From: a virus
IMG/VR virus record: IMGVR_UViG_3300017967_000021
Coordinates: 1-61,635 of that record
Length of the DNA stretch: 61,635 nt
Reading direction: 5' to 3' (one strand)
The position numbers and the translations under genes are program-made. Of this stretch, positions 1-61,635 are shown piece by piece. How positions within the stretch are numbered: the stretch's first letter is position 1; each line of letters opens with the position of its first letter. A model generated the notes under the pieces. It was not told the origin of the DNA. It was given only the letters and a program-made list of their open reading frames with translations, and made no database searches.

Positions 1-365
1 CCGATTTCCCTCCCTATTTCCCTCCGTTCTTTCCCCCGTTCTTTCCGCCTTTCTTCCCGCCCTATTTCCCACCCTATTTCCCTCCGTTCTTTCCGCCTTT
101 CTTCCCGCCTTTCTTCCCACCTTATTTCCCGCCCTATTTCCCACCGTTCTTCCCACCGTTCTTTCCGCCTTTCTTCCCGCCGTTCTTCCCACCTTTCTTC
201 CCACCATTCTTCCCGCCTTACTTCCCACCGTTCTTCCCGCCGTTCTTCCCACCCTATTTCCCACCGTTCTTCCCACCGTTCTTCCCGCCTTACTTCCCAC
301 CTTATTTCCCGCCATTCTTCCCGCCATTCTTCCCACCATTCTTCCCGCCATTCTTCCCACCATCA
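1..365 (+). repeat. 12-bp tandem repeat, about 30 units
   Basis: Pyrimidine-rich 12-base units of the form TTCTTCCCRCCN or TATTTCCCNCCN run without interruption. Third-codon positions differ between neighbouring copies. The block is richer in C than the surrounding AT-rich DNA and leaves the plus strand almost free of G runs. It is in frame with the FFPP coding sequence. Confidence 0.9.
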
Positions 366-374
366 TTTAAGTGA
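1..374 (+). CDS. Partial (F/Y)FPP tetrapeptide-repeat protein, C-terminal end
   Basis: The frame that starts at base 3 is open from the left edge to a TGA at 372-374. It encodes about 30 copies of a tetrapeptide, Phe-Phe-Pro-Pro or Tyr-Phe-Pro-Pro, ending in Pro-Ser-Phe-Lys. The N-terminus lies outside the window, so the rest of the protein is unknown. The underlying DNA is a 12-base tandem repeat, but proline, phenylalanine and tyrosine codons vary synonymously (CCG/CCA/CCT/CCC, TTC/TTT, TAT/TAC). That favours selection on the protein over simple slippage. Half of the residues are proline, in Pro-Pro pairs, which makes it a natural candidate substrate for the prolyl-hydroxylase-like genes that follow (inference). 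It could be a fibre stalk, an adhesin tail or a membrane-active segment. No family is recognised. Confidence 0.75.
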   Translation, partial: DFPPYFPPFFPPFFPPFFPPYFPPYFPPFFPPFFPPFFPPYFPPYFPPFFPPFFPPFFPPFFPPFFPPFFPPYFPPFFPPFFPPYFPPFFPPFFPPYFPPYFPPFFPPFFPPFFPPFFPPSFK

Positions 375-380
375 GAAGTA

Positions 381-413
381 AACCTACCCCGGATTGATAG
401 TCCGGGGTAGGTT
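381..413 (+). terminator. Perfect 13-bp hairpin terminator
   Basis: AACCTACCCCGGA (381-393) and TCCGGGGTAGGTT (401-413) are exact inverted complements around a 7-base loop. The hairpin lies 7 bases after the stop of the FFPP-repeat gene. There is no long T run, but a TTTTT tract follows at 425-429. It probably ends the upstream transcript. Confidence 0.75.
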
Positions 414-423
414 GTGGTATACT
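394..423 (+). promoter_or_regulatory. Extended -10 promoter overlapping the terminator loop
   Basis: TTGATA at 394-399, inside the hairpin loop, is followed after 18 bases by TATACT at 418-423. A TGG sits just before TATACT, giving an extended -10. It would drive the first oxygenase gene at 430, leaving only a few bases of leader and no clear Shine-Dalgarno sequence. Confidence 0.5.
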
Positions 424-429
424 GTTTTT

Positions 430-1053
430 ATGGAAGAAAAATCTTTAATTCAGCCTGGTCATTTTGGTGACTCTTTAGATAATATACTTATTATTGAAGA
501 CTTCGTGGAGCCGTCTGATCTCAAAATCCTTCAGGACTTCTTTCCAACTATAGATAAGTGGGAGAATCCTATGGAAGATGAGTTCAACGAAGATGGTACT
601 TGCACCTACGACGCATCGTATTGGTGGGACAGAATGTGTTCTGGAAGAATAATAGGTGAATTAAATCCTGATATATATAATCTCATCGATTCATATATTG
701 TCAAGATGCAAAGAGCGCTTGAAGATAAATTTAAAGTGAAGTTATATCAGAGACCGCCAGTTTTAATTAGATGGTTACCGGGTAACGAGCAGCAACCTCA
801 TGCTGATAAACAGTTGAATGATGGATCACCAAATCCATTTCCTACTTATGATATTAATTCCATAATATACTGGAATGAAGACTTTGAGGGTGGAGAATTC
901 TATTACCCAGAGTTTGACATTGAGCTAAAGATAAAACCGGGTCTAGCTGTTGCTCATCCAGGTGATATTCACTACCTGCATGGTGTTAAGCCTGTGATTC
1001 AGGGTGAAAGATGGACTACACCCTCTTTTTATACCATCACGGAGCTTCTATGA
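430..1053 (+). CDS. 2OG-Fe(II) oxygenase, prolyl 4-hydroxylase-like (1)
   Basis: A 207-residue protein with the double-stranded beta-helix motifs of the P4H-like 2OG-Fe(II) oxygenases. The metal triad is H124-x-D126 and H184, and R194 is placed to bind 2-oxoglutarate. The core strand Asp-Phe-Glu-Gly-Gly-Glu before the distal half is typical of the family. Such enzymes hydroxylate a substrate using O2 and 2-oxoglutarate, releasing CO2 and succinate. The ATG at 430 is preferred over a TTG at 394, because the TTG lies in the terminator loop. The stop overlaps the next start (ATGA), so the gene begins a coupled operon. The substrate is not known from the sequence; a proline-rich phage protein is a guess. 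Confidence 0.85.
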   Translation: MEEKSLIQPGHFGDSLDNILIIEDFVEPSDLKILQDFFPTIDKWENPMEDEFNEDGTCTYDASYWWDRMCSGRIIGELNPDIYNLIDSYIVKMQRALEDKFKVKLYQRPPVLIRWLPGNEQQPHADKQLNDGSPNPFPTYDINSIIYWNEDFEGGEFYYPEFDIELKIKPGLAVAHPGDIHYLHGVKPVIQGERWTTPSFYTITELL

Positions 1054-1622
1054 GAAAAATTAAGATAAAAGATATATATATTATTGCTAGCTTATTTACT
1101 CATGAAGAATTAAAGGTCGTACACGACTGCATAGGTGAAGCTGTCTGGAACAAAGATGAGCTTAGTGACAATCAGTTTTTCGAAGTGGGAGAACAGGGAG
1201 AGATTCTTGGGGAGGGAAGCAGCTGTTGTATGGCCTCCTTGATTCTAGAGGAAAAAAATAAAATAATAAAAGAAAATATAGAAAAAGATTTTAACTGCAC
1301 AGTGGGTGAAGAGGGTATTGGTACTGTTGTTAGATATACTCCCGGATGGGTTCTCGAATATCATGCAGATTGCTGGTCTGATTTACCTACATACAGTGGG
1401 CTCCCAAGCAGAGATATAAGCTCTATACTTTATTTGACAGAGAATTTTGAGGGAGGTAGTTTAGTGTTCCCAGACTTGGATATTGAAATACAGCCATTGG
1501 CTGGTTCAGCAATATACTTTCCCTCAGATGAAGACCACATGCATACCGTTATTGAGGTAGAATCTGGAGATAGATCAGCATGTACTGGATTTTGGCACAT
1601 ACTAAATAAGGAGACAAAGTGA
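1050..1622 (+). CDS. 2OG-Fe(II) oxygenase, prolyl 4-hydroxylase-like (2)
   Basis: A 190-residue oxygenase with H105-x-D107, distal H165 and R175. The glycine-rich Asn-Phe-Glu-Gly-Gly-Ser strand between them marks the P4H-like subgroup. The ATG at 1050 overlaps the previous stop and has GGAG eight bases upstream, so translation is coupled. An in-frame start at 1011 lies well inside the upstream gene and is rejected. All three metal ligands and the 2-oxoglutarate arginine are present, so it is probably active. It is divergent in sequence from the first oxygenase, which argues for a different target rather than a recent duplicate. Confidence 0.84.
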   Translation: MRKIKIKDIYIIASLFTHEELKVVHDCIGEAVWNKDELSDNQFFEVGEQGEILGEGSSCCMASLILEEKNKIIKENIEKDFNCTVGEEGIGTVVRYTPGWVLEYHADCWSDLPTYSGLPSRDISSILYLTENFEGGSLVFPDLDIEIQPLAGSAIYFPSDEDHMHTVIEVESGDRSACTGFWHILNKETK

Positions 1623-2506
1623 AAAAAGAATACCTAGGAGATCCCAAAATGGGGATAGTAGTATATAATGATTCTGTATCACCAGAAGTTAATGTTCCAA
1701 TTAGATTGGAGACAGCTCTTCGTGATAGTACTCATGACTATTTTAAGTGGCATGATTCTCTTGTTGGCGAAGGCGTAAAGATGCCAGACTATAGGGACTG
1801 TGTCGATTTTAAGATGGATGATAAGTATATATCTGGTACTCCAGAAGAGTTTTCTGATATTATTGATGTTTATACATCGGTAGCCGGAGCACAAAAGGAA
1901 TGCTTAAAAGATTACTGCTCGGCATATGGCATAACAATGAACTATATGGAGGCTATTAACTTTGTCAGATACGGCGTAAACGAGCACTTCAGTACCCATA
2001 CTGATCATGGGTTCTCCTACATATGCACAGTGTCTTGTGTTACATATCTGAACGATGACTACGAAGGTGGAGAGTTGTATTTTCCTTACCTGGACTTAAC
2101 ATACTATCCTAAAGCTGGAGACAGCGTTTTTTTCCCGTCAACCTTTTTGTTTGCCCACGCTTCAAAACCAGTTACTTCAGGTATAAAGTATAGTGCTGTA
2201 ACAATGTTTGATTATAATGATGACGCTCATCAGCATGGTGGATTCTCCAGAGATTTTGGTCAGTCGTATTCGCAGCCAGAGAAACCTTCTTTTAATGCTG
2301 ACGAAGTGCCGGTGGTAAAGTCTGGTGGGTCAGCGACCCTTAAGAAGGGTAATGAGCCGATCAACATGGATGAGGTTAGACTTAGGGAGATAATACTAGA
2401 AGAGATCCAAAAGTATGCGATGGAAAGCTATAGGCAGTGGCAAACCCATGGTGGGGACATGGCTAATATGGGTCAATATCAACAATATGTGGCAGGCGCT
2501 AAATAA
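1619..2506 (+). CDS. 2OG-Fe(II) oxygenase, prolyl 4-hydroxylase-like (3)
   Basis: A 295-residue protein starting at GTG, which overlaps the previous stop (GTGA) behind an AAGGAG site. The catalytic domain fills the first 200 residues, with H127-x-D129 and distal H180. The position that is usually arginine is K190, an accepted variant in prolyl 4-hydroxylases. The last 90 residues are low in complexity and have no recognised domain. They end in a Gln/Met-rich stretch that may be a protein-contact tail. It forms one operon with the two preceding oxygenases and the DUF6065 gene after it. Confidence 0.83.
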   Translation: MKKEYLGDPKMGIVVYNDSVSPEVNVPIRLETALRDSTHDYFKWHDSLVGEGVKMPDYRDCVDFKMDDKYISGTPEEFSDIIDVYTSVAGAQKECLKDYCSAYGITMNYMEAINFVRYGVNEHFSTHTDHGFSYICTVSCVTYLNDDYEGGELYFPYLDLTYYPKAGDSVFFPSTFLFAHASKPVTSGIKYSAVTMFDYNDDAHQHGGFSRDFGQSYSQPEKPSFNADEVPVVKSGGSATLKKGNEPINMDEVRLREIILEEIQKYAMESYRQWQTHGGDMANMGQYQQYVAGAK

Positions 2507-3231
2507 TGTCAAAGCTTACCTTAATAAGAACACATCAGATCTCGCCTGAAATAAAGCAGTCGAGACTGAAAAGAGACTGGATGGATGACACCTATAACAA
2601 ACATGCTTATAGATGTCTTCCACTCAGTGCTGCAAATGTAAATGGTTGGGAAGCCATTTTGCAGCAGGACATTGTTGTCACTTGGGAAGGTGGCAACAGT
2701 GTCCCTAAAATCGTTGAAGGTGATGTCTACCGTGGTAGAACTATTGCGAATTGCAATAAGATAGGTATGATCGATTTTCATATTGGATGGGCTTTTAAGA
2801 CAGAGCCTGGATATCATACATGGATTAGTGGTTCACCAAACTATTTTATTGATGGCGCTGTACCACTTACGGCTAGCATCCCCTCTGATTGGTGGCCAGA
2901 TGAGGTTCAAGCTGGTTGGAAGATAACTAAGGTTAATGAGCCAGTGGTATTTCCTGCAGGGATGCCGTTCATATTCTTTTCAGTATACCCCTCTAACTTG
3001 ATGCCAGAAATGGAAGTTGAGGTTGAATACCTTTGGGATAAACCAGATCTTATGGATGAAAGAATGTCCTACAGCGAGGCCAAGATGAAAAAGCTTCGTG
3101 ATGAGCCCTGGACGTGGATGAACGGAATACGCACAGGATTAAATGAAAAAGGTGAAAGAATAGGTCCTAGACATGATGGTCTACCCGACCTGCAAGAACC
3201 AGAAATGAAAGAGGTTGAATACAATGGATAG
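2506..3231 (+). CDS. DUF6065-type protein (1)
   Basis: A 241-residue protein matching from memory the DUF6065 pattern. It has an N-terminal RDWMDDTYNKHAYRCLPLSA block, a central KTEPGYHTWISGSPNYFIDG block, then SDWWPDE and a proline-flanked VFPAGMPFIFF block. The family has no established function. It is probably a compact beta-rich, possibly oxygenase-associated protein (inference from neighbours). It starts at the last base of the preceding stop (TAATG). A more divergent relative lies at 31189, at the other end of this arm, again next to oxygenase genes. Confidence 0.7.
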   Translation: MSKLTLIRTHQISPEIKQSRLKRDWMDDTYNKHAYRCLPLSAANVNGWEAILQQDIVVTWEGGNSVPKIVEGDVYRGRTIANCNKIGMIDFHIGWAFKTEPGYHTWISGSPNYFIDGAVPLTASIPSDWWPDEVQAGWKITKVNEPVVFPAGMPFIFFSVYPSNLMPEMEVEVEYLWDKPDLMDERMSYSEAKMKKLRDEPWTWMNGIRTGLNEKGERIGPRHDGLPDLQEPEMKEVEYNG

Positions 3232-3508
3232 CATCCCATCTAAGATGAAAGTAATTACGCCGCTTGGTGATGAAGAGTTTTCTATTGAGAAGAAAAGTGA
3301 TACTGAGTTAACCTTATCTATATTTAAAGGTTCTGCAGATTTAAATATAGTTTTTAATGATGAAAAGGGCTTGTTGGCAGAAGGGGATCTGACCGTTCCT
3401 TTTGATTGTAGGTTAATCTTTTCCCTAGGTAGCGATAGCAGTGTAATAAAGGTGGAAGATCCACTTTTGGAACAGGTATATATTGAAGCAAAGTGTGAGG
3501 TAATATAA
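3224..3508 (+). CDS. Hypothetical protein, 94 residues
   Basis: A small acidic protein whose ATG at 3224 overlaps the end of the DUF6065 gene, behind a GAGG site. An earlier in-frame ATG at 3215 is less well placed. The alternating hydrophobic and polar pattern suggests an all-beta fold. No family is recognised. Its stop overlaps the start of the peroxidase-like gene. Confidence 0.65.
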   Translation: MDSIPSKMKVITPLGDEEFSIEKKSDTELTLSIFKGSADLNIVFNDEKGLLAEGDLTVPFDCRLIFSLGSDSSVIKVEDPLLEQVYIEAKCEVI

Positions 3509-4128
3509 TGTCTATTTACGATGTGCCAGTTAAGTCAATAGATGGCGAAGATAATTTTATGGAGCAATTCAAGGGTAAAGTTACTCTTATAGTTAATACA
3601 GTTTCTAAGTATAACTACACACCACAGTGCTCCACCTTCTGGTCATACGCAAGATCTGTTAGGCATTTCTGGCAGCTGCAAAAGCTACAAGAAGAGTTTG
3701 AGAATAGAGGGTTTAGCGTAGTTGCATTTCCCTGTAATCAGTTTGTTCAGGGTCTAATGGAAACTGGTACAAATGAGGAGATAAGTTCCTTCATGAAAGA
3801 AACATATCCTTTCGTTACTTTTCCTATAGCTGAAAAGGTTGATGTTAATGGGCCAGATGAATGTGAAGTTTATTCCCTATTGAAGGGTAAAGCTCTAAGA
3901 AACAAGTCTGACAACATGGCCGACAACTCTCAGGAAGCGCAAGATGGATGGAATCAGGAAGGTGCAGCCCTGGCTAGAATACCTCATGCCTGGGAGATGT
4001 TTGTTGTCGGTAGATCAGGAACTATGATTGGAAGATTTAATTGGCAATCAATGCCACTCGATACAGTGCCTCTTACAACCGGTGAAAGCTGGACAGTTAG
4101 AGAGTGCATAAATGAGATATTGGGCTAA
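3508..4128 (+). CDS. Glutathione-peroxidase-fold protein lacking the catalytic Cys
   Basis: A 206-residue thioredoxin-fold protein of the glutathione peroxidase family. The diagnostic FPCNQF motif, the Val-Asn-Gly segment and a Trp-x-Met-Phe-Val-Val strand are all visible. In the family the peroxidatic Cys or Sec sits in a V-x-S-x-C-G-x-T motif. Here that position is Tyr35 (Val32-Ser-Lys-Tyr-Asn-Tyr-Thr38), and the nearest cysteine is C41. It is therefore either not a classical peroxidase or uses C41. There is also an insertion of about 30 residues around 140-160. It ends the first operon; a 29-base gap with a good RBS follows. Confidence 0.75.
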   Translation: MSIYDVPVKSIDGEDNFMEQFKGKVTLIVNTVSKYNYTPQCSTFWSYARSVRHFWQLQKLQEEFENRGFSVVAFPCNQFVQGLMETGTNEEISSFMKETYPFVTFPIAEKVDVNGPDECEVYSLLKGKALRNKSDNMADNSQEAQDGWNQEGAALARIPHAWEMFVVGRSGTMIGRFNWQSMPLDTVPLTTGESWTVRECINEILG

Positions 4129-4157
4129 TTAAGTTACTAGTATACATGGAGGTAATC

Positions 4158-5069
4158 ATGTCAACGTTAGCCACAAAACTTCTAACCAGTAAGATAGATG
4201 TTCTTAAAAATAAAATATTAGATTCATGCGCCTTAAAAGGCATAGATCCAGCTTGGTTTATTGCTCCAGAAGGATCAGAAACACCTCTGCTGTATCCAAT
4301 GATTACATCTTCTTTGTTTATGACTCGTGGAAGTGATACCATTAATCCGGTAAAAGATGGGGATAGATTTAAAAAAGAGGTAAGATTTTTTAAGTCTAGC
4401 CCTGTAGGTGTTGAGAGTAATCTTTGGACACTGCAGAACAATAGAGATTTTATGTCATGCGATGTAGATGAAGGCTTCTATCAGAATATGATCTCTGAAG
4501 TTTATAGGGTTGATGGTCTTGATTCTTATACTCCTGGTGATTATTTTGTTGACAATAATCTTGATCACACTTCTGGAAAAGATGTAGAAGAAAATATACT
4601 AGCAGTTATAACTGAGCATGAATCTTATCTTGATGTACGTGGAATAGGTTCATTAATTTATACAAATATAAGTAGACCCTTTATGGACTTTGATTCTAGA
4701 CATTATTATGAAACCATGATTACATCTTCTCCATATTGTGTAAACCCGACTATGCATGAGTTATTTAAAACTCTCCTTGAGTGGCAATGGGCTTACAATG
4801 AGCATGGTTATGATGAGTATATGGCTGTTATGGCTAATGATTTTTTAAATGCGCTAGGCTTAAATTATTTAAACGAATCAACCGATGAGGTAGTTGGTGC
4901 GTTGATGTCTTTACCGGATCAATCTTTAGCTCAGCAGATTAAAACTGGCGATTGTCAGATAAATGTAGAAGAGCCAGAGTGTCCCGCAGAATTCACTGCT
5001 TGGTGCAAGGGTATAATGGAATTAATCACATTTGCCCATGATTACAAGGCTGTATTATCTAGATTATAA
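4158..5069 (+). CDS. Hypothetical protein, 303 residues
   Basis: The start is ATG 4158, six bases after a GGAGG site; an in-frame ATG at 4146 would place that site inside the gene. The protein is acidic and mostly helical, with no recognised motif or membrane segment. It heads a run of five unfamiliar genes (4158-6607) set between two oxygenase clusters. It could be a structural or baseplate component, but nothing in the sequence shows this. Confidence 0.7.
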   Translation: MSTLATKLLTSKIDVLKNKILDSCALKGIDPAWFIAPEGSETPLLYPMITSSLFMTRGSDTINPVKDGDRFKKEVRFFKSSPVGVESNLWTLQNNRDFMSCDVDEGFYQNMISEVYRVDGLDSYTPGDYFVDNNLDHTSGKDVEENILAVITEHESYLDVRGIGSLIYTNISRPFMDFDSRHYYETMITSSPYCVNPTMHELFKTLLEWQWAYNEHGYDEYMAVMANDFLNALGLNYLNESTDEVVGALMSLPDQSLAQQIKTGDCQINVEEPECPAEFTAWCKGIMELITFAHDYKAVLSRL

Positions 5070-5085
5070 TTATAAAGGAGTTTTA

Positions 5086-5286
5086 ATGGCTATTTCAGAT
5101 AAATCTAGACAGAAGAGTATTGATCTATTAGAGGTATCAATTTCTTCATTGCGTATGGCGCTAGGTGTAAGCGCCGAAGAACTTGGTTCCGATTACGAGA
5201 TACCGGTTACGGAAGATCATTTAGACTACAAGGCTTATGTTTCTTTAGTCTCTATGTACAATAATCTGCAATCTTTATTGGTTTGA
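5086..5286 (+). CDS. Small hypothetical protein, 66 residues
   Basis: ATG 5086 follows an AAAGGAG site with good spacing. A longer in-frame form from 5032 would overlap the upstream gene and is rejected. The protein is helical and acidic, with the pattern Tyr-Lys-Ala-Tyr-Val-Ser-Leu-Val near its end. It resembles in size and layout the small protein at 27489. No family is recognised. Confidence 0.7.
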   Translation: MAISDKSRQKSIDLLEVSISSLRMALGVSAEELGSDYEIPVTEDHLDYKAYVSLVSMYNNLQSLLV

Positions 5287-5290
5287 TATA

Positions 5291-5548
5291 ATGGAAAAGA
5301 TACTTAAGACAAACTACACATTAGAGTCTATGGCTAGAGCAAGTGGGGCGAGTGAAGAGTTGTACGGTCAGTCAGAAAACTCTATGGATCCAATAGATAA
5401 AAACGAACTACAAAACAGAACTATAAGATTTAATCCAAGCAATTTAGCCTGGGTAACTGATGACTCAAGCTTCTTTAACTGTGTAAGATTTGATTCTGGG
5501 GAAGTTATAGATGACAAAGAAACTATAGATGATAGGAGATTCCTGTGA
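5291..5548 (+). CDS. Hypothetical protein, 85 residues
   Basis: An acidic soluble protein that starts four bases after the previous stop, and whose own stop overlaps the next gene's GTG start (GTGA). This tight spacing suggests obligate co-translation with its neighbours. No motif is recognised. Confidence 0.68.
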   Translation: MEKILKTNYTLESMARASGASEELYGQSENSMDPIDKNELQNRTIRFNPSNLAWVTDDSSFFNCVRFDSGEVIDDKETIDDRRFL

Positions 5549-5868
5549 CATTAAGATCCTACGATCCCGCAAGTCCCACTAACACCTATAACGCTGATGC
5601 AGAAATTTCCTATTGTGAAGATAAAATATACGAAATACTTGCCTACATAGGTATGTCAGATGTAGATATTTCAGAGCTTACCATAGATGAAATAGTCGCA
5701 GGCGTAAGAGGTACCATACCTTTTACTAGGTTAGATATGGATAATGGTGTCTACACTATTACTGCTGGGGGCACAGAACTTAATGCCTTGAATATTAGGT
5801 TGGTCTCCAGTGCAAGAAGGCATTGGTATAGGTACAATGTAGCTAAGGCGGTTAGAGATAATGCGTGA
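5545..5868 (+). CDS. Hypothetical protein, 107 residues
   Basis: GTG start at 5545 behind AGGAG, overlapping the preceding stop. The protein is helical in its first half and ends with a basic helix rich in Arg, Tyr and Trp. There is no recognised domain. Its end overlaps the methyltransferase-like gene by 8 bases. Confidence 0.68.
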   Translation: MTLRSYDPASPTNTYNADAEISYCEDKIYEILAYIGMSDVDISELTIDEIVAGVRGTIPFTRLDMDNGVYTITAGGTELNALNIRLVSSARRHWYRYNVAKAVRDNA

Positions 5869-6607
5869 AGTATTAAATAATAAATTCTTAATGATGGCTG
5901 CTGTCACTAATCAGCTAAAGAAAAACTCTTCTTCCTCTTTGGACTATGACCCTTGGGAGGTTATACAAGACGTCGCAAGATCTGTTTCAGAATTTGTAGC
6001 TTCATCAAATATTGATAGAAGAGTTATAGCAACAGGTGCGGAGCCAAGAATAAATCTATGGGATATATTTTCTCCAAATGTAGATGGATGGAAAGATCAT
6101 ATGGAGTTAGCTATGGGCATATACGCAGAAATGGTAATAGATATGCTTAATCCATCTGAGGTCCTAATTTGTGAAGCCGATGCCTACTTCAAGGTTTCAG
6201 CGCTTCTTGCTGATAGGGGCGCTAATATAACATTCATAAACAATGAAGCGCTATACTACTATGAGAGTTTTGTCAGAGATGCTAGTTCGCACACACCCAC
6301 ATACCCATATAGCACTGTCGACTCCAGCGACATATTGGATCAAAGCTTTTCTGGGACATATGATATGGTAATAGTTCCAACTTATTTTATAGTTAATGAC
6401 GATGAATTGCTAAATGCCTACATAGATAGATTAAACCCGGGTGGAGTTCTGTATGTTGCCTACGCTAATGAGTCAGGTAGATTATATACCGATGACTTTT
6501 ATGTGGAGCCAATAGTTGAAATTTTTGAAACCATTTTAGGAAGAAATGACATAACAACCTACCACATGCCTAATGGTATTGGGTATCAAATCTGCATAAA
6601 GAAATAG
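5861..6607 (+). CDS. Rossmann-fold methyltransferase-like protein
   Basis: A 248-residue protein whose C-terminal two thirds follow the class I SAM-methyltransferase strand order. It has a first strand Glu-Val-Leu-Ile-Cys-Glu-Ala, a second strand ending in Phe-Ile-Asn-Asn, a Tyr-Asp-Met-Val-Ile-Val-Pro strand, and the characteristic Leu-Asn-Pro-Gly-Gly-Val-Leu-Tyr-Val segment. The glycine-rich SAM loop is degenerate (CEADAYF), so binding of SAM is uncertain. It closes the operon that began at 4158; a promoter-like site follows at 6625. It could methylate a phage protein or glycan, but no substrate is indicated. Confidence 0.6.
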   Translation: MREVLNNKFLMMAAVTNQLKKNSSSSLDYDPWEVIQDVARSVSEFVASSNIDRRVIATGAEPRINLWDIFSPNVDGWKDHMELAMGIYAEMVIDMLNPSEVLICEADAYFKVSALLADRGANITFINNEALYYYESFVRDASSHTPTYPYSTVDSSDILDQSFSGTYDMVIVPTYFIVNDDELLNAYIDRLNPGGVLYVAYANESGRLYTDDFYVEPIVEIFETILGRNDITTYHMPNGIGYQICIKK

Positions 6608-6633
6608 ATAGCTACTTTTCTGTGTGGTATAAT
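6605..6633 (+). promoter_or_regulatory. Extended -10 promoter
   Basis: TGG-TATAAT at 6625-6633 is a full extended -10, with a weak -35 (TAGATA) 17 bases upstream. An AAGAGG ribosome site and ATG 6657 follow. It would drive the second oxygenase operon. Confidence 0.6.
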
Positions 6634-6656
6634 GTTTAATGTAGAAAGAGGTTATA

Positions 6657-7772
6657 ATGTCTAATGATGTTTTAGAGGATCAGACTTTTGATCCAGCCAG
6701 TGAAAATGAAGTCGGTAAAAGATACGTTGCTAATACAGCTTTTCCTGACACACCAAAATTAACCGATGAAGATATTAAGGAAATATCAGGCTACAAAGTT
6801 GATGTAATTGGTCCGGGTATTCTAGTGTTTAAAGATGTTCTTAAGTTCGATAGAGAACCAGTTTTTGATTATTTAGACCACATGGCTTCTATATCTCATC
6901 ATCATAGGTGGGAATATATTGAGGCTGAAGATGGTGAAACCTATGGTATCAATGAAGATGGGTTTAGGTATAGACCAGAAGATATTCCTGCAACTCCGGT
7001 AAGAATTCTTCATCCTATTCATGATGAAACCCCAGACGTTGTTCGTGACTTCTTTTACAATATGGAAGATACGATTTACAAGTGCCTGATTAAATACACT
7101 GATTATTATCCTTTAATAGTCGGCTGCTTGTGGTGGAGAAATCGTGGCCATATATTAAGATACGAGGGTGATGGTGTCCTTGGAGCACACTGCGATAATG
7201 ATACAAACTATAAGGTGACCGAAGGCGTTCGATACATGCCAAGAGGCCAAATGGCTGCTAGACAAACATGTGGTGCGTTAGTTTACCTCAATGATTGTGT
7301 AGACACAGAAGAAGAGATGGATGGTAGAAATACTTTTATGGGTGGTCATCTTAGATTTTTCCACCTAGATGTTGAATACAAGCCACAAAAAGGTGATATA
7401 GTATTTTTTCCAACTAATTATATGGCTTCACATGAGGTTGACAGAATGACCGGAGGTGTTCGTTATAGTTATCTATCTTTCTTCGGTCAGGGTTCCGGTC
7501 ACGCAGAAGCAAATATCCAGATAGTCGAACCACAAGATTCGATACAGTGGTGCCCAGCTATGTGGATGAATACAATATATGATGATTATGAGAGATATTG
7601 TAAATCGGAATACTCTAGGTTTACTACGGGAGAGGAAACTTACATAGGTCTTAACCCGGTTTATCAAGGCAGATGCGTAGCTCAGTACGGAGAAACACAC
7701 GAAGCGGAGTCTTTGGACACAGGTGATTCAGCAAACTGTGGAACTGATCCAGTAGCTATAGATCAGGGGTAA
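6657..7772 (+). CDS. 2OG-Fe(II) oxygenase, prolyl 4-hydroxylase-like (4)
   Basis: A 371-residue oxygenase, the first of four tandem relatives (6657-10326). The ligands are H178-x-D180 and H259, with R269. All four share a Trp-Trp motif about 25-35 residues before the first His (CLWWRNRGHILRY here). They also share a long insert holding a Leu-x-Tyr-Leu-Asn-Asp strand, and a C-terminal extension. An N-terminal extension of about 40 residues is unique to this member. It probably hydroxylates a protein side chain, but the target is unknown. Confidence 0.85.
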   Translation: MSNDVLEDQTFDPASENEVGKRYVANTAFPDTPKLTDEDIKEISGYKVDVIGPGILVFKDVLKFDREPVFDYLDHMASISHHHRWEYIEAEDGETYGINEDGFRYRPEDIPATPVRILHPIHDETPDVVRDFFYNMEDTIYKCLIKYTDYYPLIVGCLWWRNRGHILRYEGDGVLGAHCDNDTNYKVTEGVRYMPRGQMAARQTCGALVYLNDCVDTEEEMDGRNTFMGGHLRFFHLDVEYKPQKGDIVFFPTNYMASHEVDRMTGGVRYSYLSFFGQGSGHAEANIQIVEPQDSIQWCPAMWMNTIYDDYERYCKSEYSRFTTGEETYIGLNPVYQGRCVAQYGETHEAESLDTGDSANCGTDPVAIDQG

Positions 7773-7774
7773 TC

Positions 7775-8662
7775 ATGTTACCCATAGGCGCAGAGCTACT
7801 GGGTTCTGGTATAGTTTTATTTAAAAATAAAATCAATGTACCTGATGGACTAGCAGATTTTCTTTTGTCTCTAAAAAAAGAGGCGAGAAAAAAACACTAT
7901 TCGTACGTTTATGATGACGAAGGTCATGTTCTCTATGCTACAAATAAAAGTGGTCATAGGTTTAAGCTTGAGGATATAGATAAAAATTGTAGTAGAATCA
8001 CAGATTTCTACTCATCTTGCACTGAAGATTGGCAGACTTCTTTCTTTAGGGAATGTGAACTAGCAATATATCAATCTATGATCGAGTATGCATCAATATA
8101 TCCTATGGTTCTTCCATGTTTATGGTGGAAAACTCACGGTCATGTTTTAGCTTATGGGCCCGGCTCAGACTTAGGGCTTCATTGCGATAATGATATCAAC
8201 TTTTCTCCTGGATTTGAACCAGATTTTCAACTTGGTATTAGGCATGTGTTAGCCGCTATTACATATTTTAATTCTTCAAAAAATACAATTGAAGGAAACA
8301 ACTTTGTTGGTGGAGAGATACACTTCCCCTACGCTGGAGTAACATATGTTCCAAGTAAGGGTGATATCCTTATGTTTCCAGCAAATTATATGTGCACTCA
8401 TCAAGTAGCTGGTGTTTCTCTAGGCAATAGGTATGCTTTTCTAGAATACTTTGGTCAGGGGTCATCTGATCCAGATAGGGGTGTGAATGTTTCCGAACCT
8501 AGTCCAGGTAAAACTAGTGGTCAAACCTGGATGCCAAACCTATTTAGCGACTATAAGAATTATGTGATAGAATACTATGGAGAAAATTATGATGAACATA
8601 AACTTCTCCCTGTAAATAGAATTTTTCATAGTTCCAATACAAAAGAAGAGGTAAGCAGTTGA
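7775..8662 (+). CDS. 2OG-Fe(II) oxygenase, prolyl 4-hydroxylase-like (5)
   Basis: A 295-residue paralogue of the preceding gene, starting two bases after its stop. It has H136-x-D138, H209 and R219. The CLWWKTHGHVLAYG segment and the Phe-Gly-Gln-Gly-Ser after the 2-oxoglutarate arginine match its neighbour closely. Each paralogue begins with a Gly-x-Gly-Ile-Val-x-Phe strand. Local duplication followed by divergence is the likely origin. Confidence 0.85.
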   Translation: MLPIGAELLGSGIVLFKNKINVPDGLADFLLSLKKEARKKHYSYVYDDEGHVLYATNKSGHRFKLEDIDKNCSRITDFYSSCTEDWQTSFFRECELAIYQSMIEYASIYPMVLPCLWWKTHGHVLAYGPGSDLGLHCDNDINFSPGFEPDFQLGIRHVLAAITYFNSSKNTIEGNNFVGGEIHFPYAGVTYVPSKGDILMFPANYMCTHQVAGVSLGNRYAFLEYFGQGSSDPDRGVNVSEPSPGKTSGQTWMPNLFSDYKNYVIEYYGENYDEHKLLPVNRIFHSSNTKEEVSS

Positions 8663-9540
8663 TTTTCAATGATGTAGATGCGGAGCATCTTGGTGGAGGT
8701 GTAGTCATATTTAGGGGGGCTGTAAGCTATGATTATGACTGGACCTACGAGATATTCTGTAGGGCTCTTGATGAAGAGCACGCCGATATGTATAAGTTAA
8801 CTATTGATCCCGAGACTGGTGAGGAAGCTTACATAAATAAGAGTGGCTACCTGTTTAGTAAGCAGTCAGTTGACGCAATGCCCAGAAGAGCATCTATGAT
8901 GCATCAAGATGGTAGGGAGGAAGTTCATACATTATTTGATTTTTTAGAGCAGTCTAAAGATAGATACTTACTTAAATATTTTGAACTATTTCCCCTAGCA
9001 TACAACTGTGTATGGTGGAAGGTCAAGGGTCATGTTGTATCGTACAAGGATGGCGTTTACCTGGGTTCGCATTCTGATATAAGTGCAGAGTATATTTACG
9101 GAGTCCACCAAACATCTAATGAGTTAGCTTTACGCAATGTGATATCTTGCATAGTATATGTAAATGATTCTGTTGATTCAGAAGATGAATTAAGCGAGAA
9201 TAACTTTACCGAAGGTCATCATTACTTCAACTATTTAAATATAGACTATAAACCGCAGGCCGGAGATATTATGATGTTTCCTTCAAATTATATGGCTGCA
9301 CACGAGGTTAAGCCAGTAGGGAAAGGGCATAGGGTCAGTTACTTGGGGTGGTATAGTCAAGGTACACCTAATTCAGATGTGTATGAAGCTGTATGTGACC
9401 CAGTTAAAGAGCCAGAGTTGGGTAGAATTAGTACCAATGTTTATCTACCTACTTTGAGAGAAGATTACAGATCTTACCTGCAAGAAAAGGGCTATGACAC
9501 AAGTTCAGATCAATATAAGGTAACAAATTTAAATACGTAA
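8659..9540 (+). CDS. 2OG-Fe(II) oxygenase, prolyl 4-hydroxylase-like (6)
   Basis: A 293-residue paralogue with a TTG start overlapping the previous stop (TTGA). The triad is H138-x-D140 and H215, with R225. The CVWWKVKGHVVSYKDG segment places it in the same subfamily as the two genes before it. Translation probably depends on re-initiation, as no strong RBS is visible beyond GAGGTAAG. Confidence 0.84.
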   Translation: MIFNDVDAEHLGGGVVIFRGAVSYDYDWTYEIFCRALDEEHADMYKLTIDPETGEEAYINKSGYLFSKQSVDAMPRRASMMHQDGREEVHTLFDFLEQSKDRYLLKYFELFPLAYNCVWWKVKGHVVSYKDGVYLGSHSDISAEYIYGVHQTSNELALRNVISCIVYVNDSVDSEDELSENNFTEGHHYFNYLNIDYKPQAGDIMMFPSNYMAAHEVKPVGKGHRVSYLGWYSQGTPNSDVYEAVCDPVKEPELGRISTNVYLPTLREDYRSYLQEKGYDTSSDQYKVTNLNT

Positions 9541-9549
9541 AGGAATATT

Positions 9550-10326
9550 GTGAAATCAGAACACTTAGGAATGGGAATCGTCGCATGCGAAGATGTTATA
9601 AAAGTAGACAACAACCTACTTATGGAGTATACATCTTGGCTTAAGAAAAATGAGGAAGATAGTTTTACTTACTATGAAGAAGACGGTATCAAATATGCCA
9701 AGAATAAGACTGGATTCAAGTTTAAGGTAGACGATGTTCAGTTAGCACCTCAAAGATTTTTAGATCTAAAAGGTGAGCAAGTAGGCCGTGAACCTAAACC
9801 TGAATGGGTGGAGTTTGTTCAGCAATGTGAAGACGCAATTTATAATGCCCTGGTTGAGTACTGCGCTTATTTCCCTGACGCTGCTACGACCGCCTGGTGG
9901 AGACCCAGAGGCCATATTGCTGGCTACGAGGATGGTCAACATATAGGTCCGCATTGTGATGATCAGGTACCATGGGATTGGGGCACTCGTCCACAAAATC
10001 AAGTTTCCATGCACAATAGTACTAGTGTCAATTTGTATCTGAATAACTGTGGCGAAGATTACCAGGGTGGAGAAATGCACTTCCCCAATATAGGAACAGT
10101 CTATGCGCCTAAGGCTGGAACTGTTTTAATATATCCTTCTAACTATATTGGAAGACATGAAGTGTTCCCCGTGACTGAAGGGGCCCGATATGCATTTTTA
10201 ACTATGGCATGTTATGGTGTCGATTTCTCTAACGATCAGGAATATATAGGATCAGACAATCCGTATAAGATCTGGATGCCAGACCTAATATCTGACTCTC
10301 AGAAAGTTGGTCTTAAAGAGTTATGA
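9550..10326 (+). CDS. 2OG-Fe(II) oxygenase, prolyl 4-hydroxylase-like (7)
   Basis: A 258-residue paralogue with a GTG start behind AAAGGAA. It has H135-x-D137, H203 and R213, and the related AWWRPRGHIAGYEDG segment. Its core strand is the fully canonical Asp-Tyr-Gln-Gly-Gly-Glu-Met-His-Phe-Pro. It lacks the long tail of its siblings. The stop overlaps the TauD-like gene that follows. Confidence 0.85.
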   Translation: MKSEHLGMGIVACEDVIKVDNNLLMEYTSWLKKNEEDSFTYYEEDGIKYAKNKTGFKFKVDDVQLAPQRFLDLKGEQVGREPKPEWVEFVQQCEDAIYNALVEYCAYFPDAATTAWWRPRGHIAGYEDGQHIGPHCDDQVPWDWGTRPQNQVSMHNSTSVNLYLNNCGEDYQGGEMHFPNIGTVYAPKAGTVLIYPSNYIGRHEVFPVTEGARYAFLTMACYGVDFSNDQEYIGSDNPYKIWMPDLISDSQKVGLKEL

Positions 10327-11141
10327 TAGTTTTAGATGAATTAAAAGATGATGACATACCTCATAAGATAGATTATCTTAGGAACTTATTTATCGAGGAA
10401 AAAATAATTGGCTTCAACAAATTTAGTGTATTTAATGAAGTTGGATTAAATACCTTAATAATGCACATGGCAGATTGCGAAGCAAATCAGGTTGTCGTCA
10501 GTCCAAATAATCAGCACAATGGACAAGAGAGGATTGCTCCTGAAGGTTACGAAAACGAACATAAAGATTTTATTTGGTATAACATTCACTCCGATATCGC
10601 TGAAGTAGCTAACCCTAACCTGGCAGTATGTCGATTGATAGGCATGGTCATGGACGTCTTCACGTGTTCAGGTGAGTATGGTAAAACTTTTTTCTTAGAC
10701 AGAGAAAAAATGTTACAGCAAACTCCAGATCATATAAGGGAATGGATGAAGCAAATACATGTCGTAGGCTTAATCGGTGAAAAAGATACTGGTGGAGTTA
10801 ACGGTATAGACTGGGATGGAAAAAGATGGCCCTTAAGAAACATGCCAGGAATAATAAGTCACCCAGTTACCGGAATAGATAACTTTGCTTTCACTAGCTA
10901 TAAACACAAGGTTATTGCTGAAGATATGTCCTTGGAGTCAGAGTATGAAGAGTTTATCGATGACTACTTTCATGACAATTCAAATTGGATCACCTGGGAA
11001 TGGCAAGAAGGTAAAGCTATCATATGGGATAATACAAACTTATTGCACACATATTCTTCCGGGTGGAAAGATGGCGAAAGAGTCTTTACTAGGCTTCAGG
11101 GCGGATTCACAGTGCCCCACCACAAATGGGGTAACCTTTAA
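10323..11141 (+). CDS. TauD/TfdA-like 2OG-Fe(II) dioxygenase (1)
   Basis: A 272-residue protein of the TauD/clavaminate-synthase-like superfamily, distinct from the P4H-like genes. H89-x-D91 and H242 are the metal ligands, with R257 after Trp-Asp-Asn-Thr-Asn-Leu-Leu-His as in TauD. An Asp-Trp-Asp-Gly segment and a His-Pro-Val-Thr-Gly motif precede the C-terminal half. TauD-type enzymes usually act on small molecules or carrier-bound amino acids, so this one may make a modified building block. It lies directly before an aminotransferase and a second TauD-like gene. Confidence 0.75.
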   Translation: MIVLDELKDDDIPHKIDYLRNLFIEEKIIGFNKFSVFNEVGLNTLIMHMADCEANQVVVSPNNQHNGQERIAPEGYENEHKDFIWYNIHSDIAEVANPNLAVCRLIGMVMDVFTCSGEYGKTFFLDREKMLQQTPDHIREWMKQIHVVGLIGEKDTGGVNGIDWDGKRWPLRNMPGIISHPVTGIDNFAFTSYKHKVIAEDMSLESEYEEFIDDYFHDNSNWITWEWQEGKAIIWDNTNLLHTYSSGWKDGERVFTRLQGGFTVPHHKWGNL

Positions 11142-11145
11142 ATAT

Positions 11146-12234
11146 ATGGAGTTGATACCGTTACATAATCCTAGGAAAGATTTTCAATCCGTAGAAGATA
11201 AGATAAAGATTAACATATTTAATATTATAGATTCAGGATTATATTTAAATTCTAAATATGTATATCAATTTGAATCTATGTTTTCTGATTATATTGGAAC
11301 TAAATACTGTTGCGGGTTAGCAAATGGAACAGATGCCATTCAAATATGTCTAGCTGCATGTGGCGTTACTGCTGGCGATGAAGTTATGACCGTAGCAAAC
11401 GCTGGGGGGTATTCAAGTTTAGCTATATCCAGGCTGGGAGCAACTCCTATTTATATAGATGTTGATGAACACTGCCTTATCGAACCCGAGATGATTAATT
11501 TAAGTTTAACAGATAAAACTAAAGCTATTATCATAACTCACTTATATGGTCAATGTGTTGACGTGGAAGCAATTAGGAAAAATCTTCCAGGTAATATCAT
11601 GATAATAGAAGACTGTGCACAAGCTCACGGTTCAGAAATTAACGGAGTAAGGGCTGGCTCTATGGGGGACTGCTCAGCCTTCAGTTTTTATCCAACAAAA
11701 AATCTTGGATCAAATGGTGACGCAGGGGCAGTTTGCACTTCGGATTATGGAATAGCCGAAAAAGTAAGAATCCTAAGACAGTATGGATGGGTTAATAGAT
11801 TTGTTGCTTCTACCAAAGATGGAATAAACTCAAGAATGGATGAGTTTCAGGCCGCATGTTTAGTAGAAAAATTGCAGTTACTAGATAACAATAATACTAA
11901 AAGAAAAATACTAAATGAGATTTATCAAAATTCTTTACCCAACTTACCCTGGGTTGGCAACATCGCCACTAGTATATTTCATTTAAGTGTTTTAAGAGTC
12001 AAAAATAGAAAAGACTTTTGTCATTACATGAGTGAGGCGGGTGTCGGTACAGCTATCCATTACCCTACTCCAGATTATTTGCAGCCAGCTTGGTATAATG
12101 ATAAAATACATCTAAAGAATACCAGCGCCTGCTGCGAGGAAGTGGTTAGTATACCTGGATATCCTTCTCTTGAAACTTATCAGGTAAAAAGAATTGTTAC
12201 AGCCTTAAAGGAATATAGTACAACATGCGCATAG
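11146..12234 (+). CDS. DegT/DnrJ/EryC1/StrS-type aminotransferase
   Basis: A 362-residue PLP-dependent aminotransferase, the usual length for the family. The Schiff-base lysine is K185 in Tyr-Pro-Thr-Lys-Asn-Leu-Gly, and the Glu-Asp-Cys-Ala-Gln-Ala-His motif that binds PLP is intact. Members transfer an amino group to keto-sugars bound to nucleotides, as in viosamine or 3-amino-3,6-dideoxyhexose synthesis. ATG 11146 is chosen because an in-frame reading from 10885 would lie wholly inside the preceding gene. No sugar dehydratase is visible nearby, so the keto-sugar must come from the host or from elsewhere in the genome. Confidence 0.85.
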   Translation: MELIPLHNPRKDFQSVEDKIKINIFNIIDSGLYLNSKYVYQFESMFSDYIGTKYCCGLANGTDAIQICLAACGVTAGDEVMTVANAGGYSSLAISRLGATPIYIDVDEHCLIEPEMINLSLTDKTKAIIITHLYGQCVDVEAIRKNLPGNIMIIEDCAQAHGSEINGVRAGSMGDCSAFSFYPTKNLGSNGDAGAVCTSDYGIAEKVRILRQYGWVNRFVASTKDGINSRMDEFQAACLVEKLQLLDNNNTKRKILNEIYQNSLPNLPWVGNIATSIFHLSVLRVKNRKDFCHYMSEAGVGTAIHYPTPDYLQPAWYNDKIHLKNTSACCEEVVSIPGYPSLETYQVKRIVTALKEYSTTCA

Positions 12235-13052
12235 TTCAGATAGATACATCTTATGATGAGTTAGAGTCAAATATAGATTATTATATAGATTTATTTAAAC
12301 AAAACAAAGTTTTACAGTTCAAGAAAATAAACATTACAGAAGATCAGCACAGGCTAATATCTCAACAGTTCCATTCCAGACTGGGATATTTTCCGGCACC
12401 AGAGCACAACAAGATATTAGATTTCTCTTATGATGAAGATCATTCTCACGTTACCTCTAAAAAAATAAATGAACCTAATATACTTTTAATAGATTGGCAC
12501 CTAGAACATATTCAGTCTAGTACTCCTCCTGTGATTGGAAGCTGGAACATGCATAGCTTTTCATGCGAAACCACTAGTGGTAGAACAATTTTTATAGATA
12601 GTGCCGACATTCTTAATCTACTATCAGCGGATCAATTAAATTTTTTAAAGAAATGTGAAGTTAAAGTAAAATCTAGTGATCCAGATGAAAAGGGGAATTC
12701 CTTTTCAAGCGAAATCAGATCTGCTATAGCAGAACATCCGGTAACAGGCGACATGTGCTTAAGGCTTAGCCCAAGAGGGGGTGACTGTCTTCATTCCGTT
12801 GATGGCAAAAAGCCGACCGCAAAGGAAGAAAGATTCTTTGATGATATTCCAGGTGTGTCAGATGCCGTGCAGGACGACTACCCTGAAGTGATTCACTACC
12901 TATCATGGAGTCAAGGTGATTTAGTCTTTGTTGATACGTTCTGCTGCTACCATGCTGTCTTAGGTGGTTTTTCTTCCGAAGACAGAAAGTTTACTGGAAG
13001 ATGGGGGTTCAAACACGATGAGTATACATTTAGCATAATGAGTGAGGCATGA
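12225..13052 (+). CDS. TauD-like oxygenase with an HxE metal motif (2)
   Basis: A 275-residue clavaminate-synthase-like protein. The predicted ligands are H92-x-E94 (Trp-His-Leu-Glu) and H243, with R259 close behind. The Glu for Asp replacement matches clavaminate synthase, which uses His-x-Glu, and differs from most TauD proteins. An Ala-Glu-His-Pro-Val-Thr-Gly segment is shared with the TauD-like gene at 10323, so the two are probably related. It overlaps the aminotransferase by 10 bases. Confidence 0.7.
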   Translation: MRIVQIDTSYDELESNIDYYIDLFKQNKVLQFKKINITEDQHRLISQQFHSRLGYFPAPEHNKILDFSYDEDHSHVTSKKINEPNILLIDWHLEHIQSSTPPVIGSWNMHSFSCETTSGRTIFIDSADILNLLSADQLNFLKKCEVKVKSSDPDEKGNSFSSEIRSAIAEHPVTGDMCLRLSPRGGDCLHSVDGKKPTAKEERFFDDIPGVSDAVQDDYPEVIHYLSWSQGDLVFVDTFCCYHAVLGGFSSEDRKFTGRWGFKHDEYTFSIMSEA

Positions 13053-13735
13053 TGATAGTTATAGATAATTTTATCAAAGATGCTAATCTAATCAATTCAA
13101 TTAAAAATGATAAAACCTTTTTTCCTGAGACAATGGGTGATGTTTATAATATAGGTGAAACTAATAACCATTTCCACGATGAAGCCGCCGACTGCTACGC
13201 CCCATATATGTTTTGGGATGGTTGGTGGAATTCTGAGGCCGATACTTTACGTAAGAAAGTTGTCCAAGAAATATGGGGTAATGAATCTTTTCTTCCTTTC
13301 CCACTTTCGGAAATATGTGGATTTGAATACTGGACTAGAACTTTTATGCAAGGGCAGTATCTAAGGATCCATGTAGACGAAGATACTTTTGCGTACCAGA
13401 AGGAGCGACGCTTCAATGCTCCAGCATATGGTTGTGTTTGGTATGGCTTTGAAGAAAGTGTAGATCCTGGCTTTCTAGAACTTCATGAGGGATGGATAGA
13501 GGGAAGTCCAGAAGACGCTCTGGAGAGAGAGAATGTTGATAGACTAACATCTCCGCCAGAAAAAAGAGAAAGATTGGCCTATGTCCCTAACAGGTTGATA
13601 TGCTTTGATGCCGGTAGAAGGTTGCATGAAACTACTGTAACCAATTCTGGCATTAGGCAAGTAATGGTTGTCAATGTGTGGCATAAGGATAGTCCACCTT
13701 CTGCTCTTTCAACTGGGGATTTTTATTATGAATAA
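13049..13735 (+). CDS. 2OG-Fe(II) oxygenase, P4H-like (8)
   Basis: A 228-residue oxygenase with H108-x-D110, distal H193 and R203. It begins at an ATG overlapping the previous stop (ATGA). An insert of about 40 acidic and Arg-rich residues lies between the Gly-Phe-Leu-Glu-Leu-His strand and the distal His. The core strand lacks the usual double glycine of the P4H set, so it forms its own branch. The substrate is unknown. Confidence 0.75.
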   Translation: MMIVIDNFIKDANLINSIKNDKTFFPETMGDVYNIGETNNHFHDEAADCYAPYMFWDGWWNSEADTLRKKVVQEIWGNESFLPFPLSEICGFEYWTRTFMQGQYLRIHVDEDTFAYQKERRFNAPAYGCVWYGFEESVDPGFLELHEGWIEGSPEDALERENVDRLTSPPEKRERLAYVPNRLICFDAGRRLHETTVTNSGIRQVMVVNVWHKDSPPSALSTGDFYYE

Positions 13736-14357
13736 GATTAATCAAATCCCATTAATAGATCTTTGCATTTGGACCGATAAGCTTGATGAGGTTGATCCAG
13801 AAATTATATCTAATGATATTAAAAAGTATTCTAAAACAATAGACCAAGACTGCCCAGATTACGGTGTGGTTTCAAGGGGTTTTGTTCAGTTTGAAGATCT
13901 GGTTATGCCCGTAACTCCTGAAATTTCAAAACTTGAATCAACTGTGGCAGACAGGCTTAAATTTTTATTCGGAAAAGAATATCAATTAAATGATACGTGG
14001 GCTGTTGATCTGGTTAAAAATCAAAGTGTAATATCACATACTCATCACTCAAATCTCCATTTAGATCCGTCTGAGTATTACAGTGTAACATATTATCCAC
14101 AGGTTCCAGAAGGTTCAGCGGAACTGGTCTTCACCTATAATTATTGTGGTATAATAAATGGAGTAAAGAGTATCAAACCAGAGGTTGGTACACTGGTTAT
14201 CTTTAATTCTTTTATACAGCATATGACTTCCAGAAACCAGTCAGAAGAATCTCGTTTAGTGGTTAGTATGAATTGGGGTCCAGTAACTCCGAACAAATCT
14301 CCCAACGCTGATTGGTCTGTGTATTGGGATAGGCCAATTATTACCCAGGAAGTCTAG
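13728..14357 (+). CDS. 2OG-FeII_Oxy_5-like oxygenase (9)
   Basis: A 209-residue protein resembling the 2OG-FeII_Oxy_5 family common in marine phages. A His-rich block (His-Thr-His-His at 104-107, then H111-x-D113) comes before a Ser-Val-Thr-Tyr-Tyr strand. Distal H165 and R176 follow in the order seen in the family. Which of the early histidines binds iron is unclear. ATG 13728 overlaps the upstream stop by 8 bases. It directly precedes the glycosyltransferase. Confidence 0.65.
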   Translation: MNKINQIPLIDLCIWTDKLDEVDPEIISNDIKKYSKTIDQDCPDYGVVSRGFVQFEDLVMPVTPEISKLESTVADRLKFLFGKEYQLNDTWAVDLVKNQSVISHTHHSNLHLDPSEYYSVTYYPQVPEGSAELVFTYNYCGIINGVKSIKPEVGTLVIFNSFIQHMTSRNQSEESRLVVSMNWGPVTPNKSPNADWSVYWDRPIITQEV

Positions 14358-14359
14358 CA

Positions 14360-15397
14360 GTGCAGAAAGATAGTATATTTATTCCCTTGAATGGATTCGA
14401 TGAAAAAGAGATATTTACGACAGTAGAATCAGCTATCGAGAACGCGGATGATCCGGATAGATTATTTTTTGGGATATATGAACAAAGAACAGATAATAAA
14501 TTTACAGATTTTAGCAAGTTTGATAACGTAAAACACGTTAAGGTGTTAACAGAAGACTTGTTGGGTACCGGACTAGCAAGAATCAACGCCTACTATCTAA
14601 ACAATGGTGAAGAATATTGCCTTGCTGTCGATGCTCATACTATCTTCGATGAGGGCTGGGATACATATATTGTCGAGTACTTTAAGAAACTGCTTGGATA
14701 TGCAGATAAGCCTATTATAAGTTATAGGATACCTAATTTTAGTAGAGGTAAAAATAATGAAATTATTAAAGATAATTATTCTTTTGCAAGATCAACATTA
14801 GGCTTAGGGTTGCAATTTAATACTAGCTATGATGACATTCTGTATCGTAGTATCATTATTAATGATGTTATGTATGAGGATTCTATAGTTTATGATAACT
14901 ATGACTATATCAATAAAGTTCATACCACTGTAGATAGAAGGGTTTCTGGAGTTGTGGAGCACCATATAATTTCTGGTAACTTTTTGTTTGCAAAGACATC
15001 TTTTTTATCTGAGTGTGTATGGGATCCTGAAATATTCTTTTATGGAGAAGAAGAGGCCATTTCTTTAAGGGCTGTATCTAGGGGCTATAGAATTTTTGTT
15101 CCTGATTTAAATTACTTTTATCATAAAGGTAAAGAGTTCGATGAAAATGGATTTAATTATGAAGATGGCGATATTTCTTGGCGTCGTTTAACTGATAGAA
15201 GAAGAGAAAAGTTTTTCTATAATGAAATAAAAACGGACGATCCGATGAATAGGTCTTCTTCTAGACTACATAGGATCCTTACCGGAAAAGAGATAGGATA
15301 TTGGGGTGCACCAGATGAAGAAAGTTTTAAGGATTTTCAGAATAAAGTTGGGATAAAGCTAAAAGATGTGCTAGTAGATATAGATGATGAGTTTTAG
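14360..15397 (+). CDS. GT60-type (Skp1 hydroxyproline GlcNAc-transferase-like) glycosyltransferase
   Basis: A 345-residue GT-A fold enzyme. Its motifs match the GlcNAc-transferase family of Dictyostelium Skp1 Gnt1. There is an N-terminal Glu-Asn-Ala-Asp-Asp-Pro-Asp-Arg-Leu-Phe-Phe-Gly-Ile-Tyr-Glu-Gln block, then Gly-Leu-Ala-Arg-Ile-Asn-Ala. The metal-binding Val-D91-Ala-His sits in the place of Asp-Ser-His, followed by Gly-Trp-Asp. The acceptor-side motif is Phe-Tyr-Gly-Glu-Glu-Glu at about 227-232. In eukaryotes this family puts GlcNAc on a hydroxyproline made by a prolyl 4-hydroxylase. Here it lies two bases after an oxygenase gene in an operon crowded with P4H-like enzymes, which suggests the same two-step chemistry. 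The sugar and the acceptor are inferred. GTG start at 14360. Confidence 0.78.
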   Translation: MQKDSIFIPLNGFDEKEIFTTVESAIENADDPDRLFFGIYEQRTDNKFTDFSKFDNVKHVKVLTEDLLGTGLARINAYYLNNGEEYCLAVDAHTIFDEGWDTYIVEYFKKLLGYADKPIISYRIPNFSRGKNNEIIKDNYSFARSTLGLGLQFNTSYDDILYRSIIINDVMYEDSIVYDNYDYINKVHTTVDRRVSGVVEHHIISGNFLFAKTSFLSECVWDPEIFFYGEEEAISLRAVSRGYRIFVPDLNYFYHKGKEFDENGFNYEDGDISWRRLTDRRREKFFYNEIKTDDPMNRSSSRLHRILTGKEIGYWGAPDEESFKDFQNKVGIKLKDVLVDIDDEF

Positions 15398-16496
15398 TAT
15401 GTGGAATTTTTTTAAAAGAAAATCAATTCAAAATTTAAATATCAAAATTTCTGATATACCTCAGATAGTTGGAATAATAAAGGATCCATCTGATAATGGT
15501 CAAATTACAGAGTATTTGTGGGACGTTAATTACTTAAGAGCGGGAGATACCCCCTTCTATGCTGATGGCTCACATTGGCATCCTCCCGTTGAGGATATGT
15601 TTTATAGAGTTAACAATTTGGGTATACCCGGAGAAGATTTCGTAGAGGGAGCCCCTGCCTTAGCACTTGGTTGCTCTGTAACTGCTGGGTGCGGGCTTTG
15701 GCATAAATGGACATGGCCTTACATATTATCTAAAGAACTTGGTTACCCAATCAATGTCTTAGCTAATCCAGGAAAGGGTATTGCGTACTGCCTAGACAGT
15801 TTTTATAAATATATAGATTTATATGGTAAGCCAGAAAAAGTGTTCTTACTTTCTCCAGATATTTTTAGATTAAAAGTTATGGAAATTGATCCTATCTCTA
15901 AAGATAACTACGTTTTTAACACAAAGTCTTTTAGTTGGTTTACAGATTTTAAAGACTATTCCACTAACATGAATCTTGGTCCACACACCTACAGAGGTCT
16001 GTATGGTAAAAGATATAGTTACCCGATTGAATCAGGTATACTGCAGAATATATCTGAACTATGCAGAATTGAGTCACTATGTCGTAACATGGGTATAGAA
16101 CTTAAAGTATCTTCATGGGACATGATTACGAACGAGGTTCTTAAATTGTGTATTTCGGATGAAGCTTTGTGTAATGATATTTATAAGAGTGAATCAGAAG
16201 TGGTAAAAACTATCGAGGATTTTGACTCTCTCGATGAGCTAGACTCATATATGAATACAGTTCATTGGTTTGTGGATAAGATTGACAATGAAAATTGCCA
16301 CCTACATCACCCCATGTCTGGTCACAACTACTGGTCTATAGCAGCTGATAAATCACATCCCGGTATACATGCACAATTACATTACGCTGAAAGATTTCTA
16401 AAAAGACCTATTTCTGAAAGAGTTTTAAGTATAATATCTGAACCACTCCCAGATGTTAAAGTCGTTCGCAAACCTAGTAATGAAAGAGGTAAATAA
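15384..16496 (+). CDS. SGNH-hydrolase-like protein (1)
   Basis: A 370-residue protein with an SGNH-type nucleophile block, Ala-Leu-Gly-Cys-S98-Val-Thr-Ala-Gly. Near the end is a Asp-Lys-Ser-His-Pro-Gly-Ile-His block that fits the catalytic Asp-x-x-His. It is a paralogue of the proteins at 18088 and 58723, all three sharing the Trp-Pro-Tyr/Asn-Leu pattern after the nucleophile. It is longer than the others, with an extra N-terminal region of about 30 residues. SGNH enzymes remove or transfer acyl groups on glycans, so this one may tailor the sugar made by its neighbours. It overlaps the glycosyltransferase by 14 bases. Confidence 0.72.
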   Translation: MMSFSMWNFFKRKSIQNLNIKISDIPQIVGIIKDPSDNGQITEYLWDVNYLRAGDTPFYADGSHWHPPVEDMFYRVNNLGIPGEDFVEGAPALALGCSVTAGCGLWHKWTWPYILSKELGYPINVLANPGKGIAYCLDSFYKYIDLYGKPEKVFLLSPDIFRLKVMEIDPISKDNYVFNTKSFSWFTDFKDYSTNMNLGPHTYRGLYGKRYSYPIESGILQNISELCRIESLCRNMGIELKVSSWDMITNEVLKLCISDEALCNDIYKSESEVVKTIEDFDSLDELDSYMNTVHWFVDKIDNENCHLHHPMSGHNYWSIAADKSHPGIHAQLHYAERFLKRPISERVLSIISEPLPDVKVVRKPSNERGK

Positions 16497-16498
16497 CT

Positions 16499-16612
16499 GT
16501 GAATATTTCTTATAATCTAATTAAATTTAGAATTAAAAAAAGTTTTAAAAAAATAATGTTTCTCATAACAAAAAATAAAAAGTATAAAGAACCAAATAGG
16601 TTTATATACTAA
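16499..16612 (+). CDS. Very basic 37-residue peptide
   Basis: A GTG at 16499 follows an AAAGAGG ribosome site and lies two bases after the SGNH gene. It opens a 37-codon frame rich in Lys, Ile and Phe that ends with TAA at 16610. It fills an otherwise empty gap before the carbamoyltransferase. The peptide is amphipathic and cationic. It may simply be an AT-rich open frame, as no homologue is known to me. Confidence 0.4.
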   Translation: MNISYNLIKFRIKKSFKKIMFLITKNKKYKEPNRFIY

Positions 16613-16636
16613 AAGATTTAATGATTGGATGCCCGT

Positions 16637-18079
16637 ATGATACTGGGGATAAACGACTGTAGCCACGACGCCGCTATTGCTTTGATACATGACTCTGATA
16701 TACTTTTTGCTGGTCATTCCGAAAGGTACTCTAGAGTTAAAAATGACTGGCAGATAAGCAATGGCTTGATCAACGATGCTCTTACGTATGGTACTCCAGA
16801 TTTTATAGCTTACTATGAAAACAGAATTAGCAAAAGAATTAGAAGACTTATATATGGTGGAATAAATGGTGAATATAATAAATTATATAAAAAAAATATT
16901 GATTCACTAAAAGGTATAAGGGAGTATCAATCAGATCATCACCTTTCTCATGCGTGCGCCGGGTACTATACAAGCCCCTTTAATGAAGCAACAGTGGTCG
17001 TCATAGACGCTATAGGGGAATTTGAAACTGCTACCATTTGGTACGCTAATGGTTTTAGTATAGAAAAAAAATACTCTATAAATTATCCCGCTAGTTTTGG
17101 ACTGTTTTATAGTGCGTACACTCAACTCCTTGGACTTGTTCCTGGAACAGAGGAATATATTCTTATGGGAATGGCTGGGTTTGGCAGTCCTGGGAGATAT
17201 TTTTCATACATAAACGATAGTTTCCCATCTTTTGATAGTCAATCTCAAAACTTTCACATTGGAGTTAATAATTTCCCGTTTAAAATAAGGTCAGATCAAG
17301 ATAAGTTTGATATAGCAGCCGCTGTTCAGGTGGTATTTGAGAATAGGTTAATAGAATTTATGTCGTTTGCTAGAAATTTAACAGGCTGCAAGAACCTTGT
17401 TTATATGGGTGGCTGCGCACTCAACTGCTCAGCCAATGCAAAATTAATTCAACACTGGAACGATATATGGATTATGCCAAACCCAGGTGATGCTGGTTCA
17501 AGCCTGGGTGCAGCTCTGCTCTATGATCAAAAGCATGTTAACTGGAATGGTCCTTATCTTGGGCATAACATTCCTGGAGAGTATCCAGTTGAAAAAATAT
17601 TAGCAGAGCTTAAATCTAAGTCAGTCGTAGCTGTAGCTTCAGGTAGGGCAGAGTTTGGCCCTAGGGCATTGGGTAATAGAAGCATACTTGCTGATCCGAG
17701 AGATCCAGGCATAAAGGATAAGGTGAACACGGTAAAGAAGAGGGAAATGTTTAGACCTTTTGCACCCGTAGTTACCGAAGATGCTTTTAGTGATTGGTTT
17801 GATCTTGATAAACCTTCTCCATACATGCAATATGCAGTCAGGTGTAAAAGACCTGAAGAAATACCGTCTGTTGTACATGTTGACGGGACATCTAGGGTTC
17901 AAACAGTTAACGAACAACAGCATCCCGGGCTGTATCACACTTTAAAAGAATGGGAAAATCATACCGGAATACCCATATTATTGAATACCAGTTTAAACAT
18001 AAAAGGTGAACCACTTATAAATTCTGAAAAAGATGTAATAAGATGGAAAAAAGTTAATCCACACGTAAGAATAGTCTAA
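16637..18079 (+). CDS. NodU/CmcH/TobZ-family carbamoyltransferase
   Basis: A 480-residue O-carbamoyltransferase. The N-terminal Kae1-like half shows Gly-Ile-Asn-Asp-Cys-Ser-His-Asp-Ala-Ala and an Asp-His-His-Leu-Ser-His-Ala metal motif, then Met-Gly-Gly-Cys-Ala-Leu-Asn. The YrdC-like C-terminal half has the hallmark Gly-Arg-Ala-Glu-Phe-Gly-Pro-Arg-Ala-Leu-Gly-Asn-Arg. These enzymes move a carbamoyl group from carbamoyl phosphate, through carbamoyl-AMP, onto a sugar or small-molecule hydroxyl. ATG 16637 begins the conserved Met-Ile-Leu-Gly-Ile-Asn; a TTG at 16625 is less likely. At 480 residues it is somewhat shorter than the typical 570 or so. It is a plausible last decorating step for a sugar in this cluster. 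Confidence 0.88.
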   Translation: MILGINDCSHDAAIALIHDSDILFAGHSERYSRVKNDWQISNGLINDALTYGTPDFIAYYENRISKRIRRLIYGGINGEYNKLYKKNIDSLKGIREYQSDHHLSHACAGYYTSPFNEATVVVIDAIGEFETATIWYANGFSIEKKYSINYPASFGLFYSAYTQLLGLVPGTEEYILMGMAGFGSPGRYFSYINDSFPSFDSQSQNFHIGVNNFPFKIRSDQDKFDIAAAVQVVFENRLIEFMSFARNLTGCKNLVYMGGCALNCSANAKLIQHWNDIWIMPNPGDAGSSLGAALLYDQKHVNWNGPYLGHNIPGEYPVEKILAELKSKSVVAVASGRAEFGPRALGNRSILADPRDPGIKDKVNTVKKREMFRPFAPVVTEDAFSDWFDLDKPSPYMQYAVRCKRPEEIPSVVHVDGTSRVQTVNEQQHPGLYHTLKEWENHTGIPILLNTSLNIKGEPLINSEKDVIRWKKVNPHVRIV

Positions 18080-18087
18080 GAGTAGTA

Positions 18088-19005
18088 ATGAGAAGTATAA
18101 ACATAGATAATATTTTAATAGAGGCAAGGGTTCTGGCAGTGGATCATGAATCCGAGTCAGTAGATTTTTTCTTTAAACAATACGGTAATATTGATAAAGT
18201 GGTATACGGTGATTTTCCCTACCAAAAAAATTCCCTTAATATAGTAGGAGAAGATATAGCATGCGATGCTGAAGTTGTTGCGCTTGGCTGTTCAGTTACT
18301 GCTTCTGTCGGAATTCCCCATCAGTTAACTTGGCCTTATATGCTTCAGCAAATTACTGGCAATAAAGTTAATGTTGTTGCACAACCGGGCCTTAATATTA
18401 TTTCTATACTAGAGCTATTGGTGGGCTATCTTTCTTGTAAAGATTTAGCAACACCGAAACAGGTCTATATCCTCATGCCAGATATTTTTAGGACGCAGAT
18501 TACCGATCTGAAAACAATGCATACGAAACATTTAGAGTTCAATCCTAAAGCGGGTTTTACTATAAATAATAAGCGTATAGCTTGGTTAAATGATACATAT
18601 TTAAAGAAATATTTTCCATCGGTTGAATACAAGCTTCATGACACTATAAAAACTTTAGAACTATGTTTAGCCATCTGTAAGAGTCTGGGAGTAGAGGTGA
18701 CAGTATCATCATGGGATTTGTACACTCAAAATATTTTCTATAATCTTGGATACATAAAAGGTCTTGATTCAACAGGCTGTTTTAATTATGAAGATACACA
18801 TTGGTCATTTGAAGCCCCCTGCGGCAAACACGCCTACGATATTCCAGATCATCTAAAATATTTCTGGGACTCGGCTGTAGATACTCAAGCTCATCCAGGA
18901 CTACATCATCACTTGCATTATACTGAAAGCCTATTGGATATAAGTATGGAGGAAAACTTTTTATCCACCTTAGATTACAACAGGGAATGGATAGATTTTC
19001 TGTAA
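18088..19005 (+). CDS. SGNH-hydrolase-like protein (2)
   Basis: A 305-residue paralogue of the protein at 15384 and an even closer relative of the one at 58723. It has Leu-Gly-Cys-S69-Val-Thr-Ala-Ser-Val-Gly-Ile-Pro-His-Gln-Leu-Thr-Trp-Pro, and near the end His-Pro-Gly-Leu-His-His. The second block is Ser-Ser-Trp-Asp, which may supply the oxyanion or the acid. It follows the carbamoyltransferase by 8 bases, so is likely part of the same operon, and ends before a terminator. The chemical role is inferred only from the fold. Confidence 0.72.
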   Translation: MRSINIDNILIEARVLAVDHESESVDFFFKQYGNIDKVVYGDFPYQKNSLNIVGEDIACDAEVVALGCSVTASVGIPHQLTWPYMLQQITGNKVNVVAQPGLNIISILELLVGYLSCKDLATPKQVYILMPDIFRTQITDLKTMHTKHLEFNPKAGFTINNKRIAWLNDTYLKKYFPSVEYKLHDTIKTLELCLAICKSLGVEVTVSSWDLYTQNIFYNLGYIKGLDSTGCFNYEDTHWSFEAPCGKHAYDIPDHLKYFWDSAVDTQAHPGLHHHLHYTESLLDISMEENFLSTLDYNREWIDFL

Positions 19006-19038
19006 AAACCAAATTTAGAAAAAAAGTTTAAAAACAAA

Positions 19039-19084
19039 AACCCCTTATAAAATTTTTCCCTATTTTTAACCCTATAGGGTTTTT
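19039..19084 (+). terminator. Terminator with palindromic AACCCTATAGGGTT stem, copy 1
   Basis: AACCCTATAGGGTT at 19068-19081 forms a short stem followed by T residues. It ends the operon that closes with the SGNH gene. The surrounding 45 bases closely resemble those at 21283-21333, so it is one of a repeated pair. Confidence 0.65.
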
Positions 19085-19086
19085 AC

Positions 19087-19115
19087 TTGATAGATTCCAT
19101 CAGAAATGGTAAAAT
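19087..19115 (+). promoter_or_regulatory. Sigma-70-like promoter with extended -10
   Basis: TTGATA at 19087-19092, a spacer of 17 bases, then TAAAAT at 19110-19115, with TGG before the -10. This is the best-formed promoter in the window. It sits directly after the terminator and drives the cassette 19137-21243. Confidence 0.7.
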
Positions 19116-19136
19116 GCGTTTAAGGTTGTGATAGTT

Positions 19137-19667
19137 ATGTTAAAGTATATTGAGAAGGTAAATGAAAAAATATTTGTAATTGATGATATGTATGACAACA
19201 TAGATCAAGTTGAATCGTATATTAAAAGCTATCCCGATAGCTACGAGTATCATTCTGGCGACAGAGCCAATATGTTTACATCTCATCATGATCATAAAAT
19301 GGGCAAGCTCATAGAAGACTATTGTGGCACTATTCAGGGATACGTTGAGGGTATTTTTCTTTCTAAATTAAAAAGAAAAAGCCACATTAGTGCTATAATA
19401 TATCCAGTAGGTGGAAGTAAGGGGTATCATGTAGATAATTACCATAAAGATGGTGATGGTGTTAATCATGATATACATGTGTTCTCAGCTGTTCACTTTG
19501 TGGAGCAGCCGGGAGAAGGTGGGGAGCTATATTTTCCAGATTTAGATATAAAAATAGATTCTAAAAGAAATAGAATGGTAGCTTTTGATGCAAAGCTGCT
19601 GCACGGTTCAATGGAAGTTATAGAAGGTCAAAAAATATCAGTAAACTATTTTTGGGAAGTTGAGTGA
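19137..19667 (+). CDS. 2OG-Fe(II) oxygenase, P4H-like (10)
   Basis: A 176-residue compact oxygenase with H98-x-D100, distal H156 and K166 in place of the usual arginine. The Gly-Glu-Gly-Gly-Glu-Leu-Tyr-Phe-Pro strand is canonical for the P4H-like type. ATG 19137 is preferred to GTG 19128, because the AAGG site has better spacing to it. It is the first gene of a three-gene cassette that has its own promoter and is bordered by two copies of a terminator element. Confidence 0.82.
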   Translation: MLKYIEKVNEKIFVIDDMYDNIDQVESYIKSYPDSYEYHSGDRANMFTSHHDHKMGKLIEDYCGTIQGYVEGIFLSKLKRKSHISAIIYPVGGSKGYHVDNYHKDGDGVNHDIHVFSAVHFVEQPGEGGELYFPDLDIKIDSKRNRMVAFDAKLLHGSMEVIEGQKISVNYFWEVE

Positions 19668-20251
19668 AAACAATGAATTATAATGGAAATAGCAGACAGG
19701 AAAAGTTTGTATTAGATATTAATAAATATAAAAAAAATGGATATTACGTTGAACTGGGAGCATTTCATTCGACTCATGGCAGTAATACCTATTATCTTGA
19801 AAGAGATTTTGATTGGAAGGGTGTTTCTTTTGAAATTGAAGATGAAAGAAGACAGGAGTTTATTTCCAATAGATCAAACCCGTGTTTGGGAGATGCCCTT
19901 AGTTTTGATTACCTGTGCTACTTTGAAGAAAACAATTTTCCCAATCAAATAGATTTTTTGCAGGTAGATATAGATGCCGGTTATGATCCCGCTCAAAGAC
20001 CTTTTGGTAATCATTATACAACTTTGTTAGGACTAATTAGTTTACCGTTAAGTAAGTATAGATTTAATGTTATTACTTTCGAGCATGACACTAATATGTA
20101 TTTTAGAAATGCAGGAATGCGCGATTCCCAAAGAGAGATATTAGACTGTTTGGGCTATACGCTCTTGTTTAAAGACATACATGAAGATTGGTGGGTCGAT
20201 CCAACAGTAATAGATATTGATCATTACGCAAACTTTAGAAGCCCTAATTGA
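19664..20251 (+). CDS. FkbM-like methyltransferase
   Basis: A 195-residue protein resembling the FkbM (Methyltransf_21) family. It has Tyr-Val-Glu-Leu-Gly-Ala-Phe for the SAM-binding strand, and Ser-Asn-Thr-Tyr-Tyr-Leu-Glu. The acidic turn is Phe-Glu-Ile-Glu, then Gln-Ile-Asp-Phe-Leu-Gln-Val-Asp-Ile-Asp-Ala. FkbM enzymes methylate hydroxyls of sugars or polyketides. The GTG at 19664 overlaps the previous stop; ATG 19673 is an alternative. It sits between two oxygenases, so it could cap a hydroxyl that they create. Confidence 0.7.
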   Translation: MKTMNYNGNSRQEKFVLDINKYKKNGYYVELGAFHSTHGSNTYYLERDFDWKGVSFEIEDERRQEFISNRSNPCLGDALSFDYLCYFEENNFPNQIDFLQVDIDAGYDPAQRPFGNHYTTLLGLISLPLSKYRFNVITFEHDTNMYFRNAGMRDSQREILDCLGYTLLFKDIHEDWWVDPTVIDIDHYANFRSPN

Positions 20252-20262
20252 TATAGATTTAT

Positions 20263-21243
20263 ATGGATTTCGAAGAAATACACCCATCAATAATTGTATA
20301 TAAAAATTCTGTAGATGACATTGACTCTTTGCTGGACAAGATTAAATACAGTGAGAATAATAGTCATGGGGAGTTTATTTTAGAAGAGTGGTCTCAGTGG
20401 TTTGTTTTCGGGACGTATACGAATATTTTAACAGGTGTTAAATATGCTGACTATGATGACATTGTTGAAAAAAATCCTGACAATCCCGTAGCTTTAGCAG
20501 AAAGAGAAATTGTAGAAGTAATCAGCAATGCTACCAAAAACTGTATCGACCATTATGTTGACCTGAAAAAAGTAAACATTCCCGATAATCATATAATCAC
20601 TAGTCCTAATATAGCTAAATACATTAGAGCCGAATGGCTTGATGACACTAGGGATTCAAGATGGGGCGGTTTAGCCATGCAGTTTCACACAGATTATGAA
20701 ATTGGTAAATGGTTTTTGGAGTCTCGTCAGTTTTTATTGACCGCTAATCTTTACATTAATGATGACTATGAGGGTGGGGAGATTATATTTTATCATGACG
20801 ATAGCATTATTCCTTATAAACCTGTAAAAGGTGATCTCATAGTATTTCCATCAGGATCTCCTCTTTATCCAGAATTTCCAAATAGAAATCCCTACTTCCA
20901 CGCCGTAGGACTGGTTTCTGGTGGGGAAAAGTATTTCACTAGATCGTATATTCAGTATGAAACTGACTACAAAGACTATTATTATGAGCTAAAAGCTGAA
21001 TCTAAAAACGAAGAAGAATTACAAGAAAAGATAGAACAGATAATTAAAGCTGGTTTTAATACTGTAGGCGTATTTACCGGTGACGGTCCACATCAAGGTG
21101 AAGCTGTTACTTTAGATTTACACAACTGGAAGCATGGAGAAAATTTTTGGGTCTCCGCTCACGAAATTCTAAATTTATTATACGATATAAAGTATGATAG
21201 AATTTTTTTTAGGAATTATAATGGTAACAATTTCAACCTTTAA
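20263..21243 (+). CDS. 2OG-Fe(II) oxygenase, P4H-like (11), with C-terminal extension
   Basis: A 326-residue protein. The oxygenase core carries H142-x-D144 and H213, with Gly-Gly-Glu-Lys-Tyr-Phe-Thr-Arg-Ser at the 2-oxoglutarate site. Asp-Tyr-Glu-Gly-Gly-Glu-Ile-Ile-Phe marks the P4H-like core. The last 75 residues are an extra region with a Glu/Lys-rich helix and a Trp-Lys-His-Gly-Glu-Asn segment, not seen in its siblings. It ends the plus-strand cassette, tail to tail with the P450 gene. Confidence 0.82.
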   Translation: MDFEEIHPSIIVYKNSVDDIDSLLDKIKYSENNSHGEFILEEWSQWFVFGTYTNILTGVKYADYDDIVEKNPDNPVALAEREIVEVISNATKNCIDHYVDLKKVNIPDNHIITSPNIAKYIRAEWLDDTRDSRWGGLAMQFHTDYEIGKWFLESRQFLLTANLYINDDYEGGEIIFYHDDSIIPYKPVKGDLIVFPSGSPLYPEFPNRNPYFHAVGLVSGGEKYFTRSYIQYETDYKDYYYELKAESKNEEELQEKIEQIIKAGFNTVGVFTGDGPHQGEAVTLDLHNWKHGENFWVSAHEILNLLYDIKYDRIFFRNYNGNNFNL

Positions 21244-21282
21244 TTATGTATAGTTTTCAAATTATTTAAAAAACTGTAAAAC

Positions 21283-21333
21283 AAAAAAGGGCCTTAAAAT
21301 TTTTTCCTATTTTTTGTCCCTATAGGGTTTTTT
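21283..21333 (+). terminator. Terminator with palindromic CCCTATAGGG stem, copy 2
   Basis: CCCTATAGGG at 21318-21327 is followed by six T residues and sits between the ends of convergent genes. The preceding 30 bases repeat the A/T-rich block found at 19039-19084. The last bases overlap the P450 stop codon. Confidence 0.65.
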
Positions 21334-22555
21334 ATTTTAGTGGCATTGATTTGTAACCATTTGCCCAGCGTGTTTTAACATATTTAATGTTATCAAGGTC
21401 TAACTTTATTTCAGGAATATATTCAAATAAATATTCGTAAAATATTTTCATTTCAAGTCTAGCTAGTCCGGCCCCCAGGCAATGGTGTATGCCAGGTCCA
21501 CCGAAGGTTGTATGGGGAGGTCTTTTGGGCCTTGTTATGTCAAATTCATAGGGGTTATTAAATTTTTCCGAATCGTTATTCGCACAATTGTACCAGGTAA
21601 GTATTCTGTCACCCTTTTTTACTGGTACACCAGATATTTCGGTATCAATAGTCGCAGTTCTTCTGAAGTGTAGCACTGTTGGTTCAACTCTTAGTATTTC
21701 TTCGCAAGCTGTTTCTATATAGGTGTCGAAATTATTTTTAAGTAAATCAAGTTGATCCGGATTTTGATACAACAACTTTATTCCATGAGCCAGGGAATGA
21801 GTAGTTGTTTCCATGCCCGCAATGACTAATAGCATGAAAAATTGAGAGTATTCTTCTAAGGTAAGATTCTTGGAGTTATCCATGGAATTTAGGAGCATAG
21901 TCGTCATATTAGTGTTTTGAGAATTTTTGTTTAACTCACCAATAGACAGGGCATGGTTTTTCATTCTTTTTGTCGCTTGGAGCCATTTTAGTGGTTTACT
22001 ATTCCCATAGTCGGGATCATCATTTACAACTATAAATTTTGTTAAATTTAAAATTTCATACTTCAACTCTTCCGGCATGCCCATCATTTCTGCATTTATA
22101 TTTAAAGGTATATCTGTACATACAGTTTTAAATATATCAATTTTATCATTTTGTGACAAAACCTGCTCAAAGGCTTTTTTGGCTATTCTTCTTATCATAG
22201 GCTCCAGTTCTTGGACCATTTTATTTGTAAATATGAAAGAAACAATTGCCCTCATGTTCTTGTGCTCTTCCCCATTCATTGACAAGAGTGAGCCATCAAA
22301 AGACATTCTGTCAAAGTTGTCATTTATAAGATAACCCTCCTTAGAGTGAAAAATATCTGATTTTGAACTAACTAAGCTTACGTCATCCCAGGTAAAAACT
22401 GATAAATAGTTTACATCTGGCCTTTTATGGTCATTAAACCATACGGGTTTTCTTAATTCAGTATACGCTTTAAAGATTGAGGATCTTATTTCGCGATCAT
22501 GGTGATCAACAGATAGGTCAAGTATCCATTGATCACTTATTGCATCCTTAGTCAT
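21332..22555 (-). CDS. Cytochrome P450
   Basis: A 407-residue bacterial class I-type P450. The heme-thiolate motif is Phe-Gly-Gly-Pro-Gly-Ile-His-His-C359. The I-helix Ala-Gly-Met-Glu-Thr-Thr and the K-helix Glu-Ile-Leu-Arg are intact, and the length is standard. P450s oxidise small molecules or carrier-bound amino acids and need a ferredoxin partner, which is not visible here. It is transcribed against the surrounding genes and overlaps a small upstream gene by 8 bases, so the pair looks like a separately acquired unit. P450 genes are rare in phages. Confidence 0.93.
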   Translation of the reverse strand: MTKDAISDQWILDLSVDHHDREIRSSIFKAYTELRKPVWFNDHKRPDVNYLSVFTWDDVSLVSSKSDIFHSKEGYLINDNFDRMSFDGSLLSMNGEEHKNMRAIVSFIFTNKMVQELEPMIRRIAKKAFEQVLSQNDKIDIFKTVCTDIPLNINAEMMGMPEELKYEILNLTKFIVVNDDPDYGNSKPLKWLQATKRMKNHALSIGELNKNSQNTNMTTMLLNSMDNSKNLTLEEYSQFFMLLVIAGMETTTHSLAHGIKLLYQNPDQLDLLKNNFDTYIETACEEILRVEPTVLHFRRTATIDTEISGVPVKKGDRILTWYNCANNDSEKFNNPYEFDITRPKRPPHTTFGGPGIHHCLGAGLARLEMKIFYEYLFEYIPEIKLDLDNIKYVKTRWANGYKSMPLK

Positions 22556-22973
22556 TTTTTACTAAATCTCTATAAAAAACTATACTTTGTGGTTTTGAGT
22601 AAAATGTGTTTTCTCTTGTTGTCGTGATCATCGCATCACCAACTTCTAAATCCATTGGTAGGTTTATTGTACCAGGTCCAATGTTTAGATATATTCTTGC
22701 ATCACATCCACTGTATCGATTACTTATCAATGTTCTTGAATCTACGTGGCAGTATGCAAATGGTATTTTTGTAAATTGATACCCTTTTTGTTCCACCACT
22801 GCAGATAAGTCGTATTGAAAATGATGAAGTGCATCACTGATTACCATTTGCCATTTTTTAACATTTTTAGGCTGAGTAAATCTGTTTTCCTTGATTTTAT
22901 AAATAGTTTCAGCTACAGTGTAAGAAACAGCAGTAGCAAATGTCAATTTTTCTAAATACATATACTCATTCAT
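22548..22973 (-). CDS. Hypothetical P450-associated protein, 141 residues
   Basis: It lies just upstream of the P450 and overlaps it, so the two are almost certainly co-translated. The first half is helical and the second half is beta-rich, ending in a Ser-Ile-Val-Phe-Tyr-Arg-Asp segment. There is no Cys-rich ferredoxin motif, so it is not an obvious electron donor. No family is recognised. Confidence 0.65.
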   Translation of the reverse strand: MNEYMYLEKLTFATAVSYTVAETIYKIKENRFTQPKNVKKWQMVISDALHHFQYDLSAVVEQKGYQFTKIPFAYCHVDSRTLISNRYSGCDARIYLNIGPGTINLPMDLEVGDAMITTTRENTFYSKPQSIVFYRDLVKND

Positions 22974-23030
22974 AAGCTATACTATACCACATAAAGGTTT
23001 TAAGTGTTAGTGGATAAATCGATTACTATA

Positions 23031-23060
23031 TTGAAAGATTGATTCGCCATGTGCTAAAAT
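23031..23060 (+). promoter_or_regulatory. Extended -10 promoter for the fibre genes
   Basis: TTGAAA (23031-23036), an 18-base spacer, then TGC-TAAAAT (23052-23060). It is followed by TTAGGAG and ATG 23086. It likely drives the three surface-protein genes. Confidence 0.6.
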
Positions 23061-23085
23061 ACTTTAACTATATTTAGGAGTTAGC

Positions 23086-23445
23086 ATGCCCCTCATTCAA
23101 AAGCGTCTTGTTGGACCTTCTACATTAACTGCGTCAAATGCAGATTATTACACGGTTCCACAGAATACTGTGACTATAATAAAAGAAATAATACTTTGTA
23201 ATTATTCTGCGAGTACAAGAACTGTTAAATTGTATTGTAAGCCAGCTGGAGAGACATTATCCAGTTCTCATATATTTTTCAGCGATATATCAATATCTGC
23301 AGATGAAACTTTATCACTTTCTACTTCTCTAGTCCTTAATAATAATGGTTCAACAGCGGGCGCTTCTAATTCTGATCAAATAGTAGCAGTTTGCGACGCC
23401 GGTGCCTCTGTGAATTTAATTATTAATGGAATAGAGGAAAGTTGA
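23086..23445 (+). CDS. Putative virion beta-sandwich protein
   Basis: A 119-residue protein made of short beta strands with Ser/Thr-rich turns and almost no charge. This is typical of small phage decoration, head-fibre or tail-associated proteins. RBS TTAGGAG at good spacing. Its stop overlaps the start of the next fibre-like gene, so the three genes to 27447 form one unit. The structural role is inferred from composition and context. Confidence 0.6.
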   Translation: MPLIQKRLVGPSTLTASNADYYTVPQNTVTIIKEIILCNYSASTRTVKLYCKPAGETLSSSHIFFSDISISADETLSLSTSLVLNNNGSTAGASNSDQIVAVCDAGASVNLIINGIEES

Positions 23446-24221
23446 TGACTGGATTTAGAAGGAATAACAGATTTGGTGTAGGAAAGAGCTATTTTGATTC
23501 ATCATCTTCACTGGAAGATGAGACATTAGCTTTTTTAAATAATCTAGATGTTGCTAATGCCCTTTTTGGTTCAGCAGCTGACGGAAGTGCAACTCTTGAT
23601 GGAAGTTCCTCTGTCCTTGGTATGTCGCCTTCCTCTAATGTTTATAGTATGAACCGAGATTTGTTTTTCCATAATTTAACCATAAATTCAGGAATTCATC
23701 TTAAAACAAGTGGTTATAGATTATTCGTTAGGAATACTTTAATCCTTAACTCTAACTCTAGGATAGGTTTTACTTCTGGATTCTCAACAGATGGATCAAT
23801 AAGACAGGGTGGAGCTCAAGCCGAAGCAGTGACGCATAGCCTTGGTGGATCAACCACATATAGATCAGCAACAGAACCTACTCCAGAAGAAGGTGGTGCA
23901 AACTTTTACAATCAACCCTTAAATGCTGCTCGTGGCTATTCAATTACTGCAGGTATTGGTGCACCAGTCTTTCTTAGGGGTGGTGCTGGTGGTCAAACTG
24001 GTGCAGGTGGTGGAGTTGTGATAATCGCTGCTAGATATATTGTTGTCAAATCAGGAACAGCCTATTTTAGCGCTCCAGGTGATTCCGGTTCCGGTGGTGG
24101 TGGCGGTGGTGTAGTTGTTGTTGTTTCTTCTAATGATGTACTAAATAGTAGTGTAACAACGGATGTTAGCGGTGGCACAGGCGGAGCTAACGGAAGAGTA
24201 GTTTATTGTCAGGTTTCTTGA
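23445..24221 (+). CDS. Gly-rich fibre-like protein
   Basis: A 258-residue protein. Residues about 40-105 match the N-terminal region of the 1074-residue neighbour: Phe-Gly-x-x-x-Asp-Gly-Ser, then Asp/Asn-Leu-Thr-Ile-x-Ser-Gly and Arg-Leu/Ile-Phe-Val. This has the look of a right-handed beta-helix or adhesin cap. A Gly-rich block follows at about 183-230 with long Gly runs alternating with Val-rich strands. ATG 23445 sits in the overlap TTGATG; a TTG start one codon earlier is possible. Probable tail or capsid fibre. Confidence 0.65.
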   Translation: MTGFRRNNRFGVGKSYFDSSSSLEDETLAFLNNLDVANALFGSAADGSATLDGSSSVLGMSPSSNVYSMNRDLFFHNLTINSGIHLKTSGYRLFVRNTLILNSNSRIGFTSGFSTDGSIRQGGAQAEAVTHSLGGSTTYRSATEPTPEEGGANFYNQPLNAARGYSITAGIGAPVFLRGGAGGQTGAGGGVVIIAARYIVVKSGTAYFSAPGDSGSGGGGGGVVVVVSSNDVLNSSVTTDVSGGTGGANGRVVYCQVS

Positions 24222-24222
24222 T

Positions 24223-27200
24223 ATGGCTAGAGTAAGAAGAGTAAACAATAAATTTAGCCTGACTAAGGCCGAGCAGACTATGACTGCCGGTGTAGATGAG
24301 ATGTTCGGAGACGGGTCAGATGGGAGTTTGACCATTTCTTCTGGTCAAACAATATACCTATCATCAGATATGTATTACCAAGATTTAACAATTCAATCCG
24401 GTGCAACATTATTTACCAATGGGTTTAGAATATTCGTTAATGGTACTCTAACCAATAATGGCACTATAGGAATGCCTAATAATATCTTAGAAACAGCCAA
24501 TGCTTCTACTGTTTCTAGGAGATCTGATGTAGTTAAGAGTTATGCTTGGGGTGAAGGATCTGCTAATGAAGCTTTATCTGAAAATATTGTTAAAGACCTA
24601 GATGTAGCTGTTAATGGTTTTCTAGTCTCCGCTGATGGAAATATACACGCCGTTTCTGGTGGCCAACCTGGTGATCAACAAGTTGGTGACCTAGAAGATC
24701 CCGGTGAAGGTCAACCTGGACAGCCGGGTAACCCTGGTGCATTTATATCACTACCACCAGGATCTCCTGGTGGCCCTGGCAACCCAGGCAACCCAGGTCA
24801 AGATGGAAACGCTGCTGCAAGAGGTAGTGGTGGGCAAAGGGGTTCTGGTGGTGGAGTTGTTCTTATAGTAGCTAAAACTATAGATGGTTCTGGAATAATT
24901 GAATCAAGAGGAACATCTTCCACTTCAGAGAGTAGCCCTTCCCAGGGATTGGATGGCGTAGATGGCAACCCAGGCAACCCTGCACCAAACATAGACTCAT
25001 TTGCTAACTTAGGTAGCCCTTACGATTCTGGCGTAAATCAGGGTTACCATCATGTATCGGCAGGAAATCACCCTCATGGATCAGGAACCGGATCAATTTT
25101 TGCAGCAACAGGGGGCAAGTTAAGTCATAACGCTACTACTTCTGGTGGTACTTTTAATCCCTCTACTCATAACCATGGTAATTTATATGACATTTCAGAC
25201 TTATATGATATAAGGAACGCTAATCCATTTCCCACTGATGCAACTTTTTTTAACCAGGGAATAAATGAGGGTGAACATCCTCATCCGGCAGTAAGTATAG
25301 CCCCAACAAACTATCCAGCTTTTAGTGGACTACCAGCAAATCAAAGACCAAATGTTTCAAACCATAACGCTATTTATGACCCACAGGGTCATAATCCGGG
25401 GTATCATGATCATCCGGCTGGTGTTAATTCTTCATATCCTTTTTTGGGTAGTGAGATATCTCACGCGCATAATTCAACTGGCACCAATGCCAACATACAT
25501 CTTCCCTCAACTGTTGCCGCTCCAAGTAATGCGGGAAACATGTATCATCACCATACTCCTGGAACAATCCCAGGTACACCTTTTCATCAGCAGCTTACAC
25601 ATCCTCATGCAGGAGATGGATCGTGGCCCTCGCATACCACTTTCGATGACGCTCATGCACCTGTTTTTCCTGCAAACCAGCATCATACGCCATCAGTTAA
25701 TCTTCCCACCGGGCATAATGGCCACACTGCTACCGTACATAATCAGCACGGGCATGGTTATCATCCTGGTAATCATCCCCACAGTGCCGGTACTTTGCCG
25801 GGCAATCCATCAAATGCCACCCATCCTGCAGGCCATTATCATATAGCGGGTACCGAGTTTCATACAAAGAGCGAGCACCCCCACAACGCAGGTAATCATG
25901 CAAACGTTGGCCCATCTATACCCTCACCTGCTATCAGTCTTGGCCATGGTACATATAATTCAACAAATGATAATCCTGTAGGTCATACAGGTAACGTGAC
26001 ACCCTGGCACAGCTCCGGCTATAATTCACATAATTATGGATCTCACAATACACACAGCAGAAGCCATACCACTTATTACTCCACTAAACCACATTCCTTG
26101 CAGATCCTTCCTAGCAATTCTCCGATATGGCCCACAAATAATCATAACCATAGTGGAAGCCATCAAAATCATTATACTGGACCACTAACTGGCATTCAGA
26201 CTTACTGGCATAGAGTAAACCCTGGGTCGGGAAATGGCCCTGCTGTTTCGGGTAACAGCAACCATAACTCTGCTCCCCATGCTAATCCGGCGCTTGGTGT
26301 TCCAGCTAATCAGGTGTACAATGGTAATGCTTATACCTTTTTATCATTTAATGCTGGTGATCACATAAATCATAATCCAGGACACAATCCTGATCATACT
26401 CACCCCCATACTTCTGGTCACTATAATTCACCAAACTTACCGGCAAATAATCCTCATCAACACACTAATACCTATAGCCATAACGCAGGTAACCATGACT
26501 ATAATCATAATCACAATAATTACAATGGCCATCCCTCTAGTGCACCATTTTATCCGAGGTCTACCCACAATCATAGCGCACATTATAATGAAGGGTGGAA
26601 TTCTGGAGAGTGGGTACACCATACACCAGGGCATAATCCCGATGTGAATCATGGGCAAAATTCTAATCTTCCTACTAACTATTCTGGACATAGTGGAAAC
26701 AAGGAATATCTACACAACGCAGGGTATTACCCTCATGGAGATATAAATGGGCTAAATATTCATGGTGCTCCTACGGCAGCAAATATTGCTGGCCACACTC
26801 CCGTTACTCATACTGGAACTGCCAATGGGCACACTGGCGATTACCATTCTGGCAGTTGGCCTGAAGGGAATCATGATCATACTGCGGGACCTATATCGCC
26901 ATTAAATGATCCGACAACTCCAACAGTTAGGTATCTTTACACTACTGACTTTAATGACGAGAACCATACTGGGACGAGGCATTTAAGAGGTCATACTCCG
27001 GGTTCACATGTAGGTGCAGCTGGTATTTATCACTTTGTCGGTACGAATGATGGAGTAAACTTCGCGGCACATGCTTTAGTACCTGGTGTTCCGCTTATAG
27101 GTAGGAGGTTTGTTCAGTCAACAGGTGGATCTCAGAATCCAACCACTTTTACAGCTGGATACCATCACCATCCATACTATAATGTACATCATGCTACTGG

Positions 27201-27447
27201 TGGGGCACTTCCGTCTGGTCCTCACCATGGAAACCCCTATAATGCTGGCCATAATGAATCCTATGATAACCTTGAATACTTAGGCGGAACTGGTGGAGCT
27301 GGAGGAGCTGGAGGAGCTGGAGGTACCGCAGATCCTTCAACGTATGATCCAGGATACCAGGGTGGTGTTTTAATAGTTTCTAGAGATTCCGGAAATGTTC
27401 AGAATCAGATAGGGCATTCTAATTTCTCTAAAATATTAGACGCTTAA
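24223..27447 (+). CDS. Giant collagen-like, His/Asn/Gly/Pro-rich fibre or surface protein
   Basis: A 1074-residue protein. Residues 25-85 are the beta-helix-like domain shared with the previous gene. About 155-200 are collagen-like Gly-x-Pro or Gly-Pro-Gly repeats. From about 260 to 1020 comes a long region dominated by His, Asn, Gly, Pro, Tyr and Thr, with recurring motifs such as Gly-His-Asn-Pro-Gly-His, His-Asn-Ala-Gly-Asn-His and His-Pro-His. The end carries Gly-Gly-Ala repeats. Histidines are placed mostly every two to five residues, which suggests metal binding or a pH-responsive fibre. Proline in Gly-x-Pro triplets is a classic prolyl-hydroxylase substrate, so this may be a target of the surrounding oxygenases (inference). 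One intact frame. Confidence 0.75.
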   Translation: MARVRRVNNKFSLTKAEQTMTAGVDEMFGDGSDGSLTISSGQTIYLSSDMYYQDLTIQSGATLFTNGFRIFVNGTLTNNGTIGMPNNILETANASTVSRRSDVVKSYAWGEGSANEALSENIVKDLDVAVNGFLVSADGNIHAVSGGQPGDQQVGDLEDPGEGQPGQPGNPGAFISLPPGSPGGPGNPGNPGQDGNAAARGSGGQRGSGGGVVLIVAKTIDGSGIIESRGTSSTSESSPSQGLDGVDGNPGNPAPNIDSFANLGSPYDSGVNQGYHHVSAGNHPHGSGTGSIFAATGGKLSHNATTSGGTFNPSTHNHGNLYDISDLYDIRNANPFPTDATFFNQGINEGEHPHPAVSIAPTNYPAFSGLPANQRPNVSNHNAIYDPQGHNPGYHDHPAGVNSSYPFLGSEISHAHNSTGTNANIHLPSTVAAPSNAGNMYHHHTPGTIPGTPFHQQLTHPHAGDGSWPSHTTFDDAHAPVFPANQHHTPSVNLPTGHNGHTATVHNQHGHGYHPGNHPHSAGTLPGNPSNATHPAGHYHIAGTEFHTKSEHPHNAGNHANVGPSIPSPAISLGHGTYNSTNDNPVGHTGNVTPWHSSGYNSHNYGSHNTHSRSHTTYYSTKPHSLQILPSNSPIWPTNNHNHSGSHQNHYTGPLTGIQTYWHRVNPGSGNGPAVSGNSNHNSAPHANPALGVPANQVYNGNAYTFLSFNAGDHINHNPGHNPDHTHPHTSGHYNSPNLPANNPHQHTNTYSHNAGNHDYNHNHNNYNGHPSSAPFYPRSTHNHSAHYNEGWNSGEWVHHTPGHNPDVNHGQNSNLPTNYSGHSGNKEYLHNAGYYPHGDINGLNIHGAPTAANIAGHTPVTHTGTANGHTGDYHSGSWPEGNHDHTAGPISPLNDPTTPTVRYLYTTDFNDENHTGTRHLRGHTPGSHVGAAGIYHFVGTNDGVNFAAHALVPGVPLIGRRFVQSTGGSQNPTTFTAGYHHHPYYNVHHATGGALPSGPHHGNPYNAGHNESYDNLEYLGGTGGAGGAGGAGGTADPSTYDPGYQGGVLIVSRDSGNVQNQIGHSNFSKILDA

Positions 27448-27462
27448 CTTTTTGCTTTACTA

Positions 27463-27470
27463 TATAAATA
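27463..27470 (+). promoter_or_regulatory. TATAAATA late-promoter-like element
   Basis: TATAAATA, identical to the T4-type late promoter core, 19 bases before the ATG at 27489 with AAGGAG between. It is a single instance in this context and could be chance in AT-rich DNA. Confidence 0.3.
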
Positions 27471-27488
27471 TCTTATTAAGGAGAAATA

Positions 27489-27749
27489 ATGTCCATATTT
27501 TCAGATCTTTCATTAGAAGTTAGACAGAATTTGGTTGACTCTCAGAAAACTTTTGTACTAGAACAGATGTATACCTGCTGCCTTAGAATAGGTATAAATC
27601 CTGAATCTTTTGTTCCTTCAGAATACGTTGAAGTTGATTATGAAGATTCGAATAAGAATAGTAACCAAGAGATGCTCATGATTCAAATTTCGTTATATGA
27701 AACACTGCTCTTAGCTGAAAACTCACTCAATGCAGCGACGCCTTCGTAG
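27489..27749 (+). CDS. Small hypothetical protein, 86 residues
   Basis: An acidic helical protein with a Cys-Cys pair and a clear AAGGAG site. Its layout (a helix, a Pro-rich turn with Asp/Glu, then a Tyr/Leu-rich helix) resembles the 66-residue protein at 5086. No function can be assigned. Confidence 0.65.
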   Translation: MSIFSDLSLEVRQNLVDSQKTFVLEQMYTCCLRIGINPESFVPSEYVEVDYEDSNKNSNQEMLMIQISLYETLLLAENSLNAATPS

Positions 27750-27753
27750 TTTG

Positions 27754-27762
27754 TGATATAAT
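27754..27762 (+). promoter_or_regulatory. Extended -10 promoter element
   Basis: TGA-TATAAT at 27754-27762, without a convincing -35, followed by TAGGAG and ATG 27790. It resembles the site at 6625 and would drive the last oxygenase and halogenase operon. Confidence 0.55.
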
Positions 27763-27789
27763 ATCTCCTGATTACTTTAGGAGATATTA

Positions 27790-28494
27790 ATGAAAAATGT
27801 AGAGTTAAACTTTCTTGGTGGAAAGCAAAGTTATATTCTAGAGGCAAAAAACGCAATAGATCCAGATTTATGTTCAGAGCTTATTGGGGAATGCAATAAG
27901 TATTACAAGGATTTGTTTTCTCCTGGACCGACAATTGGTGGGATTAATCCATTCGTTAAATCTAGTATGGATTTTAATTTTAGTTCATATGCACTTCAGG
28001 AACTCGGGATAAATTCCATGATCTTTGCTAACGCCGAGTCGACAATAAATCAAGCCCTTTTTGGCTGTATCGCTTATTATCAAAAAACATATAATGAATT
28101 GTGGCATTGGCCAGGAATTACTGATACTGGTTTTAGGCTTCAACATTATGGAACTAATTGGGGGCATTATCGACAGCATGTTGATGGCACTCCGTGGTCA
28201 TCGCCTAACCCTCTGTCCGGTTCTGTAGGCAAAAGAGTTTTAGCTGGAATAGTATACCTTAACGATGTAGAGGTTGGGGGCGAGACATATTTTCCAATAT
28301 ACGAACAAAGCGTAAAGCCACGAGCTGGTAGCATAGCTATTTTTCCTGCGCATTGGACACATCCACACCAGGGAAATCCTCCAATATCCGGTGATAAATG
28401 GATGATTAGCACATTTTACCTGTGTTCAATTCAAGAAGATCCAGAGGTTAAAGATGATGCACCAGAAGAAAAGGCTAAGAAGGAGTCTAAGTGA
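27790..28494 (+). CDS. 2OG-Fe(II) oxygenase, prolyl 4-hydroxylase-like (12)
   Basis: A 234-residue oxygenase with H130-x-D132, and distal H191 or H193 in Thr-His-Pro-His. A Lys takes the place of the 2-oxoglutarate Arg in Gly-Asp-Lys-Trp. The Val-Glu-Val-Gly-Gly-Glu-Thr-Tyr-Phe-Pro strand is very close to classical prolyl 4-hydroxylases, making this one of the best P4H candidates in the window. It has a Lys/Glu-rich tail of about 20 residues. It opens the halogenase operon. Confidence 0.85.
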   Translation: MKNVELNFLGGKQSYILEAKNAIDPDLCSELIGECNKYYKDLFSPGPTIGGINPFVKSSMDFNFSSYALQELGINSMIFANAESTINQALFGCIAYYQKTYNELWHWPGITDTGFRLQHYGTNWGHYRQHVDGTPWSSPNPLSGSVGKRVLAGIVYLNDVEVGGETYFPIYEQSVKPRAGSIAIFPAHWTHPHQGNPPISGDKWMISTFYLCSIQEDPEVKDDAPEEKAKKESK

Positions 28495-28500
28495 TATATT

Positions 28501-29124
28501 TTGGAAACTTATTTTGATAAAAGAACAGGCAGAAACCTAACACTAAGACCTGATGCTTTCGTCTATGAGGGGGTATTTGATGTATCATATTTTAATTCTC
28601 TAAAGGATTATTTACTTAACTTAAGGAATAATAATAGACCCCTATTTATTTATGACGAAGGTTTCGGTAGACTAACCTATCATACCCAGAATAGCGGCCC
28701 TGATTGCATGCTCAGAGAGTCGCTTGAAAAATTAGTTCCTTTGGCTAAAGAACTTTTTTTGGACGATACCATTGAGGCGTCCTATGCTATATTTTCTACC
28801 TACAGAGGTTATAAGGCTAGACTGTTCGAGCATGTAGATGACAACGCATGTACGTATACGATAGATGTTTCTATCGACCACAAGGATGCCTGGCCCCTTT
28901 TTGTTGAAGGTAAGGAGTTTACGGTTGACCCTAATGATGCTATAATATACTATGGTGAAGATCAATATCATTGGAGACCAGATTTTCCAAATCCCAAGAC
29001 TAATGAAGTTAGTGTTATATTTTATCACTTTGTACCCGGTAACCATTGGAGTAAAACGATAGGCCAGGCACATCACTCCGTGATAAGGAAGAAAGAACAA
29101 GAATATAGAGAAAGCTTGTATTAA
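28501..29124 (+). CDS. 2OG-Fe(II) oxygenase-like protein (13)
   Basis: A 207-residue protein with H111-x-D113 and distal H157. The usual basic residue for 2-oxoglutarate is not evident (Lys-Thr-Asn-Glu-Val-Ser), so the cosubstrate site is altered. The double-glycine strand is also missing, and the family match is weaker than for its neighbours. The TTG start is inferred from the short gap after the previous gene; no strong RBS is seen. Confidence 0.6.
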   Translation: METYFDKRTGRNLTLRPDAFVYEGVFDVSYFNSLKDYLLNLRNNNRPLFIYDEGFGRLTYHTQNSGPDCMLRESLEKLVPLAKELFLDDTIEASYAIFSTYRGYKARLFEHVDDNACTYTIDVSIDHKDAWPLFVEGKEFTVDPNDAIIYYGEDQYHWRPDFPNPKTNEVSVIFYHFVPGNHWSKTIGQAHHSVIRKKEQEYRESLY

Positions 29125-29125
29125 T

Positions 29126-29719
29126 ATGAAAAAAGAAGATTTAGGAACTTGCATTAGGTTATATACTAATGTTTTTGATTCTGGTAAAAAATTTATAGAC
29201 CTACTAGAAAGCGAGTGTTCTCAGGAGTGGTCTTTTCTTAATTGGGTTAGAGCTCAAGTGGGTGATGGATACATATCAGATGTTCGAACATCTATGTCGT
29301 GTGAATTGTCCCCTTTATCAAATTATGATGGTCACTCTTCGAGGATTAGTGAATTGCATTCAACTTGGATAGATATTTTCCAATCTATAGATAAAACCGT
29401 CTGGGACTATAGGGATGACTTTGAATTGGAGTTAAGTGGTGACGAAAATTATAGAGTATTAAGATATGGAAAAGGGGCAGAGTATAGGGCTCATCAAGAT
29501 CATGGTCCAAATAATGAAAGAGTTTTAAGCTTAGTTTGTTTTCTTAATGATGATTTCTCTGGTGGCGAATTAGTATTTCCTCATTTCGATGTTGAGATAA
29601 AGCCGCAAGCTGGATCCTGTGTTTTATTCCCATCCAATTTCCCGTATTTGCATATAGCCAAACCAGCTGGTGCAGATGATGAAACGGTGAAGTACTCTTT
29701 AGTTACCTGGTTTAAATGA
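29126..29719 (+). CDS. 2OG-Fe(II) oxygenase, prolyl 4-hydroxylase-like (14)
   Basis: A 197-residue compact enzyme with H123-x-D125, distal H176 and a Lys at the 2-oxoglutarate position (Thr-Val-Lys-Tyr-Ser). Phe-Ser-Gly-Gly-Glu-Leu-Val-Phe-Pro is canonical. It is directly followed, one base later, by the halogenase, so the two probably act in one pathway or are at least co-expressed. Confidence 0.83.
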   Translation: MKKEDLGTCIRLYTNVFDSGKKFIDLLESECSQEWSFLNWVRAQVGDGYISDVRTSMSCELSPLSNYDGHSSRISELHSTWIDIFQSIDKTVWDYRDDFELELSGDENYRVLRYGKGAEYRAHQDHGPNNERVLSLVCFLNDDFSGGELVFPHFDVEIKPQAGSCVLFPSNFPYLHIAKPAGADDETVKYSLVTWFK

Positions 29720-29720
29720 T

Positions 29721-31229
29721 ATGAAGATAGATCAAAAACATATCGTCATCGCCGGAGCTGGTACATCGGGATTGACAACTGCAATAATTCTAAAAAAAAC
29801 ATTCCCCTTATATGACATAACCGTATGCTTTTCCGAAAAAAGCCCTATTATAGGCGTAGGAGAGGGGTCTACGGAACATTGGAGATGGTTTCAGGATTTT
29901 GTTGGAATAAATGTAGATGATATGATTAAATTTGCAGGCGTCACCCACAAATATGGAATCATGTTTGAGGGATGGAATAATCATACGCCAAAGTATATCC
30001 ATTCTGTTTCTGGTACAGGAATTAAACGAAACTCCTTCTATGCAACCTATAGCTTTTTGCTAGAAAATGAAATCCTTTTAACAAATTCACTTTCCTGGAA
30101 AGGCATGATTGAGGATCAGGTTATAGATGGGATTAGTGAAGATGATACAGAGCCAGATAAAACTCATCTTGGAACAAATCAATATCATTTTGATACATTT
30201 CTTCTCAACAAATATCTTAAGAACTTTGCCAATAACATGGGCATAAGATTTGTTGAAGGTGAAATTGAATCTGTAAATAAGGGTTCAAATGGTCATATAA
30301 AATATATAAAAGTTAATGGTTTCGATAGTAAAATATCTGGAGATTTTTTTATAGATGCAACAGGATTTGCAAGAGTGCTGTCCAGTAAAATGCAGAATGT
30401 GGAGTTTAATTCATTTAGCGAATACTTACCTTGTGATACAGCTCTAGTTTTTCAAACTGATAAAGACATATTTGGAAAGATTCACCCATACACAAGAGCT
30501 ATCAGCATGAATGCTGGGTGGATGTGGGAAATACCAACTCAAGAAAGAAAAGGTAATGGATATGTTTTCTCTTCCTCTTATATAACTGAAGAGGAGGCGA
30601 TTATTGAGGCTGAAGAGTTTCATGGTATTGAAATAGAAAATCCTAGATTCATTAAGTTCAGACCCGGCTATTATAGCGAACCTTGGCAAAAAAACTGTGT
30701 ATCAATAGGCCTATCGTATAGCTTCATCGAACCTTTAGAGGCTACAACCATATCAATAGGGATACAGCAGGCCAGATTACTATGCTCATATATAGCAAAC
30801 TTTAACGAAAAGACAGAATTCTCCATAAGAGAATATAATAAGATAATGAATGAAGTTATGGAAAATGCTTTGAGTATGATTTGTTTACATTATATTTCTG
30901 ACAGAAATGACACTAAGATGTGGTTAGATCAACAAAATAGACCTAAGCCTCTAATGCTACAGAAGCTTTTGGAAATATGGTCAGAACGACCTCCCGAAGA
31001 TCATGATATAACTGCTAATGGATTTGAGCTCTTCTTTATACCTCATTTCTGGCACGTTGCCCAGGGTCAAGGAGTTCTAAATAGTGAATCCGCAGCGGTT
31101 TCGCTGAATGCACACCTATCCAGAAGAATAGCAACTCAACATCTAAGCGAGACAAATTCTAATCTAATTAATTTAAAGATGATAGATCATGGAGAAGCCA
31201 TTGAGAGAACTAAAAATAGAGACAGCTAA
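29721..31229 (+). CDS. Flavin-dependent halogenase (tryptophan halogenase family)
   Basis: A 502-residue FAD-dependent halogenase. The FAD motif is G12-Ala-Gly-Thr-Ser-Gly17. The catalytic Lys that forms the chloramine is K77 (Thr-His-Lys-Tyr-Gly). The catalytic Glu is E337 in Phe-Ile-Glu-Pro-Leu-Glu-Ala-Thr. The diagnostic Trp-x-Trp-x-Ile-Pro is W267-Met-W269-Glu-Ile-Pro. All four hallmarks are intact and the length is typical. Such enzymes chlorinate or brominate tryptophan or protein- or carrier-bound aromatic residues using FADH2 from a separate reductase. Whether the substrate is free tryptophan or a residue in a phage protein is not known. The two oxygenases before it are in the same operon. 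Confidence 0.93.
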   Translation: MKIDQKHIVIAGAGTSGLTTAIILKKTFPLYDITVCFSEKSPIIGVGEGSTEHWRWFQDFVGINVDDMIKFAGVTHKYGIMFEGWNNHTPKYIHSVSGTGIKRNSFYATYSFLLENEILLTNSLSWKGMIEDQVIDGISEDDTEPDKTHLGTNQYHFDTFLLNKYLKNFANNMGIRFVEGEIESVNKGSNGHIKYIKVNGFDSKISGDFFIDATGFARVLSSKMQNVEFNSFSEYLPCDTALVFQTDKDIFGKIHPYTRAISMNAGWMWEIPTQERKGNGYVFSSSYITEEEAIIEAEEFHGIEIENPRFIKFRPGYYSEPWQKNCVSIGLSYSFIEPLEATTISIGIQQARLLCSYIANFNEKTEFSIREYNKIMNEVMENALSMICLHYISDRNDTKMWLDQQNRPKPLMLQKLLEIWSERPPEDHDITANGFELFFIPHFWHVAQGQGVLNSESAAVSLNAHLSRRIATQHLSETNSNLINLKMIDHGEAIERTKNRDS

Positions 31230-32022
31230 TTCTTTTTATAATATACCAAAAGTAAAACCAGGTGAGGTTTTAATTACTCCGAATACACAAATGCTCTATG
31301 ACCCTGAAGTAATGCCAATTGATAACTGGAGAAATTGGCCAGATTGGTGGAAAGATTTAGATTCTGGAGATGGTGCATTGAGAAGATGTTCTGGGACAGC
31401 TGATTATATATCTCTTGGTTTCAATATACCGATGTGGGCAAGACTGCATTTCAGACCATCTCCAGATGGTTCATTTTGGGAAAGTAGATTTGACATTGCT
31501 GGTAATCACGAATTTCATGTTGAAGGTTTTGGTTTTCATCAAAGTGGAGAATGCCCAGTGACTAGGGTAAGAAAACTTGAGAGAGCAAATTATATTAAAA
31601 TAATAAATCCCTGGCTATTTAAAACGGCACCAGGGTGGTCTTCCATTTTCCTTCCTCCACTTTGGGAACCTAATCCAAACTATACACTTTTGCCAGCATT
31701 AGTAAATACCGATTATTACCATCATGCAAATATAGTTTTGAACATATTGACTGATAAAGAATTTACTATAGAAATAGGTGAAATTATGCAGCATGTGGTA
31801 CCTATTCCTAGGCAAAAAGGGATTAATTACATTTGGGGTGACGGTAGTATATACGATCTTCTTTCTCAGCGTGGTTTTAAATCTACGTTTATTCCAATTA
31901 ATCAAAAATCTAGATACAAAAAAGAGCAGCGAGATAAAGATGAACTTCTTGAAAAAAAAGATGGAAAAGGAAATTGGCTCTCTAGAATGTTGGAATGGAT
32001 AGCAAATAGGTGGTCAAGATAA
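31189..32022 (+). CDS. DUF6065-like protein (2)
   Basis: A 277-residue protein overlapping the end of the halogenase by 41 bases. It has Asn-Trp-Pro-Asp-Trp-Trp-Lys near the start, then a Phe-Lys-Thr-Ala-Pro-Gly-Trp strand like the Lys-Thr-Glu-Pro-Gly of the 2506 protein, and a Thr-Asp-Tyr-Tyr segment in the matching place. I take it to be a remote relative. The C-terminal 40 residues are Lys-rich. It ends 9 bases inside the first gene of the opposite arm, with no terminator. Confidence 0.55.
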   Translation: MEKPLRELKIETANSFYNIPKVKPGEVLITPNTQMLYDPEVMPIDNWRNWPDWWKDLDSGDGALRRCSGTADYISLGFNIPMWARLHFRPSPDGSFWESRFDIAGNHEFHVEGFGFHQSGECPVTRVRKLERANYIKIINPWLFKTAPGWSSIFLPPLWEPNPNYTLLPALVNTDYYHHANIVLNILTDKEFTIEIGEIMQHVVPIPRQKGINYIWGDGSIYDLLSQRGFKSTFIPINQKSRYKKEQRDKDELLEKKDGKGNWLSRMLEWIANRWSR

Positions 32023-32334
32023 TTCTTTAACTACTGATTCAATAAAGGTAAGCTTATCGTAACTATCCCTCATATTGTAGTAGGCTTTATCGTATCCTAA
32101 TTCTTTAAAGGAATTATAATATTCAACGGCAGCTAAGCTTTCGGGGTCAAAGAGAAAATGATGCAACTCATCTAGATTCTCAATCTTATGTACCTCAATT
32201 ATGCCCCACAGTAAAAGGCCCGAGTATAAATCTTTAAGAGCTATTATTTTAGAGGCTTCTAATAGTTCTAAAGCATCTTCGTTTGATAATTCACTAAAAT
32301 CTACTAACCTAATATCAAACTCTTCTTCTATCAT
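32014..32334 (-). CDS. Hypothetical protein, 106 residues
   Basis: An acidic helical protein that ends the minus-strand arm. Its start overlaps the upstream gene's stop (ATGA), and its end overlaps the plus-strand DUF6065-like gene. It has no recognised motif. Confidence 0.65.
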   Translation of the reverse strand: MIEEEFDIRLVDFSELSNEDALELLEASKIIALKDLYSGLLLWGIIEVHKIENLDELHHFLFDPESLAAVEYYNSFKELGYDKAYYNMRDSYDKLTFIESVVKELS

Positions 32335-32687
32335 GCCCCACCTGTGGCCCTAATGCATTCCCCGCCAATGCTAGCTATTTTGCCGTCTAACCAGCTTGAA
32401 TGATATTCTACGTAATATCCTCCACCAGTAGGATGTGGAACGATTGTAGCGAAGCTGAGGCTGCCAGTGTAATCGGTTTCAACGTTACTGACTCCCTCCC
32501 TAACAAAAAGTATCCCATGGGAGGTTATTAGATATTGATCAAACTGCTGCTCAAAATCTTTTGTTTGAAATTCTGTTTCATATCCAAAATGCCTGGTATT
32601 ACCTGCATTAAATATTAGGGTTAGATCTTCGTTAACTTCAATATTTGGCAATCTATAATTAGTGCGGACGTAGTCAAACATTCCCAT
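32331..32687 (-). CDS. Hypothetical protein, 118 residues
   Basis: Begins Met-Gly-Met-Phe-Asp-Tyr-Val, a start seen in several small phage proteins. It is mostly beta with a Gly-Gly-Gly-Tyr-Tyr-Val segment and no zinc or catalytic motif. It is coupled to the following gene. Confidence 0.65.
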   Translation of the reverse strand: MGMFDYVRTNYRLPNIEVNEDLTLIFNAGNTRHFGYETEFQTKDFEQQFDQYLITSHGILFVREGVSNVETDYTGSLSFATIVPHPTGGGYYVEYHSSWLDGKIASIGGECIRATGGA

Positions 32688-32781
32688 TTAATCTCCAAAC
32701 TTTATTCACTATCAGAATTTATAGTACCCGAAATATGGATGTTACTATATATTATATCACCTAAAACTCAAGGAGATTAAT
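32688..32781. promoter_or_regulatory. Divergent intergenic region
   Basis: A 94-base AT-rich spacer between divergent genes. On the plus strand, TACTATATATTATATC at about 32743-32758 can supply a -10, and AAGGAG precedes ATG 32782. A matching site for the minus gene is not clear. Confidence 0.4.
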
Positions 32782-33186
32782 ATGGCATTAGTAAATGCAT
32801 CAAATAGCACTGCAAGACCGGCATCGCAAAAACCAGCACCATCAAAAAATAGCACTACTACACCTAAGCTTTACGATCATGAAAGACCAATAGGTCATTT
32901 TACGGAAGCTAGCAGAATATTTACCTTGAGTGGTTCTAGTGAGCAGGTAGTTTCTAGTGCAGCGATCTTTATGGGACTTGATGTTAATGACGATGATTCA
33001 GGTAACGTTCATATCCATATTTATAATGGAGCAGATGCAACTGGTGACTTGATTGCTGGAGCTGTGCCACCTAACGGTGACCACGACAGTCACTGGTTCG
33101 GACCTAACGGCATTTACTGCCCGGATGGAATTTATGTAGAAGTAGATTCCGGTACACCTAGTGGCTCTATTTTCTATAGGCAGTAA
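32782..33186 (+). CDS. Putative virion decoration protein
   Basis: A 134-residue protein, the only plus-strand gene in the right arm. The N-terminal 35 residues are Ser/Thr/Pro/Lys-rich and likely disordered. The rest is a beta sandwich with an Asn-Val-His-Ile-His-Ile-Tyr-Asn-Gly-Ala strand, in the style of phage decoration or capsid fibre proteins. Strong AAGGAG site. Its isolated orientation and own promoter suggest a late or high-level product. Confidence 0.55.
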   Translation: MALVNASNSTARPASQKPAPSKNSTTTPKLYDHERPIGHFTEASRIFTLSGSSEQVVSSAAIFMGLDVNDDDSGNVHIHIYNGADATGDLIAGAVPPNGDHDSHWFGPNGIYCPDGIYVEVDSGTPSGSIFYRQ

Positions 33187-33246
33187 CCTAAGGCTCTATT
33201 TGAAAAAAAATACCATATTAAATAATATTTTGTATGTACAAAAAAA
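33187..33246. other. Short AT-rich convergent spacer
   Basis: Holds poly-A tracts on both strands but no convincing hairpin. It separates convergent genes. Confidence 0.3.
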
Positions 33247-33324
33247 TCAGGCGCCAGCCCACAGTAGGACTGGTATGCTCAATATGAAAGCAAAAACCAA
33301 TACTGTATATCCTATTATTTTCAT
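33247..33324 (-). CDS. 25-residue single-span membrane peptide
   Basis: An ATG frame that encodes a basic start followed by an unbroken hydrophobic stretch, about residues 5-25, enough for one membrane span. It has AAGGAG seven bases upstream, and its start overlaps the stop of the zinc-ribbon peptide (ATGA). Too short for standard gene callers; the coupling and RBS make it credible. Confidence 0.6.
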   Translation of the reverse strand: MKIIGYTVLVFAFILSIPVLLWAGA

Positions 33325-33446
33325 TTAGGGACTCCTTGTTCATTGCATATCCAACATAGTAACGTTAAAGTTGGAGACCAAGCAACCTGGCATTTCGGGC
33401 ATATCATTTCTGGCAACCACAAAGGTTGACCTTTATTTAACCTCAT
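33321..33446 (-). CDS. 41-residue zinc-ribbon peptide
   Basis: Cys16-Pro-Lys-Cys19 and Cys31-Trp-Ile-Cys34 form a compact four-Cys zinc site. Start and stop overlap the neighbouring small genes (ATGA at both ends), so it is part of a chain of coupled tiny genes. Function unknown. Confidence 0.65.
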   Translation of the reverse strand: MRLNKGQPLWLPEMICPKCQVAWSPTLTLLCWICNEQGVPK

Positions 33447-33589
33447 TTTGTTTTCCTATAGCGATAACGCCTAAAGAAAGAAATAGTATGCTGGTAAGCT
33501 TCATGTAATATAAGTGTTATTGTAACTGAGAGAAAACCAATTACAGATAACAATGTTATAAATGCCATGATGTACAGAATGGTAATCAT
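33443..33589 (-). CDS. 48-residue single-span membrane protein
   Basis: Residues about 3-30 are hydrophobic and would span the membrane; the last 15 are Arg/Lys-rich and probably cytoplasmic. Its ATG overlaps the stop of the zinc-ribbon gene at 33586. It has no recognised family. Small phage membrane proteins often act in lysis or superinfection exclusion, but nothing here proves it. Confidence 0.62.
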   Translation of the reverse strand: MITILYIMAFITLLSVIGFLSVTITLILHEAYQHTISFFRRYRYRKTK

Positions 33590-33783
33590 ATATTGTTAAT
33601 AATCCAATCTGTTTGAGGAAGGGGAGATCCCCACATCATTTCTTCTAGGGCTTCCATTTCACCACACCTAGAGCATATCTCTGTATTGTTGTCAGTCCTG
33701 CTGAGAGCCCCCGGATATGCTCCAGGAGAGCCGTTATTAGGTACTAGGCCCTCACACCTTGGGCAAATAAGGTTCTCTATCAT
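33586..33783 (-). CDS. CPRC/CSRC zinc-ribbon protein of actinophage type
   Basis: A 65-residue protein with Cys-Pro-Arg-Cys and Cys-Ser-Arg-Cys-Gly knuckles. Between them is the Pro-Gly-Ala-Tyr-Pro-Gly-Ala-Leu-Ser-Arg block found widely in phages of actinobacteria. ATG 33783 overlaps the upstream stop; the in-frame start at 33801 would lie in that gene. Probably a small nucleic-acid-binding or protein-binding factor. Confidence 0.75.
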   Translation of the reverse strand: MIENLICPRCEGLVPNNGSPGAYPGALSRTDNNTEICSRCGEMEALEEMMWGSPLPQTDWIINNI

Positions 33784-34004
33784 TTTGATATAACCATCCA
33801 TTTATCGTGATCAGGAACAAGACCTAATGTAGATCCTTCATCCCAGTTTATATGTACAGTGCCGTAATCATCTACAAAGTTTACGGTACCTTTGTCACCA
33901 GGTTTTAAGGTGGTGTACTGATCATTTGTAAATCTTAGCTGTATTCTGTCACCTGGTTTTTCGCCAGAAGGACCAATGTTATTCTTGAACGGTTTGAGAG
34001 TCAC
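33780..34004 (-). CDS. DUF4314 protein
   Basis: A 74-residue protein. Residues about 18-70 match DUF4314: Gly-Asp-Arg-Ile-Gln-Leu, Leu-Lys-Pro-Gly-Asp-Lys-Gly-Thr-Val, His-Ile-Asn-Trp-Asp-Glu-Gly-Ser. This is an SH3-like barrel of unknown function found in actinobacteria and their phages. The GTG start at 34004 has GGAGG six bases upstream, while an ATG at 34043 has none. Confidence 0.72.
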   Translation of the reverse strand: MTLKPFKNNIGPSGEKPGDRIQLRFTNDQYTTLKPGDKGTVNFVDDYGTVHINWDEGSTLGLVPDHDKWMVISK

Positions 34005-34425
34005 AATAAGCCTCCAAAGCTTCTGTGATATATTTTTTAACACCAGAAGAAATAACCTGTGATGCTAGATCGCCATTTATAACAACAGTTTCGTCACCAA
34101 CTTGTATTTCAATTAAATCTTTATTAGCTTCATCCAAATCTTTTTCAAGACGTTGAATCTTCTTTTCAAGATTAGTGATTTCAGCAAGAGCGTGAGTAAG
34201 AACTTTTTCTATATGACCATCAGATGGCCTATTTGCATAGGCAGATCTTAAAATATCACGAAGTTCAATAACTTCTTCTAAAGGAGTCTTTTTCATTTTA
34301 AAAAAAGTATCTGAGTAGTTTTTGGAACCAAAAGTTCTTGGATCATAAGAAGAGCTTTTGTAGGGAGATGTTTTAATTACATCTGAGTAAGAATCAGGTT
34401 TTGTCTTTTTAAACCTATCTTTCAT
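33979..34425 (-). CDS. Coiled-coil protein, 148 residues
   Basis: A basic, Ser/Tyr-rich first 45 residues is followed by a long helix (about 48-108) with heptad-like Leu/Ile spacing and Glu-Lys-Lys-Ile-Gln-Arg-Leu-Glu. A short acidic tail with one Cys ends it. GGAGG site. It could be a scaffold or a DNA-binding accessory, but no family is recognised. Confidence 0.62.
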   Translation of the reverse strand: MKDRFKKTKPDSYSDVIKTSPYKSSSYDPRTFGSKNYSDTFFKMKKTPLEEVIELRDILRSAYANRPSDGHIEKVLTHALAEITNLEKKIQRLEKDLDEANKDLIEIQVGDETVVINGDLASQVISSGVKKYITEALEAYCDSQTVQE

Positions 34426-34592
34426 GAGTCCTCCAGTCTATCGTTAAATGGTTCTTGATAATCATCATAAAGTGCGTACTCAAGAGAATCTATATTGAGA
34501 TCAACCCAATGCAACAGGCTTTCCCAGTATGCGTCATCAATTTCTGTCACGAAAAAATGATTCCAGTTTTCATCATTAACTTCAGTATCCAT
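34422..34592 (-). CDS. 56-residue acidic protein
   Basis: An acidic Trp/Tyr-rich frame running from ATG 34592 to a TGA overlapping the next start (ATGA). It fills a gap otherwise lacking a gene on this strand. Asp and Glu are plentiful and basic residues scarce, as in DNA-mimic or inhibitor peptides. That reading is speculative. Confidence 0.6.
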   Translation of the reverse strand: MDTEVNDENWNHFFVTEIDDAYWESLLHWVDLNIDSLEYALYDDYQEPFNDRLEDS

Positions 34593-34809
34593 TATTATCT
34601 AGCCACCTATCTGCCTCGTAATCTTCTCGATCTTGTATTATCTGGCCCCAGTCTGGTTCGCCAATCTCAATACAATCGCCTTCGCAGTCTTCATCTTCGC
34701 AGTCTTCATGATGTTCTTGTTCATCAAAAAGATTACCAGGATCAAGCCACGCATCACGAGCTTTGTCTACTTGATGTGGAGTAAGTTCTCCGTAGTTTTT
34801 ACGTATCAT
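34582..34809 (-). CDS. Acidic protein with Cys/Asp/Glu cluster, 75 residues
   Basis: Contains a striking acidic stretch with Cys37, Cys42 and Cys46 (His-Glu-Asp-Cys-Glu-Asp-Glu-Asp-Cys-Glu-Gly-Asp-Cys). It overlaps genes on both sides. No function recognised; the cluster could bind a metal. Confidence 0.6.
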   Translation of the reverse strand: MIRKNYGELTPHQVDKARDAWLDPGNLFDEQEHHEDCEDEDCEGDCIEIGEPDWGQIIQDREDYEADRWLDNNGY

Positions 34810-34996
34810 ATATGAGATCTATCCTGTACCAGTCTGCTAAATCCATTAAAGCATAGTATAGATTCTCATAAGCCTCTTTGTCAAGAGGTTCATCTCCACG
34901 AAGAACAGAGCGCGCATGCTCAGCAGAAGATTGGAGCCAGTCCTTAAGTTCAAAATATTCTTCTGCTCTAGTAGGTGTTTTATCGAATCTAGACAT
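34799..34996 (-). CDS. Hypothetical helical protein, 65 residues
   Basis: The ATG at 34996 overlaps the end of the previous gene by 8 bases; a longer form from 35071 would lie in it. It is a helical protein with Trp and Tyr in its C-terminal helix. No family recognised. Confidence 0.58.
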   Translation of the reverse strand: MSRFDKTPTRAEEYFELKDWLQSSAEHARSVLRGDEPLDKEAYENLYYALMDLADWYRIDLIYDT

Positions 34997-35234
34997 AGGG
35001 AAGACCAAACATAAAGCCTGGACCATTGCCTTCTTCATCGCGAGAAAGCTGAAGTTCAAATGTTTGACCATTTTTCTCTATAATGATTACAGGCCAATTC
35101 TGATCAGTGCCAGTAAAAAGGTCGTCTTCAAATATTTCTACATTGATTATTTTAGCGCCCTTTAAGAAAGAGTAGTATTTAAGCTTCCAATCTTTATCTT
35201 GATCAGTAAGTTTTTGATACTGTGGACTAGACAT
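34989..35234 (-). CDS. Hypothetical protein, 81 residues
   Basis: GAGGG site before ATG. A mixed alpha/beta protein with an Asn-Trp-Pro-Val-Ile-Ile-Ile strand and a Gly-rich acidic turn. It is coupled to the SpoU gene upstream by an overlap of 8 bases. Confidence 0.6.
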   Translation of the reverse strand: MSSPQYQKLTDQDKDWKLKYYSFLKGAKIINVEIFEDDLFTGTDQNWPVIIIEKNGQTFELQLSRDEEGNGPGFMFGLPYV

Positions 35235-35877
35235 ATTCCCTCACGTTTGATCGACTTGCACTGTACATTGCAATACCAGCAGCAGTAGCTGCATTTAAAG
35301 ATCTCATTGATCCTGGTATAGTTATTTTTACTTTATGAAAACATTTGCGAAGATCATCTTCTGGTATACCGGCTCCCTCTTCGCCTATTAATAAACAGTA
35401 GCCAGGACGCCATTCAAAGTTTGAAAGCTCCATAAAAGCTGCGTCAGGAACATTTGGGTAGTGTTCTGGAAGCTCTAAAGCCACAAGATTGTGAGGGCTG
35501 ATATAACGAGAGAAAGCGTCAAAATCAACAAAGTGATTTATTTTAACGTAGTTATAAGCACCAACAGCCCCACGCTTATCATATTTTTTCCATCCTATAA
35601 TATTTATTTCCTGGATGGCAAACGCTGAAGCGTTACGTATGACTGAAGCTAGATTGAAATCTCTTACCGTATTGTACATGGCCACAGAGTAAGGAATAGA
35701 ACGACCCTGTTGCCAGCTACGTATTGATGTTACTGGAAGTTCTTTGAGTTCATCTTTGACATTGAACTGTTTGAACTTCTCCGGCTCACCCACATCATGC
35801 CTTGAAAAATCGCGGCGTAAAATTTTTTTTATTCTAGGCCATAGACTTGTTGTTGTGGCTGCGAAGAAGCTTAACAT
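35227..35877 (-). CDS. SpoU/TrmH-family RNA 2'-O-methyltransferase
   Basis: A 216-residue SPOUT-fold methyltransferase. The three motifs of the family are visible: Asn-Leu-Ala-Ser-Val-Ile-Arg-Asn-Ala-Ser (motif 1), Leu-Leu-Ile-Gly-Glu-Glu-Gly-Ala-Gly-Ile (motif 2), and Ile-Pro-Gly-Ser-Met-Arg-Ser-Leu-Asn-Ala-Ala-Thr-Ala (motif 3). It uses SAM to methylate a ribose of tRNA or rRNA, and might service the phage's own tRNAs. ATG 35877 has GGAGG upstream; a longer form from 35958 would sit in the preceding gene. Confidence 0.85.
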   Translation of the reverse strand: MLSFFAATTTSLWPRIKKILRRDFSRHDVGEPEKFKQFNVKDELKELPVTSIRSWQQGRSIPYSVAMYNTVRDFNLASVIRNASAFAIQEINIIGWKKYDKRGAVGAYNYVKINHFVDFDAFSRYISPHNLVALELPEHYPNVPDAAFMELSNFEWRPGYCLLIGEEGAGIPEDDLRKCFHKVKITIPGSMRSLNAATAAGIAMYSASRSNVREYV

Positions 35878-36341
35878 ATTTGGAATCCTCCGGATTCTAG
35901 TAGGAATTCTGAGAATTCTTTTATGTTTTCTAGGTTCATTGGGTAGTGTACTTCCCATGAATCTACCTTTTTTGTTCCGCTACATGCGTTACATATTTTG
36001 GTGTAGGGTTCACCGTTTTCTTGTTGCCAGGTACGTTCACCGTTTTCGTCGCAGTATTTACAGTCTTCTTTTGGTATGGCTTGGCGTGCTTTTTCGTACT
36101 GTTCTACGTAGGTCAGGGCGCGTCCTGTGATGATCTCTGCTTGAAGTTTTATCCCTAGTTCTTTTGCGCCTTCGGAGTCTAGTCCGTCTCCGTCGTTGGA
36201 GTGACCGTATGGTACTTTTTGGTCTAACTCTGGATCAACTAGACAACAATAGTTCCATAGCGGTCGCCACCACCATACGTTGTTGCGGAAGTATTCTCCT
36301 TTTTCTGAGGTGGGGTTTTTACCGTAGACGTCCATTCCCAT
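35871..36341 (-). CDS. Phage protein with DnaJ-like CxxC pairs
   Basis: A 156-residue protein beginning Met-Gly-Met-Asp-Val-Tyr-Gly-Lys, with a Trp-Trp-Trp-Arg-Pro-Leu-Trp motif often seen in hypothetical phage proteins. Cys-Lys-Tyr-Cys and Cys-Asn-Ala-Cys-Ser-Gly-Thr flank a 20-residue loop, as in a DnaJ-type zinc finger. AAGGAG site. Function unknown. Confidence 0.65.
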   Translation of the reverse strand: MGMDVYGKNPTSEKGEYFRNNVWWWRPLWNYCCLVDPELDQKVPYGHSNDGDGLDSEGAKELGIKLQAEIITGRALTYVEQYEKARQAIPKEDCKYCDENGERTWQQENGEPYTKICNACSGTKKVDSWEVHYPMNLENIKEFSEFLLESGGFQIC

Positions 36342-36351
36342 GATGGTCTCC

Positions 36352-36498
36352 TTAAATGGGTTTGAGAGTATAGGTTATGAGGATTACAAGTAGCGTTGCA
36401 ACTTGTTCGCATACTCTTAGGAGTTCGGTGAAACTCTTTACTTTGACAATAATAGATCTAAAAAATAATATAAGTTTTTGTCTGATTATTGCCAGCAT
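36352..36498 (-). CDS. 48-residue membrane-type peptide
   Basis: ATG 36498 follows AAAGGAAACA. The frame encodes a basic, hydrophobic peptide with a likely span near residues 32-46. It fills the 170-base gap between two genes on the same strand. No family is recognised. Confidence 0.5.
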   Translation of the reverse strand: MLAIIRQKLILFFRSIIVKVKSFTELLRVCEQVATLLVILITYTLKPI

Positions 36499-36513
36499 TG
36501 TTTCCTTTATGTG

Positions 36514-36897
36514 TTAAGCATTTGTTTTTTTTCTATATCTAAAATAATGTTTAGCGTAAAGGTACTTTATTCCAAAGTGTGTAATGCGAAATTCTTGTGG
36601 GTCGTCGGGGTTTTCTTCTATGAGTCCGTGTTTGTACAGGTTTTCTAGTGTCCTGTTTTTTGCGCTGGGTACGGCGTCTCGACCTTTGAATTTATTTGGA
36701 TTGATAGATATTGCGTCTTCGACGGAAACATAGTTTGGTGCATTCATCTTGGCATATGTCAACATAAGGTAAGGTCTGGAGTTGTACTTTATGTTGATTG
36801 AGCGTATTTTTTCACGCTCTTCGGTGTTGATAGCACCTATTGATAAGCTAAGGTTGTTGTGATTACCATTATATCTAGTATGTCTGCCGAACGACAT
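36514..36897 (-). CDS. Hypothetical protein with a winged-helix-like C-terminus
   Basis: A 127-residue basic protein with an AAGGAT site. The second half (Arg-Thr-Leu-Glu-Asn-Leu-Tyr-Lys-His-Gly-Leu-Ile, then Phe-Arg-Ile-Thr-His-Phe-Gly) looks like the recognition helix and wing of a winged-helix DNA-binding fold. May be a phage regulator. Confidence 0.5.
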   Translation of the reverse strand: MSFGRHTRYNGNHNNLSLSIGAINTEEREKIRSINIKYNSRPYLMLTYAKMNAPNYVSVEDAISINPNKFKGRDAVPSAKNRTLENLYKHGLIEENPDDPQEFRITHFGIKYLYAKHYFRYRKKTNA

Positions 36898-36913
36898 TGT
36901 AATCCTTAATGTA

Positions 36914-37129
36914 CTATGGTTGGGTTGTTATTTGATTGGAATCGTTGTATGTGACTGTTCTGTCATTAGCTGAGCATGTACGGCTACAGTAGTGGCTTTG
37001 AGTGTCTGGATAATACTTCCAGCCTCGTGGTTCTAGTAGCCTAAATGCTTGACCTTGCGTAAGGCCATCGAATACTTCTTCTTGACAGCAGAAGTCACAT
37101 ACAATTATTGTATTTTGTATATATGTCAT
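36914..37129 (-). CDS. Small Cys-rich (zinc-binding) protein, 71 residues
   Basis: Cys-Asp-Phe-Cys-Cys and Tyr-Cys-Ser-Arg-Thr-Cys pairs are consistent with a zinc knuckle. ATG 37129 overlaps the upstream stop (ATGA); an in-frame start at 37174 is inside that gene. Confidence 0.62.
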   Translation of the reverse strand: MTYIQNTIIVCDFCCQEEVFDGLTQGQAFRLLEPRGWKYYPDTQSHYCSRTCSANDRTVTYNDSNQITTQP

Positions 37130-37551
37130 TTGTCTGTACGGGTCATTGGTATTGATTTGCCGTTCTCGGTACACTTGTGTGTAGGAACAGCAGTGAGAGA
37201 AAATTTAGTTTCAAAGATGTAGCCGCATCTACATTTCCATTGAGATCCACCTTTGGTTTGCTCTCTAAGCTTCTCATCAGTTGGGTGATAATAGCTAAGC
37301 ACTTTGCCAACACTAAGCTCTTGTGGGCTATCATCTTTTTGATTAGAAGCTTTTACTTCGATTCGTTTAGGTTCTACCTTACGGAATTTTTTCTTCTTTG
37401 AAACTTCTGCTACTTCAACGACAGCTTTTTTCTTTGGTTGTATATTGGCTGCAGCCTTTGTGCATTTAGGGCAAAGATGCGGTTTTCTTCCGCGAGATCT
37501 TTCTCTTCTCCATCGTTTCTCGCACTGAGTGCAAGTCAGTGTTTCTTTCAT
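37126..37551 (-). CDS. Zinc-finger protein, 141 residues
   Basis: An N-terminal zinc ribbon (Cys-Thr-Gln-Cys, then Cys-Pro-Lys-Cys) follows the start. A long Lys-rich linker leads to a second Cys pair (Lys-Cys-Arg-Cys-Gly) with a later His-Lys-Cys. GGAG site. Probably binds nucleic acid; no family identified. Confidence 0.65.
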   Translation of the reverse strand: MKETLTCTQCEKRWRRERSRGRKPHLCPKCTKAAANIQPKKKAVVEVAEVSKKKKFRKVEPKRIEVKASNQKDDSPQELSVGKVLSYYHPTDEKLREQTKGGSQWKCRCGYIFETKFSLTAVPTHKCTENGKSIPMTRTDK

Positions 37552-37571
37552 TTGGACTCCTACATGTATAC

Positions 37572-37793
37572 TTATATAATATCATCAATAATTCTTGATA
37601 CTTTATTATGTAAGTATATTTTTCCAAATTCTAACAATCCCATTGAGGAATGTATAGGTTGGTTGTTTGGCGAATCGGCGTACAGTATTGTTTCACCGTA
37701 TTCATCTATGTAAGCGGCAACGACAATATAAGATGTTACTGGTCCTGGAACTGCGTGTGCGAGAGCATCTTCTATATTACACGGTTGGTTCAT
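37572..37793 (-). CDS. Hypothetical protein, 73 residues
   Basis: A short mixed alpha/beta protein with a Val-Val-Ala-Ala-Tyr-Ile-Asp-Glu-Tyr-Gly strand-turn. No RBS stronger than a weak purine stretch is seen. Function unknown. Confidence 0.58.
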   Translation of the reverse strand: MNQPCNIEDALAHAVPGPVTSYIVVAAYIDEYGETILYADSPNNQPIHSSMGLLEFGKIYLHNKVSRIIDDII

Positions 37794-37794
37794 G

Positions 37795-38112
37795 TCAATT
37801 CCTAACTAGTCTTGTTTTTGTGACTACCATATCTTTTGGTATGTTAATTACAGAGCAAAAGTTCCCAGACTGAGTTATGGTAGAAGCTATTGTGTAGTAG
37901 TTAGGATTAGATTCAGGAGATTCTATTAGGTATCCTGTTGTTTCTACTAAGTAGTCAGAATTATCGTGTTCATCTTCTGAATACCATATGTCTTCGCTCG
38001 AATAGGCATCTCGCCATACTATAGTGTAGATTTTCTTATTAGTTACAGAAGAATCTTTTTTTGTATGTACAATATTTTTTTTATTAGAAGGGGAATATAC
38101 GACTTTTTTCAT
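37795..38112 (-). CDS. Hypothetical protein, 105 residues
   Basis: A beta-rich protein with a Lys/Ser-rich N-terminus. It starts at ATG 38112 after an extended -10-like site on the same strand (38120-38128). A TTG at 38118 is an alternative. No family recognised. Confidence 0.58.
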   Translation of the reverse strand: MKKVVYSPSNKKNIVHTKKDSSVTNKKIYTIVWRDAYSSEDIWYSEDEHDNSDYLVETTGYLIESPESNPNYYTIASTITQSGNFCSVINIPKDMVVTKTRLVRN

Positions 38113-38119
38113 CCCCAAT

Positions 38120-38128
38120 ATTATATCA
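38120..38128 (-). promoter_or_regulatory. Extended -10 promoter element, minus strand
   Basis: Read on the minus strand, TGA-TATAAT stands 7 bases ahead of the ATG at 38112. It repeats the sequence of the plus-strand element at 27754-27762. The very short leader would be unusual, so it may be a chance match. Confidence 0.35.
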
Positions 38129-38314
38129 GGAAGATTCAGTGAAGTCTACATAGTAAGTTTGTCCGAAAACTTCTGTGGCAATTTTGTGAATATCTTCCGG
38201 CTTGGTAGAGTAAAGAGAGAATCCACCATAGCCATATGAAGAGTTTCCAAAGAAATGTCCATCCCATTCGGACAAGTAATGTCTTTTCTTATTCTTTTTC
38301 TTCTTCTTACCCAT
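38126..38314 (-). CDS. Small Lys-rich protein, 62 residues
   Basis: Begins with a run of lysines (Met-Gly-Lys-Lys-Lys-Lys-Lys) and is Tyr/Gly-rich. Its start overlaps the stop of the KTSC gene. No family recognised. Confidence 0.55.
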   Translation of the reverse strand: MGKKKKKNKKRHYLSEWDGHFFGNSSYGYGGFSLYSTKPEDIHKIATEVFGQTYYVDFTESS

Positions 38315-38573
38315 CAGCGGTCTGAGTTTTCTTCAGCTTATCGTTTACTTTTTCTGATTGGTAAACGTCTCTGATGGTAGTATTAAAATATTTTCCTGTT
38401 GATTCAGCTGATTCTAGTTCGTCGTAAACATTTTCCGGCACATTATAGTATACCCATATGGATCCGCTAGAAAATATAACGGCTAAAGTTTCCGTATTGA
38501 TGTTCCATATAACGGCTTTTATAAAGCTAGAATCAGCTTTAAAAAACTTGTAATCTTTAATTGGCTGTTGCAT
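38307..38573 (-). CDS. KTSC-domain protein
   Basis: An 88-residue protein matching the KTSC domain. It has Asp-Ser-Ser-Phe-Ile, Leu-Ala-Val-Ile-Phe-Ser-Ser-Gly-Ser-Ile-Trp-Val-Tyr, and Ser-Thr-Gly-Lys-Tyr-Phe-Asn-Thr-Thr-Ile-Arg-Asp. The family occurs in phages and bacteria next to nucleic-acid enzymes and may bind nucleic acid. GGAG site. Its role here is not known. Confidence 0.8.
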   Translation of the reverse strand: MQQPIKDYKFFKADSSFIKAVIWNINTETLAVIFSSGSIWVYYNVPENVYDELESAESTGKYFNTTIRDVYQSEKVNDKLKKTQTADG

Positions 38574-39039
38574 ATTTCTCCGGCAAAGAAAGGTTCATAA
38601 AATGAGCTGTAGTAGGATGAAGTAAACAAGATATCTCATGTACTTGAAAATCTTTTGTTTTGTCTTCTCTTATTCTACGGACAAAACCATTTGTCCAGAA
38701 GTATCCCTCTACAACCCAGCCGGGTTTTCTTTTGGGCGTATAGTATTTATTGCAGTTGAGATCTGCATCGATCATAAATCTTATAACGCCAAGAGGAAAA
38801 GGTGAGTTATGAGACGGAGAATTTAAGGTCTCTTGAATTCGTCCGTAGAATAAGCAATAGTCATTAAATATAGACTGAACAATACTAATGTCTATTTTGG
38901 GGTAGACATAATTTAGATAATTTTCATGTACATTTTGATAATTGTTGTATATGTAGAATGAATCTTCTTCATCATGAGTAGATTCAATCATATGAAGATT
39001 TTCTAAATTGTATATTAAATGATCTTCATTCTTCTTCAT
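38557..39039 (-). CDS. Hypothetical protein, 160 residues
   Basis: A soluble protein with a Tyr-Tyr-Thr-Pro-Lys-Arg-Lys-Pro-Gly-Trp segment and a late His-Glu-Ile-Ser-Cys-Leu-Leu-His-Pro. No domain recognised. It overlaps neighbouring genes by 14-17 bases. Confidence 0.6.
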   Translation of the reverse strand: MKKNEDHLIYNLENLHMIESTHDEEDSFYIYNNYQNVHENYLNYVYPKIDISIVQSIFNDYCLFYGRIQETLNSPSHNSPFPLGVIRFMIDADLNCNKYYTPKRKPGWVVEGYFWTNGFVRRIREDKTKDFQVHEISCLLHPTTAHFMNLSLPEKYATAN

Positions 39040-39418
39040 CTATAATTTCTTCTTCGTCCAACATAAGTTTGACGTACAACATTTTCTTTTCAACGGAGTT
39101 CAAAAACTTCATGGCATTGCTGCGCCACTTTTCTTCAGCGATTCGCATGTCTTCTATGTGCCTATGAGAAGAACCTGCTTCTTGAAGCTGAGAAAGTTTA
39201 ATCTTAAAGTTAGTTTTGAAACGAGAAAGCTTAAGCTCAACATCTCGTCTCATAACTTGTAGGCAATAAAGCCATAGCTCTAAGTTGTTATTAAGGATAG
39301 TTCTTTCTTCAGATGAAGAAGAGCCCTTAACATTATCTGAAACCATTTCTTGAAATTTTTCAAGTTCTGCCTCAGATAAATCTCTGATATAGTTTTTTGT
39401 CCAAACGTCTGTTGACAT
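39026..39418 (-). CDS. Helical hypothetical protein, 130 residues
   Basis: Almost entirely helical and strongly charged, with likely coiled-coil character and an acidic C-terminal tail. AAGGAA site. Its position next to the DNA-metabolism genes hints at a replication accessory, but this is only context. Confidence 0.6.
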   Translation of the reverse strand: MSTDVWTKNYIRDLSEAELEKFQEMVSDNVKGSSSSEERTILNNNLELWLYCLQVMRRDVELKLSRFKTNFKIKLSQLQEAGSSHRHIEDMRIAEEKWRSNAMKFLNSVEKKMLYVKLMLDEEEIIDEEE

Positions 39419-39425
39419 GATTTCC

Positions 39426-40163
39426 TTATGAATTTATAAAATTTCTGGATGTAATTATGTCATTAACAAACGCCTGCTGGGCAGACTCACCGGCTCGTAA
39501 AACGTACATGGGAGAATAGGTTGCCATAATAGGCCAGCTACCTAACCAGGTAACTTGTCCCCTAAAATCTTTAAGGGACTTTGCGGGTGCTCCAAATACA
39601 GCTGTAGTTGGAGTTCCGCCCAAGCAAAGAATTAATTTAGGATTAAAAGCAATTAGTTCTGAATGCAAATATGGAGTGCAGTTCATTACTTCTTGCGGTT
39701 CATATTTTCTTTGTGCAGGACATCTGTTAACATATGTTAAACATAGTTGATCAGATGATAAGCCAGCATTTTTAAAAGCGTTAAGCATTACAGCTATAGC
39801 TTCAGAAGGTAGTGATGGCGAATCTATTACGACAACTATGTCTGGGTTTTGCAGATTCCATTTAGGAAGTTCAGCTTGAGCTGAAATAGAACATTTATTG
39901 CAATTTCTAGCAACAGTATGTATTGATTTCAGATCAAGTCTAAAAGTAGAATTATTTAATTCACCACGAACTTCTTGGAATATATCATTTACTTCAGATT
40001 CAACGAATCTCTTAGATAAAGAATTATGGAGTTTAGATAAGGTTTCGGATTCAGCAAGTCCCAAATGTAAGCCTGAGTTTACAAAGGGATTAGCTGATTC
40101 TGATTTACCTAAAGCGTACTCTATAAGTTTATCTAGTTCTTCTTCGTTAAATTCATCATCCAT
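39426..40163 (-). CDS. Uracil-DNA-glycosylase-like Fe-S protein with degenerate motifs
   Basis: A 245-residue protein with the fold and four cysteines (C88, C91, C148, C162) of family 4/5 uracil-DNA glycosylases, which hold a 4Fe-4S cluster. Asn-Arg-Cys-Pro-Ala-Gln, Cys-Thr-Pro-Tyr-Leu and Pro-Lys-Leu-Ile-Leu-Cys-Leu-Gly-Gly match the core. The catalytic Gly-Glu-x-Pro-Gly motif reads Ile-Asp-Ser-Pro-Ser. The later Tyr-His-Pro motif reads Tyr-Ser-Pro. Glycosylase activity is therefore doubtful. It overlaps the SSB stop (TGATG), so the two are coupled and may act together on DNA. Confidence 0.72.
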   Translation of the reverse strand: MDDEFNEEELDKLIEYALGKSESANPFVNSGLHLGLAESETLSKLHNSLSKRFVESEVNDIFQEVRGELNNSTFRLDLKSIHTVARNCNKCSISAQAELPKWNLQNPDIVVVIDSPSLPSEAIAVMLNAFKNAGLSSDQLCLTYVNRCPAQRKYEPQEVMNCTPYLHSELIAFNPKLILCLGGTPTTAVFGAPAKSLKDFRGQVTWLGSWPIMATYSPMYVLRAGESAQQAFVNDIITSRNFINS

Positions 40164-40600
40164 CAGAAGCTTGAAGGAATTGAAGCTGAGTTATCAGTTG
40201 AAGAACTGTTTGAAGACGAAGCTGATGAGGAATCAGAGGACTTACCTGCACGAGCACCATACGACATGTGCTCAATAACAATAACAACCTTTGAGCGAGA
40301 GCTGCCATCTTGCTTCCAGCGCTCCTGAACAAGGCGACCAACAATTGAAACGCTGGTACCCTTCTTCATTTTGCCGCTAGAAATCTGATTATCAACAAAA
40401 CCTGCGTTCTTGCAGGTGTAACCATCTTTGTCCTTGAGGTAGTAGACAACATCAAAATAGCCTGAGTTGTTATCTGAATCTTTCTCAGAACCTGAATAGT
40501 CAACGCCAATACGTGATTTCATGATCTTACCACTAGCAACCATTTCGGGATCAGCAACTAAGCCACCCGAAATGCTTACCATATTTTGAGGATCAAGCAT
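40163..40600 (-). CDS. ssb: Single-stranded DNA-binding protein
   Basis: A 145-residue SSB. The OB fold is visible as Val-Ser-Ile-Ser-Gly-Gly-Leu at the start, then Gly-Tyr-Phe-Asp-Val-Val, and Lys-Gly-Thr-Ser-Val-Ser-Ile-Val-Gly-Arg-Leu before the last strand. The C-terminal 30 residues are a Ser/Asn-rich tail ending in Ile-Pro-Ser-Ser-Phe, a weakened version of the acidic tip that recruits partners. AAGGAG site, ATG overlapping the upstream TAA. It protects single-stranded DNA during replication. Confidence 0.85.
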   Translation of the reverse strand: MLDPQNMVSISGGLVADPEMVASGKIMKSRIGVDYSGSEKDSDNNSGYFDVVYYLKDKDGYTCKNAGFVDNQISSGKMKKGTSVSIVGRLVQERWKQDGSSRSKVVIVIEHMSYGARAGKSSDSSSASSSNSSSTDNSASIPSSF

Positions 40601-40836
40601 TATGTCTCCTTGTTATCTACTGCAGCCTTAAAGTTAAAGGCTATTTCTTCTAAAAATTCTATTGATTCTCTCATTGCACCTTCAGGTCCAAATTGAGGTA
40701 TTTGTGAGCGATAAAGATTTATAAACAAATTATATATACCATTCTTGATATCGGTGACAGTGTCAGTAGATACCATATCCGGTACATCTTCAACTAGTTT
40801 ATAATCTGAATCACTAGTATTTGTATGCTCCGCCAT
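40600..40836 (-). CDS. Hypothetical protein, 78 residues
   Basis: A small acidic protein whose stop overlaps the SSB start (TAATG), so it is co-translated with SSB. Its second half is helical. Function unknown; likely part of the DNA-metabolism operon. Confidence 0.6.
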   Translation of the reverse strand: MAEHTNTSDSDYKLVEDVPDMVSTDTVTDIKNGIYNLFINLYRSQIPQFGPEGAMRESIEFLEEIAFNFKAAVDNKET

Positions 40837-40839
40837 TTA

Positions 40840-41139
40840 TCAACCACCTGTTCTTTTAGATAGTGCTAAGTCTATCATTTTGCCAAGTTGTTTGATGTCG
40901 TTATATCCTTTGTCATATAAGATTGATATAATTGGTTTTGGATCTATAGAACTATATGTTATAAGTTGAAGATTAAAAACATCATTCAAAGTATATATTC
41001 TATAGTTGTTTAGATCTCTTCTTGGGGGAGGATACTTGTTATTTTTTTCTCTATTAGAAATAGTCAACGTAGTGACATTGAGTATTTCTGCGACTTCAGA
41101 CCTAGTAAAACTAGGTTCTGAGTATTGATTTTTACTCAT
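40840..41139 (-). CDS. MerR-like wing-helix DNA-binding protein
   Basis: A 99-residue protein with a MerR/excisionase-type helix-turn-helix at residues 10-40 (Phe-Thr-Arg-Ser-Glu-Val-Ala-Glu-Ile-Leu-Asn-Val) and a Pro-Pro-Pro-Arg-Arg-Asp wing. Usual MerR dimer helices are absent and only a short helical tail follows. It is the first gene after a good promoter, so it may autoregulate the SSB operon. Confidence 0.65.
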   Translation of the reverse strand: MSKNQYSEPSFTRSEVAEILNVTTLTISNREKNNKYPPPRRDLNNYRIYTLNDVFNLQLITYSSIDPKPIISILYDKGYNDIKQLGKMIDLALSKRTGG

Positions 41140-41172
41140 TTTATCTACCCTTATTTAAGTTTATATAAATAT

Positions 41173-41201
41173 ATAGTAGCACAAAATAAGTATTAAATCA
41201 A
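41173..41201 (-). promoter_or_regulatory. Sigma-70-like promoter for the regulator/SSB operon
   Basis: On the minus strand TTGATT (41201-41196), 17 bases, TACTAT (41178-41173). The gap between the end of the 367-residue gene and ATG 41139 holds nothing else. Confidence 0.6.
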
Positions 41202-41204
41202 GTG

Positions 41205-42308
41205 TTAACCGGCAATTAATAGAGGATCTCTGAAATTAAAATCAAGAGATACAGAACCAGTATTAATAGTAGAGATCATTTTCCTAAGGGAAGAAGTGAA
41301 ATCAAAGGCGCCACAATCGCGAAGAAGTTGATAAGTATTATCAATGTTAAAAACAACTTCAGAGTGGCAAGAGCAATCTTCGTAGCTACAAGTATCTTCT
41401 ACAGGATCTCCGTCTTCGTCGTAATACTGACAGTCTTCACAACATGCATCAGAAATAGAAAGAGCAGACATATTATGAAGACTCCAATCAACACGATTGT
41501 TATTAAAGACATTGTTGTAATATACGTGATATCTTTCAGCGGTATGAGGAGGAAACCAGTTTGTAAAAAGAATATTGTCGATAGAAATTTTCTCCCACGC
41601 ACGGAAAAAGTTATGAGAAGCTTCGTTTGAACAATAATAATTTGTTAAGGGATTGTACCTTATAGAACTGCTAATATCGGGAAATAACTTTTTAGATCTA
41701 GCATAGCCCCATACAAAAGATTGCATAACAGATTCTGTAAGGTCAGCGTTGTAGCCAGAATTCCAAACCCAATTGTAGGAAAGTTCAACAAGCCCAGGAA
41801 GATTATTGTTAGGAACAATAACATCAGACATGCTATCAAAATATGGTCGGCAAAGCTTGCCGTTAGCATAGAAATTAGTTATAGGGGGAAGATATACAGG
41901 CTGATCAAAAGACTGTATACTTGAGTTAGAAAAGTACATGTATACATCTTCTATGTACATTTCATCAGAATGAGAACCGTATTTTACTACATAAACCTGC
42001 CAAGGAATGGGCAAAGAATATATAGATTGTTCATCAATATTATCTTCGTTAATAGAATCTACTTGAGCATGTATGTGAAAATAATTTTTAACACAAGGAG
42101 GCTTTTCGTAAACAACAACAGAATTGTCAGCGTAAAGTATTCCAGGAGGAAGAAGAGTATCAGATAGAATAGAAGTATTTGGAATAAATTCAAATAAGTT
42201 CATAAAATTCTTCAGCCTACTATAAGCCGCAGGATTATCTTTTACGGGAGTTTTGTACAGGCGGTTATCATAGTAGGAATTTTGAATATCTGGTGTTATA
42301 ACAATCAT
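41205..42308 (-). CDS. E2-like (PRTRC-B/Prok-E2_D-type) protein, paralogue A
   Basis: A 367-residue protein. Residues about 65-155 share a pattern with the proteins at 42305 and 50997: Val-Tyr-Glu-Lys-Pro-Pro, Ile-Pro-Trp-Gln-Val, Met-Tyr-Phe-Ser-Asn-Ser, then Tyr-Leu-Pro-Pro and Asn-Phe-Tyr-Ala-Asn-Gly-Lys-Leu-C153. The Asn-x-Tyr-x-x-Gly-x-x-Cys end matches the active-site region of prokaryotic E2-like proteins of the PRTRC protein B type. The C-terminal part has a Cys-rich stretch (about 300-325). It overlaps the 517-residue paralogue (ATGA). E2 function is inferred from motifs and the Ubl locus nearby. Confidence 0.55.
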   Translation of the reverse strand: MIVITPDIQNSYYDNRLYKTPVKDNPAAYSRLKNFMNLFEFIPNTSILSDTLLPPGILYADNSVVVYEKPPCVKNYFHIHAQVDSINEDNIDEQSIYSLPIPWQVYVVKYGSHSDEMYIEDVYMYFSNSSIQSFDQPVYLPPITNFYANGKLCRPYFDSMSDVIVPNNNLPGLVELSYNWVWNSGYNADLTESVMQSFVWGYARSKKLFPDISSSIRYNPLTNYYCSNEASHNFFRAWEKISIDNILFTNWFPPHTAERYHVYYNNVFNNNRVDWSLHNMSALSISDACCEDCQYYDEDGDPVEDTCSYEDCSCHSEVVFNIDNTYQLLRDCGAFDFTSSLRKMISTINTGSVSLDFNFRDPLLIAG

Positions 42309-43858
42309 ATTGAAATCTCTTTTAAACTTTGATCAATAAGGATATCTGAAATAATATCCATACTGACAATTGTCTCAATTGATGAATTTGAAGAGTTATG
42401 AATTTCATAATCTCCAGATGATTTATCGTAATACAAATATATAAAACTATGTTCCATATTCATCATATTAGAAAGTTCTTCTTGAAAAATAGAAGAAAAT
42501 TCATCAGTATAATCTACTGAATCGTTCCAAGTGGAAGAGATTTTTGTTTTATTTATAGATCTAATAAACTTATTAGTATCTTTATAAACAGAGTCTTCAT
42601 TATTATGGTTAAAGCAAGTAATAAATATTTTCTTGTCTAACTCAGAGACATTAGTGTATCCTGCTAAAACTTCGTGATGATGATTCCTTGAACGAATATA
42701 ACCAGTTATATCATTGGAGAAAGATAAGGATTGATTCGTAGAATTAATCTTATCAAAAGACATACGTTCAAATGAACTATAAAAATCTAAAGTCTCTTCA
42801 AGATTAAAGCTAGACATCATTTTGAAGAAATATTTTGAGTGAGCAGAACCAGAAGAAGAAAGAGATTGTGACTTTAAGGTAGCAATCTTAGAGTCAGTTA
42901 AGTCAGGAAACCTAGCAAGAAGAGAATTGTAAGTAGGTCTACAATATTCTTTATAAGTATCTGAAGGATTTAAAACAGAATTTTGAAGAACAGGAAGACC
43001 AAGGTCAAGATTCCATCCACCAGATATATATTCATTTATCATCATAGAATATATATATCTAATAGACTGGGATTCAAAATCAGGTATTTCTTGAAGACTA
43101 TTTGAAAAACAGATTGTTCCATCAGTATAAGAATTAGGAAACATACAAGGAACATACTGATCATCGGAAGTATCAGTTAATGGAGAAGATGAAAAATATA
43201 TCCTAAAAGATCTATCAGATAGATGGTGATATTCTGAAGTAGAAATTCTAGTTAAAGTCCAGGGAACCCATATTTCATATGATTCAATATGTTTTGTTGT
43301 ACCAGAAGCCCTAACAGGCTTATAATTAACTATAGCCTTAAAAGGAGGACGTTCTACATAGATTGTACCATTTGAAGAAAAGTACCTTAAAGATGTAGGA
43401 TTTATGTCTGTCGAATCATTGAAGGCAAAGCTGTTATTGTAGTTTAAAGATTGAGTTATAACATCTTGGTAATCATAAGAATATCCATGAGTTAACTCTA
43501 CGCTAAAAAACAAAGGTAATTTTGTGAGATTAATGTGCGAGGCCTTGGAGAGAATCGAGGTAAGATTCTGTTTCGAATTTAAATACAAAGAATCAGTAAG
43601 TAAATCTGTAAGAAAATTACCAGAAATAATTTCACGAATGGTAAGACCATGTCGATTTTCTGCATCAATAGGATAACAGTCTAAAGGAAATTGAGTATCC
43701 TGGTTGGATAAATATTTTGCAATAGAGTTAGTTATAGTGTCGCGATAATAATAAACATCATTTTTCTCACGAAGAAAAACATTGTAAAAAGAGTTTTTCT
43801 GATAGCGGTTGTTATCTGAATCTGTAGTAAGAACTGTAAAATTAGGAAAATTTGACAT
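42305..43858 (-). CDS. E2-like (PRTRC-B/Prok-E2_D-type) protein, paralogue B
   Basis: A 517-residue protein with the same block as its neighbour at about 165-250: Val-Glu-Arg-Pro-Pro, Trp-Val-Pro-Trp-Thr-Leu, Ile-Tyr-Phe-Ser-Ser-Ser-Pro-Leu, Tyr-Val-Pro-Cys-Met-Phe-Pro-Asn-Ser-Tyr-Thr-Asp-Gly-Thr-Ile-C250. C250 would be the thioester cysteine. Both it and paralogue A continue with a Gly-Trp-Asn or Ser-Gly-Tyr-Asn segment. The long Ser/Asn-rich N- and C-terminal regions have no recognised domain. Confidence 0.55.
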   Translation of the reverse strand: MSNFPNFTVLTTDSDNNRYQKNSFYNVFLREKNDVYYYRDTITNSIAKYLSNQDTQFPLDCYPIDAENRHGLTIREIISGNFLTDLLTDSLYLNSKQNLTSILSKASHINLTKLPLFFSVELTHGYSYDYQDVITQSLNYNNSFAFNDSTDINPTSLRYFSSNGTIYVERPPFKAIVNYKPVRASGTTKHIESYEIWVPWTLTRISTSEYHHLSDRSFRIYFSSSPLTDTSDDQYVPCMFPNSYTDGTICFSNSLQEIPDFESQSIRYIYSMMINEYISGGWNLDLGLPVLQNSVLNPSDTYKEYCRPTYNSLLARFPDLTDSKIATLKSQSLSSSGSAHSKYFFKMMSSFNLEETLDFYSSFERMSFDKINSTNQSLSFSNDITGYIRSRNHHHEVLAGYTNVSELDKKIFITCFNHNNEDSVYKDTNKFIRSINKTKISSTWNDSVDYTDEFSSIFQEELSNMMNMEHSFIYLYYDKSSGDYEIHNSSNSSIETIVSMDIISDILIDQSLKEISI

Positions 43859-43865
43859 AGTTAAC

Positions 43866-44828
43866 TCAGCTTAATGCAGAGGCTATAAAAGGTTGTTTGC
43901 TTTCCGGCTGGAGACTATCTGGTAAAACTTGAATGGTGTCTTCTTTGTATGAATCAAGAAGTTCTTCAAGAAGTTGAGTTACATGAGAAGAAACTTCTAG
44001 CTCAGGTGTTTCTGGTGGAACAGTAACATTAAAGACAGTTTGATTTTCTGTATTGTTAAATACGGAATAAGAATATTCCATATTTGAAAGATGAATTTTT
44101 CTTACAGAAAATACAGTAGAATTATCTGTGTTTGCATGATTTACTGAAACTTGAGTAATAATTTCAGATTTAGATTCATGCATAGGACAAAGAGAGAAAT
44201 TTTCAAAGAAGTGACAAGGCATGTGCTTGTCAGCAAAAGAAGGATGAGAACATGAAGGATATCCATCAATCATGTTTGCAAACTGATAATGATCTGATAT
44301 GTACTCTTTGGATGGAGAAACATATGTAACGTGAGAACAAATAGGAGGAGAAGAGTTAACTGAGTTATCGTTTAACTCATAATTAAAAAGATTGGGCATA
44401 TAATGAAGTAAAAGATAATTCTCAAATCCATATGCTGGCTTAACCCAGCAAGAAAATATTTCAAGAGAAAATGTTGTAGTTAATATTTCAGAATAATCTT
44501 TATCTAAAAATAATACCGAATTTGCATACTCGCTAGCATTGGATGAAGTTTCGGTAACCCACTTGTACATGTAATCAAGAGAATTTTTGGATACAGAAAC
44601 AATAGGAGAAGATATTCCATTGGGACTATAATACATTTCTCCAGAACCAAAATAATCATATATCAAAACATTTTCAGGAAGTTCTGACATTTCGTTAAGA
44701 TAGAAATTTGCATTAAGAGATTGGTTATCCCTAAATATGTTAGCAGTGAAATAGGTTTGATTATAGGTAGAGCTTTGACGCATAGAATAAGTTTCGTCTG
44801 TATCGAAACTTGTATCATATTTAAACAT
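43866..44828 (-). CDS. Hypothetical protein of the E2-like cluster, 320 residues
   Basis: A Ser/Asn/Tyr-rich protein similar in composition to its E2-like neighbours. It has a Glu-Met-Tyr-Tyr-Ser-Pro-Asn-Gly segment and several Cys/His pairs (for example His-Met-Pro-Cys-His-Phe). I cannot align the E2 cysteine block with confidence. ATG 44828 follows GGGGAT; an upstream start at 44840 is less likely. It may be a highly diverged member of the same family or a substrate. Confidence 0.55.
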   Translation of the reverse strand: MFKYDTSFDTDETYSMRQSSTYNQTYFTANIFRDNQSLNANFYLNEMSELPENVLIYDYFGSGEMYYSPNGISSPIVSVSKNSLDYMYKWVTETSSNASEYANSVLFLDKDYSEILTTTFSLEIFSCWVKPAYGFENYLLLHYMPNLFNYELNDNSVNSSPPICSHVTYVSPSKEYISDHYQFANMIDGYPSCSHPSFADKHMPCHFFENFSLCPMHESKSEIITQVSVNHANTDNSTVFSVRKIHLSNMEYSYSVFNNTENQTVFNVTVPPETPELEVSSHVTQLLEELLDSYKEDTIQVLPDSLQPESKQPFIASALS

Positions 44829-44830
44829 AA

Positions 44831-45337
44831 TTATCCCCAAGTAGAAATAGATTTAATTTGCAATTGCTGTTGTAGGTCTGCGTTTTGTTTGCGCAGTTCA
44901 ACAATCTCTACATTTAAATCAACTATATTTTTTCTATAAAATTTATTGTCATTAGCTAATTTGCTTATTACGGATTTAATATCTGAAAAATAATTAGAGT
45001 AATCAACATCGTCATTTTCTAGATCATTGTAAATATCATAATAAGAAATTATATTAGGAACAAGATAATGGGAATGTATGGTGTGCATTCTGGTAATCAG
45101 AGCTTGCAAAAGAGAATCTCTTAGAGATGGAAGAAGATCATTAAAAACATTATTTTTAAGGTCAGTTTTACTGCCTTTGTAATAAAAACTATAATTATTA
45201 GAATCCATATCGCATGTATGAATAGTTAATAAGAGATCAGGATCCGCATGAACATCAAGAGGTAAAAAGTGAGTTTCAATTTTGGAATTCACGTAAGAAA
45301 TAAAATCATTTAGATCATTGAATTTTGAAATTACCAT
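44831..45337 (-). CDS. Coiled-coil protein of the Ubl locus, 168 residues
   Basis: The last 45 residues form a coiled coil rich in Leu, Gln and Asn (Leu-Arg-Lys-Gln-Asn-Ala-Asp-Leu-Gln). The first part is Ser/Asp/Tyr-rich with mixed structure. RBS AGGT. Unknown function; its position suggests it belongs to the conjugation locus. Confidence 0.58.
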   Translation of the reverse strand: MVISKFNDLNDFISYVNSKIETHFLPLDVHADPDLLLTIHTCDMDSNNYSFYYKGSKTDLKNNVFNDLLPSLRDSLLQALITRMHTIHSHYLVPNIISYYDIYNDLENDDVDYSNYFSDIKSVISKLANDNKFYRKNIVDLNVEIVELRKQNADLQQQLQIKSISTWG

Positions 45338-45347
45338 TTATAAACAC

Positions 45348-45560
45348 CTAATCTCTTAGTACCTCTAGCGAATCTAGAGATAGTTTTCCTGTTTTTAAAA
45401 GTTCAACAAACGGAGATTCAACAAGATGCAAAGAAGTTACATCTGGATATATTGAATGCACTGCAGAATAAATTAATGACAGATAAGAAAAATTATCTAA
45501 TATTAAATAGCTATCTTTTTCTAGACAAAGAACACAAGAACTATCAGTCGTTTGAGTCAA
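45348..45560 (-). CDS. Small hypothetical protein, start uncertain
   Basis: The frame is open well into the upstream gene. The most sensible start is a TTG at 45560, which overlaps that gene's end and gives about 70 residues. Cys-Val-Leu-Cys near the start and a helical C-terminus are visible. ATG starts at 45614 and 45641 would overlap the neighbour more. No clear RBS. Confidence 0.45.
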   Translation of the reverse strand: MTQTTDSSCVLCLEKDSYLILDNFSYLSLIYSAVHSIYPDVTSLHLVESPFVELLKTGKLSLDSLEVLRD

Positions 45561-45927
45561 GTAGCTTTTGGTTAACCAGGTCCTCAACGGCTGAGGCAAG
45601 GTTTGGATCTTCATCGGCCAGGTTTGCTGCTGAGGCATCACGCATCACCTCCAGCATTTTCTTACGAGCCTCTGTAAGAGAATTGTTGAAAGAAGTTCTT
45701 TCCTGATCTGTAGCAAAAGCCATTTGTGCAACAAGAGCTTCCATGAATACAGCTTGTTCGCCATAACCAATGATCAAGGTAGCAATTTGCTCATCAATAG
45801 AATTAATACGATTTTCTAATTCTTGAAGTTTTTCAGAAAATCTAACAACAGCACTTCCGATTACTTCTTCAACAATAGACATAACAGCCTTAACTGTTGC
45901 CTCATCAATTTGGGGAATGTCTGTCAT
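45544..45927 (-). CDS. Helical protein of the Ubl locus, 127 residues
   Basis: Highly helical with a central coiled coil (Leu-Gln-Glu-Leu-Glu-Asn-Arg-Ile-Asn-Ser-Ile). ATG 45927 overlaps the upstream stop (ATGA). It has no recognised family. Such helical adaptors often serve as substrates or oligomerisation partners, but here this is only context. Confidence 0.62.
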   Translation of the reverse strand: MTDIPQIDEATVKAVMSIVEEVIGSAVVRFSEKLQELENRINSIDEQIATLIIGYGEQAVFMEALVAQMAFATDQERTSFNNSLTEARKKMLEVMRDASAANLADEDPNLASAVEDLVNQKLLDSND

Positions 45928-46550
45928 TTTTCGTACCAATCCGTATTGTTAGCAACGTAAGATGATATTGCCATATCGACAATGTACGATATTGAGCAAA
46001 CATCTTGACGAGTAACCTTGATCATGTCAGCTGATATAAGCTGCTTCATGTCTGGAATAAAGGCGCCAGAGTCAGACTTGCGAGCAGCAAAATGACCACA
46101 TTTCCAAACGAATGAATTAGGATCATATTCATCGTTTGATTGCCAGTGATGCGCCTTAAATATTCTAGAGACAGGTTTGTTATCTACAACGGCACCTCCG
46201 TAAGATACAAAACCTTCAGGAGTTGGAACACCCATCTTAGCATTTGCAGGATAGTTGTTCTGTGCGGTGCCGCTAACAATGCTCTTTAGGTAGGCACCGA
46301 AATCGATTGCATCAACAAAAACATTTGTGCTGCTAAGAAGTTTTCCATCAGAAGAAGTTTTACCAATATCAATTTTGAATTTTAGCGCTTCGTACCAAGG
46401 ACGAATAGCTAAGAATCCAGATTGAGATTTAGATCTAAACCACTTCTTATAAAGATCGCTTTGATATTCTTTGGTATCTTTATTGACGGGAACTGAGTCT
46501 TCATCTAAAGAACTCATAAAATCGTCAATGTTATCTAATATTTCTGACAT
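45924..46550 (-). CDS. Hypothetical protein downstream of the AAA+ gene, 208 residues
   Basis: ATG 46550 follows GAGGTGAGC, seven bases after the AAA+ stop. It has an acidic N-terminus and then an OB- or beta-rich body (Gly-Phe-Leu-Ala-Ile-Arg-Pro-Trp-Tyr-Glu, Ala-His-His-Trp-Gln). A helical end has Cys in Val-Cys-Ser-Ile-Ser. It could be an adaptor for the ATPase. No family identified. Confidence 0.6.
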   Translation of the reverse strand: MSEILDNIDDFMSSLDEDSVPVNKDTKEYQSDLYKKWFRSKSQSGFLAIRPWYEALKFKIDIGKTSSDGKLLSSTNVFVDAIDFGAYLKSIVSGTAQNNYPANAKMGVPTPEGFVSYGGAVVDNKPVSRIFKAHHWQSNDEYDPNSFVWKCGHFAARKSDSGAFIPDMKQLISADMIKVTRQDVCSISYIVDMAISSYVANNTDWYEK

Positions 46551-46557
46551 GCTCACC

Positions 46558-48141
46558 TCACGCAAATGATAGTTTAGTTGAAGACTTATTTCTACCAAGA
46601 ATTATCTTAGCATCTTCCATCTGTTCTGTCGAGGCCCAATCCCACTGTTCAAGAGCATATTGATACATGCTTTTAACAGTATCGGGATGCTTACGCCAGA
46701 TAGTATTACGGATGGTAGGAATGCGTTGGAGAATATCGTTGGTATTGATTGGACGAGCATGTTCAGAAACAACATAGAACTTAGTTTCTTTGATAAGAGA
46801 AACTATCTCTGCACCGGTCATAAAGGCAGAAGATTCAGCAAGCGCGTCATAATCATACTCTTGGTTTTTGATTGAGCTAAGATGAATCTTAAAGATATGG
46901 CTACGCTCGGAATGTGATGGCAGACCGACAAAGAATATCTTGTCAAATCGGTCTGCGCGTAACATTTCTGGCTTAAGAGAATGAAGCTCATTAGCTGCGC
47001 ACAAAAGGAATGATTCTTCAGGAAGTTCTTGAAGACCTGTTAAGAACTCACCATGAACACGGTCAGTGGTGCCACTGTCGGCACCGTCTCCACTACCTGA
47101 AAGATCACGGCCAAACTCGTCAATCCAAACGCATAAAGGATTCATGAGTTTGATCTGCTGAAATACAGCGCGCATGTTGGCTTCTGACTGGCCAATATAC
47201 TTGTTCATAACTTGTGCAATACCAGTACGAGCAAGATCAAGATTAAGCTCAGCAGCAGTTGCCTGACAGATTGCTGATTTACCAGTACCAGGAACACCAA
47301 CCATGAGCATTCTTCTGATAGGAGTTATGCCGTAGTCCTCAGAAAGCTGAGGGTTTTGGCGAAGAACTGAAGTGCGCCTAATGATATCTTTAATATTATC
47401 AAGACCACCAATGTTGTCGAAGGTTATATTGGGGTTGATAATTTCAAGAATACCACGAGACTTAATATTAGACATTTTAATATCATTAACATGCTTAGCG
47501 GTCAAAGTTTTTTCTTCGCTGATGACATTAAGGCATGCAAATATGAATTCGGTTTCACTAAAGCCTAGACCTGCGCGAGCAATTTCTTTGATATTGTTTT
47601 CATCAAAAGAATTAGGAGCACGGTCTTTAATGTGTGTAAGAACTGTTGCAAGTTCTGACAGGTTAGGATAAACACTTTCCAGAACTTCAAAGCAGGGCGT
47701 TAGAGGTTCTGGACATTCTTGGGGACTAATGTAAATAACTTGTTGAGGAAGATCGGTTTTAGAATCTGACCAAAATGCTTGGCGATACCTAGAAAGGGCA
47801 TCGTACAGCATAGGTATTCTGTACTGAAGTCTTTCGGCATCGACACCGGCAATAAACTTGAAGACAGTTACATTGAGCTCATCGGAATTATCCAGGTAAT
47901 CGTTAGCAAGTTCTGGATGGTCAGTGGTTATGTAATCGCTTTCGCCTTCTTCGTCAGAGCGAGGATTTTGTACGAGTACTGGCTTCCACTCATTGTCTAC
48001 ATATTTACAGAAGCCTTTAATGCTATCGATGTAATAATAGTTTCGGTCAGGAACCGCCGAAACTATTATATCGATTGAGCGAATAAAATCTGGATCTTGC
48101 AACCAGAGATTCGGTAGTCCCAGCTTAATTTTGTTAATCAT
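46558..48141 (-). CDS. Ycf46-type AAA+ ATPase
   Basis: A 527-residue AAA+ protein. The C-terminal ATPase has Walker A Gly-Val-Pro-Gly-Thr-Gly-Lys-Ser at about 282-289, Walker B Cys-Val-Trp-Ile-Asp-Glu at about 337-342, and a Leu-Arg-Ala-Asp-Arg-Phe-Asp-Lys-Ile-Phe-Phe arginine-finger block. The N-terminal part with Ile-Tyr-Ile-Ser-Pro-Gln, Ala-Arg-Ala-Gly-Leu-Gly-Phe-Ser and Lys-Ser-Arg-Gly-Ile-Leu-Glu matches the Ycf46 family. Related AAA+ machines unfold or remodel proteins; next to a Ubl/E1/JAMM set it may process Ubl-tagged proteins (inference). ATG 48141 is preferred to TTG 48153. Confidence 0.88.
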   Translation of the reverse strand: MINKIKLGLPNLWLQDPDFIRSIDIIVSAVPDRNYYYIDSIKGFCKYVDNEWKPVLVQNPRSDEEGESDYITTDHPELANDYLDNSDELNVTVFKFIAGVDAERLQYRIPMLYDALSRYRQAFWSDSKTDLPQQVIYISPQECPEPLTPCFEVLESVYPNLSELATVLTHIKDRAPNSFDENNIKEIARAGLGFSETEFIFACLNVISEEKTLTAKHVNDIKMSNIKSRGILEIINPNITFDNIGGLDNIKDIIRRTSVLRQNPQLSEDYGITPIRRMLMVGVPGTGKSAICQATAAELNLDLARTGIAQVMNKYIGQSEANMRAVFQQIKLMNPLCVWIDEFGRDLSGSGDGADSGTTDRVHGEFLTGLQELPEESFLLCAANELHSLKPEMLRADRFDKIFFVGLPSHSERSHIFKIHLSSIKNQEYDYDALAESSAFMTGAEIVSLIKETKFYVVSEHARPINTNDILQRIPTIRNTIWRKHPDTVKSMYQYALEQWDWASTEQMEDAKIILGRNKSSTKLSFA

Positions 48142-48178
48142 AATAATAACCAATCTAATAATCTGGGTTTGAGTTTAG

Positions 48179-48214
48179 TTAGGGGGGAGCAGGTATTAGC
48201 CTACTCCCCCCTAA
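48179..48214 (-). terminator. 15-bp hairpin between the Ubl and ATPase genes
   Basis: TTAGGGGGGAGCAGG (48179-48193) pairs with CCTACTCCCCCCTAA (48200-48214) with one G-U wobble on the minus strand. The loop is 6 bases. It is not followed by a clear T run, so it may be an attenuator or a processing site that lowers ATPase expression relative to Ubl. Confidence 0.6.
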
Positions 48215-48234
48215 ATTCCCTGTTGGAGGAAATC

Positions 48235-48486
48235 TCAGCCCTTCTCGCCAGCACGGCGATGGAACTCGATGTTCTGACCAGGCTCGATTGTGGCGTTCTC
48301 ATCCATCTTTTCCTTGCCGCAGTATGCGACAGCATCAGATGGGATACCCCAAATCTTGCTGAACTGATCACGAACTTCCTTGACAGTTTTACCAGCGATG
48401 TTGCTTGGCTGATTGTAAACGCCATAGCGAAGATTCGCCATACCAGTTGCAGGGGTGGGCTGTGAATTGTTGCTTGTAGCTTCCAC
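48235..48486 (-). CDS. Ubiquitin-like beta-grasp protein, PRTRC-C-like
   Basis: An 83-residue protein. After a disordered first 16 residues, a beta-grasp pattern follows: Leu-Arg-Tyr-Gly-Val, Thr-Val-Lys-Glu-Val-Arg-Asp, Ala-Val-Ala-Tyr-Cys-Gly, then Ile-Glu-Phe-His-Arg-Arg-Ala-Gly-Glu-Lys-Gly at the end. The final Arg-Arg-Ala-Gly-x-Lys-Gly recalls the C-terminus of PRTRC protein C. The terminal Gly is already exposed, so no trimming is needed for E1 adenylation. GTG start behind AGGAG. The E1-like gene lies 12 bases upstream in the same operon. Confidence 0.78.
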   Translation of the reverse strand: MEATSNNSQPTPATGMANLRYGVYNQPSNIAGKTVKEVRDQFSKIWGIPSDAVAYCGKEKMDENATIEPGQNIEFHRRAGEKG

Positions 48487-48498
48487 TGTATTCTCCTA

Positions 48499-49251
48499 TT
48501 ATACTAATGATGGTTCATTAAGATGAGCATGAGTCCTATTGAAAGGCTCCGCCTTACCAAGACCGAGATCAAAGAAGACCTCTGTCTCATCAGGGTTTTG
48601 ATTTGACACTATTGTTTTTTGTACACGACCAAGAATGAAGGCAGCTACCGCCATGTTAGTAGCTAGTAGCTGAGTGCCACCTTCTATTTCTGATCGTTCT
48701 TGACAAGAGAGTTCACCTGGATTCTTATCTGGTGGGTTAAGATATTCAGGATGGAACTCTTCTGGATGACAAGTGATTTCTAATCCATCACGCTTTTGAT
48801 AATGATAAATAGAACCAAACAATTCATCATCATTACCGCCTGTAAAAACGTCAATGTTATTGAGCTTCCTTGCGGCATCAAAAAGTATAGCACGAGCAGC
48901 AAAGTTATCAACAACCGCAAAAACAACGTCGTTTTCATGGATAAGATCAGTGGCCTTTATCTTTGGTGAATCTTCGTCTGCGACGCCACTAAAGTCGTCT
49001 CCGACCACCCACTTTGGCACAGGTATAATGGTTGTGTTAGGGAATTGCGGAGTGAGTTCCGCTGCTTTGACAACGGCTTTGTTTCCAATTTTAGTAAAGT
49101 CTTGACGCTCTTTATTCTTTTCTTCATAAGTATCTCCATCTACAATAATAAGAGCAGAGCCTGGATACTTCCACTCAAGTAAGCGTACTAGACCAGCGCA
49201 TAGCCAGGTACCAACACCGCCAGCGCCTACAACTACAAATCGTTTACTCAT
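48499..49251 (-). CDS. E1/ThiF-family Ubl-activating protein
   Basis: A 250-residue E1-like Rossmann protein. G9-Ala-Gly-Gly-Val-Gly14 binds ATP, and Val-Asp-Gly-Asp-x-x-x-x-x-Asn-x-x-Arg-Gln (D38/D40, N46, R49) is the adenylation motif. Ala-Val-Val-Asp-Asn follows at about 112-116. C183 in Leu-Ser-Cys-Gln-Glu-Arg is a candidate thioester cysteine. It should adenylate the Ubl C-terminus and hand it to an E2-like protein. The ATG at 49251 overlaps the JAMM gene's stop. Length is that of a simple PRTRC-type ThiF. Confidence 0.85.
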   Translation of the reverse strand: MSKRFVVVGAGGVGTWLCAGLVRLLEWKYPGSALIIVDGDTYEEKNKERQDFTKIGNKAVVKAAELTPQFPNTTIIPVPKWVVGDDFSGVADEDSPKIKATDLIHENDVVFAVVDNFAARAILFDAARKLNNIDVFTGGNDDELFGSIYHYQKRDGLEITCHPEEFHPEYLNPPDKNPGELSCQERSEIEGGTQLLATNMAVAAFILGRVQKTIVSNQNPDETEVFFDLGLGKAEPFNRTHAHLNEPSLV

Positions 49252-50950
49252 AATAATAACTACTTTCATCTAGTGGTACGTAATACTGTTCAAATTGTTC
49301 ACAGCCACGACCATCTATCTTATTGACTGTACCAGAGACTATTAACTCTACATGGCTCTTGGGATCTTTGATCCAGTCAACAAGTAGGCTACGCATTTGG
49401 CTGCAAACAGGAGAGTAATAGTGCTCACATCCAATGCAGTTTACGTTTTTATCTAGATAAATGCTCTGATCTTCAGTTTGGATAAGAGCTTCATAATCGA
49501 GATAATCATTGTATGTTATTTGATGATCGCAATAACACGATGCGTAGTCGTCTTTGTGGACACCACAGCAAATAAGATAGTCAGGATCAAAACTATTTGC
49601 GTGATCTTGTTCGTCAACTTCATCGGTAGAAGAAGTTGAAGAAGGAATTTCAGACAAAAGACTTGTTTCGCAAATAGCCATAACAAAAAGCTGGCGACCA
49701 GATTCATAAGAATCATAACCAACAAGATACACAGGTACGTCATTAGACATGTTGACGCTTTTAGCGTACATGTTGGCAAGCTGCATTACTTCTTGTCTTG
49801 ACGTACCTTTAGCAGATATGGGAATAAAACAAGTGTCACAGAAACCATCGTAAATACAATAGTAGTCAAGATAAGTGTCACAAGAGGGACAATACTGGCT
49901 TTGAGTAGTTTGTGCATCGACTTCTGCAATCAGTATAGAACCTTCAGGTACATCACAACTTGAATAAATATTATTCAAGTGCTTGACCCAAGGAAGGTCT
50001 TGATAATCGTTAGCTTTTGGTAGGCCCGTACCAAGACTGATAGGAGCTTGCAGAAGAATTTGCGGGGCGGACAGATCCTGTGGTGTGTAGACCCCCGCCT
50101 TTGTTGGCAGGGGGAGTTCTTTTTTTACTTTAGAACTCCACTCAACAACGTCAGGATCGGGCTCTTTTTGTATCACAAAATCTTCAAAAACATCTTCAGG
50201 CTTAAGTGTATAAGCTTGACCAGCCATTTGAAGTTCTATGTGATACTGGGTAGCTCCGTTATTTACACTTTTCTGCCAACCATAAGTAATGTGAATACCA
50301 TCAAAGTCAGCTTGATCAGCATGATCTGTGCCAGATGCGTAAGCTGCCATATGAGGATGACTGTGGACAGAGCCAACAATCATTACATCATCGGGCTTCA
50401 TCTCTGCAATACTGTGAGGATCATAATTGCAGTGAGCTGCTGTGTTCTCTTGATCTGGAACAAGAATACCCCAGCCTTCAGGGCCCTCTTTAGTAATGTC
50501 ATATGTTAGCATTACAATTGACTCAGTACCATGCTGAGCGTCAACAAGACGGAAAAACTGATCAAGCTTGTCAACAATAACATGAGGAATGGCAGGCATT
50601 TTGTAATGGGCTAATTCTTCAACAGAAATAAAATTATCAGGAAGAGAAGGAGCACATTTGGAAACACTTCTGCCAACAAAGTTATTAACAACTTTGAACC
50701 ATTGCGTTTCATGGGTGTAGGTTGGCGCAGGTGGGGTTTGCGGCTTACCGTTGTTGGTATGCTTATTGTTGTTAGCAGGGGGATTTACCTTCTTTTGATA
50801 ATCGGCAAGAAGGTAGTATATACTAAATCCCATGCCCTCAACAATATCGCAAATATCATCTCTGTCTGCATAAAAGACAGGAAGTCCTTCGGCAGTCCAG
50901 AAGTGATTGAGATCGTCAAGAGTGATCTCTTGTGTGGCTGTAGTTGACAT
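49244..50950 (-). CDS. JAMM-metalloprotease protein with C-terminal zinc ribbons
   Basis: A 568-residue protein. An N-terminal domain of about 110 residues has no clear match. The JAB/MPN domain at about 115-260 has an exact JAMM motif: H196-Ser-H198-Pro-x6-S206-x-x-D209. This zinc protease removes or processes ubiquitin-like tags in eukaryotes and in prokaryotic Ubl loci. About 340-370 is a zinc ribbon (Cys-Pro-Ser-Cys, then Cys-Asp-Thr-Cys), and several more Cys pairs follow to the end. AGGAG site. It corresponds in role to PRTRC protein A but is much longer. Confidence 0.85.
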   Translation of the reverse strand: MSTTATQEITLDDLNHFWTAEGLPVFYADRDDICDIVEGMGFSIYYLLADYQKKVNPPANNNKHTNNGKPQTPPAPTYTHETQWFKVVNNFVGRSVSKCAPSLPDNFISVEELAHYKMPAIPHVIVDKLDQFFRLVDAQHGTESIVMLTYDITKEGPEGWGILVPDQENTAAHCNYDPHSIAEMKPDDVMIVGSVHSHPHMAAYASGTDHADQADFDGIHITYGWQKSVNNGATQYHIELQMAGQAYTLKPEDVFEDFVIQKEPDPDVVEWSSKVKKELPLPTKAGVYTPQDLSAPQILLQAPISLGTGLPKANDYQDLPWVKHLNNIYSSCDVPEGSILIAEVDAQTTQSQYCPSCDTYLDYYCIYDGFCDTCFIPISAKGTSRQEVMQLANMYAKSVNMSNDVPVYLVGYDSYESGRQLFVMAICETSLLSEIPSSTSSTDEVDEQDHANSFDPDYLICCGVHKDDYASCYCDHQITYNDYLDYEALIQTEDQSIYLDKNVNCIGCEHYYSPVCSQMRSLLVDWIKDPKSHVELIVSGTVNKIDGRGCEQFEQYYVPLDESSYYYE

Positions 50951-50996
50951 TATACTCCTATAATATTTAGTGTATTAGATCCTTGTTTCTGAATGC

Positions 50997-53036
50997 TCAA
51001 AATGGACTTATTCCATAGGTAAAAGAAAAGCTAATATTAGAATTAGCTAAGTATGAAATGAATTTATCTTTATCGTAATCAAAAACTTCTGAATAAGTTT
51101 TGAAGAAAAGATATGTGCTGATAGGAGGAGGATACCAAGCAGAAGAGGGATCTTTTGCCTTATGCTTGTTTACAATGTCATCAATATGATCACTGCAATT
51201 GGAACAAAGGAATAAAGTTTTTACTAAAATTGAATGGTAAGAAAAGTTTCCATTAGGTAAATCTAAAAAGAAAGATTGAACTATTTTATCAAACAGTTCT
51301 TCTTCTTTATACATAACTGAGTAGCTTACAGAATCAGGATCTTCTTCATCAGGATCTGGTTCCATACCAGAAGGTATGATATAACCATCATCTTGACTAA
51401 AGATATGCGTTTGGGTTTTATTGAAAGAACTAGGATAAGAATTAAAGTTAAAATGTTCATTCTTATATAGTTGCATTTCATCAAAAGAATATTCTTCACC
51501 ACAAGCACATTTAAGAAGTTCATGAGACTCAGAATTCTTAATTATGGGCGGAGCAACTATCCAGCATCCATTGCAAAAATAGTGGCCAGAATACGAATTT
51601 ACAGAATATTTGGTTGGGTCAGGAACAACAGTTGAACAAACACTGCATTTAGTATCCTGGTTACTGTTACTAGGAATGCAAGAGTAGCAAATTGGAGAAA
51701 GGTCTTCTGTAAGAGGAAAGTAGAAACGAGAGTCTTCATAAAGAGGAAGATCTGCAACAACGTAAGCACTACTGCAACTTGTGCATTCTACTTTTTTGAA
51801 GTTTTCATCGATATAATGTTGATGGATCCATTCTTCAATATACTGATCATAGAAAATGTTTGGATCTTCTATTGGAAAATAATCTCCTGCAGGTTCAATA
51901 AGTATATAGTTTTCGTGCCAACAACTATCGCAGGCTATTTGATCAGGTTGATCAGGAATATTGTAACAAGATTCTATATCTGGATCTATTTCAAGATTAC
52001 AGTACTTGCAATTCTTGAAACCTTCAGAGTCTGAATTAGAATTTTGTAGAGTAAGATTTTCTCTGTTTTCAAGAGTTTGAGAAAAAACATCTTGAGATGT
52101 ATGATGTCCAACACTAGCAGAACTAGCATATGCTTTTACAAACATGGACAGAATTTTCTCAACTGGATAATCAATTTGATGTCGAACTATAGAATTTACA
52201 GGCTTAGGAATTAGGGTATCAGTGTAATAAGCCTGATAGTTACCGAGCAAGGCCGTTTGAATGTCCAGAGGCATGCCCTGTGGATCGTGACGATCCTGAG
52301 TATCTAAGTCGGTAACAAGAACTGGTATCCAAAGATCTGGATTTAAAGTCCACTCATAGCCGTTAGAATCGGTATAGTCTTCCCAAGACTGTGGATCCCA
52401 AAGATGAGAATATTCTGTATCATTATTGTAATGAGCAGCATAAAAACGAGGACCATCAGTTTCAGACATATTGGCGTCGTTATAAGTTTCTACGCCAGAA
52501 CATCTCTGAAGAATGTGAGAAAGTCTCTCGTTAAAGGGAAGATTGGAGATATCGTGAGTGTGATATAAACAAATCCAGCCTACACCATTACCTCTGTAAC
52601 CTTTACAGTTAATATTAGGAAGATTAACATGGTAAAGCTGAGAAGAAGGAGAGGTAATAGGATAAGGGCTGTAAAATGTTCTAGCACCAAGTAGATTTTG
52701 ATTAAGAAGATCTGCGATAACAATTCTGTATGGTTGAGCTACATAATAGGTGCGAGCCGAAGAATCGCCTTCGTGAGCTCCCCAGTTGATATAATATTTT
52801 CCAGGCTTAATTTGATAAACAATTTGTTCATGATTATCAGCCTTACGGTAAGCAAGCATCCCTGTACCATCAACTGGAAGAAGGCCAGTATCTAAAAGAG
52901 CTGAGTTAGAAAAGTTAACATAAAAAGAATTAATATCTTTCTCTGTTATATTTTCTATACCAAAAGAATTTACCGTAGAACGAAAGGTAAATAAACCTTC
53001 CGAGTTCTTTACAAATGAGTAATCTACTTGTGACAT
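50997..53036 (-). CDS. E2-like PRTRC-B/Prok-E2_D-type protein with zinc-ribbon array
   Basis: A 679-residue protein. Residues about 75-160 resemble PRTRC protein B (Prok-E2_D): a Val-Tyr-Gln-Ile-Lys-Pro-Gly strand, Ala-Gln-Pro-Tyr-Arg, then Leu-Tyr-His-Val-Asn-Leu-Pro-Asn-Ile and Gly-Trp-Ile-C156-Leu-Tyr-His. C156 is the proposed catalytic cysteine. Residues 335-510 carry at least four CxxC pairs in treble-clef or zinc-ribbon arrangement, which in other systems bind partners or act like RING/E3 modules. It is the first gene of the Ubl operon. No experiment supports E2 activity here. Confidence 0.68.
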   Translation of the reverse strand: MSQVDYSFVKNSEGLFTFRSTVNSFGIENITEKDINSFYVNFSNSALLDTGLLPVDGTGMLAYRKADNHEQIVYQIKPGKYYINWGAHEGDSSARTYYVAQPYRIVIADLLNQNLLGARTFYSPYPITSPSSQLYHVNLPNINCKGYRGNGVGWICLYHTHDISNLPFNERLSHILQRCSGVETYNDANMSETDGPRFYAAHYNNDTEYSHLWDPQSWEDYTDSNGYEWTLNPDLWIPVLVTDLDTQDRHDPQGMPLDIQTALLGNYQAYYTDTLIPKPVNSIVRHQIDYPVEKILSMFVKAYASSASVGHHTSQDVFSQTLENRENLTLQNSNSDSEGFKNCKYCNLEIDPDIESCYNIPDQPDQIACDSCWHENYILIEPAGDYFPIEDPNIFYDQYIEEWIHQHYIDENFKKVECTSCSSAYVVADLPLYEDSRFYFPLTEDLSPICYSCIPSNSNQDTKCSVCSTVVPDPTKYSVNSYSGHYFCNGCWIVAPPIIKNSESHELLKCACGEEYSFDEMQLYKNEHFNFNSYPSSFNKTQTHIFSQDDGYIIPSGMEPDPDEEDPDSVSYSVMYKEEELFDKIVQSFFLDLPNGNFSYHSILVKTLFLCSNCSDHIDDIVNKHKAKDPSSAWYPPPISTYLFFKTYSEVFDYDKDKFISYLANSNISFSFTYGISPF

Positions 53037-53045
53037 TTTTACCTA

Positions 53046-53438
53046 TTAATCTTCTGAAAATAGAGATTGTATATCTTTATCGATTTCATCTTGAAAATCA
53101 CCAAAGGCAAAAGCAAGCCAATTGGGATTGTTTTGAGCCATTTCTACAACAGTCATTTTTGACTGAAGATCAGATACAACTTGAACAAGATCTGCCAAAC
53201 GGTCGCAAGCTTTAGAAAGTTTTTTGAGATCAGCTCTAGAAGGTCCTAGGGCATATATGTTTCTTAGAACTGGAAAGCCGTTGATATGAAATTTATCAGA
53301 ATCGATTATTTTAATAATTCTTTCAGTAACTTCATTCAGTTCATTTTCAAGAGTTTTGTGATTTTTGTTAACTCTCGAAAAAGAAAAGTTGAATGAATTT
53401 ACAGTATTATTAGAAGGGATCTGTTCTGGATACGTCAT
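53046..53438 (-). CDS. Helical hypothetical protein, 130 residues
   Basis: Helical and charged, with an AAGGA site. It overlaps the previous gene by 29 bases. Because it lies directly upstream of the E2-like gene it may be part of the locus. No family recognised. Confidence 0.6.
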   Translation of the reverse strand: MTYPEQIPSNNTVNSFNFSFSRVNKNHKTLENELNEVTERIIKIIDSDKFHINGFPVLRNIYALGPSRADLKKLSKACDRLADLVQVVSDLQSKMTVVEMAQNNPNWLAFAFGDFQDEIDKDIQSLFSED

Positions 53439-53685
53439 ACTTTGAAGTCCTTATCTTCATGGCTGATGATCTTATTTTCATGAAATCTCTGATTTCAATC
53501 AAAGACCACCAGACAGTTGCTGAACCGACTGCTAATTTTGTAAGCAGCCTGGCAAGATAGGCTTCATCAAGATTAGGAAGATTGGGATTAATACCTTGTA
53601 CATCAAAGTAACAATCTTCAAATAATGCGTCAATCTTGTTCGATAAAACCTTTTTCTTCTGAGCTTTGTCTTTTATGAAAGACAT
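53410..53685 (-). CDS. Hypothetical protein, 91 residues
   Basis: A basic helical N-terminus and a Trp-Trp pair mark this protein. GGGGGA site before ATG 53685. It overlaps genes on both sides. Function unknown. Confidence 0.6.
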   Translation of the reverse strand: MSFIKDKAQKKKVLSNKIDALFEDCYFDVQGINPNLPNLDEAYLARLLTKLAVGSATVWWSLIEIRDFMKIRSSAMKIRTSKYDVSRTDPF

Positions 53686-53830
53686 TTTGTGTATTCCCCC
53701 TATTAAGGATGCCGTGCCGTGTAATATTATCTAATTCTAATATAGGAGAGATGAGTTTATTTTTGTATTTATTATTTTTTATTTTAGCTGCAAGTCCAGC
53801 TGCAACAAAGGGAATTAATATGAAATACAT
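53630..53830 (-). CDS. Small protein with N-terminal membrane segment, 66 residues
   Basis: The first 15 residues are hydrophobic (Phe-Ile-Leu-Ile-Pro-Phe-Val-Ala-Ala-Gly) and the rest is basic and polar. Its start overlaps the M50 protease stop and its end overlaps the next gene by 56 bases, so its reality is less certain. Confidence 0.45.
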   Translation of the reverse strand: MYFILIPFVAAGLAAKIKNNKYKNKLISPILELDNITRHGILNRGNTQNVFHKRQSSEEKGFIEQD

Positions 53831-54282
53831 GCTTTCATTTCCTTTTTGGCCTGCTTATATTTAGCTCCATCACTACCAAAGTAATTGGTAATTATTTCAC
53901 TAATAGCAAGAACAAATAGAGGTACAAATGACATAAATGTATTAATATAATTATAGAGCATTATAAGAACAGCGCTTAGTAATCCAACTAAAGGACCAGC
54001 TAAAGCTGTATTTTTCTTACCAAAAGGGCTAAGTTTAGAAACTCTAGTTATACCAATAATAAAAAATGGTATTGGTATAAAGAAAGGTAACTTAGCTTTT
54101 CCTTTATAATATTTTCCTATGAAGTAGTGAGCTAATTCATGGGCTAACATTATTAAAAGAACTACATAAACAAATGAACTATGTACAATAGCATAGTTTA
54201 TCTGGGCAGCAGCTACAATGGTAGCGGCTGTGTAAAATCCATCTGGAAGTTGTTTAAACTTATTTTTTATATAGTTGTACAT
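53815..54282 (-). CDS. M50-family (site-2-type) membrane metalloprotease
   Basis: A 155-residue membrane protein with four or so hydrophobic segments. The zinc motif His-Glu-Leu-Ala-His lies at about residues 48-52, in the second segment. Ala-Gly-Pro-Leu-Val-Gly in the third and Asp-Gly near 140 match the order of site-2 proteases. These cleave membrane-bound or membrane-adjacent helices, such as anti-sigma factors or signal-peptide remnants. A phage copy may activate a regulator or attack a host membrane protein. The ATG at 54282 is preferred over a TTG at 54291, but the RBS fits either. Confidence 0.75.
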   Translation of the reverse strand: MYNYIKNKFKQLPDGFYTAATIVAAAQINYAIVHSSFVYVVLLIMLAHELAHYFIGKYYKGKAKLPFFIPIPFFIIGITRVSKLSPFGKKNTALAGPLVGLLSAVLIMLYNYINTFMSFVPLFVLAISEIITNYFGSDGAKYKQAKKEMKACISY

Positions 54283-54967
54283 CTTGCCCAAAAGCCTCCG
54301 AAACTTTGGTAGATAAACCTTCTGTGGCTAATTCAGAAATAATATTAGAATGAATATTATCAACAAGATGAGAATAAGTAATCTTTAGTTTATCGACATC
54401 AAACTGGTCATCAAATAAAGATGGCTCACAGGGCATATCAAGCTTTTCAGATAACTGAGAATATATAGCCCTATTGATAATAAGGGAATGTCGAGATACA
54501 GCGAGGTGGGTATAATAAGTAGATCTAACGTGAAGATCTCCAACATTGACGCCAAAAAGCTCATTAAGAGCTTCTTTAAATTCAGTGCCGTCATTGCCAA
54601 AGATAGACTCAGACAAACTAATATATGCCATAAGACGAATAATCTTTGCTTCAGTAGATTTAAACAATTCTAAAAGAGAAAACCTACCATCAGTCAATTC
54701 ATCTAAAACATATCTTATAGCATAAGCGTGACCCGAAGGACCTGCTTCTTTAGAGATAAAAGCGCTAGCAGAATTAATGTACGCTATTGCAAGACGAGCT
54801 TCAACACCGTTAAGAGATCCAACAGAATTTTCAGCGGACTTTATTGAATCAACAAACTCTTGTTCAGTTTGAGAAAGATTATTGGGTTCGTTTTGTATGG
54901 AAATATTTGATGGCGAATCTTCTTCTGGTTCATAATCAAACAAATCGTCATCATTGTCAAAGGACAT
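54260..54967 (-). CDS. Hypothetical protein, 235 residues
   Basis: An acidic disordered first 30 residues is followed by a helical body with repeated Leu-rich helices. AAAGGA site. It overlaps the protease by 23 bases. No family is recognised, and it has no metal or membrane motif. Confidence 0.6.
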   Translation of the reverse strand: MSFDNDDDLFDYEPEEDSPSNISIQNEPNNLSQTEQEFVDSIKSAENSVGSLNGVEARLAIAYINSASAFISKEAGPSGHAYAIRYVLDELTDGRFSLLELFKSTEAKIIRLMAYISLSESIFGNDGTEFKEALNELFGVNVGDLHVRSTYYTHLAVSRHSLIINRAIYSQLSEKLDMPCEPSLFDDQFDVDKLKITYSHLVDNIHSNIISELATEGLSTKVSEAFGQDVQLYKK

Positions 54968-54994
54968 GATTTCCTTTCATGTAAAATAATTTTA

Positions 54995-55354
54995 TCACTC
55001 GTTTGTATCTACAAATTTATGAGTATAAAATTTGTGTTTCCGAGTATAAGGATAAACTTTATTATCTTTCAAAAATTCATAGTAAGACTGACACTCTTCT
55101 AGCGTTAAGGGTTTAGAGGAATCTCTAGCCTTCAAGAAGGCTTCTCTTTGAACGTTAGTAGTGCGTGCCCATATTCCAATAGATTGAGTAGATATAGCTT
55201 CATGTAAGCAATTAGCTGCAACAGGACAAGAATCACAAAGATCAAGAAGTTGATTGATTTCAGATTTATTATATTTACCTATAGAAATAGGAAAGAATAG
55301 AGAGGTATCAAGATTTTTACAGGAGGCAAAAGATCGCCATTGCGTCTCGTCCAT
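54995..55354 (-). CDS. WhiB-family iron-sulphur transcription factor
   Basis: A 119-residue WhiB-like protein. The four cysteines C12, C40, C43 and C49 are in Cys-Asp-Ser-Cys-Pro-Val-Ala-Ala-Asn-Cys order and hold a 4Fe-4S cluster. Ile-Gly-Ile-Trp-Ala-Arg takes the place of the usual Gly-Val-Trp-Gly turn. WhiB factors bind the main sigma factor and occur almost only in actinobacteria and their phages, so this gene identifies the likely host phylum. Its ATG overlaps the upstream stop (TAATG). Confidence 0.88.
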   Translation of the reverse strand: MDETQWRSFASCKNLDTSLFFPISIGKYNKSEINQLLDLCDSCPVAANCLHEAISTQSIGIWARTTNVQREAFLKARDSSKPLTLEECQSYYEFLKDNKVYPYTRKHKFYTHKFVDTNE

Positions 55355-55638
55355 TAAAGGCTCCTTATATCTTCAGTTGCTTTGATAGCTATATCTATAT
55401 CATCAGCAAAATTCTTACAATCACGAATAAAATTATTCATTGATGAAAGCAATTCTTCTAACTTATCAGATTCTATTTCAGATATAGAGTGTAAATCTGG
55501 TTTAATATCTGAAAGTTTTTTGTATGCAATTGTTAAAGATTTAGCTATGTCATTAGCTTGTAGAATTGCAGCTGTTATTGATCCATGAGATTTTTGAACT
55601 TTAGAATACTCTTCATCGAAATATTCTAGAAGATTCAT
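55354..55638 (-). CDS. Helical hypothetical protein, 94 residues
   Basis: An almost fully helical protein, rich in Ile, Leu, Lys and Asp, co-translated with the WhiB gene. No family recognised. Confidence 0.62.
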   Translation of the reverse strand: MNLLEYFDEEYSKVQKSHGSITAAILQANDIAKSLTIAYKKLSDIKPDLHSISEIESDKLEELLSSMNNFIRDCKNFADDIDIAIKATEDIRSL

Positions 55639-55639
55639 G

Positions 55640-55711
55640 TTATCTCGCTTTCAGGTAAATAATTATTAAAGAACCGATTACTGGAATTAATATGTGTATG
55701 AAAGTGTGCAT
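55640..55711 (-). CDS. 23-residue hydrophobic peptide
   Basis: A frame from ATG 55711 to TAA 55640 encodes a single hydrophobic helix ending in Lys-Ala-Arg. A G-rich purine run lies just upstream. It sits between the tRNA-Ile and the helical protein. It could be a membrane micropeptide or chance. Confidence 0.35.
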   Translation of the reverse strand: MHTFIHILIPVIGSLIIIYLKAR

Positions 55712-55726
55712 TCTACCCCCATTGAC

Positions 55727-55805
55727 TGGTAGGAGAAATGGGAATTGAACCCATGACCACGTGTTTATAAGACACGCTGCAGCAACCAGCGCCGCACCTT
55801 CTCCC
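55727..55805 (-). tRNA. tRNA-Ile (UAU), CCA encoded
   Basis: On the minus strand a 7-bp acceptor (GGGAGAA with TTCTCCT), a T arm ATGGG-TTCAATT-CCCAT, and an anticodon arm CGTGT-CTTATAA-ACACG are visible. The anticodon UAU reads AUA, a codon used heavily by this AT-rich phage. The D arm is atypical. The 3' CCA is encoded, unlike in the other three tRNAs. Confidence 0.85.
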
Positions 55806-55940
55806 CTGTTGTATGGTAGTCACACAACACTATTGTGCACCAGCATATGGTATGTGATTTGGATCCGTCCAGCTAGAGTATGAACTCGATAAATAGCTAT
55901 GAGTTTATTTATCAAGTTTGCTGTACTGGCTACCATACAG
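55806..55940 (-). other. Spacer between two tRNAs with a long inverted repeat
   Basis: TGTATGGTAG and CTACCATACA near either end can pair, enclosing about 100 bases and a smaller inner hairpin around TAAATAGCTATGAGTTTA. There is no coding frame. It is probably part of a tRNA-precursor transcript. Confidence 0.5.
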
Positions 55941-56013
55941 AGCCGGATGCAGGATTCGAACCCGCGACATCTTCATTACAAGTGAAGTGCTCTACCAACT
56001 GAGCTAATCCGGC
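55941..56013 (-). tRNA. tRNA-Thr (UGU)
   Basis: Acceptor GCCGGAT with ATCCGGC, D arm GCTC-AGTTGGTAGA-GC, anticodon arm CTTCA-CTTGTAA-TGAAG, T arm GCGGG-TTCGAAT-CCTGC with standard lengths. Anticodon UGU reads ACA. No CCA is encoded. Confidence 0.93.
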
Positions 56014-56019
56014 TGAAGA

Positions 56020-56127
56020 CTACTTAGTCTTCTTATCCTTATCACTTTTCTTGGGACTAGTTGAAAGGTCTTTGGTTGCCTTGTTTTTGGCACCTCCGAC
56101 TATCTTTCTAAATTTAGCTAATGCCAT
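56020..56127 (-). CDS. 35-residue Lys-rich peptide
   Basis: An ATG overlapped by the previous stop (TAATG) after AAAGGAAAAG opens a 35-codon frame. Its C-terminal half is mostly Lys, Asp, Ser and Thr. The end is formed by a palindrome GAAGACTA/TAGTCTTC that may act as a terminator. It resembles small basic phage peptides that bind nucleic acid or RNA polymerase; this is not proven. Confidence 0.55.
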   Translation of the reverse strand: MALAKFRKIVGGAKNKATKDLSTSPKKSDKDKKTK

Positions 56128-56306
56128 TACTTTTCCTTTACAAAAGTGCTAAGGGTAATATCCTTAACTGAGAAAACATCACCTTCATAGTGATCTTCTC
56201 CGACATACAATTTACTCAAGAGTTCTTGAATAACAAGTATGTCTTTTGCTTTCTCGTCCTCAGGGACTTCGATAATCATATCGAGTGTTAAGTGTATTGT
56301 TTGCAT
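56127..56306 (-). CDS. Small hypothetical protein, 59 residues
   Basis: ATG 56306 lies four bases after a GGAGG site; an in-frame ATG 24 bases earlier lacks one. An acidic, beta-alpha-beta-like small protein with no known family. Confidence 0.62.
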   Translation of the reverse strand: MQTIHLTLDMIIEVPEDEKAKDILVIQELLSKLYVGEDHYEGDVFSVKDITLSTFVKEK

Positions 56307-56381
56307 CTGGCCTCCGTATTTGTGCTCCAACAGTATATCACAGTATACTATTATTGGAACAAACTAAGAGAAAAAATTTTT

Positions 56382-56645
56382 TTAAGATCCGCCTCGTTGA
56401 ATGTAACACTCCATAGCATCTTTGATATTATGGAAGTAATCTCCATTAGAAGCGTAAGGACCTTCTGGGCGAAGAGCAATATCCCAAACAACATATTGAT
56501 GATACCCATTAGGGTCAGTGCAGATAGCAATCCAAACAGGATAAGTGCCATCTCCAGCTTCTCTAATCTTGGAGGCTAGAGTAACTTTTCTTTGAGTATC
56601 TCCAACTAATGTACCTGGTTCAATGTATGTTGTATTTAAAATCAT
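56382..56645 (-). CDS. Hypothetical protein, 87 residues
   Basis: A beta-rich protein with Trp-Ile-Ala-Ile-Cys-Thr and Gly-Asp-Tyr-Phe-His. A modest start with no strong RBS. No family recognised. Confidence 0.6.
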   Translation of the reverse strand: MILNTTYIEPGTLVGDTQRKVTLASKIREAGDGTYPVWIAICTDPNGYHQYVVWDIALRPEGPYASNGDYFHNIKDAMECYIQRGGS

Positions 56646-56651
56646 AAGTAA

Positions 56652-56882
56652 TTAGTTTAAAATGTCACCGTTGTGAAAGATGAAATCAACGACATCATCA
56701 ATCATCATTCCACTAAGTCTTTCACCTTTGTGAAGAACAACGGCACCTGCGCCTGGTCCAGTTTCAATTTCCAGAACAACTGTAGAACCAAGTTCTGGAT
56801 TATTGTAGGTGAAAGTCATGGTGTCAGAAGAAGTGTCAAATCTTGTTAAAGAGTAATTTGAAGTAGTGTCAGTTTTTGTCAT
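56652..56882 (-). CDS. Hypothetical protein, 76 residues
   Basis: ATG 56882 follows AAAAGGAGAAACACA. A longer in-frame reading from 56969 would run through the tRNA-Lys and is rejected. A Thr/Ser-rich N-terminus and a beta-rich body are seen. Function unknown. Confidence 0.65.
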   Translation of the reverse strand: MTKTDTTSNYSLTRFDTSSDTMTFTYNNPELGSTVVLEIETGPGAGAVVLHKGERLSGMMIDDVVDFIFHNGDILN

Positions 56883-56911
56883 TGTGTTTCTCCTTTTAAG
56901 GTTAATGATAG

Positions 56912-56984
56912 TCCGCCCTCTGGGGCTCGAACCCAGGACCAATGGATTAAAAGTCCACTGCTCTACCAACTGAGCTAAAGGCGG
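56912..56984 (-). tRNA. tRNA-Lys (UUU)
   Basis: Acceptor CCGCCTT with AGGGCGG, D arm GCTC-AGTTGGTAGA-GC, anticodon arm GTGGA-CTTTTAA-TCCAT, T arm CTGGG-TTCGAGC-CCCAG. Anticodon UUU reads AAA/AAG. No CCA encoded. Confidence 0.93.
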
Positions 56985-57324
56985 GAGTTAGGCGGTAGCC
57001 GCCGAACAGATTAAACAGCTACCGCCTATGTGACACGTTAAACACGATGTATTAAATGTAAATAACACATCACGATCCCTACATAACGGTCACAGAAATT
57101 ACCTTAGCCAATAAATGTTCTCTACGTAAAAGAAAGACGACCATCAATAGGTTTGGTAGAGCTATAATGATCTTCGTAGAATATAATTTATTGACTAAGG
57201 ATTTATTGCAGTAAGTGTTCACGCGAACTAGGATAAGTTTGCCTTACTGCAATAAAATGAATCTCAGATAAGCCCATTACCCACCAACCAGATTGATAAT
57301 TGTTTTATTTACTTATCTGAGAAG
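56985..57324 (-). other. Gene-free block of consecutive long hairpins between tRNA-Lys and tRNA-Leu
   Basis: No convincing reading frame. At least three exact inverted repeats lie in a row: TAGGCGGTAGC with GCTACCGCCTA (about 56990-57028), TTTATTGCAGTAAG with CTTACTGCAATAAA (about 57202-57257), and TCTCAGATAAG with CTTATCTGAGA (about 57263-57322). A fourth, weaker pair is TTAGCCAATAAA with TTTATTGACTAA. Each encloses about 15-45 bases. It may be an RNA scaffold for tRNA processing or a structured non-coding RNA. Confidence 0.6.
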
Positions 57325-57407
57325 TACCCGAGGCGGGACTCGAACCCGCACGATCTTTCGATCAGAGGATTTTAAGTCCTCGGCGTCTGCCATTCCGCCA
57401 CTCGGGC
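57325..57407 (-). tRNA. tRNA-Leu (UAA)
   Basis: Class II tRNA of 83 bases with the long variable arm TGATCGAAAGATCGT. Acceptor GCCCGAG with CTCGGGT, anticodon arm GAGGA-CTTAAAA-TCCTC, T arm GCGGG-TTCGAGT-CCCGC. Anticodon UAA reads UUA. No CCA encoded. Confidence 0.94.
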
Positions 57408-57414
57408 CAGAGAA

Positions 57415-57585
57415 TTACATCTCTGCAAAAACTGATGGGTCAGTTAGGAATCTATGGATATCTGAAACCCAAGACTTTACGTCTACAATCTCTGGTTTTT
57501 CTTCTTGAGATTCTAAAACTTGTTTTATTGTATTTAATCTTTTTATATCTGTGGGGTCGTTGCCTATGGCAATAGTTATACTCAT
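57415..57585 (-). CDS. Small hypothetical protein, 56 residues
   Basis: ATG 57585 sits behind AAAGGAAAAGGAA. A helical protein with a Trp near its centre. It ends just before the tRNA-Leu. No family recognised. Confidence 0.6.
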   Translation of the reverse strand: MSITIAIGNDPTDIKRLNTIKQVLESQEEKPEIVDVKSWVSDIHRFLTDPSVFAEM

Positions 57586-57651
57586 TTCCTTTTCCTTTGG
57601 TGAAATATATGGTTTTATATATTTCCCCCCATTCATGCTTTTGCATGATCT

Positions 57652-57810
57652 TTAATCTCTAAAGAACGATTGTCTTAAGAGAAGAATTAAACAATCAGGA
57701 CATAAAAGTCTTTCAAAAACTACTGATTGATTTACTTCGATAGAAAACTCAGAACATTCTGTACATTTTCTTTTATGTACTTTAAGCTTATCTCTAGGTA
57801 TAGGTTTCAT
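57652..57810 (-). CDS. 52-residue CxxC zinc-finger protein
   Basis: A frame with Cys16-Thr-Glu-Cys19 and Cys37-Pro-Asp-Cys40, giving a four-Cys zinc site. The start overlaps the upstream gene. Lys/Arg-rich before the first knuckle, so nucleic acid binding is possible. Confidence 0.6.
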   Translation of the reverse strand: MKPIPRDKLKVHKRKCTECSEFSIEVNQSVVFERLLCPDCLILLLRQSFFRD

Positions 57811-58255
57811 AGACTCTTGAGGCCTGCTCTATTATTTCATATGGAACAGAATAATCTTTACCGTCAATAACACCAGTAAAAGGATTTATTGAACCAAAAA
57901 TTATTACATTACCAGATATAGAATCAGTTATCAAAGATCCATCTAAATATATTTGATCATTTCTAATCAACATTGTAGCAATGTAATTAGAGTATGATAC
58001 AGACCACTGTAGATAAGGCTCATAAAAAATATGATAATTATTTAAACAATTAAGAATTCTTATTTCATTATCTTCAAAACATGTATCAAGTATAACTGAG
58101 GAATAATCAGTTAAAATTAAAGGAGACATATTTTTATCAGAAGATATAAATAATGCTCTGACTTTATTTTGACTGATATCTTCAGTAGGATTATAGCATT
58201 CTGGAGCAGTAAAAGGATTATACTGTAAGTATTTAAGAGGTATTGTATATTCCAT
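57794..58255 (-). CDS. Hypothetical protein, 153 residues
   Basis: A mixed alpha/beta protein starting at TAATG after the deaminase. It has repeated strands such as Ser-Gly-Asn-Val-Ile-Ile-Phe-Gly-Ser. No catalytic motif is seen, and its Tyr-rich composition is like that of nearby unknowns. Confidence 0.6.
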   Translation of the reverse strand: MEYTIPLKYLQYNPFTAPECYNPTEDISQNKVRALFISSDKNMSPLILTDYSSVILDTCFEDNEIRILNCLNNYHIFYEPYLQWSVSYSNYIATMLIRNDQIYLDGSLITDSISGNVIIFGSINPFTGVIDGKDYSVPYEIIEQASRVYETYT

Positions 58256-58701
58256 TAGTGATTCCAGGAAATCATATTAGTGTAAAAAGAATCTGAAGTG
58301 TTGTCATTGCAAGTGAAAACAACACGAGAAACATCTGAATTAATAATGGATTCAAGACACCAAACACAAGGTTTGGCTATAGCAATGGTATCATCTAGTA
58401 GCAGTCTAGCTATATAGATAGTTGAACCTAAAGTATTTTTAACGTTTTTTAGAACTCGAATTTCTGCATGAGTGGAGCATCTTTTAGGCGGAGTGTCGGG
58501 GGTGATGCGAGGAACATTTACATCACCACCCAACACTCTGCCAGACTTAACTAAAAGTGCAGCCATTCTATATTTATAATTAGAAGTCTGAGCAATTTTA
58601 GCTGCAGCAGAAAGAAATGAGTTATCGGTATTACTTAAAGAATCAGAAACATAATCGTATTGCTTGTAAGGGTTCTTTAAATAAATATTTGAGTAACTCA
58701 T
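58255..58701 (-). CDS. Cytidine/dCMP-deaminase-like protein
   Basis: A 148-residue zinc deaminase. H78-Ala-E80 and Pro111-C112-Val-Trp-C115 are the zinc ligands and the catalytic Glu of the CDA/dCMP deaminase fold. The family converts a cytosine base or nucleotide to its uracil form; for a phage the usual role is supplying dUMP for thymidylate. No thymidylate synthase is in view. The start is ATG 58701; a TTG or ATG nine bases earlier is possible. Confidence 0.78.
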   Translation of the reverse strand: MSYSNIYLKNPYKQYDYVSDSLSNTDNSFLSAAAKIAQTSNYKYRMAALLVKSGRVLGGDVNVPRITPDTPPKRCSTHAEIRVLKNVKNTLGSTIYIARLLLDDTIAIAKPCVWCLESIINSDVSRVVFTCNDNTSDSFYTNMISWNH

Positions 58702-58722
58702 TTTTTGCATCCTTGAAGTATA

Positions 58723-59703
58723 TCATAATGAGATGTAGTCTAGCCAGACAGGGTCGTAACTTAAATCATCTAAAATACGATAATCCATGTCTTTCTGCAA
58801 AAAGTTTTCTAAGTAGTGTATATGAGAATGAAGACCTGGATGAAAGTGTGGTTTATCTACAGCCGAATCCCAAAAAGGTTTTAAATGTTCAGGAACTTCA
58901 AAGTCATGCTTAGTACATTGATTTACCATGTTCCATGAGCGTGACTCATTAGAAAAGCAGTTTGTTTGTTCAAGATCTGATACATAACCTAAATCTTGAA
59001 ATATTTTTTGTGTGTACATTTCCCAAGAAGAAATGATAATCTTTACACCAAACGCTCTACAAAGTGAAACACACATTTCTAAAGCAGATAGTCTGTTTAA
59101 AAGAGTGTATGATACAGAAGGATAATATTTTTTAAGATGTTTATCTTTCAGAGATGCAAGTGTGCTTTTGATTATAAAGCCTAAATTATTATTATAGTTT
59201 AAAGTAATATGATCAAAAATGTTCTTTTTAGAAAATTTATGAAAGTTTATAAGTTTAGTTCTTAATATGTCTGGAGCAAGTATGTAAACAGCTTCTGGAG
59301 TAGAAAAGTTTTCTGAAATAAGATAAACGTTAAGTATTCTTGTTATTTCTGAAATATCTAATCCAGGAGATGCGATTACGTTAACATCAGTATTGTGAAC
59401 TTTTCTTAAAAGGTTAGGCCAAGTTAACTGATGAGGAATTCCCACAGAAGCAGTAACAGAACATCCTATAGCTAAAACAGGAGCTTGGTGATTAATCTCC
59501 TCACCAACTAAATTAAAAGAATTTACAGCATAAGGAAAGTTACCGTGAACTTTATAAAATTGATCAACGATTTCTTGAGCAGAAAAATCAGCATTTTCTG
59601 CACAGTTGCGAAAGTCTCCTGAAGCTACTTTAGAAAGTTTTATAATAGATTCAATATCTATATTTCGTTCTTCATATGTATTTTTTATTTCAGGAAATAG
59701 CAT
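58723..59703 (-). CDS. SGNH-hydrolase-like protein (3)
   Basis: A 326-residue paralogue of the two plus-strand SGNH-like proteins, closest to the one at 18088. It has Ala-Ile-Gly-Cys-S82-Val-Thr-Ala-Ser-Val-Gly-Ile-Pro-His-Gln-Leu-Thr-Trp-Pro and a late His-Pro-Gly-Leu-His-Ser. The Ser-Ser-Trp-Glu block corresponds to Ser-Ser-Trp-Asp of its relative. It is 40 kb away and on the other strand, so it was copied or moved within the genome. Confidence 0.72.
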   Translation of the reverse strand: MLFPEIKNTYEERNIDIESIIKLSKVASGDFRNCAENADFSAQEIVDQFYKVHGNFPYAVNSFNLVGEEINHQAPVLAIGCSVTASVGIPHQLTWPNLLRKVHNTDVNVIASPGLDISEITRILNVYLISENFSTPEAVYILAPDILRTKLINFHKFSKKNIFDHITLNYNNNLGFIIKSTLASLKDKHLKKYYPSVSYTLLNRLSALEMCVSLCRAFGVKIIISSWEMYTQKIFQDLGYVSDLEQTNCFSNESRSWNMVNQCTKHDFEVPEHLKPFWDSAVDKPHFHPGLHSHIHYLENFLQKDMDYRILDDLSYDPVWLDYISL

Positions 59704-59758
59704 GATGCCTAATAAATGTATCTATCTTTGTTGTTATACTTTTCTTTTTTGGTAATAA

Positions 59759-59776
59759 GATAAAAAATTTTATCTT
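59759..59776 (-). terminator. AT-rich hairpin after the lipoprotein gene
   Basis: AGATAAAA and TTTTATCT pair around a 2-base loop in an A/T-only stretch. It lies between the lipoprotein stop and the SGNH start. No G/C in the stem makes it weak. Confidence 0.35.
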
Positions 59777-59823
59777 TAATAAGAACAAATATAAGTTTAA
59801 TTTTTAAAAAAAAATATCTCATA

Positions 59824-60309
59824 TCAGTTATTCAACGCTTCAATCTGAACATAATGTTCTGGGCAAATGTAACGAACTACGTAACGCATAAAGAGTCCAG
59901 AATCGTCAGCAAGGTCTGGATCAATATCTTGGACCATCATAATGATATTCACAAGCTGTCTATCAACTGGAGTACCTGCGTCAAGTTCATCGCAGATGGC
60001 GATACCTAAACCAGTAAGGTTCTCATCACTGTAGCTGTAATACCAGTAAGGAATGTTCTCTTGAACAATGTCAAGATAAACATCAGGCTGGTAGCCATTC
60101 ATTGGGGGCTCTTCTGGCTCGGGAGGAAGAGTGGGACGAGTTGCAGGAGTAGGAGCCTGCGTAGTTGTTGGTGCAGCAGTTGTTTCTACTGGCTCTTCAG
60201 CTGGCTCCTCAGCGGGTGCTGTGTCTGTTGATTCAAGGTATACAATTTCTTTGCCACCACAAGAAACTAGCGGCAGTGCAATAGCTGCTGCTAAAATAAT
60301 CTTTTTCAT
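59824..60309 (-). CDS. DUF732-like actinobacterial lipoprotein
   Basis: A 161-residue secreted lipoprotein. A positively charged start, hydrophobic helix and lipobox Leu-Val-Ser-C17-Gly mark a lipoprotein signal. A Pro/Glu/Thr-rich linker (about 28-70) follows. The C-terminal 60 residues, with Ile-Cys-Asp-Glu-Leu-Asp-Ala-Gly and Tyr-Ile-Cys-Pro-Glu, resemble DUF732 of mycobacterial lipoproteins. The two conserved Cys probably form a disulphide. Membrane-anchored phage lipoproteins often block superinfection (inference). ATG 60309 overlaps the helicase stop. Confidence 0.72.
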   Translation of the reverse strand: MKKIILAAAIALPLVSCGGKEIVYLESTDTAPAEEPAEEPVETTAAPTTTQAPTPATRPTLPPEPEEPPMNGYQPDVYLDIVQENIPYWYYSYSDENLTGLGIAICDELDAGTPVDRQLVNIIMMVQDIDPDLADDSGLFMRYVVRYICPEHYVQIEALNN

Positions 60310-61635
60310 TACCATCTTCCTTTATTATAATTAATCTTGTTCTGTAACCATTGAGGTTTAGGATTGTTCTCATAATATTTACCAATAATCTGAGAAGCAA
60401 TACCTTTAGTCATGTCTGCTGTGATTGGTACACCAATACGTTTAAGAGTTTTCTTTTGAGCATCGGTGGGAGAATCTGCTCTCCATGGTGCATCTGATTC
60501 TATCAGATTAGTATTGTATCGTCTAACAATCCACTTATCAGATCTGACAAATGCATCACGCATATCTTCAGGATGTCCCAAAAGTTTAACTTCAGTTTTT
60601 GTATCAACCTTAGTTGTTTGAGTAACAGTCCATCTACCAAGAGTGTCTACAAATATTCTAAATGAATTGTTTGAATCTACTGCTAAATGGAAATCATTTT
60701 CAGCAACTTCTGCCCAAACGAAACGAGAATATTGTTGTACAACTTCGTTTGGAGGCGGAGGCATAAAGAGATCGATACGCTTATAGGCGAGTTCGATATC
60801 TTCAGGATTTAGTACACGTACAGCTTCACCGGGACAGAACTCTTCAAGTTCTTTATACCTGTTTGCGACGTCTACTAAATCTTGTCCTCCAAGGTCGAAG
60901 TCCGGGGGTAAACCCAGTAATGACGGAAGGCCAAGAGGCTTCTTGCCTTTGGTGGTGTCTGCAAAATCCAATACTTTGCAATGAGCCTTCCCTTCAAATA
61001 GACGGGTTCCACGACCAACGATCTGTGTATATAGTAACGTTGATCGTGTAGGTCTTGCAAGTATAATAGCTTCTACAGATGGTTCATCAAAGCCTTCAGT
61101 AAGAACGCCAACGTTAACCAATACTCTTGTTTCACCGGAAGCAAAACGGGAAAGTATTTGGTGACGTTTATCAGAAGGAGTTGAACCAATAATAACTTCT
61201 GCCGCTATCGACGCTTGCCTAAAGGATGAGGCCAGGTCGTGAGCGTGTTCGACTCCCGACGCAAAGGCAATGGCTTTAGCAGTACCACATATCTCCATAT
61301 AGCTAGCAACAATAGTAGCATTGCGCTTAGGAGTATTAATAGCATCTTCCAACTGGGAAGCAACGTAGTCTCCATGTTGTGTCTTAACCTCCGAAATATC
61401 TGTATCCGTTTGGATACGGTATCCAACAATTCTTGATAGCCAACCTTCTTCAATAAGATCAACTATTGTCTTATAGTATACTATCTCATCGAATACGTCT
61501 GTCAAGCGCGTATTGTCAGATCTTTGTGGGGTTGCGGTTACACCAAGAGTAAAATCATTTTCAAAATAATCGAGGATCCTACGATAAGTAGGAGCAGCTG
61601 CGTGATGGGCTTCATCGATAACAATGGTTCTAAAA
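60309..61635 (-). CDS. SF2 DEAD/DEAH-type helicase, partial at right edge
   Basis: The frame is open through the right edge. The visible 440 residues include Asp-Glu-Ala-His-His (motif II) near the edge and Thr-Ala-Thr-Pro-Gln-Arg (motif III). The second RecA domain has Gly-Val-Leu-Thr-Glu-Gly-Phe-Asp-Glu-Pro and Gln-Ile-Val-Gly-Arg-Gly-Thr-Arg (motif VI). An extra C-terminal domain of about 190 residues follows. It belongs to the UvsW/RadD-like SF2 group and likely unwinds branched or recombination DNA. Motif I and the N-terminus lie outside the window. Its stop overlaps the lipoprotein start. Confidence 0.85.
   Translation of the reverse strand, partial: FRTIVIDEAHHAAAPTYRRILDYFENDFTLGVTATPQRSDNTRLTDVFDEIVYYKTIVDLIEEGWLSRIVGYRIQTDTDISEVKTQHGDYVASQLEDAINTPKRNATIVASYMEICGTAKAIAFASGVEHAHDLASSFRQASIAAEVIIGSTPSDKRHQILSRFASGETRVLVNVGVLTEGFDEPSVEAIILARPTRSTLLYTQIVGRGTRLFEGKAHCKVLDFADTTKGKKPLGLPSLLGLPPDFDLGGQDLVDVANRYKELEEFCPGEAVRVLNPEDIELAYKRIDLFMPPPPNEVVQQYSRFVWAEVAENDFHLAVDSNNSFRIFVDTLGRWTVTQTTKVDTKTEVKLLGHPEDMRDAFVRSDKWIVRRYNTNLIESDAPWRADSPTDAQKKTLKRIGVPITADMTKGIASQIIGKYYENNPKPQWLQNKINYNKGRW

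Follow-up and report, generated by a model that had tools for sequence, protein, structure and literature searches.

A predicted phage-encoded ubiquitin-like conjugation pathway with three E2-like proteins and a Cdc48-like AAA+ ATPase

The window analysed here is the whole of a 61,635-nt stretch, the IMG/VR record IMGVR_UViG_3300017967_000021, in which an original prediction made from the sequence had placed a ubiquitin-like (Ubl) modifier, an E1, a JAMM protein, an E2-like protein and an AAA+ ATPase next to each other. All five reading frames are open on the minus strand: an E2-like protein, here called E2a (50997-53036), a JAMM (Prok-JAB) metalloprotease with C-terminal cysteine pairs (49244-50950), an E1/ThiF adenylating enzyme (48499-49251), the Ubl (48235-48486) and a classic AAA+ ATPase, a predicted unfoldase (46558-48141). 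The E1 and JAMM genes overlap by 8 nt, and an upstream ATG at 49269 provides an alternative E1 start. The same strand continues with a 208-aa protein (45924-46550), three small genes (44831-45939; ORFs 44831-45337, 45348-45641 and 45544-45939) that lie between the 208-aa gene and a cysteine-containing protein (43866-44828), and two further E2-like proteins, E2b (42305-43858) and E2c (41205-42308), whose genes overlap by 4 nt. The small genes gave weak, below-cut-off matches only, including the 168-aa product of 44831-45337 in family-library scans. Upstream of E2a, also on the minus strand, are two small conserved genes of 130 and 91 aa (53046-53685) and a membrane HExxH protein (53815-54291) with a weak Peptidase_M50 match (18.5 bits against a cut-off of 27.2). 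SSB-like and UDG genes lie directly downstream of the locus. The locus is probably transcribed from one minus-strand gene run; sigma-70-like promoters are not in excess (68 against 70.0 in shuffles), terminator-like sites do exceed their number in shuffles (28 against 8.7), and the minus-strand terminator-like sites inside the block all fall within genes.

The Ubl is an 83-aa protein with a GTG start and the C-terminus AGEKG, with no tail after it in the window, leaving the terminal glycine exposed as encoded. A beta-grasp fold had been set beforehand as one test on which the prediction would stand or fall, and the AF2 model (mean pLDDT 80.2) has this fold with a flexible, glycine-ending tail. 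Its best Foldseek match in the PDB is a Bacteroides fragilis ubiquitin-like protein (E 1.2e-4), and the best 50 of the 63 matches at E 0.001 or better are ubiquitin-family chains or complexes. At the level of sequence the Ubl has no NCBIfam match, its profile finds chance-level matches only among PDB sequences, and its profile comparison with PRTRC_C is modest (E 2e-4, probability 46%) with the C-termini aligned. Among 41 contigs the C-terminus is [AS]GEKG plus 0-2 residues in 40, four of which carry two extra residues, and AGKKG-C in the remaining one; AGEKG-SL is a natural two-residue tail among the relatives. The Ubls of three MAG contigs (L039, L040 and L042) end in [AS]GxKG, a GxKG stands at the matching place in eight of nine aligned PRTRC_C proteins (the exception is L034), and every repeat of the tandem poly-Ubls of two Bacillus plasmids and phage KLEB27-3 ends in AG[VT]KG. 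Such recurrent C-terminal GxKG-type ends are as expected of a processed C-terminus.

The E1 matches Pfam ThiF (1.3e-12, 47.8 bits against a cut-off of 28.1), and residues invariant over 17 sequences comprise GxGGxG, D40, N46, R49, K58/K62, D115 and a candidate thioester cysteine, Cys183, the column of which is retained in 27 of 27 aligned E1s. The ThiF domain and adenylation residues place the protein in the E1/ThiF superfamily, with its motifs intact as predicted, and its best solved relative is UBA5 (1.8e-6). The JAMM protein matches Prok-JAB (2.5e-6, 27.8 bits against a cut-off of 25), and E143, H196-S-H198-P and S206-x2-D209, which make up the E...HxHP...SxxD motif, are invariant in all 15 sequences compared. 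Twelve cysteines past residue 350 are invariant in the same number of sequences, in line with the added zinc sites. The sequence match to Rpn11 is not significant (E 0.11); the protein is predicted to be a Ubl maturation or deconjugation enzyme. The AAA+ ATPase (Pfam AAA 1.1e-23) has an AAA domain with Walker A/B motifs, the SRH arginines and a pore loop of the form K/S-F/Y-V/I-G, as in classic AAA ATPases of the Cdc48/PAN clade, and its nearest solved proteins are a VCP-like ATPase and Cdc48; the original prediction had labelled it Ycf46-type. It is also similar to the antiphage ATPase IetA (1.2e-28), and the ATPase class is therefore not specific to Ubl systems.

Pfam assigns no E2 family (Prok-E2_D) to E2a, E2b or E2c, and the E2-like label that the original prediction gave to E2a is favoured instead by profile comparison through intermediates from MAG contigs. 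Each of the three proteins has an invariant candidate catalytic cysteine: Cys156 of E2a in NLPNINC...GWICLYH (16 of 16 sequences), Cys250 of E2b in N-x-DG-x-IC (15 of 15) and Cys153 of E2c in NFYxNGxLC (15 of 15). In comparisons whose E-values each refer to a single pair and are not database-calibrated, E2b is linked to E2c (8.7e-17), E2a to E2c (1.2e-7), E2c and E2a to the MAG E2s (1.4e-11 and 2.8e-8) and the MAG E2s to PRTRC_B (1.1e-7), with the cysteine aligned along the chain, while four control pairs taken as unrelated gave 0.18-0.67. Compared directly with PRTRC_B, E2a gave no match (E 0.39), so the MAG-contig intermediates are required; E2c (1.2e-4, probability 55%) and E2b (4.8e-4, probability 32%) gave weak ones. 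The MAG intermediates themselves match Pfam Prok-E2_D below its cut-off (L040 E 9.8e-5, L038 0.0071), and the MAG E2 profile found no match among PDB sequences.

The predicted model of E2a is poor (mean pLDDT 54.9) and found no Foldseek match in the PDB at E 0.001 or better. In the VIA comparison of this low-confidence model, which gave 66 chains with Z of at least 2, a UEV chain scored Z 3.0 and a MavC-substrate chain, 6ulh_C, Z 2.4; we take the latter to be UBE2N, an E2. The E2a C-terminus is variable and cysteine-rich, and is absent from some relatives (L008 and L010). On these profile comparisons the E2-like assignment is supported for all three proteins, so that of the several extra E2-like proteins originally suggested E2b and E2c stand and the cysteine-containing protein at 43866-44828 falls. 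The latter, present in only part of the family, was rejected as an E2 at E 0.25-0.65 against five E2 profiles. Three small genes between 45348 and 46550 reached at best 0.059 against two E2 profiles.

The original prediction had suggested looking for the same gene order in phage genomes. Among IMG/VR contigs E1 is encoded in 23 and E2a in 42, giving 45 distinct contigs, one of which (L001) is identical to the window over E1. The block of E2a, JAMM, E1, Ubl, AAA and 208-aa genes is complete in all 37 contigs that have at least 7 kb of sequence from the E2a start, and the locus is therefore not a chance assembly. A common gene order is by itself no proof of a pathway, since colinearity among the related phages extends over many genes. 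Where computable, dN/dS is in every case 0.57 or lower; the 208-aa gene, adjacent in every case, is under roughly the same constraint as E1, and E2b and E2c change faster than either E1 or the Ubl. Of 14 related records 12 have a terminase-family match, with none in the window itself, in agreement with the phage setting that had been proposed. A search of INPHARED gave no match to the E1 or E2a of the window.

An HslV/20S-beta-like threonine peptidase is encoded in 14 of 24 related records. In the five loci where the distance was measured its gene lies 3-3.6 kb past E2c, and its catalytic-type residues are invariant in 10 of 10 sequences. It was not found in the other 10 records, five of which are fragments under 90 kb; the window lacks it, as do its twin record and four of its near relatives. 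At the corresponding place the window has a minus-strand slot (37552-38306) with only small ORFs, flanked by an 88-aa gene (38307-38573) and a zinc-ribbon gene (37126-37551). The gene also occurs in phages of the collection where the window E1 has no match. In all five relatives scanned the peptidase matches phrog_1040 (E 5e-21 to 7e-24), the 'peptidase HslV family' of the phage proteasome homologues PPH/AAH described in the available text of Fuchs 2021 (PMC8665760). What sets the relatives apart is that many of their records have the peptidase gene downstream of a set for Ubl conjugation, a link that the same portion of that paper does not mention.

On sequence comparison the nearest named family of the locus is PRTRC (Iyer type 6d), a kinship that the original prediction had pointed to: the best NCBIfam match of E1 is PRTRC_ThiF and the sole match of JAMM is PRTRC_A. 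The type 6d Ub-E1-E2-JAB operons, as described in the available text of Iyer et al. 2006 (PMC1779556), share with the locus a GxKG-ending Ubl, an E1 (P/L)SC cysteine, a JAMM and an E2-D-like protein, whereas the window has three E2 paralogues and its own AAA+. Membership of PRTRC was rejected because scores fall far below the cut-offs (28.5 bits against 144.75 for E1 with PRTRC ThiF TIGR03736, E 8.8e-7; 20.2 against 101.8 for JAMM with PRTRC protein A (JAB) TIGR03735) and parts are missing: the 20 window proteins scanned between 38557 and 54967 gave no NCBIfam match to PRTRC B, C, E, F or ParB. The E1 tree puts the window's phages and L037 in one group (100) and the PRTRC and Bacillus sequences in another (100); in these unrooted splits the L042 E1 stands beside the phage group with a support of 36 only.

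The original prediction had not recognised the combination, which is less isolated than it had seemed: similar sets occur on MAG contigs, and a Bacillus jumbo phage carries one that is PRTRC-like. E1 and JAMM matches were found in five of five MAG contigs (L038-L042). On the deltaproteobacterial contig JAFDCZ010000004 (L042) AAA, Ubl (..AGEKG-AG), E2-like, JAMM and E1 genes are adjacent, but there is a single E2 and the AAA is of the proteasomal ARC/Mpa type with an OB domain (pup_AAA 2.2e-83, below the family cut-off). L038-L041 lack one or more parts on the stretch examined, and L041 is without a clean E1 frame. With the L042 E1, INPHARED returned one record, Bacillus phage vB_BauM_KLEB27-3, which at gp194-gp199 carries a Ubl, E2-D-like, JAMM and E1 set, as do the Bacillus plasmids L025 and L028; gp196 matches a plasmid protein annotated Prok-E2_D (1e-43). 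These sets differ from the window in having a tandem 2-4-unit Ubl precursor, in lying on the PRTRC side of the E1 tree and, by annotation only, in having no AAA annotated in the stretches examined. The Bil and CBASS Cap2-Cap3 systems, which serve defence and in part have a fused E1-E2, have an E1, E2 and JAMM logic in common with the locus. The PADLOC models for them gave local E1-E2 matches of 10-16 bits on E1 alone, with none for the Ubl, JAMM or the three E2-like proteins. In the openly licensed literature we found neither PRTRC combined with ubiquitin-like nor a paper on KLEB27-3, and the titles and abstract starts among the matches listed describe no set of this kind from a phage; the terms JAB, Ubl, ThiF and E2-like are absent from the available text of a jumbo-phage overview (PMC7824862).

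From the genes present, their order, the conservation of catalytic-type residues, homology and purifying selection, we consider it probable that the locus encodes a phage pathway for Ubl conjugation, with an unfoldase of its own that acts on the conjugates. The conserved residues suggest that E1 would adenylate Gly83 of the Ubl and then take the Ubl on Cys183, from which it would pass to Cys156 of E2a, Cys250 of E2b or Cys153 of E2c for attachment to target proteins. Target choice may lie with those regions of the E2-like proteins that evolve faster; no E3 was identified. JAMM may both trim short-tailed Ubls and remove the Ubl again, and the Cdc48-like AAA+ ring would recognise tagged proteins and unfold them via its aromatic pore loop. 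In many relatives the unfolded products could go to the HslV/20S-beta-like threonine peptidase encoded downstream, and in the clade of the window, which yielded no such gene, they might undergo remodelling or fall to a protease of the host. More tentatively, and with doubt outweighing confidence, these phages may have evolved a complete ubiquitin-proteasome-like pathway in which three target-specific E2s, JAMM recycling, the Cdc48-like unfoldase and, in many members, the HslV/20S-beta-like peptidase serve to destroy chosen host proteins during infection.

The absence of the peptidase from the window's clade also suits a reading that we regard as unlikely, in which the Ubl tags phage proteins, for example the 208-aa partner, and so directs assembly or replication, while the AAA remodels proteins instead of unfolding them for degradation; the constraint on the ever-adjacent 208-aa gene and the SSB-like and UDG genes just downstream point the same way. 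Somewhat less likely again is a sulfur-carrier role, in which E1 would make a thiocarboxylate on the Ubl, JAMM would only mature the Ubl and the products would be modified nucleotides or a cofactor. Ubl, E1 and JAMM do co-occur in sulfur-assimilation clusters, according to the available text of Iyer 2006, and the E1 has weak ThiF/MoeB matches. Against such a role, those matches are far below their cut-offs, three E2-like proteins have conserved cysteines, and scans of other proteins around the locus turned up no thiamine, molybdopterin or sulfurtransferase family.

Bacteria are known to use Ubl tagging as an antiphage defence. Such tagging of phage is cited in the available text of PMC12660748, and the original prediction had offered countering it as an alternative role, for which we found no specific support. 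That the set mainly blocks or reverses host tagging of the Bil or CBASS type, with JAMM acting on host conjugates and the Ubl, E1 and E2s as decoys, is the least probable of these readings: the faster, arms-race-like evolution of E2b and E2c would fit, but catalytic-type residues that decoys would not need are retained throughout the forward pathway, and the PADLOC matches are local and confined to E1.

If the Ubl-conjugation pathway that we prefer is correct, a family of large bacterial viruses carries what appears to be a miniature ubiquitin pathway, with a tag, an activating enzyme, several conjugating enzymes, a tag-removing enzyme and an unfolding motor, by which they may label proteins to be unfolded or degraded in a way similar to that of our own cells. 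The chemistry of bacterial antiphage defence is here found on the phage side, together with an unfoldase. The PRTRC-like set with a tandem poly-Ubl in a Bacillus jumbo phage of named host makes related chemistry testable now. In relatives of the window a proteasome-like peptidase lies in the same genome stretch as the Ubl set. Tag, ligase, protease and motor would there make up a minimal natural system, one that could help to explain how ubiquitin became linked to the proteasome.

In the window, a 61,635-base virus record, the five genes of the original prediction are open, neighbouring reading frames of the minus strand: an AAA+ ATPase (46558-48141), a ubiquitin-like protein (Ubl, 48235-48486), an E1 (48499-49251), a JAMM protein (49244-50950) and an E2-like protein, E2a (50997-53036). 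The E1 and JAMM genes overlap by 8 nt, gaps of 12 nt and 93 nt separate E1 from Ubl and Ubl from AAA, and 7 nt beyond AAA lies a gene (45924-46550) past which the run extends through small genes to two more large minus-strand genes, E2b (42305-43858) and E2c (41205-42308), which overlap by 4 nt. The 208-aa protein encoded at 45924-46550 has no known family, is under about the same constraint as E1, and always adjoins the AAA gene. The left half of the window (394-31229) carries unusual metabolic cargo, with matches to a 2OG-Fe oxygenase-like protein, a Nol-like carbamoyltransferase, a tryptophan halogenase and an aminotransferase.

Judged from its sequences, the set is probably a phage-borne Ubl conjugation system of the PRTRC/6d sort, with three E2-like proteins and an adjoining AAA+ ring. 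In Pfam, E1 matches ThiF (1.3e-12) and the JAMM protein Prok-JAB (2.5e-6), both over curated cut-offs, and the ATPase matches AAA (1.1e-23); the NCBIfam matches of E1 to PRTRC_ThiF (8.8e-7) and of JAMM to PRTRC_A (3.4e-4) are far under cut-off. In the family libraries scanned, Pfam and NCBIfam among them, neither the Ubl nor any of the three candidate E2 proteins has a significant match. The beta-grasp fold expected of the Ubl was recovered in an AlphaFold model built from a 17-sequence alignment (pLDDT 80.2, ends low-confidence), and ubiquitin-family chains or complexes made up the best 50 of 63 Foldseek matches in the PDB at E ≤0.001. With PADLOC the ATPase matches IetA (1.2e-28), and E1 matches E1-E2 models only locally. 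The E1 glycine loop, D40, N46, R49, K58, K62, D115 and C183 are invariant in 17 of 17 sequences, and each of the 27 E1s aligned for the tree, those of PRTRC among them, retains the cysteine column; the JAMM motif residues are invariant in 15 of 15, and the ATPase has Walker A, an Asp-Glu Walker B, an arginine pair and a pore loop. We take the roles of these individual residues to be those of studied homologues. Aligned relatives of the ATPase have a conserved Trp near the C-terminus (WKI, WK, W, WDLKV) and the window's protein ends SFA, tails that resemble proteasome-docking tails without being identical to them.

Profile comparison links E2b with E2c (8.7e-17) and E2a with E2c (1.2e-7), against 0.18-0.67 for four control pairs presumed unrelated. 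A profile of E2-like proteins from MAG contigs (n=5, one a fragment and one cut out of a longer ORF) aligns the cysteine with E2c (1.4e-11), E2a (2.8e-8) and PRTRC_B (1.1e-7); compared directly with PRTRC_B, E2c gives 1.2e-4, E2b 4.8e-4 and E2a 0.39. The E2a model is of low confidence (mean pLDDT 54.9) and gives no decisive structural match: nothing in the PDB reaches E 0.001, and a UEV chain scores Z 3.0. The likeness of its Cys-rich stretch at ~335-395 to ZZ, FYVE, LIM and PHD fingers (Z near 3) may reflect no more than a widespread arrangement.

Scans with E1 and an E2a profile found 23 and 42 IMG/VR contigs respectively, 45 distinct and 20 shared, several of them 190-216 kb and one 268 kb in size; L001 is the same phage as the window (E1 100%, neighbours 99-100%). 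The six-gene block (E2a, JAMM, E1, Ubl, AAA and the gene of the 208-aa protein) is complete in 37 of 37 contigs with enough flank (≥7 kb from the E2a start), and where at least 9.5 kb was available E2b was present in 21/21 and E2c in 19/21. The dN/dS ranges over seven pairs, where computable, were 0.01-0.16 (Ubl), 0.02-0.15 (E1), 0.03-0.19 (AAA), 0.02-0.12 (208-aa gene) and 0.14-0.57 (E2b and E2c), figures that are rough because several dS exceed 1 and four were not computable. The core is under constraint and E2b and E2c evolve faster, as target-facing parts would. Two distant relatives have a separate Cys-rich gene between JAMM and E1 (L078:10768-11340, L037:6121-6615) resembling the C-terminal part of JAMM. 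The 268-kb record (G008) holds the E2c/E2b and HslV-like region in two differing copies ~215 kb apart, which would mean either that the contig fuses two phages or that the region is genuinely duplicated.

The Ubl ends in [AS]GEKG in 40 of 41 sequences, four of which carry two further residues (SL or NI); the exception, in L023, ends AGKKG-C. Bacillus phage vB_BauM_KLEB27-3 and two Bacillus plasmids encode Ubl as tandem units instead. In this jumbo phage gp199 (L105:6718-7425), annotated as hypothetical (OM634661), comprises four 57-aa units each ending AGVKG, and neighbours PRTRC_A, E1 and E2-like gp196 genes, gp196 matching a plasmid Prok-E2_D protein at 1e-43; the plasmid units end AGTKG and number four in L028 and two in L025. 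Tandem units that each end AG[VT]KG support the glycine of [AS]GxKG as the processed end.

Terminase-family matches occur in 12 of 14 records examined, the window and its 86-kb twin giving none in this search, and are supporting evidence only, because 11 of 14 control genomes were also positive, presumably through prophages. A WhiB gene suggests Actinobacteria as host.

A pattern search of genome contigs gave 76 matches, six of them E1 relatives. A deltaproteobacterial MAG contig (L042) encodes consecutively AAA, a Ubl ending AGEKG-AG, E2-like, JAMM and E1, and differs from the window in its motor, which matches the proteasome ATPase model (2.2e-83; 280.7 bits, cut-off 504.75) and carries an OB domain of proteasomal type. 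Other MAG contigs carry E2-JAMM-E1-Ubl (L040), JAMM-E1-Ubl (L039) or, in Parcubacteria, two E2-JAMM-E1 triplets in tandem (L038:137-5871), the last with no [AS]GxKG Ubl found within the stretch examined. L037, a 10.4-kb piece assigned to an Ectothiorhodospiraceae MAG, has its genes arranged as in the phages and may be a misbinned phage. In an IQ-TREE tree of 27 E1s the window's phages and L037 form one group and the PRTRC and Bacillus sequences another (support 100 each); L042 falls next to the phages with support of only 36, and L023 with other MAG sequences at a weak 41-42. With these supports, the separation of the window's phages from PRTRC E1s is firm and the exact sister group is not.

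Many relatives of the window's phage add a predicted threonine peptidase to the set. PF00227 matched in six of 12 large relatives, over cut-off in one. The HslV/20S-beta-like protein (L084:4228-4842 and orthologues; 200-209 aa in ten aligned) matches phrog_1040 in 5/5 scanned (E 5e-21 to 7e-24), and its best NCBIfam matches, archaeal beta (4.8e-8) and HslV (4.2e-7), are under cut-offs and mostly in the C-terminal half. Five residues do not vary across these ten, T2 (directly behind Met), D18, R20, K42 and D188, and we assume for them the catalytic-type roles of known homologues. The gene lies 3.0-3.6 kb past E2c in five loci measured, and is present in 14 of 24 related records (11 of 16 of at least 150 kb). 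It was not found in the window's twin, the near relatives L002, L003, L004 and L006, the distant L076, L078, L080 and L081, or L050, five of these ten being <90 kb; the corresponding slot in the window holds small ORFs and no peptidase gene. The peptidase also occurs in 14 phages of INPHARED, where the window's E1 matches nothing, so its tie to the Ubl genes, though suggestive, is not an exclusive one. Phage proteasome homologues as such have been described before (PMC8665760).

Conjugation by the predicted Ubl set is likely, unfolding of the conjugates by the predicted AAA+ unfoldase is plausible, and their degradation in the window's phage is speculative. Conjugation of the PRTRC/6d sort was already known; the phage-borne version predicted here has three E2-like proteins and an adjoining AAA+ ring, joined in many relatives by a putative threonine peptidase.
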